64,000 bases of DNA. Source: Opitutia bacterium. GTDB taxonomy: Bacteria; Verrucomicrobiota; Verrucomicrobiia; Opitutales; Opitutaceae. Position numbers and translations under genes: made by a program. Of the stretch, positions 1 through 64,000 are shown piece by piece. The stretch is from contig JACPIT010000005.1 of assembly GCA_016187945.1 (NCBI GenBank), positions 1,426,001-1,490,000 of the forward strand. Direction: 5' to 3'. Below the pieces are notes generated by a model, which saw only the letters and a list, made by a program, of their open reading frames with translations, had not been told where the DNA came from and searched no databases. Every line of letters starts with the position of its first letter. Within the stretch, counting starts at the first letter, position 1.

Positions 1-191
1 TCGTCGGCGGAGAGCGACGTGTCCTCGCCCAGCAGTTGGCCGATTTCCTGCGCCTCGACTTCGTGCAGCAACTCGAGGCCGTGCTCGATCTGGTGGTTGA
101 GCAGCAGGCCGCCCGCGAGCAGCACGGCGATCGTGATCGACGTGACGAGCAGCGCGAGGCGACGGGTGACCTGGACGCGGAAGGAACTCAT
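1..191 (-). CDS. Sensor histidine kinase, N-terminal part only (gene runs off the left edge)
   Basis: Reverse strand from ATG at 191 reads MSSFRVQVTRRLALLVTSITIAVLLAGGLLLNHQIEHGLELLHEVEAQEIGQLLGE..., a TM-helix start typical of a two-component kinase; overlaps the stop of the response regulator (188). Confidence 0.7.
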   Translation of the reverse strand, partial: MSSFRVQVTRRLALLVTSITIAVLLAGGLLLNHQIEHGLELLHEVEAQEIGQLLGEDTSLSAD

Positions 192-856
192 GCGAGCTGA
201 TAGCCGGTGCCGCGGATCGTCTTGATGAACGGCGGGCCGTCCGGGCGCTCGAATTTTTGCCGCAGGCGGCGGACGTAGACGTCGATCAGGTTCGTTTCGA
301 GATCGTAGGAGGCGTCCCAGATTTTCTCGGCGATGAGCGTGCGCGTGAGCACGCGGCGCGGGTTTTGCAGGAACAGCTCGAGCAGGGCGAATTCGCGCGC
401 GGTCAGCTCGACGGGGCGGCCGGCGACTTCGGCGGTGCGCGAGAGGAGGTCGAGCTTCACGCCGCCGTGCTCGAGCACCGTGGCGCGCGGGCCGGTCGCC
501 TGGCGCCGCAGCAGCGAGCGCACGCGCGCGACGAGTTCGTCGACGCTGAAAGGTTTCGGCAGGTAGTCGTCCGCGCCGAGATTGAGCCCGCGGATGCGGT
601 CCGCGACGGCATCGCGCGCGCTGAGGATCAGCACGGGCTCGTTGAAACCGGCGCCGCGCCACTCCTGCAGCAGCGTGAGGCCGTCGGCGTCGGGCAGGCC
701 GAGGTCGAGGACGATGGCGTCGTAGGGTTCGTCGGCGAGCGCATCGCGCGCGGCGGCGGCGGTGCCGACGAGCTTCACCGTGTAAGCTTGCTCGGAGAGA
801 GCGCGCTCCACGAACTGGCCGACTTTGCGTTCGTCTTCGACGATGAGGATTTTCAT
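188..856 (-). CDS. OmpR/PhoB-family response regulator
   Basis: ORF 222 aa; MKILIVEDERKVGQFVERAL... receiver with DLGLPD and a C-terminal winged helix (ETNLIDVYVRRLRQKF...IRGTGYQLA). Confidence 0.95.
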   Translation of the reverse strand: MKILIVEDERKVGQFVERALSEQAYTVKLVGTAAAARDALADEPYDAIVLDLGLPDADGLTLLQEWRGAGFNEPVLILSARDAVADRIRGLNLGADDYLPKPFSVDELVARVRSLLRRQATGPRATVLEHGGVKLDLLSRTAEVAGRPVELTAREFALLELFLQNPRRVLTRTLIAEKIWDASYDLETNLIDVYVRRLRQKFERPDGPPFIKTIRGTGYQLA

Positions 857-868
857 GCGGTTGCCTCG

Positions 869-1753
869 TCAGTGCTTTTGCCAGGAGCGGACAAGGCGGG
901 CGAGCCCAAGCACGTCGGTGTCGGGCAGCGTCTCGTGGCCGGCCATCGGCGAACCGGGCAGGCCGAACTTGACGATGCGCGCGAGTGCGAGTTCGACGTC
1001 GGCATCGGGCGGAACGCGGCGCCAGCCCTGCGCGGGCCAGTCCGGCGGACGCACGCTCAGGCGCGCGGCGAGCGGGCCGTCGCCGTGGCCGGCGGGGCCG
1101 TGACAGGGCGTGCAGAGCTGCGCGAAAATCCGCCGCGCGTGCGCGGCGTCGGTCGGCGGCGCCGAGCGGTCGGGGCGCCACGCGCTGGTTTGTGCGAGCC
1201 GTTGCGGAATCGTGTCGGCGCCGAGCGAGGCGAGGTAGGCGACGAGCGCTTCGCCGTCGGACTCGTCGCCGCCGCGGCGGAAAAGATGCGCATACGACGG
1301 CATGCGCGAGCCCGGCGAGACGGCGCGCGGCTTTTGCAGATGCAGCCGGTTCCACTCGGCGGAGCGGCGATTGGCGACATTCGCGAGATCGGGGCCGTTG
1401 CGGCGGTTGCCCGGCAACGGCGGTTGGTCGGCGGCGAGTTTCGCCCAATCGCTCGCCGGGCCCCAGCGTTCGACGTCGGCGGGCACGCGCGGGCGGACAT
1501 ACTGCGAGTGGCAGTGGATGCAGCCTTCGTGGATGTAGACTTCGTGGCCGTGCGCGACGAGCGGATCGGTCGCGAGCGCGGCGGCGCGCGCGACTGAGGC
1601 ACAGGTCGCCAGCGCGAGAACAGCGGCGACGGCGTGAAAACCGATCGGCGCGAGCACGCGGCCGGTCGGGATGGCGCGACGCGCCAGCCGGCGCGGGAGA
1701 ATTTTCAGCGCGGGCTGAAGCACCGGGCTATCCATTGCGGTGGCGCGTCTCAT
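869..1753 (-). CDS. CcoO/FixO-like cytochrome c fused to a second mono-haem cytochrome c domain
   Basis: Two CxxCH motifs: HEVYIHEGCIHCHSQYVRP (CcoO-like) and LCTPCHGPAGHGDGP. Start at 1753 gives an ATGA overlap with the upstream gene; the longer 631 aa ORF start is not used. Confidence 0.85.
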   Translation of the reverse strand: MRRATAMDSPVLQPALKILPRRLARRAIPTGRVLAPIGFHAVAAVLALATCASVARAAALATDPLVAHGHEVYIHEGCIHCHSQYVRPRVPADVERWGPASDWAKLAADQPPLPGNRRNGPDLANVANRRSAEWNRLHLQKPRAVSPGSRMPSYAHLFRRGGDESDGEALVAYLASLGADTIPQRLAQTSAWRPDRSAPPTDAAHARRIFAQLCTPCHGPAGHGDGPLAARLSVRPPDWPAQGWRRVPPDADVELALARIVKFGLPGSPMAGHETLPDTDVLGLARLVRSWQKH

Positions 1754-2997
1754 GTCTGGCGGAAGTCGAGCAGCCAGCGGATCGATGCGGCCGTCATCGC
1801 GATGCCGGCGGCGAGGCGCAGCGCGAGCAGCGCCTGCGTCCAGTTTTCGCTGCGAAACAGCTCGGCCTCGTGCTCGCTTTCGACGGCCCCCAGCGCGAGC
1901 AGCGCCGCGACGAACACGGCAAAGCCGATTTGCCACGTGGCGAAGACACCGCGCGGCGCAGGACGGCGGACGAGCGTGGTGAGCATCATCGCATTCACGC
2001 TCGTCACGAGTCCGGCCATGGCGAGGTGGGCGTGCGCGACGAAACCGTGGGTGAATTTCAGCGCCTCGGAAACGCGCGGCAAAAAACTCGCCCAGCCGCT
2101 CGCGACGAGCAGCGCCCACCAGACGAGCGCGGCACGCAGCCACGGTCGCGCCGCGTCGCTCCACGCGTAGCCGCGCCAGTGCCGCGCGAGGAGCGGAATC
2201 CACGCGAGCAACGAGCCGAGCGACACGATCGCCGCGAGCGCGTGGTGCGAGACGTTGCCGTGCTCGATCGCGGCGAAGACGAGCCAGTTCACCGCGAGCG
2301 CCGCCACGATCCCGCGCGAGCGGCGCGGCCGGACGGCGTTGGCCGAGGGGAGGCGCAAGAGCACGGGCACGAGGAGAAAAATCGTCACGATGCCGAGCGT
2401 CGATCCGAGCAACGCCGCGCCCGTGGCGCCGCCGCTGTCGGGATTGACCGCGGGATAAACGTCGCGGCCCATCGACCAGAACAGCGCCGCGGGCACCGGC
2501 AGCAGCAGCGCGAGCGCGGCGACGCGCGCGAGGCGTTCGCGCGTCGCGAGCGCGGGCCAGCGACGGTTGGTCGCGAGGGCGAGCACGCCCCACAGCGCGA
2601 GCATCGCGACGGGCAGCAGCGGCCGCGCCCAGCCGGTCCAGTCGAGGAAAAGCTTTCCGCTCGTCTCTCCCGCGAGCCAGCTCGCGCCGCCGAGGACGAG
2701 GGTCAGCGACCAGAGGCGCAGCGCGGTTTGCGCGCCGCGGATGCGCTGATCGCCGGCGAACCACGCGAGCAGCGCGCCGACGGCCGGCAGCGACATCCAG
2801 CCGTAGAGTTGCCAGTCGAGATGCAGGGGCACCCAGCGACCGTAAGTGAGCGGCGCGAGCGCGTCGCCGGCGGCGGGCCAGAGCAGCACGACGGCGAGCC
2901 AGAGGCCGACGAGATTGGCGGCGACGAGCCAGCCGAGACTGTGCCGCGCCACGCTCCGAGCGAGATCGACGGGCGCGGGTTCGCCCGCGGAGTTCAC
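1750..2997 (-). CDS. Divergent cbb3-type / heme-copper oxidase subunit I-like membrane protein
   Basis: Multi-TM protein with HLDWQLYGW, NPDSGGATGAALLGSTLG, GNVSHHALAAI and HGFVAHAHLAMAG; GTG start overlapping the upstream stop (GTGA). Confidence 0.75.
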   Translation of the reverse strand: MNSAGEPAPVDLARSVARHSLGWLVAANLVGLWLAVVLLWPAAGDALAPLTYGRWVPLHLDWQLYGWMSLPAVGALLAWFAGDQRIRGAQTALRLWSLTLVLGGASWLAGETSGKLFLDWTGWARPLLPVAMLALWGVLALATNRRWPALATRERLARVAALALLLPVPAALFWSMGRDVYPAVNPDSGGATGAALLGSTLGIVTIFLLVPVLLRLPSANAVRPRRSRGIVAALAVNWLVFAAIEHGNVSHHALAAIVSLGSLLAWIPLLARHWRGYAWSDAARPWLRAALVWWALLVASGWASFLPRVSEALKFTHGFVAHAHLAMAGLVTSVNAMMLTTLVRRPAPRGVFATWQIGFAVFVAALLALGAVESEHEAELFRSENWTQALLALRLAAGIAMTAASIRWLLDFRQT

Positions 2998-3677
2998 GAC
3001 GGCACCTCGCTGATTTCGCCGTTGCGGACGCGCACGATGCGGTCGCACGCCTCGGCGAAGCGTCGTTCGTGCGTCGCGAGCACGACGGCGATGCCGTCGC
3101 GGGCGGCGAGTTCCTTGAGCAACCCGAAGACGGATTCGCCGGTTGCCTCGTCGAGCGAGCCGGTGGGCTCGTCGGCGAGGAGCAGGCGCGGAGAATTCAT
3201 CAGCGCGCGGCAAATCGCGACGCGCTGACGCTCGCCGCCGGAGATGTCCTGCACGCGGTGCGCGAGCCGGTGATCGAGGCCGACGCGGCGCGTCAGCTCG
3301 GCGATGCGCGCCTCGGCGGCGGCGCGGGGCGTGCCGAGTGCGATGGCGGGGACGCGGAGATTCTCGCCGACGGTGAGATCGGCGATGAGGTTGTGCAGTT
3401 GGAAAACGAAACCGAGGTGGTGACGGCGCAGGACGAGGCGGTCGGCTTCGCGGCGCGGGTCGAGACCGCAGACGCTCAACTCACCGCGGTCCGGCACGTC
3501 GAGGCCGCCGAGCAGGTGGAGCAGCGTGCTCTTGCCGGAGCCGGACGCGCCCCAGAGCGCGACCATCTCGCCGGCGCGCACATCGAGGCTCACATCGCGC
3601 AGGACGGCGACGCGGCCGCCGTCGTAGGATTTCGAGACGTTGCGGGCGGAGGCGAGGATTTCGCGGGCGTTATTCAT
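2994..3677 (-). CDS. ABC transporter ATP-binding protein (LolD/MacB-like)
   Basis: 227 aa; Walker A GASGSGKSTLLHLLGG, signature ISGGERQRVAICRAL, Walker B LLLADEPTGSLD. Confidence 0.95.
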   Translation of the reverse strand: MNNAREILASARNVSKSYDGGRVAVLRDVSLDVRAGEMVALWGASGSGKSTLLHLLGGLDVPDRGELSVCGLDPRREADRLVLRRHHLGFVFQLHNLIADLTVGENLRVPAIALGTPRAAAEARIAELTRRVGLDHRLAHRVQDISGGERQRVAICRALMNSPRLLLADEPTGSLDEATGESVFGLLKELAARDGIAVVLATHERRFAEACDRIVRVRNGEISEVPS

Positions 3678-4782
3678 AGCGCAGCGCCTCCGCGGGTTGG
3701 ATTTTCATCGCGAAACGCGCCGGGTAGATCGCGCCGAGCGCGGCAGTGACGAACGCGGTCGCGACGATGCCGGCGAGGACGACGGGTTGCGTCGTGGCCT
3801 GGATGTAGCCGTTGAACTGCGGCACGCGCTCGAGGACGGCGAGCAGCGCGAAGCCGATCGCGAAACCGGCGACGACGCCGGCGGCGGCGATGCAGGTCGC
3901 TTCGCCAAAGATCAGCGCGGCGACCTGCGGGCGCGAGAAGCCGCAGACGCGCAGCACGGCGATCTCGCGGATGCGCGTGAAGACGGACAGCAGCATCGTG
4001 TTAGCGACGCCGAGGCCGCCGAGGCAGAACGCGCAGATGCCGACGGCCCAGGCAGTGAAGTTCAGGATTTTGAAACTGTTGTAGGTCGAGTTGAACTCGC
4101 GGTTCTCGAGCGCGATCACGCCCGGCTGCGCGGCTTCGAGCGCGCGCTTGAACGTCGCGCCCTGCGACTGGTCGCGGAGCTTGACCGTGACGACCGACGC
4201 CGCGCCGTCGCGGTGAAAAAACTCCTGCGCGGCGCCGAGCGGCAGAAAGACGCCGCCATCCTCGAAGCCGTTTTCGGTTTTGAAAATGCCGCCGACGCGG
4301 AAGCGGCCGCGCCCGATCTCCACCTCGTCGCCGGCGTGGGCGGAAAGGAATTCCGCGGCGCGCGAGCCGAGGAAGATTTCTCCGGTGCGCCGGCCGAAAT
4401 CCGCGACGGAGCCCGCGAGCCATTCGGCTTTGGCGAGCCGCGGATCGCTCGCCTCGACGCCGAAGCAGGTGATGACCGGCCGGCCCGGCGCCGACACGAT
4501 GCTGAAGAGCACCGGGTGCGCCTCCGCGACTTCCGGGCGAGCGCGGATCGCGGCGACTTGCGCAGGTGTGACGGAGCTGAAGAACAAGTCGGAGACGTTT
4601 CGCTCGAAGACGAGGTAGTGGCTGTCGCTCGAGAGCAGCCGCTGGAACATGCCGATCGCGCCGGTGACGATCGCGAGGATCGCGAGCATGGCGGCGACAC
4701 CGAACGCGATGCCGGCGGTGCCGATGAGCGCACGCCAGCGATGGCGGACGAGATTGATGAAGACGAGCGGGAGGACGTTCAT
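3670..4782 (-). CDS. ABC transporter permease (FtsX/MacB type)
   Basis: 370 aa; N-terminal TM, large extracytoplasmic domain, C-terminal TM block TRIREIAVLRVCGFSRPQV...YPARFAMKIQPAEALRYE. Confidence 0.92.
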   Translation of the reverse strand: MNVLPLVFINLVRHRWRALIGTAGIAFGVAAMLAILAIVTGAIGMFQRLLSSDSHYLVFERNVSDLFFSSVTPAQVAAIRARPEVAEAHPVLFSIVSAPGRPVITCFGVEASDPRLAKAEWLAGSVADFGRRTGEIFLGSRAAEFLSAHAGDEVEIGRGRFRVGGIFKTENGFEDGGVFLPLGAAQEFFHRDGAASVVTVKLRDQSQGATFKRALEAAQPGVIALENREFNSTYNSFKILNFTAWAVGICAFCLGGLGVANTMLLSVFTRIREIAVLRVCGFSRPQVAALIFGEATCIAAAGVVAGFAIGFALLAVLERVPQFNGYIQATTQPVVLAGIVATAFVTAALGAIYPARFAMKIQPAEALRYE

Positions 4783-4800
4783 GCGCGCGGGCTCCGTGCG

Positions 4801-5766
4801 TCACGCGGCGCGGTGTTGGTGGTCGGCCTCCGGCGCAGCGCGACGGATGAGCGATGCGTGCGCGGCCCAGAGATAATCCCAGCGCCGGCCGCCGCGGTCG
4901 CGGAGCGTTTGCAGCGCGCGCTGGGCCTGGCGGGCGAGGCGCATCCAGCGTGCCTGCGCGCGTTCGCGGCCGAGGGCGAGCGCGAGATTGGGGCGGCTGA
5001 GGAGACGGTCGCGGCCGGTGGTCTTGCCGGTCGCCGCGGCGCTATCGAGCACATCGCTGAGATCATCGGCGATTTGGTAGAGTTGCCCCCAGTAAACGGC
5101 AAGGGCGGCGAGCGCGCGGCGCTCGATGCGGCTCGGGCGCGCGATCGCGGCCGGCAATTCGAGGGCGAGCGTGAGAAGCGCGCCGGTCTTGCCCGCCGCG
5201 ATGCGGCTGACGAGCGACGCGGGACGCTCGGTGGAAGCGAACGCCAGATCCCACGCCTGGCCGCCCACGAGCCCGGCGGCGCCGAGCGCGCGATCGAGCG
5301 CGGTCGCGGCGCGTTGGCGTGCGGCGCGGGTCTCGCGGGCGAACGCGGAGGCGACGAGCGCGTAGGCGCGGTTGATCAACGCGAGCGCCGCGAGGATGGC
5401 GGTGGCTTCGCCGTGGACGCGGTGCACGCAGAGCTGGTTGCGGCGCTGCACGGCGTCGTCCATGCACGGCAGATCGTCGAGGAGGAGCGAGGCGGTGTGA
5501 AAATACTCGACGGCGGTCGCGAGTTCGAGCGCCCGGGCGCGAGCGAGGCCGTGCGCGAGAGCGGCGGCGAGAACGAGGCGACCGCGAATCATTTTTCCCG
5601 GATGCGCGACGCATTGCCGCAGCGCCGCGAGCAGACGGGGTTCGCCGCGCGACGGGAGCGGGAGATGACGCTGCAACGCGGCCGGAAGCGCCCGCTCCGC
5701 GGCGGCGGCGGCGAGGCTGGCGCTCGGGCGGCGAGAGCGGGTGCGGCGGAGCGCGCGGGAGCTCAT
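4801..5766 (-). CDS. Polyprenyl synthetase (isoprenyl diphosphate synthase family)
   Basis: MSSRALRRTRSRR...; first Asp-rich motif LLLDDLPCMDD, second YQIADDLSDVLD, GKTTGRD. Confidence 0.9.
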   Translation of the reverse strand: MSSRALRRTRSRRPSASLAAAAAERALPAALQRHLPLPSRGEPRLLAALRQCVAHPGKMIRGRLVLAAALAHGLARARALELATAVEYFHTASLLLDDLPCMDDAVQRRNQLCVHRVHGEATAILAALALINRAYALVASAFARETRAARQRAATALDRALGAAGLVGGQAWDLAFASTERPASLVSRIAAGKTGALLTLALELPAAIARPSRIERRALAALAVYWGQLYQIADDLSDVLDSAAATGKTTGRDRLLSRPNLALALGRERAQARWMRLARQAQRALQTLRDRGGRRWDYLWAAHASLIRRAAPEADHQHRAA

Positions 5767-6314
5767 GCCGCCTTCGCCTGGAAGTGGAAGCGGACGTGGA
5801 CGAGCGGGTCGACCTTCAGCGCGAGCATCAGGCGGATGACCGGCAGACCGTAGTCGCGCGTGTCGATCGCGGCATCGCCGTCGATCGCGTAGGTCGGGCC
5901 GTGCTGGCTGATCGTCACGGGAAAACGGAGCTCGCGCGTGACGCCGTGGAACGTGAACCGGCCGCGCGCCTCGGTCGCGCCGGCGGCGGCGTTCAGCGTG
6001 ACGAGCGTGAACTTCGCGTCGGGAAAATCGTCGGTGTGCTGCCATTCGTGCATCGCGGCATCGCGCTTCGGTTTGCCGGTGGCGACGTCGCGGAAGCGGA
6101 ACGCGAGCTCGGCGCCGGTGATGTGGCCGGCATCGTCGACCGTGCCGGTGAGAGCGTAGTTTTTGAGGGCGCCGACGAACGAATCGACCGTGGCCTTGAC
6201 CGCGACTTCGATGGTGGACTGGTCGCGGTCGAATTTCAGCGCGCGATCGGCGGCGGCGAGCGGCGCGGCGACGAGGGCCAGCGCCGCGAGCGAGAGAAGG
6301 AGGCGAGGGTTCAC
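5763..6314 (-). CDS. YceI family periplasmic (polyisoprenoid-binding type) protein
   Basis: Signal peptide (VNPRLLLSLAALALVAAPLAAA) then LKFDRDQSTIEVAVKATVDSFVGALKNY...RGRFTFHGVTRELRFPVTI; GTG start proposed; 4-bp overlap with 4801-5766. Confidence 0.85.
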   Translation of the reverse strand: MNPRLLLSLAALALVAAPLAAADRALKFDRDQSTIEVAVKATVDSFVGALKNYALTGTVDDAGHITGAELAFRFRDVATGKPKRDAAMHEWQHTDDFPDAKFTLVTLNAAAGATEARGRFTFHGVTRELRFPVTISQHGPTYAIDGDAAIDTRDYGLPVIRLMLALKVDPLVHVRFHFQAKAA

Positions 6315-6706
6315 GCCGCAGCTTCGCGGGTGAAAATGAACGGGCGTTGAACGGCGGATGAATCGCCGTTCATTTTTTTCGACGCGCGCGGCGGGTGCGG
6401 CGAGGTGTTGGCCGTTGCTCGGGTGCGGTCGCTCGACCCGAGGAGGAAAGAAGTCGCGCGCTCGCGTGGGGCGATTTCCGATGCGGCTCATGGGGCGATT
6501 CCCGAAAGTTTCGGCGCGGAGCTTTGCCGGCGGCGGTGTTTTTCACTCGGAAAACGCGCGGCATCGGCACGGCGTGCTGCGGTCGGGCGGCGCATCCGGT
6601 GTTGAGGCCGCGCGGTCGGATTGTTTCAGGAAGGGTGGGCCCGGGGTTGTCGGCGGCGTCCACGCCCAAAGCGCTGCCTCCACGAAATCACGCCAGTTGA
6701 CCGACC

Positions 6707-8611
6707 ATGACCACGCTTGGCTACCGCGTCTTTTTGCTGCTGGCGGTCGTTGCCGGCAGCTCATTCGCCTCGAATGCGCCCGAGCCGCGCTCGTTGGCGC
6801 AGCTCAAGGAACTGTCACTCGAGGAATTGCTGAGCCTGCAGGTTTCCACGGCGTCGCGCACCGACGAGAGCTGGTGGAAACTGCCGTCGGGGATCGACGT
6901 CGTGACGGCGGACGACATCCGGCGCGCCGGCGTGCTGAATCTGCCCGATGCGCTGCGCCTCGCGACGGGCGTGCAGGTGGGGCAGTCGAGCACGCGCTCG
7001 TGGGCGGTGAGCGTTCGCGGCATGGGCGTGCTCGCGGGGAACAAGATCAACGTGATGATGGACGGGCGCAGTTTGTTCAGCCCGTTTTTCTCCGGCGTGT
7101 TGTGGGACGCGCAGGACACGCTGCTCGAGGACATCGATCGCATCGAGGTGGTGCGCGGGCCGGTGGGCTCGTTGTGGGGCGCGTTTGCGGTGAACGGGCT
7201 GATCCAAATCCTGACGAAGCCCGCCTCGGCGACGCAGGGCTGGCTGGCGTCGGCGGGCGGCGGCAGCGAGGATCCGCGTTTCGCGTCGTTCCGCTACGGC
7301 GGGCGTTTCGGCGAGGCGGTTTTCTACCGGGTTTACGCGAAGTATGCGGAAACCGACTGGACCTACAACGCGGCCGGGCAGCACGCGCAGCCTTCGGCGG
7401 ATTTTTTCCAGACGGGATTCCGGCTCGATGGCACGAGCGCGTCCGGAGCGACGTTCGGTTTTCAGGGCGATTACTATACCAACCAGGATTTGCCGCGCGA
7501 TCGCGTGCAGACGGAGATCGACGGCTTCAACGTGCTCGGGCGGTGGGGCAAGGGCGACGCGGACGAGGGGCGGCTCGAATTTCTCTCCTATTACGATCAG
7601 ACCTACCGGCTCATTCCGCTGCAATTCGAGGAGGCGCGGCGCACGGCGGCGGCGAGCGCGAAGTTCGAGCGGCGCACCGGAATCCACCACGTGCTGGTCG
7701 GCGGCGACGCGTCGTTCTCGCGCGATCGGATCGGCAACTTCGGCGTCGCGAAACTCCTGCCGGCGCGGCGGACGACGCACGCGGTCGGCGCGTTTCTCCA
7801 GGACGTGGTTCAGGTCGCGGCGAAACACGAACTGACGGCCGGCGTGAAGCTGGAGCACAACTCGTTTTCCGGTTTCGAGTATCAACCCACGCTCCGGCAC
7901 GCGTGGTTGCCGGACGAGCGCACGACGGTGTGGGGCGCGGTGTCGCGCGCGGTGCGGCCGCCGGTGCGCATCGACCGCGATCTGGTGATCGAAGTGCCGG
8001 GGCGGCGGGTTTTCGAGGCCGCGGAGGATTTCGCGACCGAGATCAGCTACTCGGCCGAAATCGGCTTTCGGCGGCGGGTGGCGGATGCGCTCAGCGTGGA
8101 CGTGTCCGGATTCCGCTACTGGTATGACCGCCTGCGCAGCACGGAATTCGTCGCGGCCGGCCAGCCGCTGACCTTCGGCAACCGCTTGAACGCGGACTCG
8201 TGGGGCGGCGAGCTCACGATGCATTGGCAGCCGGCGCGGGCAGTGCTGTTGAAGGCGAGCTACCGTTACCTCGATCTGCAGTTCGATCGCGATCCCGGCA
8301 GCACCGACACCAGCGGCGGCAGCGCCGAGGGCAACGACGCGAAGCACGTCGCCACGCTCGCGGCGCACTTCGATCTGCCACGCGGCTGGGAGTTCGATGC
8401 GTTCGTGCGGCACGCGAGCGATCTGCCGCGTCCGGCGCTGCCGGGCTACACGGTGGCCGATCTGCGGCTCGGGTGGCGCGGCGCGCGATGGGAGTGGTCG
8501 ATCGCGGCGCGCAATCTGGGCGACCGGCAGTTCCCGGAATTCATCACGACCAACAGCCTCAATCAGGAGGTGAGCCGTCGCTGGACGGCGAAAGTCACAT
8601 GGCGCTACTGA
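6707..8611 (+). CDS. TonB-dependent receptor
   Basis: 634 aa; plug domain (SLEELLSLQVSTASR...VVTADDIRRAGVLNLPDALRLATGVQV...IDRIEVVRGPVGSLWG), C-terminal beta-strand ending in aromatic (VTWRY). Confidence 0.95.
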   Translation: MTTLGYRVFLLLAVVAGSSFASNAPEPRSLAQLKELSLEELLSLQVSTASRTDESWWKLPSGIDVVTADDIRRAGVLNLPDALRLATGVQVGQSSTRSWAVSVRGMGVLAGNKINVMMDGRSLFSPFFSGVLWDAQDTLLEDIDRIEVVRGPVGSLWGAFAVNGLIQILTKPASATQGWLASAGGGSEDPRFASFRYGGRFGEAVFYRVYAKYAETDWTYNAAGQHAQPSADFFQTGFRLDGTSASGATFGFQGDYYTNQDLPRDRVQTEIDGFNVLGRWGKGDADEGRLEFLSYYDQTYRLIPLQFEEARRTAAASAKFERRTGIHHVLVGGDASFSRDRIGNFGVAKLLPARRTTHAVGAFLQDVVQVAAKHELTAGVKLEHNSFSGFEYQPTLRHAWLPDERTTVWGAVSRAVRPPVRIDRDLVIEVPGRRVFEAAEDFATEISYSAEIGFRRRVADALSVDVSGFRYWYDRLRSTEFVAAGQPLTFGNRLNADSWGGELTMHWQPARAVLLKASYRYLDLQFDRDPGSTDTSGGSAEGNDAKHVATLAAHFDLPRGWEFDAFVRHASDLPRPALPGYTVADLRLGWRGARWEWSIAARNLGDRQFPEFITTNSLNQEVSRRWTAKVTWRY

Positions 8612-9138
8612 GCGGTCGGACACGCGTGGCCTCCTTCGTCGGGATGCTCCTTCTGGGCGTTTCGCCGCTCGTCGCGGCGCCGCGCGATCTCGACGTGAAG
8701 GCGGTGTTTCTTTTTCGTTTCGCGCAATTCGTGGAGTGGCCGGCGGACGCGTTTCCGACGCCGGACGCCCCGATCGTGATCGCGGTGGTCGGCGAGGACG
8801 CGCTCGCGGCCGCGCTCGATCGCGTCGTGGCGGGCGAGCGTTTGCAGGGCCGGCCCTTCGAGGTCCGGCGTTACCATCGGCCCGATCAGGTCGAGCGCTG
8901 CCATGTGTTGTATATCGCTCCGAGCAACGCGGGCGACGTCGCGCAAGTGCTCGTCCGCCTCCGCGGGCAGCCGACGCTCACGGTGGGCGATGCGCCGGAA
9001 TTCGCCCGGACCGGCGGCATGATCCGTTTTTTCTCCCACCAAGGCCGGCTGCGCCTCGAGGTCAACAACACGGCGGCGCGGGGCGCGGGGCTCGCGCTCA
9101 GTTCCAAGCTGCTTCGGATCGCCGAAATCGTCCGCTGA
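8599..9138 (+). CDS. YfiR family periplasmic protein
   Basis: Signal peptide; VKAVFLFRFAQFVEWP..., GGMIRFFSHQGRLRLEVNNTAARGAGLALSSKLLRIA is the YfiR-family C-terminal pattern. Confidence 0.88.
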   Translation: MALLSGRTRVASFVGMLLLGVSPLVAAPRDLDVKAVFLFRFAQFVEWPADAFPTPDAPIVIAVVGEDALAAALDRVVAGERLQGRPFEVRRYHRPDQVERCHVLYIAPSNAGDVAQVLVRLRGQPTLTVGDAPEFARTGGMIRFFSHQGRLRLEVNNTAARGAGLALSSKLLRIAEIVR

Positions 9139-10586
9139 TGCCCTTCTTTCGCGACATACCGCTGCGCCGGAAACTCCTCTACGGTTTCCTCCTCACCACG
9201 GGCGTGTCGCTCGTGGCCGCGCGGTTGACGTTCTTCGGCTACGAATACGCGACGTTCCGGCGCGCGCTGCGCGGCCAGATCGAAGTGGTCGGCGGCATCG
9301 TGGCCGGCAACAGCACGGCGGCGATCGCGTTCGAGAACGCCGGGGATGCGCACGACATCCTGCGCGCGCTCCGGGCCGAGCCGCACATCTCCGCCGCCGC
9401 GCTCTACAAAGGCGACGCCTTGTTCGCGCACTATCCGGAGAGCGCGGGCGCCGACGCGTTTCCGGAGCGGCCGGGGCCTGCGGGCTTCGCGTTCGCGCCA
9501 GGACGCCTCGCCGGTTTCACGCGCGTGGAGGAGCAGGGACGTCCGCTCGGGTGGTTGTATCTGCGCGTCGACACTGCCGCGCTGGTTCTCGACTGGGTGA
9601 GCGATTCGGCGCTCCTCGGCCTCACGCTGCTGCTCCTGTTTCTGGCGGGGGCGTATGGCGTGGCGCGCTGGCTGACGCGGCGCATTTCGGAGCCGATCCT
9701 CTCGCTCGCCCAGGTCGCGCGTCGCGTCGCGGAGCACGGCGACTACGAGGCCGTCGCGCCGCAATTGGGCCGCGACGAACTCGGCCAGCTCGCCGCCGAT
9801 TTCAACTCGATGCTTCGCCGCATCGCCGAGCAGGATCGCGAGATTCGCGGGCTCAACGCCGGCCTCGAACGCCGGGTCGCGGAGCGGACCACGCAGTTGG
9901 AAACGCTCAACCGCGAGCTCGAGGCGTTTTCCTACTCGGTGTCGCACGATCTGCGCGCGCCGCTGCGGCACGTCGACGGTTTCGTGCAACTGCTCCAGCA
10001 GCGTGCGGGGCCGAAGCTCGACGACGCCGAGCGCCGTTACCTCGGCGTCATCGCCCAGTCGGCGCGCAACATGGGCGTGCTGATCGACGAGCTGCTCGCC
10101 TTCTCGCGGATGGCGCGCACGGAGCTGCGGCGCGTGCCGGTCGACACTGCGGCGCTCGTTGCCGAAGTGATCCGCGAGCTCCAGCCGCCCGACCGCCGCA
10201 TCGAGTGGCACGTCGGCGCGCTGCCCGCGGTGAAGGCCGACGCCGCGATGCTCCGGCAAGTCTGGCGCAACCTGATCGGCAACGCCGTCAAATACACCGC
10301 GCTGCGCGAGGTCGCGACCATCGCGATCGACGGCGAAGCGGTCGACGAGGGCGCGCGGTTCCGCATCGCCGACAACGGCGCGGGCTTCGACATGAAATAC
10401 GCGCGAAAACTCTTCGGGGTTTTCCAACGCCTGCACGCGGCCACGGAGTTCGAGGGCACCGGCATCGGGCTCGCGAACGTCCGCCGCATCGTCGAGCGCC
10501 ACGGCGGCCGCGTGTGGGCCGAGGCGGCCGTCGATCGCGGCGCCACATTTTATTTCACGCTGCCCTCCGCCGAAACGAACTTATGA
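9138..10586 (+). CDS. Sensor histidine kinase with CHASE8-like periplasmic domain, HAMP, HisKA, HATPase_c
   Basis: From ATG 9138: MPFFRDIPLRRKLLYGFLLTTGVSLVAARL...GGIVAGNSTAAIAFENAGDAHDILRALRAEPHISAAALYKG...; SYSVSHDLRAPLRH; DNGAGFDMKYARKLFGVFQRLH. Confidence 0.92.
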   Translation: MPFFRDIPLRRKLLYGFLLTTGVSLVAARLTFFGYEYATFRRALRGQIEVVGGIVAGNSTAAIAFENAGDAHDILRALRAEPHISAAALYKGDALFAHYPESAGADAFPERPGPAGFAFAPGRLAGFTRVEEQGRPLGWLYLRVDTAALVLDWVSDSALLGLTLLLLFLAGAYGVARWLTRRISEPILSLAQVARRVAEHGDYEAVAPQLGRDELGQLAADFNSMLRRIAEQDREIRGLNAGLERRVAERTTQLETLNRELEAFSYSVSHDLRAPLRHVDGFVQLLQQRAGPKLDDAERRYLGVIAQSARNMGVLIDELLAFSRMARTELRRVPVDTAALVAEVIRELQPPDRRIEWHVGALPAVKADAAMLRQVWRNLIGNAVKYTALREVATIAIDGEAVDEGARFRIADNGAGFDMKYARKLFGVFQRLHAATEFEGTGIGLANVRRIVERHGGRVWAEAAVDRGATFYFTLPSAETNL

Positions 10587-11038
10587 AAACCGCCCGCCCG
10601 ATCCTGTTTGCCGACGACAATCCCCACGACGTCGAATTGACGCTCACCGCGCTGCACGACCACCGGATCGCGAACGAGATCGTGGTCGTGCACGACGGCG
10701 CCGACGTGCTGGACTATCTGCATTGCCGCGGGCGCTTCGCCCAACGCCCGCCGGTGATGCCCGCGCTGATCCTGCTCGACCTCAAGATGCCGAAGCTCGA
10801 CGGCCTCGAAGTGCTGCGGGAGGTGAAGGACGATCCGATCCTGCGCGCCGTGCCGGTGGTGATGCTCACGTCGTCGCGCGAGGAGCAGGATCTCGCGCGC
10901 AGCTACAGCCTCGGCGTGAATTCCTACGTGCTGAAGCCGGTCGATTTCGCCGGTTTCGCCGATGCGATCAAAGCGCTGGGCATTTATTGGACGGTGCACA
11001 ACGAGGCGCCGTCGCCCGCGTCGTCCTCGCCGTGGTGA
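10583..11038 (+). CDS. Stand-alone response regulator (Rcp1-like)
   Basis: MKTARPILFADDNPHDVELTLTALHDH...LDLKMPKLDGLEVLREVKDD...LTSSREEQDLARSYSLGVNSYVLKPVDF. Confidence 0.92.
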   Translation: MKTARPILFADDNPHDVELTLTALHDHRIANEIVVVHDGADVLDYLHCRGRFAQRPPVMPALILLDLKMPKLDGLEVLREVKDDPILRAVPVVMLTSSREEQDLARSYSLGVNSYVLKPVDFAGFADAIKALGIYWTVHNEAPSPASSSPW

Positions 11039-11089
11039 GCGACGCTCGGCGCCGCGCGCGAGGAGCCGGGGCGGCCTCGCGCCGCGAGT

Positions 11090-13786
11090 TCAAGCGACGA
11101 CCGGTGCGAGGAGCTGCTGGATCGCACGCAAAAACACGTCGTTGCTGAACGGCTTGGCGAGAAACGCGTCGGAAAAATCCGCGGCCTGATCGGTCACGCG
11201 GCGACTGACGAGACCGCTCATCGCCAGGATCTTTATCTCCGGACGCATGGAGCGAATGACGCGCGCGAGCGAAGCGCCGTCGAGCCGCGGCATGTCGAGA
11301 TCCGTGATGACCAGGGCAAATTCCGCCGGACTGGCGGAGAAAATCAGGGCCGCCTCGGCGCCGTCCGCGGCGATGGTGACATGGTAGCCCGCTCTTTTGA
11401 GGAGGGCGGCGGCGGTCTCGCGGATGGGCTCCTCGTCATCCACCAGCAGGATCGGTTCTCCGTGGCCGCGGCCGGCGACGAGGTCGGGAGCCGTCGAGCG
11501 GCTGCTGCCGGACGACTCCGTCGCCGGGAGATAGACCCGGAAGGCGGCACCCTGCCCGGGAGCGGTTTCCACCGTGACGAAGCCGCGATGCGATTCGACG
11601 ATTCCGCGCACGGTGGAAAGACCGAGGCCGGTGCCCTTTTCGGGTTCCTTGGTGGTGAAAAACGGCTCCCAGATGCGCGGGAGCACGTCGGCCGGGATGC
11701 CCGTGCCGCTATCTTCCACGTGGAGCACCAGCCAATCGCCCGCTCGGACGCCGGCCTCGGGATGCGCTGCGGCGAGCTCGGCGGCGCGGGACGCGTCGAG
11801 TGTGTCGTTCTCCGCCAGCAGACGGAGTCGACCGCCATTGGGCATGGCGTCGCGAGCGTTGACGCAGAGGTTGAGCAGCACCTGGTGAATCTGCGTCGGA
11901 TTGCCCAGCACCGGCCAAAGATCGCTGGGAATCCTGTTTTCGAGGCTGATCGATTTGGGAAAGGTCTCGGCCATGACCTGGACGACGTCGCGCAGCAGGT
12001 GCTTCACCTGCACGATGCGCGGCTCGCCGCCGATGCCGTGGGCGAAGCCGAGGATCTGTTGCACGAGGTCGGCGCCGCGCGAGGAGGATTTTTCGAGCGT
12101 ATCGAGCAACCGATGATCGCCGGGCGCGGCGGCGATAGCCCGGAGCAACGGCACCGCCATGCGGATCGGCGCGAGCACGTTGTTGAGATCGTGAGCGATG
12201 CCGGCGGCCAGCATCCCGAGGCTTTCGAGGCGCTGCGCACGGAGAAACTGCTCGTGGAGTTTTTTCGCCTCGGTGATGTCGGTGCTGATGCTCAGTCGAC
12301 CGATCGGCTGGCCGGACTCGCCGCGAAGCACGGTGATACTGGTCGAGAACACGAGCGACGCGCCCGCGCGGTTGCGACCGTGGATCTCGCCGCGCCAATC
12401 GGCGAAAGTGGCGAACGCGGCGTGCACGGCGGCATCGGCGCCGACTTCGCCCAACGCAAAAATATCCGCGACCGGTCGGCCGAGCATTTCGGCGGAGGTC
12501 CAGCCCGAAAGGCGCTCGGCGCCGCGACTCCAGAAGGTGATCCGGTCGGCGAGGTCGCTCACGACGATGGCTTCGTTGGCTTTGTCGAGAACCTCGGCCT
12601 GTTCGCGGAGCCGGCGTTCGGTTTCCTTGCGGGCGGTGATGTCGCGCATGATCCCGAACGCATGCCACTGGTCTTTGAGCCGGGTGGCGGAGATGGACAA
12701 TTCGACCGGAATTTCCACGCCGTCCTTGCGCAACGCCGACAACTCCAAGGTGCGCCCCACCGCTGCGCCCTGGCCGGTGTGCCGAAAAGCGGCATACCCG
12801 CTTCGGGAGGCCGTCCGATACCGCTCCGGCACCAGCCAATCGTGCAATTGCCGCCCCATGACTTCGTGCCGCGAATAACCGAGGATCGCGGTGGCCGAGT
12901 CGTTCCAAAAAACCACCCGCCCCTCGCTGTCCAGCATGATGATCCCGTCGCGGGCCGTGGTGGTCGTCAGACGGAATTTTTCTTCGCTCTCCCGCAGCGC
13001 CGCCTCGGCCTGCTTGCGCCCGGTGATGTCGCGATCGATGCCGCGATAGCCGCGCCACGTGCCCGCCGGATCGAAAATGGGAACCCCGCTGGTTTCGAGG
13101 ACGACCAGGCCGCCGTTCTTGTGGCGGTTGACGTTTTCCAGGAGGTGGAACGGCTGGCGTTCGGCCAGGATGGGACCAAACAGCGCGCCGACGCGCTGCG
13201 CCTCTTCCGGCGGCATGAAATCGAACGGCGTCTTGCCGACTACTTCCGCCGGCAGGAAGCCGAGCGCCTCTCTCACTCGCGGGCTGACATAGACGTAGAT
13301 GCCGTGCTCGTTGAGTTCCCAGATCCAGTCGGTGCTCGTCTCCACGAGGCCGCGAAAACGCTCCTCGCTTTGGCGGAGCGCTTCCTCGACCGATCGGCGT
13401 CGCCGGCGCTGCGCAGCTTCGCGCAGTTCGCGCGCGACGGCCGCCGGCAATCGCGCCAGCCGGTCCTTCATCACGTAATCGTGCGCGCCCGCCCGCATCG
13501 CCTCGACGGCGATCTCCTCGCCCACCGTCCCGGAGACGATGATGAAGGGCAGATCGAGTCCGCCTGACTGCGACACTTCGAGCGCCGTGCGGGCGTCGAA
13601 ATGCGGCAGCCGATAGTCGCACAACACCACGTCCCAGGGTTGGCGGGCGAGGGCGTCGCGCATTCCGACCTCCGTCTCGACTCGCACGGAAGCCACGGCA
13701 AAGCCGCCCTCCGTCAACGTATCGACGACGAGCCGTGCGTCGTCGGCGTTGTCTTCCACCAGCAGGACGCGCAGGGGAGTGCTCAT
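11090..13786 (-). CDS. Hybrid histidine kinase: REC - multiple PAS - HisKA/HATPase - REC
   Basis: From ATG 13786: MSTPLRVLLVEDNADDARLVVD..., several PAS repeats, GIAHDLNNVLAPIRMAVPLL, GLGLSTVRGIVESH, C-terminal REC ILLVDDEEPIRETAAALLKRAGY. Confidence 0.92.
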   Translation of the reverse strand: MSTPLRVLLVEDNADDARLVVDTLTEGGFAVASVRVETEVGMRDALARQPWDVVLCDYRLPHFDARTALEVSQSGGLDLPFIIVSGTVGEEIAVEAMRAGAHDYVMKDRLARLPAAVARELREAAQRRRRRSVEEALRQSEERFRGLVETSTDWIWELNEHGIYVYVSPRVREALGFLPAEVVGKTPFDFMPPEEAQRVGALFGPILAERQPFHLLENVNRHKNGGLVVLETSGVPIFDPAGTWRGYRGIDRDITGRKQAEAALRESEEKFRLTTTTARDGIIMLDSEGRVVFWNDSATAILGYSRHEVMGRQLHDWLVPERYRTASRSGYAAFRHTGQGAAVGRTLELSALRKDGVEIPVELSISATRLKDQWHAFGIMRDITARKETERRLREQAEVLDKANEAIVVSDLADRITFWSRGAERLSGWTSAEMLGRPVADIFALGEVGADAAVHAAFATFADWRGEIHGRNRAGASLVFSTSITVLRGESGQPIGRLSISTDITEAKKLHEQFLRAQRLESLGMLAAGIAHDLNNVLAPIRMAVPLLRAIAAAPGDHRLLDTLEKSSSRGADLVQQILGFAHGIGGEPRIVQVKHLLRDVVQVMAETFPKSISLENRIPSDLWPVLGNPTQIHQVLLNLCVNARDAMPNGGRLRLLAENDTLDASRAAELAAAHPEAGVRAGDWLVLHVEDSGTGIPADVLPRIWEPFFTTKEPEKGTGLGLSTVRGIVESHRGFVTVETAPGQGAAFRVYLPATESSGSSRSTAPDLVAGRGHGEPILLVDDEEPIRETAAALLKRAGYHVTIAADGAEAALIFSASPAEFALVITDLDMPRLDGASLARVIRSMRPEIKILAMSGLVSRRVTDQAADFSDAFLAKPFSNDVFLRAIQQLLAPVVA

Positions 13787-14205
13787 GGCGGCGTTTCGTT
13801 GAGCAGCAGCCAGTAGAGACCGAGCTGCTGGACGGCGGCCATGAACTGGTCGAAGTCCACCGGCTTGCGGATGTAGCTGTTGGCATGCAGGTCGTAGCTG
13901 GCGAGGAGATCCCGCTCCTCGGACGAACTGGTGAGGATGACCACCGGGAGATGCTTCGTCGTCGGTTCGGCCCGGATGCGGCGCAGCACCTCGAGGCCGC
14001 CGACCTTCGGCAATTTGAGATCGAGCAGCACGACGGCCGGTCGCGCCGGCGGCGCGTCGGTCGCGCCGTAGAGGTGCTCGAGCGCCGCGACGCCGTCGCG
14101 CACGACCTCGACCCGGTTCGCCACGCGGGACTGCTGAAACGCGTCGAGCGTCAGCGCCACGTCGTCGGCGTTGTCCTCCACGAGCAGGATGTAGCTTTTT
14201 TTCAT
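13783..14205 (-). CDS. Stand-alone response regulator (Rcp1-like)
   Basis: MKKSYILLVEDNADDVALTLDAFQQSRVANRVEVVRDGVAALEHL...LDLKLPKVGGLEVLRRIRAE...NSYIRKPVDFDQF. Confidence 0.92.
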   Translation of the reverse strand: MKKSYILLVEDNADDVALTLDAFQQSRVANRVEVVRDGVAALEHLYGATDAPPARPAVVLLDLKLPKVGGLEVLRRIRAEPTTKHLPVVILTSSSEERDLLASYDLHANSYIRKPVDFDQFMAAVQQLGLYWLLLNETPP

Positions 14206-17018
14206 GTTCCGATTTCTCCTTCCGGCAGGGTGAAATAGAAGCGGGCGCCCGCCCCGACGGCGCTCTCTGCCCACACGCGCCCGCCATGCCGGTGGACGAT
14301 GCGCTGCACGGTCGCCAAGCCGATGCCGGTGCCCGGAAACTCGTCGGCGGAATGCAGCCGCTGGAACACGCCGAAAAGTTTGTCCGCATACGCCATGTCG
14401 AAGCCCGCGCCGTTGTCGCGCACGCAGAAGACGCGCTCGCCGTCCTGCTCGCCGACGGAGAACTCGATCTGCGCGTCGGCATTGCGCGCGGTGAACTTCC
14501 ACGCGTTGCCCAGCAGGTTTTCGAGCACGAGACGCATGAGCGTGGCGTCGGCGCACGCCGGCAGGGCGGGTGCGATGCGCCAGGCCACGTGCCGCGTCGG
14601 CTCGGCCGCGTCGAACTCGGCGGCGATCGCGCGGGCCACGACCGCGAGATCGAACGGCATGCGGCGGAACTCGCAGCGCGCCGTGCGCGAAAGCCGGAGC
14701 AAATCGTCGATGAGTGCGGCCATGCGCTGCGTGGCGGCGCGGATGCGCGTGAGATTTTCCCGGCCCCGGTCGCTCAGGGTGGAGACCTCGTCCCGCAGGA
14801 GGATGCGGCCAAAGCCATCGATGCTGCGCAGGGGCGCGCGCAGGTCGTGCGACACGGAGTAGGCGAACGCCTCGAGCTCGCGGTTGACGGCCTCGAGCTC
14901 GGCGGTGCGCTCGCGCACCCGCTGTTCGAGGTCGGTGTTGAGTCGCAGAATCTCCGCCCGCGCCTTTTTCGTCTCGGTGATGTCGATGCCCATCTCGAGG
15001 ATGAGCTTGGCGCCGTTGGCGTCGGTGAACGGGAAGTCGCTGATGTCGTAGTTGTGGCCGTCGGGTCCGAGCCATTCCCAGCGGTGCGGTGCACGGGTGT
15101 CGAAGGGCTTGAAACTCTCGCAGATCGTGCACGGCTCGGTGCGGTTGAACAGATACTCGTAGCAACGCCGGCCGCGCGCCTGGCCGAAGCGCTCCTCGAA
15201 AAATCGGTTGGCGAACGGCACGTGGTAGCCGGGCGTGAGGAGCACGACGTAGGCGGGCAGCAGATCGAGCACATCGTGGAAACGCTGCTCGCTCTCGCGC
15301 AGGGCGGCTTCTGCGCGCCGGCGTCCCGCGCGCTCGCGCAACGCCGCCACGCCGAACGCGAGATCCTCCCCGAATTGGAGCAGCCACTTGGCCTCCTGCT
15401 CGCCAAACGCCTCGGGTTCGCCGGCGTAGATGGACAACGCCCCAAACGCGCGACCCTCGTGCAGGAGCGGCAGCACGATCGACGATGCGAGGCCGCGGGC
15501 GAGCGCCGCCTCGCGCCACGGGGCGAAGCGCGGATCGGCGAGCATGTCCTGGCAGATCGCCGGCTGTCCCGTCCGGATTGCGCGTCCGGTGGGCCCGCCC
15601 CCCAGCTCGTTGTCGGCCCAGTTGATCCGCGCGGCCGCCACGTAGCCGTCGTCATGGCCGGCGACCGCGACGGGCCGCACCGTCTTTGCCGCGTCGTCTT
15701 CGGCGAAGCCGACCCAGGCCATCCGGTAGCCGGCCTCGTCGACGAGGACGCGGCAGATTTCATGCAGCAGCGCGGCCTCGTCCGTGGCGTGGACGAGCGC
15801 CTGGTTGCAGGCCGTGGTCGCGCGCAGCGCGCGATTGACCCGGCTGAGTTCCACCTCCGTGCGCCGGCGCGCGGTGATGTCGCGCGCCGCTGCGAAGACG
15901 CCGCTCGCTTCGCCGCGCTCGTCCTTGAAAATCGAGGCGTTGTAGAGCACTGACTGCACGCGCCCATCCCGGTGCCGCAGCTCCAGCGGGTAGTCGCGCA
16001 CGGCGCCTTCGCGGAAAACCTGCTCGTAGCCGGCGCGCGCTTTGTCCGGCGCGGTGAAGTAATTCGAAAAATCGGTGCCGACGAGCTGCTCGCGCGGCAC
16101 GCCGGTGGCCTGCACGGAGGCCTCGTTCACGTCGGTGATCTTGCCTTCGGCGCTGATGGTGACGAGCGGGTCGAGCGACGCTTCGATCAGCGAGCGCGCG
16201 TAGGCGGAGGAGGCGCGCTGGAGTTCCTCGGCCAGCTTGCGCTGCGTGACGTCGCGCGCGGCGGCGAACACCCCGAGCACCCGGCCCTTGTCGTCCTTGT
16301 AGAGGGCGGCGTTGTAGAGCACGTCGGTGACGCGCCCGGAAGCGTGCCGGAGAGCGAGCGGGTAGTCGCGCACGAAGCCTTGGGAGAACACCTGCTGGTA
16401 GCCGTCGCGCGCGCGCTTCGGCTCGGTGAAGTAGTTCGAGAAATCCGTGCCGATGAGGCGCTGACGCGGGATGCCGGTGACGAGCTCAGTGGCCTGATTG
16501 ACATCCGTGATCTTGCCTTCGGCGCTGATGGTGACGAGCGGGTCGAGCGACACCTCGATGAGCGAGCGCGCGTAGAATTGCGCCGCCTTGAGCTCCGCGG
16601 TGAGTCGCACTTCGGCGGTGATGTCCTTCGAGATGAGGAGATATCCGATGGGCCGCCCCGTCGAGTCGCGACGCGGATTGACGACCACGCTGGCCGTGAA
16701 CCGGCTGCCATCCTTGCGCTGCCGGGTGACCATGCCCTCCCACTTTCCGTCGCGCAGCGCGGCCGTCATGATCTCCTGGTGCTTGCCGGCCCGGACATCC
16801 TCGGCGACGTGCAATATCGAAGTGTTGGCGCGGCCCACGACTTCGGCCGGCTCGTAACCGTAGAGGCGGCGCGCGCCCTCGTTCCAGAGGAGGATGCGAC
16901 CGTCGAGGTCTTCGCCGATGATCGAATACTCGGTCGACGACTCGAGGATGTTGCCGATGAAGTCGAGCGCCTGTTCGGCCGTGCCGAGGATGGTCGAGTC
17001 AAAGAGTTCTGTATGCAT
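14202..17018 (-). CDS. Multi-PAS/GAF sensor histidine kinase
   Basis: ATG 17018 MHTELFDSTILGTAEQALDF...; three N-terminal PAS domains, GAF (ATTACNQALVHATDEAALLHEICRVLV), PAS, HisKA (AYSVSHDLRAPLRSIDGF), HATPase. Confidence 0.92.
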   Translation of the reverse strand: MHTELFDSTILGTAEQALDFIGNILESSTEYSIIGEDLDGRILLWNEGARRLYGYEPAEVVGRANTSILHVAEDVRAGKHQEIMTAALRDGKWEGMVTRQRKDGSRFTASVVVNPRRDSTGRPIGYLLISKDITAEVRLTAELKAAQFYARSLIEVSLDPLVTISAEGKITDVNQATELVTGIPRQRLIGTDFSNYFTEPKRARDGYQQVFSQGFVRDYPLALRHASGRVTDVLYNAALYKDDKGRVLGVFAAARDVTQRKLAEELQRASSAYARSLIEASLDPLVTISAEGKITDVNEASVQATGVPREQLVGTDFSNYFTAPDKARAGYEQVFREGAVRDYPLELRHRDGRVQSVLYNASIFKDERGEASGVFAAARDITARRRTEVELSRVNRALRATTACNQALVHATDEAALLHEICRVLVDEAGYRMAWVGFAEDDAAKTVRPVAVAGHDDGYVAAARINWADNELGGGPTGRAIRTGQPAICQDMLADPRFAPWREAALARGLASSIVLPLLHEGRAFGALSIYAGEPEAFGEQEAKWLLQFGEDLAFGVAALRERAGRRRAEAALRESEQRFHDVLDLLPAYVVLLTPGYHVPFANRFFEERFGQARGRRCYEYLFNRTEPCTICESFKPFDTRAPHRWEWLGPDGHNYDISDFPFTDANGAKLILEMGIDITETKKARAEILRLNTDLEQRVRERTAELEAVNRELEAFAYSVSHDLRAPLRSIDGFGRILLRDEVSTLSDRGRENLTRIRAATQRMAALIDDLLRLSRTARCEFRRMPFDLAVVARAIAAEFDAAEPTRHVAWRIAPALPACADATLMRLVLENLLGNAWKFTARNADAQIEFSVGEQDGERVFCVRDNGAGFDMAYADKLFGVFQRLHSADEFPGTGIGLATVQRIVHRHGGRVWAESAVGAGARFYFTLPEGEIGT

Positions 17019-17415
17019 GGCCACAGTAACTTTCCGCAGGCGCACACGAAAAATAGTGCACGCACCGGCGATTGGCCCGATCGCACGGAGTCAGCGAAGA
17101 GTCCGGTTGACTGAGGGAGATTGCGTTCGCGATGTGCTCGGCGGGGTAGGCGGTGACTGAGGGCGGATTATAGGCTCCGCGTCTCCGCGTTGCTGCGCAT
17201 GCGTTGTTTTTTGGCGCATCGTGAGGTCGGTCGCCCTTCCCCTCCGTTGGGCGCCAGATGCGAACCAAGACTCCGGTCTCGCTTCGGAGTGAGACGCCTT
17301 TCCCGGAGTGCTCGCTGCAGAACGGCCGCCGGGAACGGCGATCGTTCCGGGCAGAAAATCCAAACGACCGCTCGTGGCGCCGCTTGGAAAATGGACGCTC
17401 GGGGAGCGTGCCGCG

Positions 17416-18876
17416 CTAGCAGCAGGAGGGCATCGACTGGTCGACGAGCTGGTGGTAGCGCTCGATCTGGTCCTCCACCGCCTCGGGCGACCAGTTCAAC
17501 AGCGGCGCCATCCAGGCCGCGACGCGTCGCGCCTGCTCTTCCGTGTCGCAGTGGTAGTAATGCCAACTGCTCCGGCGCACGAGCACGTCGTCGAGATTGC
17601 GCGCCCATTCGCTCCGGACGTAGTGCTCGACCGCGGCGCGCGTGCAGGCGCCGGGCACGATCGAGCTGAACGCCGCGTCGCGCGCGTCGGGCAGCAACGG
17701 CTCGTCCGCCGTCCGGCTGCGCGATTGCCCGCGGCCGAGGAAACGGACGAGGTGGTCGCCCGCTTGCTGCGCCATCAGGCGATAGGTCGTGAGCTTGCCA
17801 CCTGTGATGTCCCACCAGCCCGGCTCGGGCGAAAGAATCTGGTGCTCGCGCGAGACGTCGGACGGCGTGCCGTCGGGATTGGCGACGAGCGGACGGAGTC
17901 CCGCCCACGAGCTGATGACGTCCGCCGTCGATAATCTTGCCTGAGGGAAAAACCGCGCGACCGTGTCGAGGACGTAGCGCACGTCCTCCGGTTGGACGCG
18001 GACGGCTTCGGGCGCGCCGTCGTAGTCGGTGTCGGTCGTGCCGACGATCGTGCGTTCGCCCCACGGCAGGACGAAGAGCAGGCGTTTGCCTTCGGTGATG
18101 ACCACGGCTTCGCGCGTCGCGAGCCGCGTGCGATCGACAACGATGTGAATGCCTTTGCTCAACCGCAGCTTCACGGCGCTGTGCGGAATCGCCTCCGCCC
18201 ACGGGCCCGTGGCGTTCACGACGCTGCGCGCGCGGACGGTGGCCGTCCGACCGCTGAGTTCGTCGCGGATTTCGCAGTGCCACACGTCGCCGCGACGGGC
18301 GGCGTCGACGAGTCGCGTGTAGTTTGCGACGACGGCGCCGTGGCGCGTGGCGGCGCGCAGCGTGTCGAGCACGAGGCGCGCGTCGTTGGTGAGGCCGTCG
18401 TAGTAGAGGACGGCGCCGACGAGCTGGTCGATCTTGAGCTGTGGGGCGAGATGTTGCGTGGCGGGCACGTCGAGCCGGCGCGACGGCTTCAGGTTCCGAC
18501 CGCCGCAGAGGAGATCGTAGAGCTTCACGCCGATGCCGAGCTGCCAGAGCGGGCGACCTTCGCCGCGGTAGGCGGGGAACACGAAGCCGAGAGGCTGCGC
18601 GAGATGCGGCGCGAGTTTGTGCAGGAGCATCTTCTCGACGCTCGCTTCGCGCACGAGGCGCACGCGGCCTTGCTCCAGATATCGCAGGCCGCCGTGCAGC
18701 AGGCGGCTCGAGCGGCTGCTGGTGCCGAACGCGAAGTCGTGCCGGTCGACGAGAGCGACCCGCAGGCCGCGCATCGCGGCGTCGCGCGCGACGCCCGCGC
18801 CGACGATGCCGCCGCCGACCACGAACGTGTCGAAGATTTCCTCAGTGAGTTGCGCAAACACAGTCTCTCTTTTCAT
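17416..18876 (-). CDS. glpD: Glycerol-3-phosphate dehydrogenase, FAD-dependent
   Basis: MKRETVFAQLTEEIFDTFVVGGGIVGAGVARDAAMRGLRVALVDRHDFAFGTSSRSSRLLHGGLRYLEQ..., ITGGKLTTYRLMAQ. Confidence 0.93.
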   Translation of the reverse strand: MKRETVFAQLTEEIFDTFVVGGGIVGAGVARDAAMRGLRVALVDRHDFAFGTSSRSSRLLHGGLRYLEQGRVRLVREASVEKMLLHKLAPHLAQPLGFVFPAYRGEGRPLWQLGIGVKLYDLLCGGRNLKPSRRLDVPATQHLAPQLKIDQLVGAVLYYDGLTNDARLVLDTLRAATRHGAVVANYTRLVDAARRGDVWHCEIRDELSGRTATVRARSVVNATGPWAEAIPHSAVKLRLSKGIHIVVDRTRLATREAVVITEGKRLLFVLPWGERTIVGTTDTDYDGAPEAVRVQPEDVRYVLDTVARFFPQARLSTADVISSWAGLRPLVANPDGTPSDVSREHQILSPEPGWWDITGGKLTTYRLMAQQAGDHLVRFLGRGQSRSRTADEPLLPDARDAAFSSIVPGACTRAAVEHYVRSEWARNLDDVLVRRSSWHYYHCDTEEQARRVAAWMAPLLNWSPEAVEDQIERYHQLVDQSMPSCC

Positions 18877-19745
18877 GTCCGAAAGGGGGCCGCGCGACGG
18901 GCCGCGGCGAGCAGCTCGCCGAATTCCGCCAGGCTCGGCACGACGAGGTCCGGCGGCGGGTGGGCGCGGGCGGCGTCCTCGGCCGTCGCCTCGCCGGTGA
19001 GGACGAGCACGCCGAGCGCGCGGGCGCGCCGCGCCATCGCGATGTCGGTGTAGATGCGGTCGCCCACCATCGCGACCGCTTCGGGCGCGACGCGGTGGCG
19101 GCGCAGGATGCCGTCGAGCATCGACGGGTCGGGTTTGCCGAAGACGAGGTTGGGCGCGCGACCGGTGGCGGCCTGGAGCGCGGCGCAAATCGAGCCGCAG
19201 TCGACCAGCACGGTCGGCTGGTCGGTCGGGCAAACGAAGTCGGGATTCGTCGCGAAATACGGTTGGCCCTGTTTCACCCACCACGCGGCTCGACAGAGGC
19301 GCGCGTAAACGAGCGTGAGATCGAAGCCGACGACGACGGCGTCAGGCGCATCGGCCGCGCTGTCGTCCGTCAGCTCGAAACCCGCTTCGCGGAATTGCGC
19401 GAGCATGCTCGGCGTGCCGAGCACGAAGAGCCGCCGGAACGACGGGTGTTGCGCGCGCAGGTGATCGATCACGGCGAGCGCGGAGGTGTGCAGCTCGTCG
19501 GCGCTCGCGGTCAGTCCCATCTTGCGCAGATGCGCGAGATAGTCGGTCGGACTTTTCGACGGATTATTGGTGAGGAATGTGTAGCCGATGCCGAGTTCGC
19601 GCAGGCGGGCGAGGAATGGCAGCGTGCAGGCGAAGAGCGTCCCGCCTTTGTAGATCGTGCCGTCCATGTCGAGGGCGACGTGAGTGATGCCGGCGAGACG
19701 CGTCGACACGGCGGCTGGAAGAGAAACTGGCAGCGGCGCAGCCAT
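18873..19745 (-). CDS. HAD-IIA (NagD-like) phosphatase
   Basis: GITHVALDMDGTIYKGGTLF...FLTNNPSKSP...VFGKPDPSMLDGILRR...AMVGDRIYTDIAMARRA. Confidence 0.92.
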   Translation of the reverse strand: MAAPLPVSLPAAVSTRLAGITHVALDMDGTIYKGGTLFACTLPFLARLRELGIGYTFLTNNPSKSPTDYLAHLRKMGLTASADELHTSALAVIDHLRAQHPSFRRLFVLGTPSMLAQFREAGFELTDDSAADAPDAVVVGFDLTLVYARLCRAAWWVKQGQPYFATNPDFVCPTDQPTVLVDCGSICAALQAATGRAPNLVFGKPDPSMLDGILRRHRVAPEAVAMVGDRIYTDIAMARRARALGVLVLTGEATAEDAARAHPPPDLVVPSLAEFGELLAAARRAAPFRT

Positions 19746-21049
19746 CAGGTCGCCTCCTCGTAGCCGTGCGCTTTGGCGGGCCAGGCGAGCACGAACATGA
19801 TCGTGCCCAGCGCGCCGATCGCGAGCAGCGCGCCGAAAGCGGTGTTCCAGCCGGCGCGTTGCACGAGATAACCCAGGCCCCAGCCCGACACCAGCGTGCT
19901 CAGGTAGCCGAAGAGTCCGGTGAGTCCCGCGGCGGTCGCGGCGGCGCGATTCGTCGCGAGATTTGCAGCGGTGATGCCGATCAGCGCCTGCGGTCCGTAG
20001 ATGAAAAACCCGGCGAGCCCGAGGAAGCCGATCGTCAGCCAGGGCGTCGTGCCGAGTTTCCAGAAGGCCAGCATCGCGAGGCTGCCGCCGATCATGCAGA
20101 ACACGCACGTGCGCGAGCCGCGGCCGCCGAAGACGCGATCGGTGACCCAGCCGGCGATGAGCATGCCGATCAAGCCGGCGATCTCGAATCCGATCACAAC
20201 CCAGCTCGCGTGTTGGAGCGAGAAGCCCTTCATCTCTTTCAGCAGCGTCGGGCCCCAATCGAGCACCGCGAACCGCAGGATGTAGACGAAGAAATTCGCG
20301 AACGAGATCCACCACAGGTGCGGGTTGCCGAAGACATGCTCGCGCACGAACGCGCGGTATTCCGCGGAACCCTTGTCCTCGCCAGCCGTTTTTTTCGCCT
20401 GATGAATTTCCGGCAGCCCGACCGAGCTCGGCGTGTCGCGCAGCATCCAGAACAGGATCAACCCCGCGACCGTGCAGAGAATCGCCGGCCCGTGGAAGCA
20501 CCAGCGCCAGCTCGCGCGCTCCACGATGTAGCCGCAGAAGCCCAGTGCCAGCCACGCGCCGATCGAGTGCGACGTGTTCCAGATCGACATCTTGGTCGCG
20601 AGCTTCTCGGGCGGAAACCAGTGCGTCATCAACCGGCAGCACGGCGGGAAGCCCATGCCTTGCACCCAGCCGTTGACCATCCACGCCACGCCGAGCAGCA
20701 GCACGCTCGAGCTGAAACCGAAGAACACGTTCGCGACGACCGAGAGGAGCAGCCCCGCGACCATGAAGTAGCGGGCGTTGGTGCGGTCGGCCCACGGGCC
20801 GTTGAAGAATTTCGAGAGACCGTAGAGCACGCCGTGCGCGGTGAGAAAACCGCCGAGCTGGGCCTTCGTGATGTGCAGGTCCGCCTCGATGGCGGGCATC
20901 GCGACGCTCATGTTTTTGCGGACGAAATAAAACGCCGCGTAGCCGAACATCGTCGCGATCAGCGTGCGCGTCTGCCAGTAGTGAAAACGTTTTTCCACCT
21001 GGGCGGGCGCTTCGGCGGCGGCGGCGGGAGCGATGTTCGAGACGGTCAT
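19745..21049 (-). CDS. MFS transporter, organophosphate:phosphate antiporter type (GlpT/UhpC-like)
   Basis: FHYWQTRTLIATMFGYAAFYFVRKNMSVAMPAI...GWVQGMGFPPCCRLMTHWFPPEKLATKMSIWNTSHSIG. Confidence 0.88.
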   Translation of the reverse strand: MTVSNIAPAAAAEAPAQVEKRFHYWQTRTLIATMFGYAAFYFVRKNMSVAMPAIEADLHITKAQLGGFLTAHGVLYGLSKFFNGPWADRTNARYFMVAGLLLSVVANVFFGFSSSVLLLGVAWMVNGWVQGMGFPPCCRLMTHWFPPEKLATKMSIWNTSHSIGAWLALGFCGYIVERASWRWCFHGPAILCTVAGLILFWMLRDTPSSVGLPEIHQAKKTAGEDKGSAEYRAFVREHVFGNPHLWWISFANFFVYILRFAVLDWGPTLLKEMKGFSLQHASWVVIGFEIAGLIGMLIAGWVTDRVFGGRGSRTCVFCMIGGSLAMLAFWKLGTTPWLTIGFLGLAGFFIYGPQALIGITAANLATNRAAATAAGLTGLFGYLSTLVSGWGLGYLVQRAGWNTAFGALLAIGALGTIMFVLAWPAKAHGYEEAT

Positions 21050-22434
21050 GCGGGGGCGCCCCAGGGGCCGGTCGGGGCGAAGAGGGTTTCGAGGCACCGG
21101 TCCAAAAGACCCGTGCGCACCGCGATGTCGAGCACGGTGAACCGACGGCGCAGGTGGTAGGCCCGGACGAAGCTCGCGCGGAGGCGCTCGCGAGTGAGGC
21201 CGATCTCTTCCGGCATTGTGGGCGCGCCCGCGAGCTGGAGGCGGCGACGGAGTTCGCGCGAGGAGACGAGTTGCGCCGCGAGCTGCGGACGAAGGTCGGG
21301 CCACAGCGCGATCGCGCGGAGCAACTGCGCGCGCAGTTCGTCGCGCGAAGCGTGTTTCGCGAGCGATTCCTGCACCGCCGTCTCGACGAAATCGGTGTCC
21401 GCGAACCGCCGGCGCACGTCGGCTTCGAGCTGCGCGCGATCGGGCCAGGCGGCGCAGCAGGCGTCGACGTCGAGTTGCTGGAGCGGGCGCGCGAGGAGTT
21501 GCTCGTAGAGCGTGGTGACGGCGAGCGTGGCGATGCCGACCTTGAAGCCATGGGACGGCGCCACGCCGGCGTGCGTGTGATGCTCCATGTCCCAGAGATG
21601 GCTGAACTGGTGCTCCGCGCCCGAGGCGGGCCGGCTGGACTTGGTCCACTGCATCGCGAAACCGCCCAGCATCAGCCCCTCCACCAGCGGCGTGACGGCC
21701 GCCGGCTGTCCGGCGCGAGCGCCGGCCGGATCGGCGAGCGCGGCCTCGAGACCGCCTTGCACGATGGTCCACGCGCGCGACTCGATCGGCTCGACGCCGA
21801 GGGCATCGGCGAGCAGCCAGTCGGCGCCGGCGGTGATCTTAGCCTGGAGATCGGCGTAGCCCGACGCAGTCATCTCCGGCGGCGCCCGACGAATGACGTC
21901 GATGTCGGCCACGACGGCGCGCGGCGCCGGGCAATTGAAGGTCTGCTTCGCTCCGCGAAACGTGATCGAAGCGCCGAACGCAGTGTAGCCGTCCATCGAT
22001 GCCGCCGTGGCGACGCACAGATAGGAACGGCCGGCGCGATGCGCGGCGAGTTTCACGAGGTCGTTGATCGTGCCGGACCCGACCGCCACCGGGACTGCGT
22101 CATGGAGCGCGAGCGCCTCCTCCAACTGCGCGACGAAACGGTGTTCGGCGTAGAGCGACGGATCGCGAAACACGAACGGCTCCGGTCGCGCCTGATCGGC
22201 GGCGAGCAGCTCAGCTTGGACCGCTTGCCCGGCGACCCGCCAGGTGGTCGCGTCGCAAATCACGATGGCACGGGCGCCGGGGAAATTTTCGCGGAACACC
22301 GCCGGCACGCGGGCGAGGATGCCGGCGCCGATCAGCAGGGCGCGGGTTTCGCGGGCGGAGCCCAGGGCGTCGGCGACGCCGACCGGGGCGGGTCGAATGG
22401 AAAAGGAGGGCGATACGATGGAGGCAGCGCGCAT
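21046..22434 (-). CDS. sn-glycerol-1-phosphate dehydrogenase (AraM/EgsA-like, iron-containing ADH superfamily)
   Basis: VAVGSGTINDLVKLAAHRAGRSYLCVATAASMDGYTAFGASITFRGAKQTFNCPAPRAVVADIDVIRRAP...HLWDMEHHTHAGVAPSHGFKVG. Confidence 0.85.
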   Translation of the reverse strand: MRAASIVSPSFSIRPAPVGVADALGSARETRALLIGAGILARVPAVFRENFPGARAIVICDATTWRVAGQAVQAELLAADQARPEPFVFRDPSLYAEHRFVAQLEEALALHDAVPVAVGSGTINDLVKLAAHRAGRSYLCVATAASMDGYTAFGASITFRGAKQTFNCPAPRAVVADIDVIRRAPPEMTASGYADLQAKITAGADWLLADALGVEPIESRAWTIVQGGLEAALADPAGARAGQPAAVTPLVEGLMLGGFAMQWTKSSRPASGAEHQFSHLWDMEHHTHAGVAPSHGFKVGIATLAVTTLYEQLLARPLQQLDVDACCAAWPDRAQLEADVRRRFADTDFVETAVQESLAKHASRDELRAQLLRAIALWPDLRPQLAAQLVSSRELRRRLQLAGAPTMPEEIGLTRERLRASFVRAYHLRRRFTVLDIAVRTGLLDRCLETLFAPTGPWGAPA

Positions 22435-22972
22435 AGGCCGGGTGCTCGGAAAACCAAGTCCCCGGTCGCGCCGGAGGCAAGGAATAAACAGACAGAATAT
22501 ATATGCGACAGTGGTAGGGGGGCGAAATTCCCCTCGCCCTGGCGCCGCTAGCCTTCGGGGTGGTTACTTCGGCTTCACGCCTGTCGTTGCGCCGTCTGTC
22601 CGCCGGCGGCGATGGCGCGCCGCGACGAAGCCGCCGGGCGAAGCGGGGGCACGACACCCGTGCGCGCTGGATCGCGCCGGGGAGGGCAGCGGTAGCTTCG
22701 GCCACGTTTGCCCGCGCCGGGCTCGCGCCGGCAGGAAGAGGGAGGACTGGCGCGGCTGCGCCCCCGCCTGGAGCCAGGGCATCGCTGAAGCGGGCTTGTT
22801 GCTTAATAGCCCCAATCGCCCGAAACCATCCCGTTTGCCTTAGCCGCAACGGCGCAATGGCCTCTTCCTTCCCTGCCGAGATTGCGCGTATCGACCTCAA
22901 TGCGCTTCAGGCTTGGGTCGCGGAAAGCGGGTTGAGGTCAACGCGCTTTACTCTCGATTGCGTTGCTCCGAC

Positions 22973-23947
22973 TTAGCGCGCCTTGCGTCGAGAGGGGAGG
23001 GGGCTGCTGGCCAGGAGGGCGGCGGCGCCCGACTCGTCGATCACGAGCCCCCCGATGAGCTTTCCCCGGACGGCAGCCGCGATGGCGCCGGAGCGATCGT
23101 TGCCGGAGACGACGCCGACGGTCTGGGGAATCTTGCGCAACTGCGCGAGGTCGGCGCTCATCACCTGATCGCGCCAATCCGTGTCGCACTCCTCGCCATT
23201 CTTGTCGAAGAACCGGCCGCACACTTCGCCGACCGCGCCGGCCTCGCGGAGCTCCTGGATGTCGTCCGGGCTGAGCACGCCGCGTTCGACGAACACCGAG
23301 TTCTCCAGCGTGCCAAGACCGACGATGGCGACTTGCGCGCGATCGAGGTGGTCGTGCACGGCGCGCACCTGCGGCAGCTTGAGCAGCGTGTCGCGCGTGC
23401 GCTTTTCGGGGATGTAGGCGGGCGCGTTGAGAGCGAGAAAGCTGCCGCCGAGCCGCTGCGCGACGACGCGACCGACTTCCTGGGCGTCGAACGCGCTGAC
23501 GCTGGAATCGACGCTGCCCATGGCCTGGACGATCGTGAGCGCCTTGTTACGCGCTTCGGGGAGGTGATGCACGAGTTCGTGAATGGTCCGTCCGCCCGCG
23601 ATGGCGACGACGTCGCCCGGCTTGATCAGCGCGTTGAGGGCATCGGCGGCGAAATGTCCGACCGCCTTGCGCAGGTCGGTGTTCGTGAAGCCCTCGACCG
23701 TTTTGATGACCACGACGGTGCCGAGACCGAAGCGGGCGCGGATTTGCGCTTCCAGCTCGGTGTGGCGCGGCTCGTAGTCGGCCACCGTGATGCGAACGAT
23801 GCCGCGCTCGCGCGCGAGCGCGAGGAGGCGGGAAACCTTCGCTTGCGAGACTTTGACGAACTTGGCCACCTCGTTCTGGCCGAGGCCATCGATGTAGTAG
23901 AGGCGGGCCGCGAGGCGGAGGCGGTCGTCGGAATAGAGATTCGGCAT
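22973..23947 (-). CDS. SorC-family sugar-binding transcriptional regulator
   Basis: MPNLYSDDRLRLAARLYYIDGLGQNEVAKFVKVSQAKVSRLLALARERGIVRI (HTH) plus sugar-binding domain; a longer start at 24088 (MKKTRTSPPVK...) is possible. Confidence 0.9.
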   Translation of the reverse strand: MPNLYSDDRLRLAARLYYIDGLGQNEVAKFVKVSQAKVSRLLALARERGIVRITVADYEPRHTELEAQIRARFGLGTVVVIKTVEGFTNTDLRKAVGHFAADALNALIKPGDVVAIAGGRTIHELVHHLPEARNKALTIVQAMGSVDSSVSAFDAQEVGRVVAQRLGGSFLALNAPAYIPEKRTRDTLLKLPQVRAVHDHLDRAQVAIVGLGTLENSVFVERGVLSPDDIQELREAGAVGEVCGRFFDKNGEECDTDWRDQVMSADLAQLRKIPQTVGVVSGNDRSGAIAAAVRGKLIGGLVIDESGAAALLASSPLPSRRKAR

Positions 23948-24099
23948 GGTGAGAGAAAGGATGGAGTCCGGGTGGCGGGGAGGCGTTGCTAAGTTGGGCG
24001 GGGTTGCCGGCGATGTCGATGCCGGGTCGGCGGCGGGCGGCGGGCCCGGTGCGGGCTTGACAGGCGGGCTCGTTCTCGTCTTTTTCATTTGAATCAGAA

Positions 24100-24119
24100 T
24101 GCTGAATAGAAATTCAGCA
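24100..24119. promoter_or_regulatory. Perfect 8-bp inverted repeat TGCTGAAT-AGAA-ATTCAGCA, candidate regulator operator
   Basis: Direct reading of sequence; lies between SorC-type regulator and the divergent TonB receptor. Confidence 0.5.
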
Positions 24120-24327
24120 AGCCTGAAATACCCCCATGACCCCAAAAAAACCTGCCGGCCGGCGCGGATGCCGCGCGGGCCTCCTCCGACGGCCCCCCGG
24201 GCCGGTTGCGCGGTTTCTTATCTGGATTCCGCCGCTCCCCGCCCGGCCGTCACCGAATCTTAACCTCGCGGCGCGCTTTCGGGTTTGTCTGCCCGCGGGC
24301 CGTTCGAGTGGGCTGTGAATACAGCAC

Positions 24328-27300
24328 ATGAATAAACATTCACCCTCCTTGATTCCGGAATCGCTTTCTCTCATGCTCCACGTCCTCCGTCACCGTCTCC
24401 GTCGTTGCCTCGGCTCGAAGCCGATTCTGTCCCTGGCCTTCGCTCTGCCGTTTCTCGTTGCGCAGCCGCTTGCGGCCCAGAATGCCGCCACCGGCAGCGT
24501 GCGCGGCCGGGTATTCAATGCCGCGACGCGCGAATACATCCGCAATGCCGAGATTCGCGTCGTCGGCACGCCGATCGTCGTCTATTCGGAGGACGGCGGC
24601 AATTTCATCGTCCCCGCCGTGCCGGCGGGCGAAGTCACGCTCGTGGCCAATTACACCGGTCTTCAGGAGACGAAAGCCGCCGTGAGGATCCTGCCCGCGC
24701 AGGCGGTGGCGTGCGACCTCACGCTGAACGAAAGCTCCCTCGCCGGCGCCGCCGCGAACGAAAAAGTGGTGCAGCTCGAAAAATTCGAGGTCGCCGGGAC
24801 GCGCAGCGGTCAGGCGAAGGCCATCATGGAACGCCGCGCCGCGACCAATGCCAAGAACGTCGTCGCGGCCGACAACTACGGCGAGCTCACGATGGGCGAC
24901 GTGGGCGAGTTCATGAAATCGATGCCGGGCCTCTCGCTCGATTACGTCGAGGTGGACACCAGCGCGGTGCGCATCGGCGGTCTCGATCCGAAGTATTCGA
25001 ACTTCACCACCGACGGCGCGCGCATGGCGACGGCGACCTCCAACAACACCGTCGGCCGCCAGAATTCGTTCGAGCAGATGTCGATCACCGGCATCGAATC
25101 GATCGAGTTCAACAACACCCTGACCGCCAACATGGACGCCGATTCGCCCGGCGGCTCGATCAATCTCCGCAGCAAATACGCCTTCCAGCGCAACCACCGC
25201 TCCGTGGTCTTTCAACTCTACGGCGTCGGCACCTCGGACGCCGACCTGAAGCGCGAGTATTTCCCCGACGACAAGAAGCACTCGCGGCTCTTCCCGTCCG
25301 GCCAGTTCGGCTACGCCGACATTTTCCTCGGCGGGCGTCTCGGCGTGGAGTTCAACACGAGCTACAACGCCAACTTCGTCCAGCAGGACCGCAACCAGGT
25401 CCGCTACAACTACACCGCGTCCGGCGCGACCGTCGATAATCCGAAGATCAACGACATCATGTGGCGCCCCGGCCCGAAGATGACGCACCGCGAAGCCGCG
25501 AACCTCAGCGTCGACTACAAGCTCACGCCCAACCTCGTCGCCTCGCTGCGCGGCACCTACTCGTTCTACGACGTCGAGTATGTGAACCAATACACCTTCC
25601 TCTACTCGCCCGTCGCGACCCAGCCGGCCGGCAGCACGATCACGCACGTCGTCGCGCAGCCGACCAACGCCACCACCGGGGCGACGACCACCGGCAGCAG
25701 CAGCCCGCGCCTCAGCACCGAGTATTCGCACCGCTACGCCGGCACCCCCGTCTGGCTCTTCTCGCCGAAGCTCGAATACAAGGGCGACACCTGGCAGGCC
25801 ACGCTGCGCGGCAGCTACTCCAGCGCGGAATACAACTTCCGCGACACCGCGAAAGGTTTCTTCCAGCGCACCGACAACTGGCTCACGCGCCTCGGCTTCA
25901 CGGCCGATCGCGCCTCGGCGGATTCGCCGACGTGGACGGTCACGCAGACTGCCGGCCGCCCGTGGGGCGATGCGACGAACTGGAACCGCGACGACGCGCG
26001 CGGCGTGAACATCCGCAACGCCGCCTCGGATAGCATCAACGAGCAATACACCGGTTACCTCGACCTGAAGAAGAGCCTCACGGTGCGCAACGCCCCGGTC
26101 ACGATCCTCGGCGGCATTGGCGCGCGCACGAACGATTGGAAAACCAACGAAGGCTCCTACAAGGCCTACACCTACGTCGGTCCCACCGGCAAACAGACGG
26201 ACACCGCGGCGGTCATCCCCGCGACGGAGAACTACAAGTTCGACTTCGGCCTCGACGGCAAGGGCGGCAACATCACTGCCCAGAATTGGCGCGCGGACAG
26301 TAATTACGCGACCTACGACATCTTCCAGCAGCACCCCGAATACTTTACGCCCGATACGAACGGCAACCTCACGCGCCAACTCCAGAACAACAAGAAAATC
26401 TCCGAGGAAATCGGCTCGGGCTACCTCGAAGGGCAGACGCGCCTCGGCCGCGCCCGCTTCGATCTCGGCCTCCGCTACGAGAAGACCAAGACGGCGGCGC
26501 TCGTCGCCGACGTTCGCCCCGACAAGGAAGTGGTCGCGGCCGGTTACGCGACGAACACCGTCGCCGGCATCCTCTACAAATACCACAACGGCGAGCAGAC
26601 GACCCGGCACGGCGAATACGACAACTGGTTTCTCAGCGGCGGCTTCAAATTCGACTTCACCAAGAAACTCGTCGGCCAGCTTGCGTTCAGCGATTCGATC
26701 CTCCGCCCCGACTACGCCAACCTCGGCGGCGTCACCACGGTCAACGACTCCACGCAGATCGTCACGGTGCCGAATCCCGAGTTGAAGCCCGAGCGGTCGC
26801 GCAAGTATTACGCCGGTCTCCAATACTTCCTCGAGCCGTCCGGCGTCGTCGGCGTTTCCTACTACAAGCTCGACGTGAAGGATCTCCAGCAAACCGGTTT
26901 CACCGTCGATCCCGAGGACGTCGGCTACAGCGCCAGCGATTATCCCGGCTACACTTTTGTCAGCGCGCAGAATGCCCCCGGCACCTCGACGACCGACGGC
27001 ATCACCTTTGAATACAGCCAGCAGCTCACGTTCCTGCCGGGCGCGTTCAAGGGCCTCAGCCTCTACGGTTCCGTCACGCGCGTCATCGCCGACGGCGTGC
27101 GCATCGGCACGCCGAACAAGGTGGCGAATTGGGGCGTGCGTTACCGCTACGGTCGCTTCAACGCCCAGATCAACGGCAACTGGCAGGCGGCTTCGCGGCT
27201 CGGCGCCGTGGGCGACACGCTGACGACGAACAACACCGGCATCCGCTGGCTCGCGTCGCGCGAGCTCTGGAGCATCAGCGCCAGCTACCGTCTGAACAAG

Positions 27301-27435
27301 CACCTCGAGCTCATGCTCGCCGGCCGCAACATCTTCAACGCGCCCTCGATCCAATACTCCAACGTCCCCGGTCGCATCTACCTCTACGATTCCTACGGCT
27401 CGCTGTGGAGCGCCGGTATCAAGGGCACGTTCTGA
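24328..27435 (+). CDS. TonB-dependent receptor with N-terminal carboxypeptidase-regulatory-like domain
   Basis: GSVRGRVFNAATREYIRNAEIRVVGTPIVVYSEDGGNFIVPAVPAGEVTLVANYTG; plug GELTMGDVGEFMKSMPGLSLDYVEVDTSAVRIGG; beta-barrel. True start may be 24373 (MLHVLRHRLRRCLG). Confidence 0.95.
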   Translation: MNKHSPSLIPESLSLMLHVLRHRLRRCLGSKPILSLAFALPFLVAQPLAAQNAATGSVRGRVFNAATREYIRNAEIRVVGTPIVVYSEDGGNFIVPAVPAGEVTLVANYTGLQETKAAVRILPAQAVACDLTLNESSLAGAAANEKVVQLEKFEVAGTRSGQAKAIMERRAATNAKNVVAADNYGELTMGDVGEFMKSMPGLSLDYVEVDTSAVRIGGLDPKYSNFTTDGARMATATSNNTVGRQNSFEQMSITGIESIEFNNTLTANMDADSPGGSINLRSKYAFQRNHRSVVFQLYGVGTSDADLKREYFPDDKKHSRLFPSGQFGYADIFLGGRLGVEFNTSYNANFVQQDRNQVRYNYTASGATVDNPKINDIMWRPGPKMTHREAANLSVDYKLTPNLVASLRGTYSFYDVEYVNQYTFLYSPVATQPAGSTITHVVAQPTNATTGATTTGSSSPRLSTEYSHRYAGTPVWLFSPKLEYKGDTWQATLRGSYSSAEYNFRDTAKGFFQRTDNWLTRLGFTADRASADSPTWTVTQTAGRPWGDATNWNRDDARGVNIRNAASDSINEQYTGYLDLKKSLTVRNAPVTILGGIGARTNDWKTNEGSYKAYTYVGPTGKQTDTAAVIPATENYKFDFGLDGKGGNITAQNWRADSNYATYDIFQQHPEYFTPDTNGNLTRQLQNNKKISEEIGSGYLEGQTRLGRARFDLGLRYEKTKTAALVADVRPDKEVVAAGYATNTVAGILYKYHNGEQTTRHGEYDNWFLSGGFKFDFTKKLVGQLAFSDSILRPDYANLGGVTTVNDSTQIVTVPNPELKPERSRKYYAGLQYFLEPSGVVGVSYYKLDVKDLQQTGFTVDPEDVGYSASDYPGYTFVSAQNAPGTSTTDGITFEYSQQLTFLPGAFKGLSLYGSVTRVIADGVRIGTPNKVANWGVRYRYGRFNAQINGNWQAASRLGAVGDTLTTNNTGIRWLASRELWSISASYRLNKHLELMLAGRNIFNAPSIQYSNVPGRIYLYDSYGSLWSAGIKGTF

Positions 27436-27529
27436 TTTCTGCAGGGCGTGGCGGTCGAGAGGCCCCATGCCCTTTTTTTTCCGCGCCTGCACGCGCACGT
27501 TTGTCGTCTCCTCCTCAACCCCTATCGCC

Positions 27530-28459
27530 ATGACACGCACTCTTTCTTCCCTCGCCACCCTGCTTTCTTTTCTCGCGCTTCCGCTCGCGGCCAGCGCCGC
27601 CTACTACAACACCTACACGACCCTCGCCACGCTCCCCAACGCCAACAACTGCTACGCCACGCAGGGCTTCGACACCGGGAGCACCTACGCCTACAGCGCC
27701 AAAGTCAGCAGCGATAACGCGCGCGCCATCCTCTTGCGCACGAGCAAGAGCGACGGCTCGACGACGTTGATGACCAACGGCGACAACGGCACGACGTATT
27801 GCACCTACCTCGATCACGCCAACGACCTCACGCTCTCCAGCATCGACGGCGGCACCTACATGTTCGTGACGACGATGACGCAGGGCAGCCTCAGTCTGGT
27901 GAAACTCCAGTATAGCGGTGCGACCTACTACAAGGTCGGCAACTTCACTCTGAGTTACAACGGGAACAACGTCTCGATGTCCGGCATCAAGAAGATCATG
28001 GCCGATACGGCCAACGACTACTTCCTCTTCAAAAGCGGTCTGAATTACTACTGGGGCACCGTGCCGAAGAACTCGAACAGCGGGACGATCAACCTGACCT
28101 TCGGCTTCACGATCAACATCGTCGACGCGCTGGTGAACGGCAGCAAGGTGTCCAACATCACGAGCTACACCGGCCAGGGCATCGGCTACTCGTTTGCGAA
28201 CGACCGACTGTTCGTCCCGCTGACGTATCAGAACGTCAGCATCGTGCTGGTGTATGAAAATATCACGACCGCCTCCGGCACGATCACGTCGAACCCGAAT
28301 CTCTCCTTCCGCATCACGTCGAGCACCTACTCCGATCTGTTCGAGATCGAGTCCTGCGCGGTCGAGGACGGGAAACTCTACTTCAACTGCAACCGTCGCA
28401 CCGATCCGAACGACACCGCCCACGACGCGGTGTGCTATTTCAACGGTTACGTCGACTAG
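27530..28459 (+). CDS. Secreted protein, possible helveticin-J-like / beta-propeller family
   Basis: ATG 27530 MTRTLSSLATLLSFLALPLAASAA signal peptide; repeated beta-rich segments; DHANDLTLSSIDGGTYMFVTTM and a C-terminal IESCAVEDGKLYFNCNRR. Family assignment is by eye only. Confidence 0.6.
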   Translation: MTRTLSSLATLLSFLALPLAASAAYYNTYTTLATLPNANNCYATQGFDTGSTYAYSAKVSSDNARAILLRTSKSDGSTTLMTNGDNGTTYCTYLDHANDLTLSSIDGGTYMFVTTMTQGSLSLVKLQYSGATYYKVGNFTLSYNGNNVSMSGIKKIMADTANDYFLFKSGLNYYWGTVPKNSNSGTINLTFGFTINIVDALVNGSKVSNITSYTGQGIGYSFANDRLFVPLTYQNVSIVLVYENITTASGTITSNPNLSFRITSSTYSDLFEIESCAVEDGKLYFNCNRRTDPNDTAHDAVCYFNGYVD

Positions 28460-28521
28460 TCCGCTCGCGCTCTCGACGGTGGTGCTCCCGCCATCCGTCC
28501 GGTCTCCACTCTCCACCGCCA

Positions 28522-29697
28522 ATGAACCTTCGTCACTTCTTCGTCCCTCTGGCGCTGCTTGTTTTTGCGTTCGTCTCTGCGTGTGCGACCGCCGACACGC
28601 CCGCTCCCTCGCGTCCGCTTCCGCCGCTCACGCAACACGGCGGCACCTGGCCGACGAGCCACGTCCAAGGCATCGCGGTCGATCTTCAGGGCGGCTACGT
28701 CTACTACTCGTTCACCACGCTGCTCGCGAAATACGACTTCAACGGCAAACTCGTCGGCACGCTCGTCGGCTGGGCCGGCCACCTCGGCGACCTCGATTTC
28801 AACCCGCGCGACGGCCGCGTCTACGGCTCACTCGAATACAAGAAGGACAAGGCGTTCTACGTCGCGATCATCGACGTCAGCCGCCTCGATCACGTCGGCA
28901 TCGACGCGGCGACTTCGGAAATTTTCCGCACCGTCTATCTCCCCGAGGTGGCGAACGACTACGCCGCCGACCTGAACGGCGACGGCAGATTCGACGGCGA
29001 CGTCGCGAACACGCTCGATCACCGCTACGGCTGCTCCGGCATCGACGGCGTGAGTTTCGGTCCGGAGTTCGGCCACACCGACGGCCCGCGCTACCTCACC
29101 GTCGCCTACGGCATCTACGCGAACACCGCGCGCACCGACGACGACCACCAAGTCCTCCTGCAATACGACATCGGCGACTGGGACCGCTGCGCGCGCCCAC
29201 TCACGGAAGCGTCGCCCCACCGCAGCGGCCCGAACGAGCCGCACGGCAAATTTTTCGTCCGCACTGGCAACACCACCTACGGCGTGCAAAACCTCGCCTA
29301 CGACGAGACGCAGCAGCGCTGGTTCATGGGCGTCTACAAAGGCACAAAGCCATCGTTCCCGAACTATCTGCTGTTCGCGATCGACGCACGCACGCCGCCG
29401 GCCGACGCCGACCTCGTCGGCGTGCCGGCGGCCGGAGGCCACGGCTTCGAGAAAGGCAAACTCCTCTCACTCGCCGCCGACGGTCTCGTCGACACCGCCA
29501 CCGGCATCCGCGGCTGGAACCAAAAAGCCGACGTCGGCCTGCAACCCATCGGCGGCGGCCTCTTCTATCTCGCCGTCAACTCCGGCACGAAGGGCAAGCA
29601 AACCGGCGACATCACGCTGCACCGCTGGACGGGCGAACCCCCCGCGCCGCTCGTCCCCGCGACGGCGGCGGACATTCAGCGGTTGCGCGCTCGCTGA
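28522..29697 (+). CDS. Secreted beta-propeller-like protein of unknown function
   Basis: ATG 28522; signal peptide/lipobox-like LVFAFVSACATA; HVQGIAVDLQGGYVYYSFTTLLAKYDFNGKLVGTLVGW...GHLGDLDFNPRDGRVYGSLEYK repeats. Confidence 0.7.
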   Translation: MNLRHFFVPLALLVFAFVSACATADTPAPSRPLPPLTQHGGTWPTSHVQGIAVDLQGGYVYYSFTTLLAKYDFNGKLVGTLVGWAGHLGDLDFNPRDGRVYGSLEYKKDKAFYVAIIDVSRLDHVGIDAATSEIFRTVYLPEVANDYAADLNGDGRFDGDVANTLDHRYGCSGIDGVSFGPEFGHTDGPRYLTVAYGIYANTARTDDDHQVLLQYDIGDWDRCARPLTEASPHRSGPNEPHGKFFVRTGNTTYGVQNLAYDETQQRWFMGVYKGTKPSFPNYLLFAIDARTPPADADLVGVPAAGGHGFEKGKLLSLAADGLVDTATGIRGWNQKADVGLQPIGGGLFYLAVNSGTKGKQTGDITLHRWTGEPPAPLVPATAADIQRLRAR

Positions 29698-29724
29698 CGT
29701 TCGCCGGGAATCCGGCAATCTCTC

Positions 29725-32010
29725 ATGCAGCTCTCGATCGGCCCGCTGACACTTCCTCCATTTTCAGCGCGCGCTCCTCGCACAGTGGCTTTGCTGCTGT
29801 GTTTCGTCGGCCTCATCGCCGCAGCCCCCGCGCAAGCTCCACGTTTTCGCGATGCCGCGCTCCCGCTCGATGAACGCGTCGAGGATCTGCTCTCGCGCCT
29901 CACGCTCGAGGAAAAAATCGCGCTGGTGCACGCCGACACGAAATTCACCAACGCCGGCGTGCCGCGCCTCGGCATTCCGCCGCTGCGGATGTCCGACGGC
30001 CCGCACGGCGTGCGCGAAGAGATCAGCCCCGATTCCTGGAAACCGGCCGGGCGCACCGACGACTTTGCCACGGCGCTGCCGGTCGGCGCCGCACTCGCCG
30101 CGACGTGGAACGTCGACCTCGCCCGCGCCTACGGCGGCGTGATCGCCGCGGAGGCGCGCCAGCGCGGCAAACACATCATGCTCACGCCGGGAGTGAACAT
30201 CGTGCGCACGCCGCTTGGCGGACGCAATTTCGAGTATTTCGGCGAAGACCCGTGGCTCGCCTCGCGCTTTGCGGTCGCGACGATCCAAGGCCTGCAGGCG
30301 GGCGACGTCGCCGCATGCGTGAAGCATTTCGCGCTCAACAACCAGGAGCGCTACCGCGGCTCCATCGACGTCGTCGTGTCCGAGCGCGCGCTGCGCGAAC
30401 TCTACCTGCCGGCCTTCGAGGCCGCCGTGCGCGAGGCCGGCGTGCTCTCCGTCATGGGCGCCTACAACAAATACCTCGGCGCGCACTGCTGCGAAAACGA
30501 CCGGCTGCTGAATCGGATTTTGAAGGGCGAGTGGGGCTTTCGCGGACTCGTGATGTCCGACTGGAACGCCGTGCACGGCACGCGCGAAGCTTTCCTCGGC
30601 GGTCTCGATCTCGAGATGGGCACGCGAAAGCCATTCGACGAATTCTATTTCGCCCGCCCGCTGCTCGAGGCCGTGAAGCGCGGCGATCTTCCGCTCGCGC
30701 CGCTCGACGACAAGGTGCGGCGCAACCTCCGCGTGCTGCTCGCGACCCGCGCGCTCGACGGCCGCGCCCCGGGCGCGATGAACACGCCCGAGCACCAGGC
30801 GGTCGCGCGACAGGTCGCGGCGGAATCGATCGTGTTGCTGAAAAACTCGGCCGACTTGCTGCCGCTCGACCTCGCACGCGTGAAAACGATCGCCGTGATC
30901 GGCGACAACGCCACGCGCCTTCAATGCCACGCCGGCGGCAGCTCCGCGATCAAGGCACTCTATGAAATCACGCCGCTCGCCGGCATCATCGAGCGGGTCG
31001 GAGGCCGTGCGACCGTGATCCACGCCGCCGGTTATCAGCCACCGGTCGAGCGCGGCACCGGCAAGATCGACGCCGCGGGTATCGCGCAGACCGAACTCGA
31101 CGCCGCCGCGGAAAAAGCCGCCGCGAACGAACTCATCGATCGCGCCGTCGCGGCCGCGAGACTCGCGGATGTCGCGATCGTGGTGGGCGGCCTGAACCAC
31201 GGACGCGACCAGGACGCCGAAGGCGCCGATCGTTTGTCGTTGGCGCTGCCGTTCGGCCAGGACGAGCTCATCGCGCGTGTCGCGGCCGCGAATCCGCACA
31301 CCGTCGTCGTGCTCGTGGCCGGCTCGCCCGTCGCGATGGACCCGTGGCTCGAGCGGCCTCCGTCGGTCGTGCTGGCGTGGTATGGCGGCATGGAAGCCGG
31401 TCACGCGCTCGCGGACGTGCTGTTCGGCGACGTAAACCCGTCGGGCAAACTGCCGGTGACGTTCCCGCGGCGCCTCGCCGATTCGCCCACGCACGCCAGC
31501 GGCTCCGTGCGAAATTACCCGGGCGAAAACGGCCGCGTGTTCTACGACGAGGACTTGCTCGTCGGCTACCGCTGGTTCGACGCGAAGGCGATCGAGCCGC
31601 TGTTCCCCTTCGGTCACGGCCTGAGCTATACGAAATTTGATTTCTCGCCCCTGCGCGTCAGCTCCACGGGCAGCGGTGCCGATCTGCGAGTCACCGTCGA
31701 GTGCGAGGTGCGCAACTCCGGCCTGCGCGCCGGCGCGGAAGTGGTGCAGCTCTACATCGAGCCAGTCGGCGCCGACGTGGAGCGTCCGCCGCAGGAACTG
31801 AAAGCGTTCGCGAAAGTCGCGCTCGCCCCGGGCGAATCGAAGCCGGTGCGCCTGACATTGGACGCGCGCTCGTTTGCGACTTACGACCCGACCGTGTCGG
31901 CGTGGCGCGTCGCGGCGGCTGCGTTTCGCCTCCACGTCGGCGGATCCTCGCGCGACCGGCGGCAGACCGTGGAATTCCACCCGCCGGCCGCCGTGGTGTT
32001 GCCCCGCTGA
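29725..32010 (+). CDS. Glycoside hydrolase family 3 (beta-glucosidase-like), secreted
   Basis: 761 aa; RVEDLLSRLTLEEKIALVHADTKF...KHFALNNQERYRG...GLVMSDWNAVHGT...C-terminal fibronectin-III-like domain. Confidence 0.95.
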   Translation: MQLSIGPLTLPPFSARAPRTVALLLCFVGLIAAAPAQAPRFRDAALPLDERVEDLLSRLTLEEKIALVHADTKFTNAGVPRLGIPPLRMSDGPHGVREEISPDSWKPAGRTDDFATALPVGAALAATWNVDLARAYGGVIAAEARQRGKHIMLTPGVNIVRTPLGGRNFEYFGEDPWLASRFAVATIQGLQAGDVAACVKHFALNNQERYRGSIDVVVSERALRELYLPAFEAAVREAGVLSVMGAYNKYLGAHCCENDRLLNRILKGEWGFRGLVMSDWNAVHGTREAFLGGLDLEMGTRKPFDEFYFARPLLEAVKRGDLPLAPLDDKVRRNLRVLLATRALDGRAPGAMNTPEHQAVARQVAAESIVLLKNSADLLPLDLARVKTIAVIGDNATRLQCHAGGSSAIKALYEITPLAGIIERVGGRATVIHAAGYQPPVERGTGKIDAAGIAQTELDAAAEKAAANELIDRAVAAARLADVAIVVGGLNHGRDQDAEGADRLSLALPFGQDELIARVAAANPHTVVVLVAGSPVAMDPWLERPPSVVLAWYGGMEAGHALADVLFGDVNPSGKLPVTFPRRLADSPTHASGSVRNYPGENGRVFYDEDLLVGYRWFDAKAIEPLFPFGHGLSYTKFDFSPLRVSSTGSGADLRVTVECEVRNSGLRAGAEVVQLYIEPVGADVERPPQELKAFAKVALAPGESKPVRLTLDARSFATYDPTVSAWRVAAAAFRLHVGGSSRDRRQTVEFHPPAAVVLPR

Positions 32011-32025
32011 GGCGGCGGCCGACGG

Positions 32026-32054
32026 AAGGTCATTTTTCATACGCGAAAGGTCAT
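32026..32054. promoter_or_regulatory. Two direct AAGGTCAT repeats spaced 21 bp, candidate activator site
   Basis: AAGGTCAT at 32026-32033 and 32047-32054, downstream of GH3 and upstream of the TonB receptor at 32165. Confidence 0.35.
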
Positions 32055-32097
32055 AATGCCGATTCCCGGCCGAGCGGAGCTGCGCTACATTACGCCC

Positions 32098-32126
32098 GTG
32101 CATATTAACACAGAATAAATATGCAC
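32098..32126. promoter_or_regulatory. Inverted repeat GTGCATATT-N11-AATATGCAC, candidate operator
   Basis: 9-bp perfect arms 39 bp before the ATG at 32165. Confidence 0.4.
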
Positions 32127-32164
32127 TGCGTCTCGCTCTGCTCCCCAAGCCTTCGAACTGCTGT

Positions 32165-35100
32165 ATGAACTCACCCCGCCCGTTCGCCTTCCGCGGCGCC
32201 GTCTTTGCCGCGTCGTTTCTCGCCGCCACCTTCGCGCCCGCCCAGACCGCGGTCTCGTCTTTGGACGAGAAATCCAAGTCCGAGGAACCGCTTCAGCTCA
32301 GCCCGTTCGTCGTCAAAGCGGATCACGACACCGGCTACACCGCCACCGATTCGCTCGCCGGCACGCGCCTGCGCACGCCGCTCAAGGACATTGCGGCGTC
32401 GGTGAGCGTCGTCACCAAAGACCTGATGGACGACCTCGGCGCCAAGGGCTCGGCCGATCTGCTCGTCTACACCACCGGCACGGAAGTCGTCGGCGTCGGC
32501 GGCAACTACTCCGGCTCCACGCAGGAAACTGCCGCGCAGACCTTCGATCCGGTGCGCGAGTCGACGAGTCCCACCACGCGCGTGCGCGGCCTCGCCGCCG
32601 CCGATGAGACGCGCAACTACTTCCTCACGCCCGGCATCCCGTTCGATTCCTACAACACCCAGAGCGTGACCCTGAATCGCGGCGCCAACTCCATCCTCTT
32701 CGGCTTCGGCAGTCCCGCGGGCATCATCGAGAACACCCTCATCGCGCCGGTCTTCAAAGACAGAACCCAGGTCAAGGTCTCCGCCGGCAGCTACGGCACT
32801 TACCGGCAGTCGCTCGATTTCGAGCGCGTCATCATCCCCGGCAAGCTCTCCCTGCGCCTCGCGCAACTCGACGACAACCGCCGCTACGAGCAGGACTTCA
32901 CCTTCCGCGACCAGGAGCGCTATTTCGCCTCCGCCACCTACCAGCCGTTCCGCAACACCACGCTGCGCGTCAACGCCGAGCACGGCCACCTCGACCAGCG
33001 CATGCCGCGCGTCGATCCGCCGGTCGACAGCCTGACGACGTGGTGGGACTTCGGAAAGCCGACCCGCGACAACAACTTCACCTCCACCGCCACGAAGAAC
33101 TACCAGCGCGCCAATAATCTCGACGGCATGGCCGGCAACTGGTCGCAAAACGTCGGCCTGGTTTATTACGGCTCCGACCAAGGCAACCCGAGTGACGCCC
33201 TCGTGCCCTACGCGACCGCGCCGGGCATCACCTATCGCTTCCTCGCTCCGCGCAGCAGCCAGGAAATCGCCGCCAGCGTCACCGCGAATCCGCTCGCGGG
33301 TTTCATGGTCGGCAAGCAGCTCATCGATCGCTCGATCTTCGATTACCGCAAGCAACTCCTCGACGGCCCGAACAGCGGCACGTGGATGGATTTCGACACC
33401 CAGAACGTCGCCCTCGAGCAGCTCTTCCTCGACGGCGACGCCGGCGTCGAACTCGTCTACGACCACCAGCAAGCCGACTCGTCCGTGCTCCGCGGCATCA
33501 GCAACAGCTATCGCGGCAACAACATCTTCATCGACGTCAACACCGTCACCACCGACGGCCGCCCGAATCCGAACTTCGGCCGTCCCTTCATCGCGTCGAA
33601 CGGCTTCTTTTATCTCTACGACAACGAATACGAGACCAGCCGCGCGACCGCGTTTCTGCGCCACGACTTCACGAAGCACGGCAAGGGTTTCCTCTGGCGC
33701 CTTCTCGGCAAGCAAACGGTCACGGGCATGTTCTCCGACTTCAAGCGCGAGCAATACACGCTGTCCGGCTACCCGCAGGTCGTCGGCCCCGCATTCCGCG
33801 ACGGTCTGAACGGCAACACCATCTCGACCAGCCGCAAGATCACGAGCGTCGTCTACCTCGGGCCGTCGATGGCGAACCTGGCGAGCCCCACCGGCGCCAA
33901 CCTCCAAGGCGTGCAGACCGAGCTCCTCGTCCCCGACACCGTCAACGTCATGGTCGAGAACGTCGGCACCGGCTACGCGTGGACACGCCAGAGCGTGCCG
34001 ACCTACACCTACCTCGACGATCTGCCCTGGCTCGTCACCGGCAACACCGCGCTCTCCAATCGCGCCAAATCCAACGCGCTCATCTGGCAGGGCGACTGGT
34101 GGAGCAACCACCTCGTCTCCATCCTCGGCTGGCGCCGCGACGAAGTGGAAAGCGCCAGCGGCACCAACTCGACGACCGACCCGACCACCGGCGCCCGCAC
34201 GCTCGATCGCCCGATCTTCGGTGAACCGCTCACCACCAAACGCAGCACGTTCAGCTACGGCCTCGCCCTGCACGTTCCGACGCGCTGGCTGGAGAAAATT
34301 CCCAGCCGGCCCGCGCTGTCGCTCTACTACAACCAGTCCGAGAACTTCGACGTCTCCGCCGGCGCGCGCTACAACATCCTCGGCGACTACCTCGCTCCGC
34401 AGGAAGGCAGCACGCAGGAATACGGTCTCGGCGTCCGCTTGTTCAACGACCGCCTCACGCTCCGCGCCACGCGCTACGAGACCACGCAGGACAACATGAC
34501 CGATTCACGCGTCTCCGGCGTGCTCGTCCGCGTCGTCGACCTCGAGGCGCGCATCACCGCCTCACTCTCCAAGTCCTTTCTCGATTCCATCGGCTACGTC
34601 GGCTTCGACAGCCCGCAAGCCTCCGAGACGTTCAAGCGCTACCTCGCGAACTACGACTTCTCGGTCGGCGCCGTCCGCTCCGACGGCACGCGCAACGCCG
34701 AATACTCCGGCCCCGCCGCCACGGTCGAAACCACCAGCTCCGTCTCGAAGGGTTACGAGTTCGAGGCCGTCTTCAACGCGACGCGCAACTGGCGCATGGC
34801 CCTGAACGTCGCGAAACAGGAGGCCGTCCGCGGCGACACCAGCCCGATCCTCACCGCGCTCGTCGCCGAGCGTCTCGAACAATGGAAAAATCCCGCGCTC
34901 TGGCCGCTCACCCTCGCCGGCGGCGTGCAGCGCGTCGATTCCTATGCGACCACCTACATGATCAACCCGCTGACGACCGCGAAGCTCTCGATCGGCGAGC
35001 GCACGCCCGAGCTCCGCGAGTGGCGCGCCAACTTTGTCACGAACTACACCTTCGACCGCGACTCGCGCCTCAAGGGCTGGGGCATCGGCGGCGCCGTCCG

Positions 35101-35416
35101 CTGGCAGGACAAAGTTTCGATCGGTTACCCGGTCATCAACGACCCCGCGCTCGGCCTCGTCACCGACGTGAAGCACCCGTTCATGGGCCCGGATCAAACC
35201 TACTTCGACGGCTGGGTCAGCTACCAGCGCAAGCTCTGGCACAACAAGGTCGGCTGGAAAATCCAGCTCAATGTCCGAAATCTCCTCAACGACAACCTCA
35301 TGATCCCCGTGAAGGCGAACCCCGTCACCGTCGGCGATCTCAACACCTACGACATCGCCGCCTGGCGCATCGGCGAAGCGCGCACGTGGGAGATCAGCTC
35401 GACGTTCTCATTCTGA
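32165..35416 (+). CDS. TonB-dependent receptor
   Basis: 1083 aa; signal peptide, LSPFVVKADHDTGYTATDSLAGTRLRTPLKDIAASVSVVTKDLMDDLGAKGSADLLVYT plug, barrel ending ISSTFSF. Confidence 0.95.
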   Translation: MNSPRPFAFRGAVFAASFLAATFAPAQTAVSSLDEKSKSEEPLQLSPFVVKADHDTGYTATDSLAGTRLRTPLKDIAASVSVVTKDLMDDLGAKGSADLLVYTTGTEVVGVGGNYSGSTQETAAQTFDPVRESTSPTTRVRGLAAADETRNYFLTPGIPFDSYNTQSVTLNRGANSILFGFGSPAGIIENTLIAPVFKDRTQVKVSAGSYGTYRQSLDFERVIIPGKLSLRLAQLDDNRRYEQDFTFRDQERYFASATYQPFRNTTLRVNAEHGHLDQRMPRVDPPVDSLTTWWDFGKPTRDNNFTSTATKNYQRANNLDGMAGNWSQNVGLVYYGSDQGNPSDALVPYATAPGITYRFLAPRSSQEIAASVTANPLAGFMVGKQLIDRSIFDYRKQLLDGPNSGTWMDFDTQNVALEQLFLDGDAGVELVYDHQQADSSVLRGISNSYRGNNIFIDVNTVTTDGRPNPNFGRPFIASNGFFYLYDNEYETSRATAFLRHDFTKHGKGFLWRLLGKQTVTGMFSDFKREQYTLSGYPQVVGPAFRDGLNGNTISTSRKITSVVYLGPSMANLASPTGANLQGVQTELLVPDTVNVMVENVGTGYAWTRQSVPTYTYLDDLPWLVTGNTALSNRAKSNALIWQGDWWSNHLVSILGWRRDEVESASGTNSTTDPTTGARTLDRPIFGEPLTTKRSTFSYGLALHVPTRWLEKIPSRPALSLYYNQSENFDVSAGARYNILGDYLAPQEGSTQEYGLGVRLFNDRLTLRATRYETTQDNMTDSRVSGVLVRVVDLEARITASLSKSFLDSIGYVGFDSPQASETFKRYLANYDFSVGAVRSDGTRNAEYSGPAATVETTSSVSKGYEFEAVFNATRNWRMALNVAKQEAVRGDTSPILTALVAERLEQWKNPALWPLTLAGGVQRVDSYATTYMINPLTTAKLSIGERTPELREWRANFVTNYTFDRDSRLKGWGIGGAVRWQDKVSIGYPVINDPALGLVTDVKHPFMGPDQTYFDGWVSYQRKLWHNKVGWKIQLNVRNLLNDNLMIPVKANPVTVGDLNTYDIAAWRIGEARTWEISSTFSF

Positions 35417-35428
35417 GACCGCGCGTCG

Positions 35429-35495
35429 TAGCAGCCGGCGTCAGCCGGCTGAAAATAGCTCGCGTCGCAACGTGGGTGGCGCGCTTGCGCGCCAC
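35429..35495. repeat. REP-like double hairpin headed by GTAG
   Basis: GTAGC then AGCCGGC-GTCA-GCCGGCT (35433-35450) and GTGGCGCGC-TT-GCGCGCCAC (35476-35495). Confidence 0.65.
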
Positions 35496-35673
35496 TCTTT
35501 CGCGAAACCTCCTCGGCTCCCCAACCGCCATGGCGCTCCCGTTTCTAGCCCTGATATTTCACCGTGTAGCGGAAGCCGTGAGGCTTTCGCGAGCGGCGAA
35601 CCGCGAAATTCTCACGAATTCCGCTACCACGCTGCGCACGTCGCGCCGTTCCGGTTGTGAACGATGCGGACTA

Positions 35674-36654
35674 ATGATCCTGACGGCGCTCGCGCTCGCC
35701 GCGAGCCCAACCGGCGCGGAAACGCCGCTGCCGCTTCCGCCCACCGGCCGTTTCGATCTGCAGGCCGAGCCGCACGTCGTCTTCCTCGGGCAGTGGCTGC
35801 ATGACCGGCGCCACGTGCCGCAGTCGTTCGCCTTCGACGACGCGAACGGCTTTCTCTACACGCTTCAAGTCGAAGGAGCCAACGCCGCCGGCACCTTCGA
35901 GGAGCACGGCCGGCGCGGCGATCTGACGCTCACGAAACTCGCGCGCGACGGTCGCACCATTGCCGGTCACATGACGCTGCGTGGATTCGGCCACGGCGTC
36001 GCGCTGGGCATCGAACCGGTCGGCCGCGACGTGTTTCTCTGGACCGAAGTCGATTCGCAGCCGAACGACAACGCCAGCGGTCGCGGCACGCGCATCGGTC
36101 GTTTCCGGTTCGAGTCGGGCGCGACGCTCGATACCGCATCGCCGAAAATCGAGAAATTCGATCTCATGCCCGGCGCGCACACCTGCACCCCGAGCCTCGA
36201 TCTGACGCATGGCCGCCTTGCGCTGCGTCACGTGCGCGACGGCGAAATGCGCGTGACGCTCTACAACCTCGCCTCCGTGGCATCCGGTCGCAGTCGCACG
36301 CCGCCGCTGCGTGAGATTTCGCTGCAATTGCCCTTCGGAACCGTGCAGGGCTGGTGCACCTACGGCAGCTACGTTTACGTGCTCGCCGGCCAGGCTTACG
36401 GTCCGAAAAACCCGCCGCCCGGCAACGCGACCGTGTGGTGCCTCGACTGGAGCACCGGCGCCGTCGTCGATCACGAGCCCGTGCGCGCGCTCGCCGATCT
36501 CGCCTATCGCGAGCCGGAAGGCATCGCGGTGCAGGTGCTCGACGGTGTGCCGCGTCTCTGCATCGGCTTCGGCGCCTCGGTGTCGGCGCACGACTCGCGG
36601 CGCCAGCTCAGCGTCGTCGCCTTCCCAAAATTTCTTCCCGCCACAACGCCATGA
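35674..36654 (+). CDS. Secreted P68-RBP/TagC-like beta-propeller protein
   Basis: HVPQSFAFDDANGFLYTLQVEGANAAGTFEEHGRRGDLTLTKLARDGRTIAGHMTLRGFGHGVALGIEPVGRDVFLWTEVDSQPNDNASGRGTRIGRFRFESGATLD...YREPEGIAVQ...RLCIGF; pattern of the TagC / phage receptor-binding propeller family. Start uncertain (35530 also possible). Confidence 0.75.
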   Translation: MILTALALAASPTGAETPLPLPPTGRFDLQAEPHVVFLGQWLHDRRHVPQSFAFDDANGFLYTLQVEGANAAGTFEEHGRRGDLTLTKLARDGRTIAGHMTLRGFGHGVALGIEPVGRDVFLWTEVDSQPNDNASGRGTRIGRFRFESGATLDTASPKIEKFDLMPGAHTCTPSLDLTHGRLALRHVRDGEMRVTLYNLASVASGRSRTPPLREISLQLPFGTVQGWCTYGSYVYVLAGQAYGPKNPPPGNATVWCLDWSTGAVVDHEPVRALADLAYREPEGIAVQVLDGVPRLCIGFGASVSAHDSRRQLSVVAFPKFLPATTP

Positions 36655-39600
36655 CCAAGCTCCCTCGCTTCCACCTCTCGCTCGGTGTTTGGGTTTTGTT
36701 TTCGCTGCTGCTCGCTCGCGCCGCCGGCGCGCCGCTCGAAGCCTACGACCTGCGGTGCGATGTTGCGGAAAATCCCCTCGGCATCGACTCCGCCCCGCCG
36801 CGTCTCGCGTGGAAACTCCGCGCGACCGGCAACGACGAGCGGCAAACCGCGTGGCAGGTGCTCGTCGCGTCTTCGCGGGAACTGCTCGCGCAGGATCGCG
36901 GCGACGTGTGGGACAGCGGCCGCCAGACCGGCGACGCTCAGCTCAACGTCTCCTACGCGGGCCGCGCGCTGCGTTCTTCGGAACAGGTTTTCTGGAAAGT
37001 GCGCGCGTGGAACCGCGACGGCGTCGCTTCCGCGTGGAGCGAGCCGGCGACGTGGACGATGGGCGTGTTGAAACCCGACGAGTGGCGCGCGCGCTGGATC
37101 ACCGACGCGGAACTGCTGCGCTGGGCGCGTCCGAAAATCGGGTTCCACTCGCAGCCGTCGCCCGACGACACGTCGAAAAAATGGCTCACGGTCGACCTCG
37201 GCGCATCCAAGCCGATCTCCGCCGTCCGCGTCTATCCCGTGCGCCAGACGATCGAGGAAGGGCAGGGCATGCCGCTGCGCTTCGTCCTCGAAGCGTCCGA
37301 CACCGCCGATTTCGCATCGGCGACCGTGATCGCCGATCACTCTCAAAAACCGTTCGGCTGGGCCTCTACGACCGAGAAGACGACCGTGCCGACGTTCCCC
37401 GTTCCGGGCGGTGCAATCAACGCCCGCTACGTGCGCCTGACGACGCACCAGCTCCGCCGCGACGGCGACGTGAGTTATTTCGCCCTCAGCCAGATCGAGA
37501 TTGTCGCTGACGGCAAAAACGTCGCGCCCGGCTCACGCGTCACGGCGAGCGACAGCCTGGAGGATGACCGCTGGAGTCTCGCCTCCGTCGTCGACGGCCT
37601 CGAAGTGCGTGGCGCCAACCCGCGCGAAAACGCCACGCTGCTCGCGCGTCGCGAGTTCGCCGTGAAGCCCGCTCTCCGCCGCGCGCTCGTGCACGTGAGC
37701 GGCCTCGGCCACTATGAGCTTTCGGTCAACGGCCAGCGCGTCGGCCAGGATCTGTTTTCGCCGGGTTGGACGACCTACGAAAAAGTCGTGCTCTACGACA
37801 CGCACGACGTCACCGCACTCGTGCGCGCCGGCGGCAACGCCATCGGCGTCACGCTCGGCGGTGGCATGTTCAACGTCCGTGCCGGTCGCTACGTGAAGCT
37901 CGAGACCCGCTTCCGCCCGCTCACCGTCATCGCGCAGCTCCGCCTCGAATACGCGGACGGCTCCGTCGAATTCCTCGGCACCGACGAGCAGTGGCAAGTG
38001 CGTCCCGGCCCAATCACGTTCTCCAACATGTATGGCGGCGAGGACTACGACGCGCGGCTCGAGCCGACCGGCTGGGACAAGCCGGGCTTCGCCGCGAAAG
38101 ATTGGTCGCGCGCCGCGATCGCGCCCGGCCCCGGCGGCGAGTTGCGCGGCGCCTCGCACGCGCCGCCGCCGATTCGCGCGTTCGACGTGCTGCCGCCGCG
38201 GGCGACCAACGCGTTGCGCCCGGGCGTGACGGTCTACGACCTCGGCCAAAACGCCTCGCTCATGCCGCGCCTTCGCGTGCGCGGTCCGGCGGGCACGGTC
38301 GTGCGGATCATTCCCGCCGAGTTGCTCGACAAGGACGGCGCGGTCGACCGCCGCTCGTGCAGCCGCGGCACCGGCGAGGCGTGGTGGCAATACACGCTCG
38401 CTGGTCGCCCCGAAGGCGAGGAGTGGTTCTCGAAGTTTTTTTATCACGGCGCGCGCTACTTGCAGGTCGAGCTTTCAGCTCCGGCCGGCGCGGACGCGGC
38501 GAAGCTGCCCGTCGTCGATTCGCTCGTCGGCATCGTCGTGCACACGGCGTCGCCGCCCGCGGGCGAATTCGCGTGCTCGAACGACCTCTTCAACCGCACG
38601 CGCACGCTCATACGCTGGGCGCAGCGCAGCAACTTGATGAGCGTGATCACCGACTGCCCGCACCGCGAGCGGCTCGGCTGGCTCGAGCAATACCACCTCA
38701 ACGGTCCGGCGCTGCGCTACGAATTCGACCTCACGCGCCTCTACGCGAAAACCTTCGACGACATGGAGGCCGCGCAAACTCCCACCGGCCTCGTGCCCGA
38801 CATCGCGCCGGAATACGTCGTCTTCTCGCACGCCTTCCGCGATTCGCCGGAGTGGGGCAGCGCGATCATCCTCGCCGCGTGGCAGCACTACCAGTTCACC
38901 GGCGACGAGCGTCCGCTGCGCCTGCACTACGACGCGATGTGCCGCTACGTGGCTTACCTCCGCGGCAAATCGAAGGGCGGCCTGCTCTCGCACGGCCTCG
39001 GCGACTGGTATGATATCGGCCCGAAAGGCCCCGGCCGCTCGCAACTCACGCCGATTCCGCTCACGGCGACCGCGACGTTCTTCGAAGACCTGAAAACGCT
39101 CGCGGCGATCGCGACGCTCTTGGGCAAACCGGCCGACGCGCAGCAATTCGCCGCCGAGGCCGCCGCGGTGAAAACCGCGTTCAACCGCGAGTTCTTCCAC
39201 GCCGACACCGGCAGCTACGCGACCGGCTCGCAATGCGGCAACGCCATGCCGCTCGTGTTCGACCTCGTCGAGCCCGCCGCACGCTCGCGCGTGGTCGACG
39301 CACTCGTGCGCGACGTGCAGACGCGCGGACTCACGGCGGGCGACGTCGGTTATCGTTACCTGCTGCGTGCGCTCGCCGACGGCGGTCGCTCGGACGTCGT
39401 CTACGCGCTGAACAACCAGTCGGAGAAGCCCGGCTACGGCTACCAACTCGCGCACGGCGCCACGAGCCTCACCGAGGCATGGAATGCCGGCCGCGGCTCG
39501 TCGCAGAATCATTTCATGCTCGGGCAAATCATGGAGTGGTTCTACCACGACCTCGCCGGCATCCAGCCCGATCCCGCCGGTCCTGGATTTCAGAAAATCG

Positions 39601-39818
39601 TCATCCGCCCCGCGATCGTCGGCGACCTCACGTGGGTGAAAGCCAGCTACGAATCCCCGCGCGGCCCGATCGCCGTCGCCTGGCAGCGCGATGGACGCGC
39701 CGTGACGCTCGACGTGACGATTCCCGCCAACACCACCGCGACCGTCCACGTGCCCGGCGAAACGTCGCCGCGCTCCGTCGGCTCGGGCGCGTATCGGTTC
39801 ACGGGCTCCGCGCCGTGA
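36651..39818 (+). CDS. GH78 alpha-L-rhamnosidase with an inserted F5/8-type-C (discoidin-like) domain
   Basis: N-terminal LRCDVAENPLGIDSAPPRLAWKL...; insert KKWLTVDLGASKPISAVRVYPVRQ...YVRLTTHQL; catalytic ITDCPHRERLGWLEQYHLNGPALRYEFD...; ATG overlaps the upstream stop. Confidence 0.93.
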   Translation: MTKLPRFHLSLGVWVLFSLLLARAAGAPLEAYDLRCDVAENPLGIDSAPPRLAWKLRATGNDERQTAWQVLVASSRELLAQDRGDVWDSGRQTGDAQLNVSYAGRALRSSEQVFWKVRAWNRDGVASAWSEPATWTMGVLKPDEWRARWITDAELLRWARPKIGFHSQPSPDDTSKKWLTVDLGASKPISAVRVYPVRQTIEEGQGMPLRFVLEASDTADFASATVIADHSQKPFGWASTTEKTTVPTFPVPGGAINARYVRLTTHQLRRDGDVSYFALSQIEIVADGKNVAPGSRVTASDSLEDDRWSLASVVDGLEVRGANPRENATLLARREFAVKPALRRALVHVSGLGHYELSVNGQRVGQDLFSPGWTTYEKVVLYDTHDVTALVRAGGNAIGVTLGGGMFNVRAGRYVKLETRFRPLTVIAQLRLEYADGSVEFLGTDEQWQVRPGPITFSNMYGGEDYDARLEPTGWDKPGFAAKDWSRAAIAPGPGGELRGASHAPPPIRAFDVLPPRATNALRPGVTVYDLGQNASLMPRLRVRGPAGTVVRIIPAELLDKDGAVDRRSCSRGTGEAWWQYTLAGRPEGEEWFSKFFYHGARYLQVELSAPAGADAAKLPVVDSLVGIVVHTASPPAGEFACSNDLFNRTRTLIRWAQRSNLMSVITDCPHRERLGWLEQYHLNGPALRYEFDLTRLYAKTFDDMEAAQTPTGLVPDIAPEYVVFSHAFRDSPEWGSAIILAAWQHYQFTGDERPLRLHYDAMCRYVAYLRGKSKGGLLSHGLGDWYDIGPKGPGRSQLTPIPLTATATFFEDLKTLAAIATLLGKPADAQQFAAEAAAVKTAFNREFFHADTGSYATGSQCGNAMPLVFDLVEPAARSRVVDALVRDVQTRGLTAGDVGYRYLLRALADGGRSDVVYALNNQSEKPGYGYQLAHGATSLTEAWNAGRGSSQNHFMLGQIMEWFYHDLAGIQPDPAGPGFQKIVIRPAIVGDLTWVKASYESPRGPIAVAWQRDGRAVTLDVTIPANTTATVHVPGETSPRSVGSGAYRFTGSAP

Positions 39819-39844
39819 GCAACAGAAGAAGAGTGCCGTTGATG

Positions 39845-39914
39845 GAGGTAGGGCGGGACCGCTGGGCCCGCCGCGAACGAGTTTTCGGCGCGACCAGCGG
39901 TCCCGCCCTACCTC
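39845..39914. repeat. Long REP-like inverted repeat (21-bp perfect arms, 28-nt spacer)
   Basis: GAGGTAGGGCGGGACCGCTGG (39845-39865) and CCAGCGGTCCCGCCCTACCTC (39894-39914). Confidence 0.8.
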
Positions 39915-39996
39915 AAACGCGGAGCGTTCATCCTTTCCGTAGTTCCGCGTCGAGCACGTTGAGGTCAACGCGCTCCATCTGACTCCGCACTTTCGC

Positions 39997-41178
39997 ATGT
40001 CTCCGAACCCTTTTCTCGGCGTTCTCTTCCACTGGCTCGGCGGCCTCGCGTCGGGCTCGTTCTACGTGCCCTACAAGGGCGTGAAGAAATGGTCGTGGGA
40101 AACCTACTGGCTCGTGGGCGGCGTGTTCTCGTGGATCGTCTGCCCGTGGGCGCTCGGCCTCGTGCTCACGCACGATCTGGTCGGCGTGCTGCGCCAGCAG
40201 AGCGCCGGCACGCTGGGCTGGACGTATTTCTTCGGCGCGCTGTGGGGGCTCGGCGGCCTGACGTTCGGGCTCACGATGCGCTACCTCGGCATGTCGCTGG
40301 GCATGGGCGTGGCGCTCGGGTATTGCGCGGCGTTCGGCACGCTGCTGCCGCCGATCTTCAAGAGCTTCGCGCCGACGATTCCCGTCGCGCAGACGATCGG
40401 TGAAATCGCGGCGACGACGCCCGGGCGCGTCACGCTCGCCGGCGTCGCCATCTGTCTGCTCGGCATCGGCGTCGCTGCGCTCGCGGGGCTGAACAAAGAG
40501 CGCGAGATGCCTGACGCGGAGAAGAAAAAGGCGATCGCGGAATTCGCGTTCACGAAGGGGATTCTCGTCGCGACCTTCTCCGGCGTGATGAGCGCGTGCT
40601 TCGCGTTCGCGCTCACCGCGGGCAACCCGATCGGCGAGGCCTCGCTCGCGGCGGGCACCGATCCGATTTGGACCGGACTGCCGAAACTCGTCGTCGTGCT
40701 CCTCGGCGGCTTCACGACCAACTTCATCGCCTGCGTCGCGCTGAACTGGCGCAACCGCACCGGCTATCAGTATTTCGCCGCGCAGGTCCGCCCCGAGCAC
40801 GCACAGCTCACGGTCGCCGGTGGCGAACACGGCGGCGGTCGCGCGGGCGCGGTCGGCGAAGTCGTCGCGGCGCGCGACCTGAAGGTGCCGGTGCTGTCGA
40901 ACTACCTCTTCTCCGCGCTCGCGGGCGCGACGTGGTATTTCCAATTTTTCTTCTACACAATGGGTGAAACGCAGATGGGCCGCTTCGGCTTCACGTCCTG
41001 GACGCTGCACATGGCGAGCATCATCATCTTCAGCACGCTCTGGGGCGTGTATTTCCGCGAGTGGCGCGGCAGCAGCCGACGCACGCACGCGCTCATCACC
41101 GCCGGGCTCGCTGTGCTCGTGCTCTCGACGCTCGTGATCGGCTACGGCACTTACCTCGGCTCGGGAGGCGCGCACTGA
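39997..41178 (+). CDS. rhaT: L-rhamnose/H+ symporter
   Basis: MSPNPFLGVLFHWLGGLASGSFYVPYKGVKKWSWETYWLVGGVFSWIVCPWALGLVLTHDLVGVL...; about 10 TM helices, RhaT-type. Confidence 0.92.
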   Translation: MSPNPFLGVLFHWLGGLASGSFYVPYKGVKKWSWETYWLVGGVFSWIVCPWALGLVLTHDLVGVLRQQSAGTLGWTYFFGALWGLGGLTFGLTMRYLGMSLGMGVALGYCAAFGTLLPPIFKSFAPTIPVAQTIGEIAATTPGRVTLAGVAICLLGIGVAALAGLNKEREMPDAEKKKAIAEFAFTKGILVATFSGVMSACFAFALTAGNPIGEASLAAGTDPIWTGLPKLVVVLLGGFTTNFIACVALNWRNRTGYQYFAAQVRPEHAQLTVAGGEHGGGRAGAVGEVVAARDLKVPVLSNYLFSALAGATWYFQFFFYTMGETQMGRFGFTSWTLHMASIIIFSTLWGVYFREWRGSSRRTHALITAGLAVLVLSTLVIGYGTYLGSGGAH

Positions 41179-44174
41179 TGAGCGGCCGTTTCCGGGTTCA
41201 ATTGCTCGCGATCGTGGCAGTGACGCTTGCGGCTCATATGTCCGCGGAACAGCCATCGCCACTCGCCGCGCTGCGTCGCGAGTTCGCCACGCCGCCCGCC
41301 GCGGCTCGTCCGGGTTGCTATTGGTGGTGGCTCGATGGGCTGGTGAACAAGGCCGCGATCACGCGCGACCTCGAAGAGTTCGCCGCGAAGGGCATCGGCG
41401 AAGTGCTGCTGGTGAATTCGGCCAATCTGCGCGCGACGCCGGGCTTCACCGGCGGCGTGAAATTCCTCTCGCCCGAGTGGCGCGAGTTGTATCGCCACGC
41501 GCTGCGGGAGGCCGACCGCCTCGGCATCGAAGTCGGCGTGAATCTCTGCGGCGGCTGGTGCATGGGCGGGCCGTGGATTCCGCCCGAGCACGCCGGCCGC
41601 TGGTTTCTCCAGTCGCGACTCACGGTCGAAGGGCCGCGGAAATTTTCCGAACCACTGCCGCTGCCGGGTCGTCGCGATGGCTACGACCACGTCTTCAATC
41701 CGCCCGGCTTCAAGGACTACATCGACCTGCCGCTCGAGAAACTCGATTACCGCGACACCGCGATCGTGGCGTTCCCCGCCCCCGCCGACGAAAAGGCCGC
41801 GAAGCTCAGCGGCCCGCGCGCCAAGCTGCTTCCTGCGAAAACCAATCGCCGCGACGCGACGAACTTCCCGCGCGCGCGCGACGTGATGGGCCCGACGCTC
41901 GAGCCGTGGCTCGACGCGCCGACCGATCGGCCGATTGCGCCGGAGAAAATCATCGATCTCACCGCGAAGCTCACGCGCGACGGCCGCCTCGAGTGGGATG
42001 TGCCGCCGGGCCGCTGGACGACCGTGCGCACCGGCCACCGCATGACCGGCTCGCGCGTGATGATCCCGCCGCCGGAGACCGACGGCCTCTCGATCGGCTG
42101 GCTGTCGTCCGAAGGCGTCGAGTTGCAGTTCAAACACCTCGGCGAACTGCTCCTCGCCGACGCCGCCGCGGCCGGCGTGAAGCTGAAATATTTTTGCGAC
42201 GACAGCTTCGAGGACGGTTTTCCGAATTGGACCGCGCAGATCGTCGAGCGCTTCCAGCACTACCGCGGCTACGACCCGACGCCGTATCTGCCGGTGCTCG
42301 CGGGCTACATCGTCGGCAGCGCGGAGCAGTCCGACCGCTTTCTCCACGACTATCGCAAGACCGTCGCCGACTGCATGGCCGACGGGCACTACCGGCGCTT
42401 CGCCGAGCTGTGCCACGAGCGCGGCCTGCTCGTGCAAAACGAAGCCGCCGGCCCGAGCCGCTCCGGCACGATGTGCATGGACGGCCTGAAAAATCTCGGC
42501 CGCAGCGACCTGCCACAGGGCGAATTCTGGCTCGGGCTCCGCCACGACGAGGAAGGCGGCCTCGATCCGAAACTCGGCTACGGCGTGACACGACTCGAGG
42601 ACGGACAGAACAAGGTGACGAAAATGGTCGCGTCCGCGGCGCACATCTACGGCCGCCCGCTCGCGTCGGCGGAGTCGTTCACGAGCAACCGCCACTGGCT
42701 CGATTCGCCCGCGACGCTGAAGTCGCCCGCGGACCGCGCGCTGTGCGAGGGCATCAACCGCTTCATGATCCATTGCTCGACGCTCGCGCGCGACGAGGAC
42801 GGCAAACCCGGCTACGAGTATTACGCCGGCACGCACTTCAACCCGAACGTCACGTGGTGGCCGCAAGTCGGACCGTTCCTCACTTACCTCGCGCGTTGCC
42901 AGCACCTGCTGCGGCAAGGTCTCTTCGTGGCCGACGTGCTTTACTACACCGGCGACGGCGCGCCGAACGTGGCCGTGCCGAAGCACGTCGATCCGTCGCT
43001 CGGCCGCGGCTTCGACTACGACGTGTGCAACGCCGAGGTGCTGCTCGAGTGCGTCTCCGTGCGCGACGGCCGCCTCGTGCTGCCCGACGGGATGAGTTAC
43101 CGCCTGCTCGTGTTGCCGAACGACGTGCGGATGCCGGTCGAGATCGCCCGAAAAATCCGCGACCTCGTCGCCGCCGGCGCGACGGTCGTCGGCCCGCGCC
43201 CCGAACGCGATCCGGGCCTGCGCAATTTTCCGGAGTGCGACCGCGAGGTGCGCCGCCCCGCCGCGGAGGTGTGGGGCGATTGCGACGGCCGCGCCGTGAA
43301 ACAGCACGCGTTCGGTCGCGGCCGCGTGTTCTGGGGCGAAACGCTCCGCGACATTCTGCACGCGGACGGCGTTGGACCGGACTTCGAGCACGCGCCCGTC
43401 GAGGGCGTGACGCTCGACTTCATCCATCGGCGCACCGCGGACGCGGAAATTTATTTCGTGGCGAATCTCCACCCGCGCGCCGTCGCGCTCGACTGCGCGT
43501 TTCGCGTCAGCGGCGCCGCGCCGGAAATTTGGGACGCGGTCACCGGCGAGACGCGCGCGGCGGCGAGTTTTCGCTCGACCGGGACGCGGACCATCGTGCC
43601 GCTGGAGTTCGCGCCGCATCAGTCGTTCTTCGTCGTGTTTCCGCGCGGCGCGGACCGTAGCGCCGGTCTCCGACCGGCGTCACGCCCGTCACAGACGGGC
43701 GCTGCTGAACTCGCCGGCCCGTGGACCGTGCGCTTCGACCCGCGCTGGGGCGGGCCGGCGGAGACGACGTTCGCCACGCTCGAGGATTGGACGGCGCGGC
43801 CGGAGTTCGGCATCCGTCACTACTCGGGCACGGCGACCTACGTGAAGCGCTTCGAGCGGCCGGCGGACGCGACTGGCCGGCTGTTCCTCGACCTCGGGTC
43901 GGTGAAAAACATCGCGCGCGTCCGTCTCAACGGTCGCGATCTCGGCATCGTGTGGACGGCACCGTGGCGCATCGAAATCACCGACGCGTTGCAGCCGGCG
44001 GGCAACGAGCTCGAGATCGACGTGACGAATCTCTGGCCGAATCGCCTGATTGGCGACGCGACACTGCCGCCAGAGCAACGACTGACGCGCACGAACATCG
44101 CGCTCGATCCGCAGGCCAAGCTGCTGCCGTCCGGCCTGCTCGGGCCGGTGCGGATTCTTCGTTCTTCTCCATGA
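41178..44174 (+). CDS. GH106-like alpha-L-rhamnosidase, secreted
   Basis: PGCYWWWLDGLVNKAAITRDLEEFAAKGIGEVLLVNS...GVNLCGGWCMGGPWIPPEHAG...; C-terminal galactose-binding-like domain WTVRFDPRWGGPAETTFATLEDW. Confidence 0.85.
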   Translation: MSGRFRVQLLAIVAVTLAAHMSAEQPSPLAALRREFATPPAAARPGCYWWWLDGLVNKAAITRDLEEFAAKGIGEVLLVNSANLRATPGFTGGVKFLSPEWRELYRHALREADRLGIEVGVNLCGGWCMGGPWIPPEHAGRWFLQSRLTVEGPRKFSEPLPLPGRRDGYDHVFNPPGFKDYIDLPLEKLDYRDTAIVAFPAPADEKAAKLSGPRAKLLPAKTNRRDATNFPRARDVMGPTLEPWLDAPTDRPIAPEKIIDLTAKLTRDGRLEWDVPPGRWTTVRTGHRMTGSRVMIPPPETDGLSIGWLSSEGVELQFKHLGELLLADAAAAGVKLKYFCDDSFEDGFPNWTAQIVERFQHYRGYDPTPYLPVLAGYIVGSAEQSDRFLHDYRKTVADCMADGHYRRFAELCHERGLLVQNEAAGPSRSGTMCMDGLKNLGRSDLPQGEFWLGLRHDEEGGLDPKLGYGVTRLEDGQNKVTKMVASAAHIYGRPLASAESFTSNRHWLDSPATLKSPADRALCEGINRFMIHCSTLARDEDGKPGYEYYAGTHFNPNVTWWPQVGPFLTYLARCQHLLRQGLFVADVLYYTGDGAPNVAVPKHVDPSLGRGFDYDVCNAEVLLECVSVRDGRLVLPDGMSYRLLVLPNDVRMPVEIARKIRDLVAAGATVVGPRPERDPGLRNFPECDREVRRPAAEVWGDCDGRAVKQHAFGRGRVFWGETLRDILHADGVGPDFEHAPVEGVTLDFIHRRTADAEIYFVANLHPRAVALDCAFRVSGAAPEIWDAVTGETRAAASFRSTGTRTIVPLEFAPHQSFFVVFPRGADRSAGLRPASRPSQTGAAELAGPWTVRFDPRWGGPAETTFATLEDWTARPEFGIRHYSGTATYVKRFERPADATGRLFLDLGSVKNIARVRLNGRDLGIVWTAPWRIEITDALQPAGNELEIDVTNLWPNRLIGDATLPPEQRLTRTNIALDPQAKLLPSGLLGPVRILRSSP
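43657..43701. repeat. REP-like double hairpin inside the GH106 coding sequence
   Basis: GTAG-CGCCGGTC-TCC-GACCGGCG (43657-43679) followed by CGCCCGTC-ACA-GACGGGCG (43683-43701). Confidence 0.75.
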
Positions 44175-45601
44175 ATCCCTCTCCGCTTCGCATCGGACTT
44201 TTCGGCATCGGCCTCGACGCCTACTGGCCGCAGTTCGCCGGTTTGAAGGAACGTCTCGAAGGTTACGTCGCCCAGGTCGCCGCGCGCCTCGCCCGGCCCG
44301 GCGTCGAGGTCGTCAACGTCGGCCTGGTCGACAATCCCGATCGCGCGCACGCCGCGGGTCGCGAGCTGCGACGCGCGGACGTCGACGTGATTTTCCTGCA
44401 CGTGACGACCTACGCGCTCTCGTCGACCGTGCTGCCGGTCGTGCTGCGCGCCAGGGTGCCGGTGATCGTCCTGAACCTCACGCCGTCGGCGGCGATAGAT
44501 TACGCGGCGTTCAACGCGCTCGGCGACCGCACGCGCATGACCGGCGAGTGGCTGGCGTATTGCGCAGCGTGCCCGGTGCCGGAGATCGCCAACGTCTTCC
44601 AGCGCGCGAGCGTGCGATTTCATCAAGTCACCGGCGTGCTCGATGAAGATCCGGCATGCTGGCGCGAGATCGACGCATGGGTCGAGGCCGCGCGCGTGGC
44701 CGCGGCGATGCAAGGCAACCGCCTCGGGCTGATGGGGCATTACTACAGCGGCATGCTCGACATCCAGTCGGACGTGACGCTCCAGTGCGCGACGTTCGGC
44801 ACGCACGTCGAGCATCTCGAAGTCGACGAGCTGTCGGCGCTGCGGCGCGACGTTTTGGCGGCCGACGTGCAGGCGCGCATGAGCGAGTTTCGAGAAAAAT
44901 TCGACGTGCAGGGCGACTGCGGCGCGGACGATTTGCTCGAAGCGGCGCGCACGTCGGTGGCGCTCGATCGCCTTGTGGCGCAGCATCGGCTCGGCTCGCT
45001 CGCTTACTACTACAAGGGCACCGGCGTCGCCGAAAACGAGACGACGGTCGCGTCGATCATCCTCGGTTGCTCGCTGCTCACGGCGCGCGGCGTGCCGGTC
45101 GCGGGCGAATACGAGGTGAAGAACGTTCAGGCGATGAAGATCATGGACCTGTTCGGCGCCGGCGGGTCGTTCACCGAATACTACGCGATGGATTTCAAGG
45201 ACGACGTCGTGCTGATGGGCCACGACGGTCCGGGGCACATCGCGATCGCCGAGGGCCGGACAAAAGTGCGACCGCTGAAGGTTTATCACGGCAAGGTCGG
45301 CCGCGGCGTCTCGGTCGAGATGGCGGTGAAACACGGCCCCGTCACGTTGCTTTCCGTGATCGAGCAGCCGGGCGGCAAACTTGCGCTCCTTTGCGCGGAG
45401 GCCGACTCGGTGCCCGGTCCGATTCTCGAAATCGGCAACACGAACAGCCGCTATCGTTTCGCGTGCGGCGCGCGGGAATTCGTCAATCGCTGGAACAGCC
45501 ACGGCCCCGCGCACCATTGCGCCGTCGGCGTCGGGCATATTTCGGCCAAAATCGAAAAACTCGGCGCGCTGCTCGGCTTGGAGACGATCCGCGTGACGTG
45601 A
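44171..45601 (+). CDS. L-arabinose/L-fucose isomerase-like protein
   Basis: 476 aa; LRIGLFGIGLDAYWPQFAGLKERL...VIFLHVTTYALSSTVLPV...GEYEVKNVQAMKIMDLFGAGGSFTEYYAMDFKDDVVLMGHDGPGH. Confidence 0.82.
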   Translation: MNPSPLRIGLFGIGLDAYWPQFAGLKERLEGYVAQVAARLARPGVEVVNVGLVDNPDRAHAAGRELRRADVDVIFLHVTTYALSSTVLPVVLRARVPVIVLNLTPSAAIDYAAFNALGDRTRMTGEWLAYCAACPVPEIANVFQRASVRFHQVTGVLDEDPACWREIDAWVEAARVAAAMQGNRLGLMGHYYSGMLDIQSDVTLQCATFGTHVEHLEVDELSALRRDVLAADVQARMSEFREKFDVQGDCGADDLLEAARTSVALDRLVAQHRLGSLAYYYKGTGVAENETTVASIILGCSLLTARGVPVAGEYEVKNVQAMKIMDLFGAGGSFTEYYAMDFKDDVVLMGHDGPGHIAIAEGRTKVRPLKVYHGKVGRGVSVEMAVKHGPVTLLSVIEQPGGKLALLCAEADSVPGPILEIGNTNSRYRFACGAREFVNRWNSHGPAHHCAVGVGHISAKIEKLGALLGLETIRVT

Positions 45602-45698
45602 TCCGCGTCGTCGCGAGGTGCGTTCCGCCGCCGGCGAGCACGATGTCGATGAAGACGATGCTCAGAAACGCGACGAGCGAGGCGGGAGCGGTGTGCAT
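45600..45698 (-). pseudogene. Possible truncated N-terminus of a TerC/YjbE-like membrane protein
   Basis: Reverse strand ATG 45698: MHTAPASLVAFLSIVFIDIVLAGGGTHLATTRIT...; first ~22 residues resemble TerC-family N-termini (..IDIVLAGDNA..), then similarity stops. Confidence 0.35.
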
Positions 45699-46930
45699 CA
45701 GGAATCGCCGGCCTCGACCACGATGCCATCGCGCTGGAGTTGCGCGTAGCGCGCGGCGTCGCAGCCGATCTCGCCAAGCAGTTCGCGGTTGTGCTCGCCG
45801 AGCCGCGGAGCGGGCGTGCGGATGCTGCCGGGTGTGCCGAGGAGCCGCGGCACGACGTGGTGCATCGGCAACCGATCCATCTCCGCGTCCGGGTAGTCGG
45901 CGACAATCTCGCGCTCGACGAAATGCGGGTCGTCGAGGATTTGCCGCACGTCGTAGATCGGACCGACGGTCACCTCGGCGCGTTCGAAGAACGCGACGTT
46001 CTCCGCCTGCGTGCGCTGCGCGATGAACGCGCCGACGATCGCGTCGAGCTCCGGTGCGTGGGCGACGCGGGCGGCGTTGGTGCGGAAACGCGGGTCGTCG
46101 ATCAACTCGGCGCGACCGATCGCGCGCAGGAGTCGCTCCGCCATCGCCTGCGTCGAGCCGGAGAGCGCGACGTAGGCGCCGTCGGCACACCGGTAGCAAT
46201 TACGCGGTGCGGAATTCGTCGAGCGGCTGCCGGTGCGCGGCTTCACTTGCCCGGTGAGACGGAAATTGGCGGCCTGCGGACTCAGGATCGCGAACAGCGG
46301 GTCGAGCAGCGGCAGGTCGATCACCTGGCCGCGGCCGCCGTTTTGTTCGACGTGCCGCAGTGCGATCATCACGGCCGAGGCGCCGTAGAGGCCAGCGACG
46401 CCGTCGGCGAGATACATCGGGGGCAACACTGGCTCGCGATCGGCAAAACCGTTGAACGAGGCGAAGCCCGACATGCCCTCGACGATCGTGCCGAAGCCGG
46501 GGCGCTGGCTGTAAGGGCCGTCCTGGCCCCAGCCGGAGATGCGGACGATCACGAGCCGCGGGTTCAGCCGCAGCAATTCGTCGGGCGCGAGTCCCATCTT
46601 TTCCAGCACGCCGGGGCGGAAGCTCTCGATGAGCAGCGTGGCGCTCGGCACGAGCTGGCGGACAATCTCCGCGGCCTCCGGGCGGCGCAAGTCGAGCGCG
46701 AGGCTCTTCTTGTTTCGCGCATAGATTTTCCAGTGCGTCGAGACTCCCTGCGTCTGCCAGGCGCGCAACGTGTCGCCCTCGGGCGGCTCGACCTTGATGA
46801 CCTCCGCGCCGAAATCGCCGAGGATCTGGGTGAGCACGTTGCCGGCGAAAAGGCGCGAGAGGTCGAGGACGCGCACGCCGTTCAAGGGACCGGGCGCCGC
46901 CGGCGTGTAGTCGCGTGGGTGGAGCGGCAT
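45698..46930 (-). CDS. CaiB/BaiF-type (family III) CoA-transferase
   Basis: GPLNGVRVLDLSRLFAGNVLTQILGDFGAEVIKVEPPEGDTLRAW...NKKSLALDLRRPEA. Confidence 0.93.
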   Translation of the reverse strand: MPLHPRDYTPAAPGPLNGVRVLDLSRLFAGNVLTQILGDFGAEVIKVEPPEGDTLRAWQTQGVSTHWKIYARNKKSLALDLRRPEAAEIVRQLVPSATLLIESFRPGVLEKMGLAPDELLRLNPRLVIVRISGWGQDGPYSQRPGFGTIVEGMSGFASFNGFADREPVLPPMYLADGVAGLYGASAVMIALRHVEQNGGRGQVIDLPLLDPLFAILSPQAANFRLTGQVKPRTGSRSTNSAPRNCYRCADGAYVALSGSTQAMAERLLRAIGRAELIDDPRFRTNAARVAHAPELDAIVGAFIAQRTQAENVAFFERAEVTVGPIYDVRQILDDPHFVEREIVADYPDAEMDRLPMHHVVPRLLGTPGSIRTPAPRLGEHNRELLGEIGCDAARYAQLQRDGIVVEAGDS

Positions 46931-46933
46931 GGC

Positions 46934-47785
46934 TTAGCGAGTGGCGGCGTTCGCGGCGGCGGCGAGGACCGCGTGCGCGCGACGGATGAACGGCGCGTCG
47001 ATCATCCGGCCATCGAGGGTGAAGGCGCCGGCGTGGACCTTCGCGGCTTCGACGACGCGGCGCGCGAAATCGATCTCCGCGGCGCTGGGCTGGAAAACCT
47101 CGTTGGCGATCGCGATCTGGCTGGGGTGAACGCAGGACTTGCCCAGAAAACCGAGATGCTTCGCGCCGGTCGCCTCGGCGCGGAAACCGTCGGCGTCCTT
47201 GATCGCGCCGTAGGCGGCGTCGTAGGCCCAGATGCCGGCCTCGCCGGCTGCGAGTCGCACGGCGAGTTGGAGCTGCTGGATGACGGCGGCGTTCGTGCGA
47301 TCGATGCCGAGCGGTTCGAGCAGGTCGGCGAAGGCGAGTTGGAGGCCCACGACGCGTGAGTCAGCCGCAGCGATCTCGGCCGCGCAACGCAGCGCGCGCG
47401 GCGTCTCGATGTTCGCCAGGATGGCGATGCGGCGATCGAGGCCGCGCGCCTGTTCGAGTTGCGCGAGCGCCGCGCTCGCAACGCGGATGTCGGCGGCCGA
47501 ATCGACTTTCGGCAGGTTCACGTAATCGAGACGCGCGTGCACGATCGCGGCGAGATCGGCGGCGAAGTGCGGCGTCGTGATCGCGTTCACGCGCGCGATC
47601 ATGATTTTCGTCGTGGCCGCAAACTCGGGCGAGGCGAGTGCTGCGGCGAGATTTCCTCTCGCCGCGTCCTTGTGTTCCTCGGCGACGGCGTCCTCGAGGT
47701 CGAACGAAAGGCTGTCAGCGGCGCTGGCGAGCGCCTTCGGGAAAAGCTCGGGACGCGAGGCGGGGACGAACAGCTTGCTGCGCAT
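46934..47785 (-). CDS. HpcH/HpaI aldolase family CoA ester lyase (CitE-like)
   Basis: MRSKLFVPASRPELFPKALASAADSLSFDLEDAVAEEHKDAAR...GKSCVHPSQIAIANEVFQPS. Confidence 0.92.
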   Translation of the reverse strand: MRSKLFVPASRPELFPKALASAADSLSFDLEDAVAEEHKDAARGNLAAALASPEFAATTKIMIARVNAITTPHFAADLAAIVHARLDYVNLPKVDSAADIRVASAALAQLEQARGLDRRIAILANIETPRALRCAAEIAAADSRVVGLQLAFADLLEPLGIDRTNAAVIQQLQLAVRLAAGEAGIWAYDAAYGAIKDADGFRAEATGAKHLGFLGKSCVHPSQIAIANEVFQPSAAEIDFARRVVEAAKVHAGAFTLDGRMIDAPFIRRAHAVLAAAANAATR

Positions 47786-47789
47786 GGGA

Positions 47790-49982
47790 TCAGGAGACGT
47801 CGGCCGCGCAGCGGAAGCCGATCATGCCGCTGCGGTCCTTGCTGGGCGCCATGAGCAGGTATTTGCCGTGCTGGTCGAGTTGGTAGGCGGGGGGGAAATA
47901 CCAATGCGAGCTTTGCGGCTGATAGGCGCTGCCGCCGCGCAGCGCTGCGGCGCGCGTGTGCGCATCGCGGAATTCGTCGGTCCACTGCCAGACGTTGCCG
48001 ACGAGGTCCATGACGCCGAACGGGCTCGCGCCGTCCGGGTGGGCGTCGACGTCGTCGGGCGGCACGAGCGTGCGGCCGCGATTCGGTTTCGGCATCGCCG
48101 CGGGGCGCCAGTCGTTGCCCCACGGATAGAGGCGGCCGTCGACACCTTGCGCGGCGTAGTGCCACTCCCACTCGCGGGGCAGGCGCTTGCCGGCCCACGC
48201 GGCGTAGGCGCGCGCATCTTCGAGCGAGACCCAAGTGACGGGCTTTTTCTCCCAGCCCGCGAGTGGTGCGCCGTGCCGCCAGTGACGGAGAAAATTATGC
48301 TCGTCGTCGGGCCGATAGCCGGAGGCGTCGAGGAAGACTTTGAAGTCGGCATTCGTAACCGGGAAACGGTCGAGGTGGAACGCCGGAACGTGCAGGCGAT
48401 GCCAATGGGCGCGGCGCGGCGTGGATTCCCACGGGTATTGAAAATCGAGTCCGCTCCACGTGAAACCTTCGATCTCGACCCCCATCACCTTGAAATCGAA
48501 TTCGCCGGCGGGGATCGTCACCATGCCGCGCGGAGCGGCCGCGAACGGCGGCGTGGCGGCGATGGGCACGATCTCCTGCGGGAGCGCCCGCCACTCGGCC
48601 GAGAGCGATTGCAGCGGCGTGCGGGCGAGCGCGGCCACGCGCGCGAGGAAATTTTCCAGATCCGCGACTTCGCAGCCGGGTTCGAGCGCGAGCACTGCAC
48701 CGAAGCCGCGCGTCTCGAGCGGGAAGGCGAGCGTGGCCTGGCCGCCGGCGAGGCGCGGTGTCAGCGCGCCGCCGTTCCACACATCGAAGTAGCGCCGGCC
48801 TTCGCGGTGCTCGACGACGAGCTGGTCGCCGGCGAGTTCGTGTTCGTTGCGATTGACGACGGTCCAGAGCGTCGAATCGGCCGTCGGGAAGCGCGACGCG
48901 AACACGTTGTGCTGCACGGTCGCCGCGTAAGGTTCCCACTCGAGGCTCACGACGTGTCGCGGGAATTGCCGGTAGATCGTCGCGATGCGGCGCAGCGTCT
49001 CGGCGTCGCGGGGCGTGAGCTGGTTCCAGACGCCCCAGATGTTTTCCCAGGCGTTGTAGCCGATGCCGTTGAAAAAAATGTAGTGGAAGTCGTTCGCGCG
49101 GTCGCGGCCCCAGCGGTTCTCGATGTTGCTCATGTGCCGCGGCTCGAGCCATTTCAATTTGCTCACGGCCGGGATCACTTCGGTGGGGATGTGTTTGCCC
49201 CAGCTCTGCAGGTTCCACATCAGCGCCTCGTCGGAGAGCGGCACGGCTTCGGGCTGGAAGACGAGCGGGTGGCCGATGGCGTCGGCGGCGTCGAGGAACG
49301 CGCGCGGCACGCCGCTGTAAGTATCGCCGTTCACGCCGTCGGCCCCGACTTCCTTCGCGAGGCGCGCGATCGCCACCCAGTCGGGGATTCCGGCGGGGCA
49401 CGTGCCGTTGTCCCACGGCATCGTCGGAATGAAGACCTTCACGCCGCGCCGGTGAAAATCGGCCACGACCTGGCGCAACCCTGCGAGTCCGCCCGGCAGA
49501 TCGGCGGCGAGCTCGAATTGGTTGCGGTCGTCGATGCCGACGTTCGGGTAAACATACCACAGCAGCACGCTGTCGATGCCGCCGAAGCGCGCCTCCAGGT
49601 CGTCGAGGTAGCGATCGACCGTGTAGCGGCGCGCGACCGGGTCGTAGAAGAAGCGGTCCTCGACCATCAACTGCGCATGCACGAAATTCCGCTGCGCCCA
49701 CGCGAACTCGGGACGCTCGTAATTCGCGCCGCTGTAGCCCATCCGCGTCAGGTGCTCGCGCCGCCAGTCGCGAAAATCGCGGCGCCAGGCCTCCGCGCGC
49801 GTGCGGATGTCCATTTTCCAATGGCCGATGTTTTGAAACGGCCAGCCGGGCGCGCTGGCGGGCAGGGGCAGGTGCGGGCCATTGCGGGCGTGCGAGAGCT
49901 GGAACTCGGCCGCCGACGCGGACGGAGCCCGTTGCGGCGGGGGCAGGGGAGCGGGAGTTCCCGCGGCGGAGGCGTCGGACAT
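47790..49982 (-). CDS. TIM-barrel (glycosidase-like) domain fused to C-terminal SUMF1/FGE-sulfatase domain
   Basis: ATG 49982. N-terminal WPFQNIGHWKMDIRTRAEAWRRDF...HRRGVKVFIPTMPWDNGTCPAGIPDWVAIARLAKEVGADGVNGDTYSG; C-terminal MVTIPAGEFDFKVMG...VTWVSLEDARAYAAWAGKRLPREWEWHYAAQG...ALRGGSAYQ...GMIGFRCA. Confidence 0.85.
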   Translation of the reverse strand: MSDASAAGTPAPLPPPQRAPSASAAEFQLSHARNGPHLPLPASAPGWPFQNIGHWKMDIRTRAEAWRRDFRDWRREHLTRMGYSGANYERPEFAWAQRNFVHAQLMVEDRFFYDPVARRYTVDRYLDDLEARFGGIDSVLLWYVYPNVGIDDRNQFELAADLPGGLAGLRQVVADFHRRGVKVFIPTMPWDNGTCPAGIPDWVAIARLAKEVGADGVNGDTYSGVPRAFLDAADAIGHPLVFQPEAVPLSDEALMWNLQSWGKHIPTEVIPAVSKLKWLEPRHMSNIENRWGRDRANDFHYIFFNGIGYNAWENIWGVWNQLTPRDAETLRRIATIYRQFPRHVVSLEWEPYAATVQHNVFASRFPTADSTLWTVVNRNEHELAGDQLVVEHREGRRYFDVWNGGALTPRLAGGQATLAFPLETRGFGAVLALEPGCEVADLENFLARVAALARTPLQSLSAEWRALPQEIVPIAATPPFAAAPRGMVTIPAGEFDFKVMGVEIEGFTWSGLDFQYPWESTPRRAHWHRLHVPAFHLDRFPVTNADFKVFLDASGYRPDDEHNFLRHWRHGAPLAGWEKKPVTWVSLEDARAYAAWAGKRLPREWEWHYAAQGVDGRLYPWGNDWRPAAMPKPNRGRTLVPPDDVDAHPDGASPFGVMDLVGNVWQWTDEFRDAHTRAAALRGGSAYQPQSSHWYFPPAYQLDQHGKYLLMAPSKDRSGMIGFRCAADVS

Positions 49983-50056
49983 GGCTTCTGAGGCGGCAGG
50001 ATGGCGTTTTGCGGCGGCTGTGCAGGGCGAAACTGCGGCGGAGGGCAAGAAAACGG

Positions 50057-50068
50057 GCAAACGTTTGC
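50057..50068. promoter_or_regulatory. LacI-type operator GCAAACGTTTGC
   Basis: Perfect 12-bp palindrome between divergent genes 47790-49982 and lacI-type 50206-51210. Confidence 0.8.
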
Positions 50069-50205
50069 GCGAAGCTGGGCGTAAAGTCTACCAAATTAAT
50101 CCGCGCGCGACGGAGGCGGGGCTTGCTTGGCGGCGGAGGCGGGCGCACAACATCCTCCGAACCGCGACGCGCTTTCGTGCGCCGCGGCCTCGCCCCCCTC
50201 TGCTC

Positions 50206-51210
50206 ATGCCGAAAACTCCCAGCCTGATCGACGTCGCCCGCCGGGCGAAGGTGAACATCTCCACCGTTTCGCGCGTGCTGAACGGCACCGGCAAGATCGG
50301 CGAGGAGACGCGCGCCCGCGTGCTCAAGGTCATGCGCGAGACCGGCTACAAGCCGAACCGCGTCGCCCGCCGCCTGCGCACGACGGGCGGCACCAGCCAC
50401 CTGCTCGGCCTGATCATCCCGAACATCCAGAACATTTTCTTTGCGGATCTCGCGCGCGGCGTCGAGGACGTGGCCTACAGCAACAATTTCGCCGTCCTGC
50501 TCTGCAACTACGACGAGGACGAGGCGCGCGAGCGTTTTTATCTCGATGTAATGCAGTCGGAGTCGGTCGACGGCATCATCCTGCCGCCGATTCACGAGCA
50601 CGATCCCGCGGTGATGCAGGTCGTGAAGTCCGGCGTGCCAGTCGTGTGCGTCGACCGCAGCCTGGCGGTCGGAAACCTCGACAAGGTGGAAGTCGACAAC
50701 CACCGCGGCGCGCTCGAAGCGGTGAATCACATCATCGCCCAAGGGCACAAGCGCATCGGGCTGATCGGCGGTCCGGCCGATTCCTCCACGGGCCGCGAGC
50801 GCCTGCGCGGCTACAAGGACGCGCACGCGGCGGCGGGCCTGTCGGTCAAGGCTGAGCTGATGCGCTTCGGCGATTACAAGCAGGGCTCCGGCCAGGTGCT
50901 GGCGAACGAGCTGCTCTCGTTGTCCGATCCGCCGACGGCGCTCTTCGTGTGCAACGGCCTGATGACGGCGGGCGCGCTGGAGGCAATCGCTTCGCGCGGC
51001 CTGAAGATTCCGAAGCAGGTGGCGATCGTCGGTTTCGACGAGATGCCATTGGCGAGCGTGTTCAACCCGCCGCTCACCGTCGTGCGCCAGCCGGCCTACG
51101 AGGTGGGAAAGTGCGCGGCGGAGCTGCTGCTGAAACGCATCGAGGCTCCGAATCGCCCCGCCACCAGCCTCCGCTTGGTGCCGGACCTGATGGTGCGGAA
51201 GTCCTGCTGA
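50206..51210 (+). CDS. LacI-family transcriptional regulator
   Basis: MPKTPSLIDVARRAKVNISTVSRVLNGTGKIGEETRARVLKVMRETGYKPNRVARRLRT; periplasmic-binding-like domain. Confidence 0.96.
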   Translation: MPKTPSLIDVARRAKVNISTVSRVLNGTGKIGEETRARVLKVMRETGYKPNRVARRLRTTGGTSHLLGLIIPNIQNIFFADLARGVEDVAYSNNFAVLLCNYDEDEARERFYLDVMQSESVDGIILPPIHEHDPAVMQVVKSGVPVVCVDRSLAVGNLDKVEVDNHRGALEAVNHIIAQGHKRIGLIGGPADSSTGRERLRGYKDAHAAAGLSVKAELMRFGDYKQGSGQVLANELLSLSDPPTALFVCNGLMTAGALEAIASRGLKIPKQVAIVGFDEMPLASVFNPPLTVVRQPAYEVGKCAAELLLKRIEAPNRPATSLRLVPDLMVRKSC

Positions 51211-51251
51211 GGACGTGTCGCGCGACAGGATTCACTTGACGCCGAAGTAAG

Positions 51252-51263
51252 GCAAACGTTTGC
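51252..51263. promoter_or_regulatory. LacI-type operator GCAAACGTTTGC
   Basis: Perfect palindrome 36 bp upstream of the ribokinase ATG. Confidence 0.8.
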
Positions 51264-51299
51264 TCTACGTCCGTCCTCCTCAACCCCCTTTCGTGTTTC

Positions 51300-52277
51300 A
51301 TGGCCTCCGCTCCTCAGGTCGTCGTCGTCGGCAGCATCATGCAGGATCTCACGCTCGCTTGCGCCGAGTTTCCGCAGCCCGGTGAAACCACCGTCGGAAA
51401 ACTGCGCACCGGGCAGGGCGGCAAGGGCTCCAATCAGGCGATCGCGTGCGGCAAGACCGGCGTGCGCACGGTCTTCGTGGGAGCGATGGGCGACGATGCT
51501 TACGCTCGGCAGGTGGCGGCGTTCTACCGGCGCGAAAAGATCGGCTGCCGGCTCGCGCTGAAGCCCGACCAGGCCACGGGCACGGCGGTGATTTTGATCA
51601 ACGACCGCGGACAAAACGAAATCGTCATCGAGGCTGGCGCGAATGCGGCGCTGCGCGCGCGCGACATTCCGGCCACTCTCCTCGCGCGGACGAAAGTTCT
51701 GATCACGCAGTTGGAGTCGAATCTTTCGACCACGGCGCACGCGCTGCGCGTGGCGCGAGATGCGGGCACCCTCACCGTGCTGAACCCGGCGCCGATGCGA
51801 GTGGATTTCGATGCGCGGCTGCTGCGGCATGTCGACGTGTTGATTCCGAACGAGAGCGAGTTCGCCGCGCTGGTGCGCGTGTTGCCGCAGGTGCGGGAAA
51901 CCGGGTTCGACGAACGGACGCTCCACGCGCTTGCGGATGCGGAGTTGCACGCGCTCTGCCGGAAGATCGGCGTCGCCACTGTCATCATCACGCTCGGGGA
52001 GCGCGGTTGTTTTGTTTCGGAGCGCGACGCGTTCACGCGCGTGCCGGCGCATCGCGGGCTCAAGGTGGTCGACACGACCGGCGCGGGCGACGCGTTTTGC
52101 GGCGGCTTCGCTGCCGGTCTCGTGCGGAGCGGCGGAAAAATCGTCGATGCCGTTCGCCTCGGCACCGCGGTTGCGGCGTTGTCGGTGACGAAGGCGGGCG
52201 CGGCTCCGTCGATGCCGAGTCGTGCCGAGCTCAAGCGGTTTCTCGGGCGCGAGCAGTCCGCGGCGTGGGGCCTCTGA
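51300..52277 (+). CDS. rbsK: Ribokinase / PfkB-family sugar kinase
   Basis: VVVVGSIMQDLTLACAEFPQPGETTVGKLRTGQGGKGSNQAIACGKTG...VVDTTGAGDAFCGGFAAGL. Confidence 0.88.
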   Translation: MASAPQVVVVGSIMQDLTLACAEFPQPGETTVGKLRTGQGGKGSNQAIACGKTGVRTVFVGAMGDDAYARQVAAFYRREKIGCRLALKPDQATGTAVILINDRGQNEIVIEAGANAALRARDIPATLLARTKVLITQLESNLSTTAHALRVARDAGTLTVLNPAPMRVDFDARLLRHVDVLIPNESEFAALVRVLPQVRETGFDERTLHALADAELHALCRKIGVATVIITLGERGCFVSERDAFTRVPAHRGLKVVDTTGAGDAFCGGFAAGLVRSGGKIVDAVRLGTAVAALSVTKAGAAPSMPSRAELKRFLGREQSAAWGL

Positions 52278-52278
52278 A

Positions 52279-54138
52279 CTAGTCCGGCGCGAGCGAAAAC
52301 CACGTGAGCCGCCACGTGCGATCGCGCCGGCCGCCGGCCTCGAAGTAAGGCTGCAACATCAACGGCTCGCGGTAGCCCAGATCGAGGCGCAGCGCGGGAC
52401 CGATCGCATCGGCGGGCGGCGGCAAGGTCTCGATCCGCGGCTCCTCCGGCAGCCGCAGCGTTTCGTCGGTTTTGAAGCCGTCGATCAGCGCCGAGGCGTA
52501 GACGAGCGGCCCGTGTGTGATCGCCGCGTATTCGAAGCGCAGCACTTCCTGCGCGACCGGAGATCCGTCCGGTGCGCGGGACTCCTGAACGTTGCGATTG
52601 GTCCGCCGATGCACGCGCGGGCGCATTTCCATTTCGACGGCCACGATGTCGCCGGGCGACCAGACGCGATCGAGTTCGAGATAGCCTGCGGCGTGCGGCG
52701 TGGCGCGATGGGTGGCATCGCCGACTGTTGCGGTGAAACTCTCCGCCCAACTCGGCGTGCGCAGACGCAGCGCGAATTTCGCCGGGCGCTCCGGCGACAC
52801 GTGAATCCGGACGGAGCCGGCGAACGGATACTGCGTTTCCTGCCGCACGCGCACGGAGCCGGCGACGGGATGAACCAGGGAGGCGTCGGCCGGACCGTAG
52901 AGGTTCACCGCGATGCCGCCGTCGGGCGCGAGCGAATAGGTCGCGAGCGGCAGTTCCTCGAGCGCCATCGGCCCGCTCGATTTGCAGCAGCGCCAATACG
53001 TCGTGAAGATGCGCCGGCCGTTCGGAAACGAGTAGTAGCACCAGTTGTCGCCGCCGGGAGCCTGGGCGCCGAGCAGGTCGTTGTAGGCGGATTTTTCGAT
53101 TTCCTCGGCGAATTGCGCCTCACCGGTTTGGAGCAGCAACTCGCGATTCAACTGAATCCAGGCGAGCGTCGAGCACGTCTCGACGTAGCCGTGCGGATCG
53201 AACACCGGCCGCGGATTGAAGACTTCGCGCGAGCGATGCGCCACGCCGCCCCACGGTCCGCCGCCGAGAGTGAGGTGGTGATCGCGGATGTTTTGCCACG
53301 CGCTGCGGACGGCGCGCGCGAGACGCTCGTCGCTCGTGGCGCGGCCGAGCTTGGCGATGCCGACGAGATTCCAGCAGAGCTGGTAGGCTTTGCCGGTGGC
53401 CAGATTCGCGGCGTCGACGTCCGACAGGATTTGCTCGACGAGATTGAGCGCGGGCGTCGCTTCGATTTCCGCGAGGATCAATCGCGCCAGCGCCAGGTAG
53501 CGCGGCTCGCCCGTGGCGAAGTAGAGTTCCATCGCGGGGTCGATCAGCACCGTGGCCGAGAGTCCATGGTGGTTGCCGAGTGAGGTGACGGGAATTTTCT
53601 GATCGTGAAATGTGCGCGAGCACAGGTCGCCGATGCGCCGGGCCGCTTGCAGGTAACGCGGCTCGGCGAGTGCGCGCGAGGCCTCGAGCAACCCGAGAAT
53701 CAGGTAGCTGTGCACCCAGATGTCCCACGTGCGCTGCGCCGGCGCGCCGTCCCACGTGAGCGGCGCCGGACCTTGGCGGCACATGAATCGTCGGTTCGAC
53801 GCGTAGGTGCCCAGATAGCCGTCGGCATCCTGCCGCTGCACGAGAAAATCCGCCACGCGGCGCACACTCGCCGCAAGCACGGAGTCGGACGCCTGCGCCG
53901 CGGCGCGCGCGGCGGCGACGAGCCACTTGCCCGCGTGCTCGCCATACCAGTCTCCCTCCTGATTGCCGCACACCTGCTCGGCGCGAAACAGCGCGATCGC
54001 CGGACTGGCTTCGCTCTCGATGAACGTGGCGAGGTGATGTTGGCGGCTCAGTCGCAGCGCGTCGCCCAGGACGCCGGCGAGAGCGACGCGGGTGAGGGAC
54101 GAATGGGCGAACCGGTCCGAAGGATTCACTGGGATCAT
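52279..54138 (-). CDS. GH127-like beta-L-arabinofuranosidase
   Basis: IALFRAEQVCGNQEGDWYGEHAGKWLVAAARAA...FLVQRQDADGYLGTY...VETCSTLAWIQLNRELLLQTGEAQFAEEIEKSAYNDLLGAQ...YWRCCKSSGPMALEELP. Confidence 0.88.
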   Translation of the reverse strand: MIPVNPSDRFAHSSLTRVALAGVLGDALRLSRQHHLATFIESEASPAIALFRAEQVCGNQEGDWYGEHAGKWLVAAARAAAQASDSVLAASVRRVADFLVQRQDADGYLGTYASNRRFMCRQGPAPLTWDGAPAQRTWDIWVHSYLILGLLEASRALAEPRYLQAARRIGDLCSRTFHDQKIPVTSLGNHHGLSATVLIDPAMELYFATGEPRYLALARLILAEIEATPALNLVEQILSDVDAANLATGKAYQLCWNLVGIAKLGRATSDERLARAVRSAWQNIRDHHLTLGGGPWGGVAHRSREVFNPRPVFDPHGYVETCSTLAWIQLNRELLLQTGEAQFAEEIEKSAYNDLLGAQAPGGDNWCYYSFPNGRRIFTTYWRCCKSSGPMALEELPLATYSLAPDGGIAVNLYGPADASLVHPVAGSVRVRQETQYPFAGSVRIHVSPERPAKFALRLRTPSWAESFTATVGDATHRATPHAAGYLELDRVWSPGDIVAVEMEMRPRVHRRTNRNVQESRAPDGSPVAQEVLRFEYAAITHGPLVYASALIDGFKTDETLRLPEEPRIETLPPPADAIGPALRLDLGYREPLMLQPYFEAGGRRDRTWRLTWFSLAPD

Positions 54139-54184
54139 GACAAAAAAGTTGACACCGGACGTAAAACGAAAATGGTGCGGTCAC

Positions 54185-54196
54185 GCAAACGTTTGC
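54185..54196. promoter_or_regulatory. LacI-type operator GCAAACGTTTGC
   Basis: Perfect palindrome 46 bp upstream of the GH127 start (minus strand). Confidence 0.8.
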
Positions 54197-54362
54197 CTAA
54201 CCACGCGACGTTTGCCGAGTCACCCCTCTCCGCAAGCTCAATCATGCCTCAGCCCACCCCGGCTCCCCGGTTCGCTCGTGTCGCGTTTGTCCGTGGCCGG
54301 GAGTGGTCCACGCCTTGATTTCCCCTCGGCTTCCGTCGGCGGCCTACCTTTTTCATCGTAGA

Positions 54363-54374
54363 GCAAACGTTTGC
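54363..54374. promoter_or_regulatory. LacI-type operator GCAAACGTTTGC
   Basis: Perfect palindrome 15 bp before the TonB receptor ATG at 54390. Confidence 0.8.
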
Positions 54375-54389
54375 CTGACCCCAAACCCC

Positions 54390-56570
54390 ATGAACTCAAA
54401 TCAGTCTAGCAAGAAGACCAACGCCGCGGCGGCCTGCTCGCTGCTGCTCGCGCTCGGCGTGCTGCCCGCGTTCGCGCAGGAAGCGGCGCCGGCATCGAAG
54501 GACGAAAAACAGCCCGCGAAAAACGAAGAGGTCGTCAACCTCGGCACGTTCACCGTCACGACCGGCTACCGTTCGCCGAAGTCCGTCGACCAGATTCCCG
54601 GTGCGGTGAAGCTGATCACACCGGACGAGATTGCGCACACCACCTTGCTCACGGAGGACGCGACAGCGGTGCTGTCCCGCACGGTCCCGGGCTACGCGGA
54701 AGCCACGCAGTCGATGAACAACACCGGCGAGACATTGCGCGGCCGCGTCGCGCTGCGTCTGTTCGACGGCATCTCGCAGACGACGCCGCTGCGCGAGGGC
54801 AGCCGCAACGCCACCTTCACCGACATGGGCATCGTGGACCGCATCGAAGTGATCAACGGCCCGTCGGCGGTCGAGGGCATCGGCGCCGCCGGCGGCATCA
54901 TCAACTACATCTCGAAGAGCGCCACGAAGGAGGGAAGCGAGGCGACGCTCACGACGCGCTACTCGTCCCAGGGCTACGACGACAGCGAAAACTGGAAAGT
55001 CGGCCTCAATTACGCGCACAAGGACGGTCCGACCGACGTCTATTTCGCAACGGCCTTCGCGGATCGCGGCATGGCCTACGACGCGCACGGCCGCCGCATG
55101 GGCATGAGCCAGAGCGGTTCGATCAACGACTCCGAGGAGCGCAATCTCTTCATCAAGGTCGGACGCAACTTCGGCGCGAATAATTCGCAGCGGGTCGCGC
55201 TCACCGTCAGCCGCTTCATGCTCGAGGGCAAAGGCAACTACGTGCAGGATCTCGGCAATCGCGCCACCGGGCTCACCGATTCGTCGAAGCGCGGCGTGCC
55301 GTTCGGTGCGAAGACGGAGTTCAACCGTTTCAACCAGGTCGCGCTCGGCTATACGAACAACAACCTCCTCGGCGGCACGCTCACGCTCAACGCCTACAAA
55401 GCTAGCCAAGCCATGCGCTTCGTCGCGGAGAAGGGCGGCGCCGACAAGCAGGATCCGCTCATCGCGCCGCTCGGCGAACTCACCGACCAGTCGGAAATCA
55501 ACTCGCAGAAGAAGGGCGTGCGCAGCTCCTGGTCCGGCGAGAATCTTTTCAAGATCGACGGCTCCGAACTTCAGGTCGGCTACGATTATCTCGACGAGAC
55601 CGCGCAACAGCTCCTCGCGCTCACCGGCCGCGTCTGGGTGCCGCCGATGAACTACACGAGCAACGCGCCGTTCGCGCAGGCTTCCTACACGCAGGGGCCC
55701 GTCACCGTCAGCGGCGGCGTCCGCCGCGAGGACGGTCGTCTCCAGGTCGACGACTACACCACCACCTATTTCCGCAACCGCGTGGCCGTCACCGGCGGCA
55801 CTTTGAAATACAAGGCGACGCTCCCGAACGCCGGCGTGATCGTGCGCCTGCCGCAGGGCTGGTCCGTGTTCGGCTCCTACAGCAAGGGCTTCACGCTGCC
55901 GAACGTCGGCATCCCGCTGCGCAACGTGAACACGCCCGGCCAATCCGTCGCCGGCATCCTCGATCTCCAGGCCGTCATCGTGGACAACAAGGAGGGTGGC
56001 GTCTCCTGGCACGGCAAGCGCGCGAGCTTCAGCGCGTCCTACTATCGCTCGTATTCCGCGCTCGGTGTCTCGCTGACCGTCGATCCGGTGACGAAGGACT
56101 TCATCATGCAGCGCCGTCCGGTGCGCATCACGGGTTTCGAGTTCACCGGCGACTACAAGATCACGCCGGACCTCAAATTCACCGCGCTCTACTCGCACAC
56201 GAAGGGCATGACCGTCGCCACCGAGGGCGGCCCGCTCGTGGTCCAGCAAGGTGTTTCGACGGTGAGTCCGGACAAGATCGGCACCTCGCTCAGTTGGAAC
56301 GTCAATCCGAAGGCCACGCTCACGCTCAGCAGCACCACGCTGCTCGACCGCGAGATCAATGTCGGCCTCGGCTCCTACGAAAAAACCACCGGCTACACGC
56401 TCGTGAACCTCACCGCCACCTACCGCACGAAGTGGGGCGATCTCTCCCTCGGCGTCGAGAACCTCCTCGACAAATACTACATCCTCACCTGGGCGCAGAT
56501 TGACCAGTTCCAGAATTATTTCGCGGGACGCGGCCGCGTGGTGTCGCTCACGCACTCGATCAAATTCTGA
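54390..56570 (+). CDS. TonB-dependent receptor
   Basis: ATG 54390 MNSNQSSKKTNAAAACSLLLALGVLPAFAQ signal peptide; the ORF start at 54303 would translate the operator. Plug VVNLGTFTVTTGYRSPKSVDQIPGAVKLITPDEI...; barrel ending VVSLTHSIKF. Confidence 0.94.
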   Translation: MNSNQSSKKTNAAAACSLLLALGVLPAFAQEAAPASKDEKQPAKNEEVVNLGTFTVTTGYRSPKSVDQIPGAVKLITPDEIAHTTLLTEDATAVLSRTVPGYAEATQSMNNTGETLRGRVALRLFDGISQTTPLREGSRNATFTDMGIVDRIEVINGPSAVEGIGAAGGIINYISKSATKEGSEATLTTRYSSQGYDDSENWKVGLNYAHKDGPTDVYFATAFADRGMAYDAHGRRMGMSQSGSINDSEERNLFIKVGRNFGANNSQRVALTVSRFMLEGKGNYVQDLGNRATGLTDSSKRGVPFGAKTEFNRFNQVALGYTNNNLLGGTLTLNAYKASQAMRFVAEKGGADKQDPLIAPLGELTDQSEINSQKKGVRSSWSGENLFKIDGSELQVGYDYLDETAQQLLALTGRVWVPPMNYTSNAPFAQASYTQGPVTVSGGVRREDGRLQVDDYTTTYFRNRVAVTGGTLKYKATLPNAGVIVRLPQGWSVFGSYSKGFTLPNVGIPLRNVNTPGQSVAGILDLQAVIVDNKEGGVSWHGKRASFSASYYRSYSALGVSLTVDPVTKDFIMQRRPVRITGFEFTGDYKITPDLKFTALYSHTKGMTVATEGGPLVVQQGVSTVSPDKIGTSLSWNVNPKATLTLSSTTLLDREINVGLGSYEKTTGYTLVNLTATYRTKWGDLSLGVENLLDKYYILTWAQIDQFQNYFAGRGRVVSLTHSIKF

Positions 56571-56606
56571 GTTTGCCGCCGTCGCTGGCGTTCAGCACCA
56601 ACCCTC

Positions 56607-58991
56607 ATGCGTTTCCTGCCGGCCCGGCTTCTCGGACTGCTGCTTCTGCTTCCGGGAAGTCTGGCGCTCGCGGAGAACCTGATTTCCGTCCGCACGGAGA
56701 TGCTGCCTGCGCTGCCGGACGGCGCGGACGGGCGCGGTGTGTTGTTCGCGGCGGAGCAACCGACGCTCCTTCGCGCCACCCAGGCATGGCGGCTCGAAGG
56801 CCGCCCCGCGCGCTGGACGGCGATTCCGGCTCCCGCGCCGTTTTCCGGCGTCGTCGGCGCGATCGAGCACGGCACGAATCCGTTTCTGATTTCAGGGGAT
56901 CGGGGGCAGCCGGGGGCGGTTGAAGTCCGCGCCTGGCGCACCGCACTCGCGCTGCCCCCCTTGCCCGAGCGGCTGACGAGCGTCGCGGGCGCCGTCGCGG
57001 GCGACGCGTTGCATGTCGCCGGGACCGACGCGGCGGGCGCGGCCCGCCTGTTCGTCCTCACTCCCGGCGCGCCCGATGCCGCGTGGCGGAGCGCCGCCGC
57101 GTGGCCATCCGCCGGCGAGGCCCGCGGCGCCGCGGCGCAGGAAGGCGCGTTTTTCCTCGTCGTGCGCGAGGTGGCGGTGGACGGGCTCTGGCGATGGTCG
57201 ACGAAGGATGGCTGGGCGCGCCAAGGCACATTGCCCGGCCAACTCGTCGACGGCACCCTGCGCGCCGTCGGTCAGGCGCACCTGCTCTTCGCCGTGCATC
57301 GCGCGGGCGGCGCGGATCGGCTGGCGACATTTCATCTCGTGACTCGCTCGTTCGCGTTTCAAGGGGCGGACCTGCCGGGCCGGATCGAGCGCGGCGTGGC
57401 GTGGCGCAACGGCCTGTTGCTCGAATCGCGCGATGCGATGGGCGCCGCGGCGTTCGTGGGCTGCGAGCTGGACGGCAGCAAGCAACTGCTCCGGCCGCTC
57501 GATTGGGTGGCGCTCTTCGCCTACCTCGGCGGCATCGCGGCCATCGGCTACTGGTGCTACGTGCGCGAGAAGAAGCAGTCGACCGCGTCGTTCTTCGTCG
57601 GCGGCCGCTCGATCCCGTTCTGGGCCGCCGGCATCAGCCTCTACGCGTCGAACTCGAGTTCGATCGGCTACATCGCGACGACCGCGAAAGCCTACACGAC
57701 CAACTGGCAGTATTTTCTCGGCAACATCGTCAACGTGTTCGCGCTCGTTTTCGTCGCGCTCTGCATCGTGCCGCTGCTGCGGCGGCTCGAGCTGATGTCG
57801 GTGTTCACCTATCTCGACAAACGTTTCCACCGCTCCGTCCGCATGGCGGCGAGCGGCATGTGCATCCTGATGCACCTCGGCGGACGGATGAGTGTGATCC
57901 TCTTCCTGCCTTCGCTCGCGATTTCGACGGTCACCGGGCTCGATGTGATCTGGAGCATCCTGATGATGGGCGTCGTCACGATCGCCTACACCGCGCTCGG
58001 CGGCATGAAGGCCGTCATCTGGACCGACGTCGCGCAGGTGATCGTGAAGTTCGGCGGCCTGTTCTTCGCGCTCGGTTTCATCCTCTGGTCGCTCAAGGGC
58101 GGCTCGCGCGAGTTCCTCGCGGTCGCGGCGGCCGACGACAAGATGCGCCTCGTCGATTGGAGCTTCGATCTCACGAAGGCGACGATCTGGTGCTTCGTGT
58201 TTCTGCAACTGATGGAAACGGTGCTCACGTTTCCGAAAGACCAGGTGCTGATGCAGCGGGTCTTCGCCACGAAATCGGTCAAGGAGGCGGGGCGCTCCGT
58301 GTGGATTTTCGCCGCGCTCGTGCTGCCTGGCAGTCTCATTCTCTACCTGATCGGCACGGGACTGTATGTTTACTACCACAGCTTTCCCGAGCGCATGAAT
58401 CCGCTGCTGCCGAACGACGCGACGCTGCCGCTCTTCATTGCGGCCGAGTTGCCCGCCGGCGTCACCGGGCTCGTGCTGGCGGGCCTGTTCTCCGCCGCGA
58501 TGGGCACGCTCTCGAGCATCCTCAACAGCGTGTCGACGCTGGTGTCGGTGGATTTCTACGAACGCCTCGCCGCGAAGCCCGATCCGAAGACGAGCATCCG
58601 CATCGCCGAGTGGGTGACCGTGCTCGCCGGCCTCATCGGCATCGGCCTCGCGATCCTGCTCTCGCGTTTCAACATCAGCTCGTTCCTCGACGTCGCGCTC
58701 GAGCTGGCCGGCCTGTTCGGTGGCGCGTTCGGCGGCGCCTACACGCTCGGCATGTTCACCCGTCGCGCGAACTGGCAGGGCGTGCTCATCGGCATGGGCT
58801 TCAGCTTCGTCGCGACCTTCGCGGTCTGGCTCGGGAAACTCGTGCATCCGTTCCTCTATCTCGCGATCTCGATCCTCTTCTCGATCGTGGTGGGCTACGT
58901 CGCGAGCCTGTTCTACCCGCCGCCCGCGCCCGAATCCCTCAAGGGCCTCACCATCCTGCGCGAACCGGACGATGCGCGCGCCACGAGCTGA
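56607..58991 (+). CDS. Sodium:solute symporter (SSS) with N-terminal secreted propeller/Kelch-like domain
   Basis: Signal peptide, ~300 aa beta-rich repeats, then DWVALFAYLGGIAAIGYWCYVREKKQSTASFFVGGRSIPFWAAGISLYASNSSSIGYIATTAKAYTTNW...TYTALGGMKAVIWTDVAQV-type SSS core. Confidence 0.9.
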   Translation: MRFLPARLLGLLLLLPGSLALAENLISVRTEMLPALPDGADGRGVLFAAEQPTLLRATQAWRLEGRPARWTAIPAPAPFSGVVGAIEHGTNPFLISGDRGQPGAVEVRAWRTALALPPLPERLTSVAGAVAGDALHVAGTDAAGAARLFVLTPGAPDAAWRSAAAWPSAGEARGAAAQEGAFFLVVREVAVDGLWRWSTKDGWARQGTLPGQLVDGTLRAVGQAHLLFAVHRAGGADRLATFHLVTRSFAFQGADLPGRIERGVAWRNGLLLESRDAMGAAAFVGCELDGSKQLLRPLDWVALFAYLGGIAAIGYWCYVREKKQSTASFFVGGRSIPFWAAGISLYASNSSSIGYIATTAKAYTTNWQYFLGNIVNVFALVFVALCIVPLLRRLELMSVFTYLDKRFHRSVRMAASGMCILMHLGGRMSVILFLPSLAISTVTGLDVIWSILMMGVVTIAYTALGGMKAVIWTDVAQVIVKFGGLFFALGFILWSLKGGSREFLAVAAADDKMRLVDWSFDLTKATIWCFVFLQLMETVLTFPKDQVLMQRVFATKSVKEAGRSVWIFAALVLPGSLILYLIGTGLYVYYHSFPERMNPLLPNDATLPLFIAAELPAGVTGLVLAGLFSAAMGTLSSILNSVSTLVSVDFYERLAAKPDPKTSIRIAEWVTVLAGLIGIGLAILLSRFNISSFLDVALELAGLFGGAFGGAYTLGMFTRRANWQGVLIGMGFSFVATFAVWLGKLVHPFLYLAISILFSIVVGYVASLFYPPPAPESLKGLTILREPDDARATS

Positions 58992-59928
58992 TTTTCTTCG
59001 GCGTCTCGCGACCGCGGTTGCGTTCGCCCTCGCCGCGCTCGCGCTGCGGGCCGACGAGACGCCGGGGCAGGGAACGCTCGTCGAGGAAAGCTGTGCGTCC
59101 GCCGCGCTCGGTCACGCGCTGGGATTTCTCGTCTATCTGCCGGCGGGCTACGACGCCGCGCCCGCGCGCACTTATCCGACGCTCTATCTCCTGCACGGTC
59201 GCGGCGATTCGATGCAGGCCTGGCGGCAAGCGAAGCCGCTCCTCGACGCGCTGATCGCCGACGGAAAAATCCCGCCGCTGATCGCGGTCATGCCCGACGC
59301 GCCTTCGAGCCGGCGCGCCGGCTATTACGTCGATTCGCAATTTGCCGGCACGGACCAACTGCCGGCGGGCGAGGCTGTCGAAACCGCGCTCACGCGCGAC
59401 CTCATCGCTCACGTCGATCGCACCTACCGCACCCGCGCGGAGCGCGACGGGCGCGCCGTCGCCGGCTACTCGATGGGCGGCTACGGCGCGGCGCGATTTG
59501 CGTTCGCGCATCCGGAGCTTTTTGCGTCCGCGATCGTGCTGAGCCCTGCGCTCTACGAACCGCTGCCACCGGTCGACTCGAGTGCGCGCACCTTCGGCGC
59601 CTTCGGACGTGGCGCGGCCCGCTTCGACGAGGCGATCTACCGCGATCTCGCCGCGCCGTGGCTCGACGTGAAAAATGACGAGCGTCTCCCGCTGCGCCTG
59701 TTCATCGCCGTCGGCGACGACGAGCCGATCCGCGACGCGACCGGTGAAAGCCTCACGACCGACGCCGTGCGTTTCCACCAACATTGTCGCCGGCACCCGC
59801 AGGTGGAAGCCCAGCTCCGCGTGCTCGACGGCGGGCACGACTGGAAAGTCTGGCGCGCCGGTCTCGCCGCCGGTTTCGAGTGGTGTTGGTCCGTCGCGCG
59901 GGTCCAGGCGAACGAAACGCAGCGATAG
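58972..59928 (+). CDS. Secreted alpha/beta-hydrolase esterase (esterase D / feruloyl-esterase-like)
   Basis: ATG 58972; LGFLVYLPAGYDAAPARTYPTLYLLHGRGDSMQAW...VAGYSMGGYGAARFAFAHPELF...VLDGGHDWKVWR. Confidence 0.88.
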   Translation: MRAPRADFLRRLATAVAFALAALALRADETPGQGTLVEESCASAALGHALGFLVYLPAGYDAAPARTYPTLYLLHGRGDSMQAWRQAKPLLDALIADGKIPPLIAVMPDAPSSRRAGYYVDSQFAGTDQLPAGEAVETALTRDLIAHVDRTYRTRAERDGRAVAGYSMGGYGAARFAFAHPELFASAIVLSPALYEPLPPVDSSARTFGAFGRGAARFDEAIYRDLAAPWLDVKNDERLPLRLFIAVGDDEPIRDATGESLTTDAVRFHQHCRRHPQVEAQLRVLDGGHDWKVWRAGLAAGFEWCWSVARVQANETQR

Positions 59929-59956
59929 CGGTCGCGTTCTCGCCGCAACCTCCGGT

Positions 59957-62446
59957 TTACGGCTCGAACCGGAAGGTCGACGTTTGGGTCAGGCGCGCCG
60001 GGGACGTGTCCGTCGAAGTTACCGTGATCTGAACCGCGCCCGGTCTTCCCGTGGAGCGGAGGATCGCCAGCGCCCGGCCGCGAAACGTGGTCGTGTGCGA
60101 GTCCGTCAGCGAACCGACGGACGCCGGATCGCCGGTCCCGAACGCGCACAATTCCGCCTCGCCCGCGACTTCGATCGTGAGCGGCAGCGCGGCGTCCGGC
60201 ACGCGCGCGCCCGCAGCGTCGACCACGGAGATCGGCACGAAAATCAGCGCGGCGCGGTCCACGCGTCTGTGCGCCGGCTCGGGCTCGAGGCGCAGTTGCG
60301 CCGGCGCTCCGGTGGTGCGCAGCGATTTCGTGGCGAGCTCGCGTTGGCCGTCGAGCGCCGTCGCGGTGAGCGTGCCCGCGGACCACGGCACGGTGAAGCG
60401 CGCGGCGAGACCTTTCGCGGGATCGATGTCTTGTTCGCCGACGATCTTGCCGTCGAGTGCGAGGCGGACGCGCGGCGCGCGGCTGTAGACGGAAACTTGC
60501 AGCGGTTTTCCCTCCTGACCGGGCCAATTCCAGCTCGGCAACTCCGCCGGCCACCCCCACGAGCCGACTTTTTCTTTCTTCCCGGTCGGCACCGGCTCGT
60601 GCACGAGCAGCTCGATCGCGCTGCGCCGCCACACGACGTCACGATAAAGCGACTGCGGCTTCTTGTCGCCGATCACGTCGAGGTCGCCGCACCAGCTATT
60701 CCACACCGGCCACGGCTGATGCGCCGCGTCCTGTCCGTCGCCGACGATCGCGCTCGCGTCGACGTAGCCCGTGTGACCGATGCCGGACTCGCCGAGATAA
60801 TCCATCGCGCTCCAGACGAAATCGCCGATGACGAACGGCAGGCGCTCGACCGCGTTCCAGTTTTCCCAGGCCTCGTTCGGATACGACTCCGCGCCATACA
60901 TCACGCGACTCGGGTGCCGCAGGTGATCGCTCTCGTATTTCTGCCAGCGGTAGTTGTAGCCGCCGACGTCGAGGATGGAAAACGCCGCGTCGTTCAGCTC
61001 CCAGCGGTCGCCGACCGACGGATCTTCCCACAGCAAGTTGACCGACGCAGTCACGCCGCGGCGCGGATCCTCGCGATGCACCAGCTCCGCGAGTCGCCGG
61101 CCGATCGCGACGCCGGCCGGATTGAACCGCTCCGGAATCTCGTTGCCGATGCTCCAGAGGACGACCGACGGGTGGTTGAAATCGCGCGCGATCATCGTCG
61201 CGAGGTCGCGCTCGGCGTGCGTGTCGAAGTAGCGCTGGTAGCCGTTGCGCTTCTTCGGGAGCTGCCAGCTATCCGCGAACTCGTCGATGACGAGCATGCC
61301 TTCCTCGTCGCACGCTTCGAGAAACGCGATCGACGGCGGATTGTGCGCGGTGCGAATCGCGTTGAAGCCGTTCGCCTTCATCAAGCGCACGCGGCGACGC
61401 TCGGCGTCGGGAAACGCGCGCGCGCCGAGCAGGCCGTTGTCGTGATGAAGATTGCCTCCGCGCAGTTCGAGCGGCCGGCCGTTGAGGCGGAAACCGTGCT
61501 CCGCGTCGATCGCGACGGTGCGCACGCCGAAGCGCGTCGTCAGGTCGTCGATCGCGCGGCCATGCTCGCGGACGCGAAAATGCGCGCGGTAGAGCTGCGG
61601 TGTTTCCAGCGACCAGAGCTGCGCCTTGCTCAGCCACAACCAGGCGTTCGCCCACTCGGTGGCGGACGGGGCGAGCCGGAGCTGGCCGAGTTCGTGTCGC
61701 GTCGTCGTGCCGTCGGGCGCGGTCAATTCGAGTTCGAGGTCGGCATCGCGCGGGACGGCCCGTTCGTTGCACACCTGGACGCGCACGTGCACGCTGGCGC
61801 GGTCGTTCTGCGGATCGATCCAGATTGTGTCGACGCGCGCGCCCCACGTCGGAACGAACAGATCGTCGTGTCCGCGCAGCGTGACGCTGCGGTAGAGGCC
61901 CGAGCCGGAATACCAGCGGGAGTTGTTCTCGGGATTGGCGACGCGGATCGCGATCGTGTTCGGCTCGGGGCGCGGGCGGAGAAAACGGCCGATCTCCACG
62001 CGCGCGGGCACGTAGCCGTGCGGCTGAAAGGCCGCGTGCGTGCCGTTGACCCAGACATCGCACTCCTGCTGTGCGCCGTGGACGATCAACTCGAGTCCGC
62101 TGCCGGCCGGCCGCTCGGCATCGGTCAGCGTGCGTCGATACCAACCCACGCCGCCGCGCGCGTAGCCGACGTCGGAGCCGCTCGGGGCGTTGCGATCGTG
62201 CGGTCCGGCAACGCCGTCGGCGGCCGGCAAATCCTCGATGCTCCAGTCGTGCGGCAGATCCAGCGCGCGCCACGCCGAGTCGTCGAACTCGCGCGCTTCC
62301 GCGCCCGCGACGTCGCCGCGGTGGAAACGCCAGCCGAGGTCGAGCGCTTGTTCCGCAGCGATGGCACTGGCGGCGGAGAGCAAGAGCGAGGACGCGACGG
62401 CCAGGACAGGAAACGCGGGGAGGGGAGGCGTGCGGGGCGACAGCAT
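59957..62446 (-). CDS. GH2 beta-galactosidase-like enzyme, secreted
   Basis: ATG 62446 signal peptide; DLGWRFHRGDV...SAWRALDLPHDWSIE...GFNAIRTAHNPPSIAFLEACDEEGMLVIDEFADSW...HPSVVLWSIGNEIPERF. Confidence 0.92.
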   Translation of the reverse strand: MLSPRTPPLPAFPVLAVASSLLLSAASAIAAEQALDLGWRFHRGDVAGAEAREFDDSAWRALDLPHDWSIEDLPAADGVAGPHDRNAPSGSDVGYARGGVGWYRRTLTDAERPAGSGLELIVHGAQQECDVWVNGTHAAFQPHGYVPARVEIGRFLRPRPEPNTIAIRVANPENNSRWYSGSGLYRSVTLRGHDDLFVPTWGARVDTIWIDPQNDRASVHVRVQVCNERAVPRDADLELELTAPDGTTTRHELGQLRLAPSATEWANAWLWLSKAQLWSLETPQLYRAHFRVREHGRAIDDLTTRFGVRTVAIDAEHGFRLNGRPLELRGGNLHHDNGLLGARAFPDAERRRVRLMKANGFNAIRTAHNPPSIAFLEACDEEGMLVIDEFADSWQLPKKRNGYQRYFDTHAERDLATMIARDFNHPSVVLWSIGNEIPERFNPAGVAIGRRLAELVHREDPRRGVTASVNLLWEDPSVGDRWELNDAAFSILDVGGYNYRWQKYESDHLRHPSRVMYGAESYPNEAWENWNAVERLPFVIGDFVWSAMDYLGESGIGHTGYVDASAIVGDGQDAAHQPWPVWNSWCGDLDVIGDKKPQSLYRDVVWRRSAIELLVHEPVPTGKKEKVGSWGWPAELPSWNWPGQEGKPLQVSVYSRAPRVRLALDGKIVGEQDIDPAKGLAARFTVPWSAGTLTATALDGQRELATKSLRTTGAPAQLRLEPEPAHRRVDRAALIFVPISVVDAAGARVPDAALPLTIEVAGEAELCAFGTGDPASVGSLTDSHTTTFRGRALAILRSTGRPGAVQITVTSTDTSPARLTQTSTFRFEP

Positions 62447-62582
62447 GTGTGACGAGCGTGCGGAGTGGATCGGCGAAGACAATCCGCCGCTCGCGCGCAG
62501 CGAGTCATCGGACGCGCGAGCTTTCTGCGGCACGCGGCGAAATCGTGTCGCGCGGCGCGGCGAGATTGCTTCGATTGGTTGA

Positions 62583-64000
62583 ATGGATTCCCGCTCTGCG
62601 GTCGTTCGATTTTCGCCTCTCCGTTGCAGCTTCCGTGCGTGGTTCGGCACAGCGGCGCTCGCCTGCGCGTGCCTCGCGCCCGTCCCGGCGCGCGCGCTGT
62701 CGGTCGCGCACGTGACGACCAACGCGCGCGTCAACCCGCTCGGCATCGCGGCCGACGACGTTTCGTTTGCGTGGAGCGCGGCCGCCGAGGCGCGCGGCAC
62801 GGTCCAGCGCGCCTACCGCATCCGCGTCGGCGCGACGGAAGGCGGCGCCGAGGTGTGGGATTCCGGGCGTGTTGCGGCGGAGCGGCAGATCGACGTGGTG
62901 CTCCCGCGCTCGGTCCGGCTCGCCGCGGCGACGCGGTATTTCTGGCAGGTGAAAATCTGGGACGCGGCGGACCGCGAGAGCGACTGGAGTGCGCCTGCGT
63001 GGTTCGAGACGGCGCTGCTCTCGCCCGCCGACTGGACGGACGCGCGCTGGATCGCCGCTCCGCGCTCGAGCGCGGCGACGGAGGAGACGCCGCTCCCGCT
63101 GCTGCGCCGCGGATTCACGCTCGCAAAACCCGTGCAGAGCGCGCGGCTCTACGCTTCGGCGCGCGGCATCTATCAGCTCTCGCTCAACGGCCAGCGCGTG
63201 GGCGACCAGTTGCTCGCGCCCGGCTGGACCGACTACCCGCGCCGCACGCAGTTTCAAACCTACGACGTCACGCCGCTGTTGCGCCCCGACGAGAACGCGA
63301 TCGGCGCAATGCTCGCCGACGGCTGGTTCCGCGGCAAAGTCGGCCTGAACTGGAAAGCCGTTTACGGCGACACGCTCGCCGTCATCGCCAAGCTCCGCGT
63401 GACCTACGCCGACGGCACGAGCGAGGAATTCAACACCGATGCCGACTGGCGCGCCGCCGCCGGCCCATTCACCCGCGCGGACCTGCAAGACGGCGAGAGC
63501 TACGACGCGCGCGGCGAGCGCGCCGGGTGGGACCGGCCGGGTTTCGACGCTTCGACGTGGGCGCCGGTGACCGTGCTCTCCGACGGCGTCGGCGCCCTCG
63601 TGCCGCAGCCGGACGAACCGGTGCGCGCGACCGAGGTGCTGACCGCGCGCACGCGGAACACGCCCGCGCCTGGCGAATACGTCTACGATCTCGGCCAAAA
63701 CATGGTCGGTGTCGCGCGCGTGCGCCTCCGCGGCAAGGCCGGCCAGACCGTCCGGCTTCGTTATGCCGAGGAACTCTATCGCTCCGGCGAGCAGAGCGGC
63801 CGATTCTACACGGACAACTTCCGCACGGCGAAGGTGACGGACACCTACACGTTCGCGCGCGACGAGACGGTCGTCTATCAGCCGACGTTCACGCAGCACG
63901 GTTTCCGCTACGTCGAAATCACCGGGCTCGACACTCCGCCGGAAGCGGGCGACGTGCAGGGCATCGTGCTCGGTTCGGATTTGCCGAACACGGGAGACCT
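62583..64000 (+). CDS. GH78 alpha-L-rhamnosidase, N-terminal part (runs off the right edge)
   Basis: From ATG 62583: signal peptide, VAHVTTNARVNPLGIAADDVSFAWSAAAEARG...YQLSLNGQRVGDQLLAPGWTDYPRRTQFQTYDVTPLLRPDENAIGAMLADGWFRGKVG; open to the window end. Confidence 0.9.
   Translation, partial: MDSRSAVVRFSPLRCSFRAWFGTAALACACLAPVPARALSVAHVTTNARVNPLGIAADDVSFAWSAAAEARGTVQRAYRIRVGATEGGAEVWDSGRVAAERQIDVVLPRSVRLAAATRYFWQVKIWDAADRESDWSAPAWFETALLSPADWTDARWIAAPRSSAATEETPLPLLRRGFTLAKPVQSARLYASARGIYQLSLNGQRVGDQLLAPGWTDYPRRTQFQTYDVTPLLRPDENAIGAMLADGWFRGKVGLNWKAVYGDTLAVIAKLRVTYADGTSEEFNTDADWRAAAGPFTRADLQDGESYDARGERAGWDRPGFDASTWAPVTVLSDGVGALVPQPDEPVRATEVLTARTRNTPAPGEYVYDLGQNMVGVARVRLRGKAGQTVRLRYAEELYRSGEQSGRFYTDNFRTAKVTDTYTFARDETVVYQPTFTQHGFRYVEITGLDTPPEAGDVQGIVLGSDLPNTGD

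Follow-up and report, generated by a model that had tools for sequence, protein, structure and literature searches.

A predicted local LacI regulon of the RbsR type, with four identical operators, in Opitutaceae

Introduction

RbsR and other LacI-family regulators of local sugar regulons recognize even palindromes with a central CG, mostly 30-140 bp before gene starts, control their own genes, and have ribokinase-family genes among their targets (survey PMC4052901). The locus described here appears to share these features. It differs in that uptake appears to rely on a TonB-dependent receptor and an SSS symporter instead of an ABC transporter, and in the addition of a GH127 or ADP-ribosylglycohydrolase gene, a GH-FGE fusion, a CoA-transferase and a CitE-type lyase. 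Its kinase carries Met in place of ribokinase Asn14, and one operator (D) lies nearer to the start codon than is usual. The ribose utilisation systems (RUS) of Bacteroides combine a ribokinase with outer-membrane uptake and glycosidases. The present locus likewise joins a ribokinase-family kinase to such functions, but no SusD-like gene was identified in it and the regulator is of a different type. The Salmonella deoxyribose locus encodes DeoK, a PfkB kinase for deoxyribose that phosphorylates ribose too (PMC13432705); its regulator and transporter differ from those found here, and it lacks glycosidases. A literature search found no published report of our cluster. As a kind of sugar-gene switch it is known and ordinary; this regulon is a new instance.

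The cluster lies in the genome of an Opitutia bacterium (5,471,390 bases, 16 contigs). Coordinates refer to the window, that is, the whole stretch of 64,000 nucleotides that was analysed (Table 1).

Table 1. Genes and operator sites of the predicted regulon, in window coordinates.
Feature	Position	Strand	Basis and remarks
CoA-transferase family III	45698..46930	-	Domain/model matches
HpcH/CitE-type acyl-CoA lyase	46934..47785	-	Domain/model matches
GH-FGE fusion: predicted alpha-glycosidase-like TIM barrel with FGE-like domain, without the FGE cysteine pair	47790..49982	-	Alignment, fold match
Operator A, GCAAACGTTTGC	50057..50068	none	Divergent promoter region of GH-FGE operon (-) and lacI (+); kept in orthologues
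LacI-family repressor, RbsR-like, 334 aa	50206..51210	+	Pfam LacI and Peripla_BP_3; best NCBIfam matches are RbsR models, below cut-off
Operator B, GCAAACGTTTGC	51252..51263	none	Upstream of ribokinase-like gene; kept in orthologues
PfkB ribokinase-family kinase, Asn14 to Met	51300..52277	+	Domain/model matches and alignment
GH127 family protein	52279..54138	-	Domain match; ADP-ribosylglycohydrolase instead in L051 and L064
Operator C, GCAAACGTTTGC	54185..54196	none	Upstream of GH127; kept in orthologues
Operator D, GCAAACGTTTGC	54363..54374	none	15 bp upstream of TonB-receptor start codon; kept in orthologues
TonB-dependent receptor, siderophore-receptor type	54390..56570	+	Domain/model matches
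SSS-family symporter, N-terminal extension of about 300 aa	56607..58991	+	Domain/model matches
PF00756 esterase	58981..59928	+	In line with TonB-SSS genes in the window

The Operators and Their Regulator

A preliminary description of the window had reported four perfect copies of a 12-mer, GCAAACGTTTGC, placed 15-140 bp before gene starts, and had proposed that they define a local LacI regulon. The four copies are exact, and the measured gaps to the start codons are 74 bp (GH-FGE gene), 137 bp (lacI), 36 bp (kinase), 46 bp (GH127) and 15 bp (TonB receptor). Pattern searches of the whole genome returned these four sites and no scattered copies, with none for the reversed pattern used as control. 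Copies with one mismatch number 8 against 6.4 expected, and those with two mismatches 186, a background level given 169 for the control. Across the window, matches with up to three mismatches are no more numerous than in shuffled sequences, and only the exact copies are therefore significant. Since the one-mismatch copies lie near expectation and mostly within ORFs, nothing points to additional targets and the regulon looks closed. Base composition predicts 0.15 exact copies per genome. On these counts, chance origin, a dispersed repeat and a global regulon were all rejected.

The 12-mer has the form of a LacI-type site: a conserved even palindrome with a central CG, lying before the target operons and before lacI itself. 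The regulator has an HTH and a periplasmic-binding-protein-like domain (Pfam). It scores 226 bits against the RbsR NCBIfam model (cut-off 531) and misses all NCBIfam equivalog cut-offs widely; a sister LacI on an rbs-type operon is also below the RbsR cut-off, at 233 bits. At locus L071 a sister LacI gene directly precedes genes for a substrate-binding protein, an ABC ATPase, a permease and a PfkB kinase (an rbsBACK-type operon), with an operator identical to GCAAACGTTTGC in between, and two other sister genes adjoin a nucleoside hydrolase and a ribokinase-family kinase. Alignment to a ribose-type binding protein shows that the sugar-pocket motifs are kept; as in RbsB, these are probably the ribose contacts.

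The recognition helix varies together with the operator. Sister regulators with '-IST-' in this helix (one has '-ISS-', one '-VST-') adjoin GCAAACGTTTGC or a one-base variant, and those with '-IAT-' adjoin, at loci that yielded a site, GTAAACGTTTAC or a near variant. The two groups split in the tree with moderate support, and the co-variation, which may represent one single evolutionary change, ties the site to this line of LacI proteins.

Conservation among Opitutaceae

Among 250 sampled genomes of the family, 17 in addition to the source genome encode a close LacI orthologue (76-98% identity); carriers with named records are assemblies of Opitutus, Lacunisphaera and other Opitutaceae. The gene order is kept: CoA-transferase, CitE-type lyase, GH-FGE, site, lacI, site and kinase, followed by GH127, site, site, TonB receptor, SSS symporter and esterase. 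Some loci have an added sulfatase or alpha-amylase-family gene. Orthologous sites are exact in 57 of 64 cases, at the same four promoters, and one base off in the others; to either side, the motif extends to a purine at position -2 and a pyrimidine at position +2. At least two exact sites occur in 17/18 genomes with a close LacI orthologue versus 5/232 without (Fisher p 5e-21, uncorrected for kinship). One genome (G266, locus L069) has a close orthologue, yet only one-mismatch sites, and no site was found there directly before the TonB gene. With start codons picked by homology, the distance from Operator D to the receptor start codon is 10-16 bp at 12 of 14 loci, and the sites of the kinase and of GH127 are 26-85 bp upstream of theirs.

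Two regions use the 12-mer in another setting. Three exact copies at L063 (G017:C1:4143000-4162900), a region from which this LacI is absent, have MFS and melibiase-like genes nearby, and may belong to another regulator that uses the same site. At L061 (G256), a LacI that is 70% identical is accompanied by three exact sites upstream of two TonB receptors of another type, which is a case of the same operator with a different target set.

The operators, their uniqueness, their conservation and their co-variation with the regulator can all be read from the sequences compared here. Taken together with the co-occurrence of site and regulator, they argue for a local, self-regulating LacI regulon. 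The regulator itself is tied to the sites indirectly, as predicted binding, through co-occurrence and co-variation. The autoregulated local regulon and the gene assignments of the preliminary description are supported.

The Genes of the Regulon

The kinase had been described as a ribokinase. It belongs to the ribokinase family and scores 269.6 against the ribokinase model, under the cut-off of 299.65, with the caveat that Met occupies the Asn14 position (E. coli numbering) in all 20 aligned orthologues (19 distinct loci), whereas kinases from related ribose-type loci keep Asn14 in 5/5. The six other ribose contacts (Asp16, Gly42, Lys43, Asn46, Glu143 and Asp255) are invariant in the aligned kinases; with 6/7 contacts kept, the full ribokinase set is thus not present.

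In two relatives, L051 and L064 (the latter being the L046 locus again), an ADP-ribosylglycohydrolase takes the place of GH127. In another family of the phylum, at L093:3405-7007, ADP-ribosylglycohydrolase and GH127 domains share one frame of 1200 aa, which adjoins a ribokinase and a GH-FGE relative. That such a swap occurs, and that a distant relative combines the two domains, suggests that the two families can serve related furanosides.

The label SUMF1 fusion has to be amended: the FGE (SUMF1) cysteine pair after the RGGS motif is absent from the FGE-like domain in 14/14 orthologues. AlphaFold modelled the whole protein poorly (pLDDT 49) and its N-terminal part at pLDDT 70, with a loose match to GH13/GH27-type barrels (TM about 0.4-0.5). 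By fold, and with modest confidence, the partner domain is predicted to be an alpha-glycosidase-like barrel. This domain has no Pfam match, gave none in a profile search against PDB sequences, and is possibly an undescribed glycosidase family. A search for GH-FGE across the phylum found only two loci beyond the family, L093 and one without a matching cluster.

The siderophore type of the TonB receptor hints at a small conjugate as substrate, and the presence of a CoA-transferase and a CitE-type lyase suggests that an acid is degraded as well. The esterase had been grouped with the TonB receptor and SSS genes. The window bears this out; most relatives, however, have it in the opposite orientation, with no adjoining operator seen.

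Proposed Mechanism and Alternatives

We infer repression, the effector and the order of the pathway as follows. A LacI dimer would bind four copies of the 16-bp palindrome RNGCAAACGTTTGCNY. From the divergent region common to both, it would repress its own gene and the GH-FGE/CitE-lyase/CoA-transferase operon; it would likewise repress the ribokinase-like gene, GH127 and the TonB receptor-SSS(-esterase) operon, until released by an intracellular ribose-type pentose or derivative. The TonB receptor and the SSS symporter would import a small pentose-containing conjugate, GH127 would split the glycoside, the kinase would phosphorylate the pentose, and the CoA-transferase and lyase would break down the acid set free. 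We consider a local autoregulated RbsR-type LacI regulon with this mechanism and pathway probable.

Local sugar regulators of the LacI family usually repress. Operator D is so close to the start codon in most loci that bound protein would block expression, which favours repression; that LacI is instead an activator, or acts in both directions, seems very unlikely. Ownership of the sites by another or global regulator of the PurR kind is hardly credible. The 12-mer does resemble the core of PurR-type operators, but its few copies all surround this LacI and its presence tracks this LacI, and no placed LacI paralogue of the genome falls within the clade, although several paralogue branches are long and their placement is unsure.

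The preliminary description had predicted a glycan containing L-arabinofuranose or another pentose. A pentose-type sugar is in keeping with the RbsR-like regulator and the ribokinase-family kinase; these same genes count against arabinan, and an L-arabinose regulon induced by L-arabinose freed by GH127 is improbable. The name of GH127, beta-L-arabinofuranosidase, and an AraA-like isomerase at 44177-45601 speak for it. Neither AraB nor AraD is in the regulon, however, GH127 is replaced in two relatives, and the isomerase, at 42 bits, falls far below its cut-off of 622, lacks an operator and adjoins rhamnosidase genes that are not seen beside the cluster in relatives. These form a rhamnose cluster at 36654-45601 (GH78, a RhaT-type symporter, GH106 and the divergent isomerase) without an operator. 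A GH2 gene (59957-62446) and a GH78-like gene (62583-64000) downstream of the regulon also have none. L-arabinose is thus unlikely, and the substrate is predicted to be ribose-like. Met at the Asn14 position is a deoxyribokinase signature, as in the Salmonella deoxyribokinase. Instead of D-ribose, the substrate of the kinase and the pathway could be 2-deoxy-D-ribose or a different 2-modified pentose, with the regulon otherwise unchanged; this is a serious possibility, to which we give somewhat less than an even chance. The uniform Met beside six invariant contacts fits it, as does a deoxyribose-phosphate aldolase gene elsewhere in the genome. Asn14 contacts ribose (PMC9604405), and 2-deoxyribose selection of E. 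coli yielded N14D and N14S (PMC6452873). On the other side, DeoK accepts ribose as well, and a plant ribokinase with an Asn-to-Ala change kept its ribose activity according to work cited in PMC9604405. A plasmid search for kinase relatives gave no named deoxyribokinase among them. No specific natural substrate, among those considered, could be supported.

Implications

We tentatively suggest, as a possibility well short of probable, that Opitutaceae have a pathway not described before, whose substrate would be a small conjugate in which a 2-deoxy- or 2-modified ribofuranoside is joined to a hydroxy acid. The sugar would be freed by GH127 or ADP-ribosylglycohydrolase and phosphorylated by the Met-type kinase, and the CoA-transferase and CitE-type lyase would cleave the acid, with a single RbsR-like switch in control of all these genes. 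Clues to the natural substrate come from the kinase signature and from the CoA-transferase/lyase pair. Since the regulon looks closed and is well conserved, in a group that has received little study, its genes can be treated as one pathway and examined jointly.
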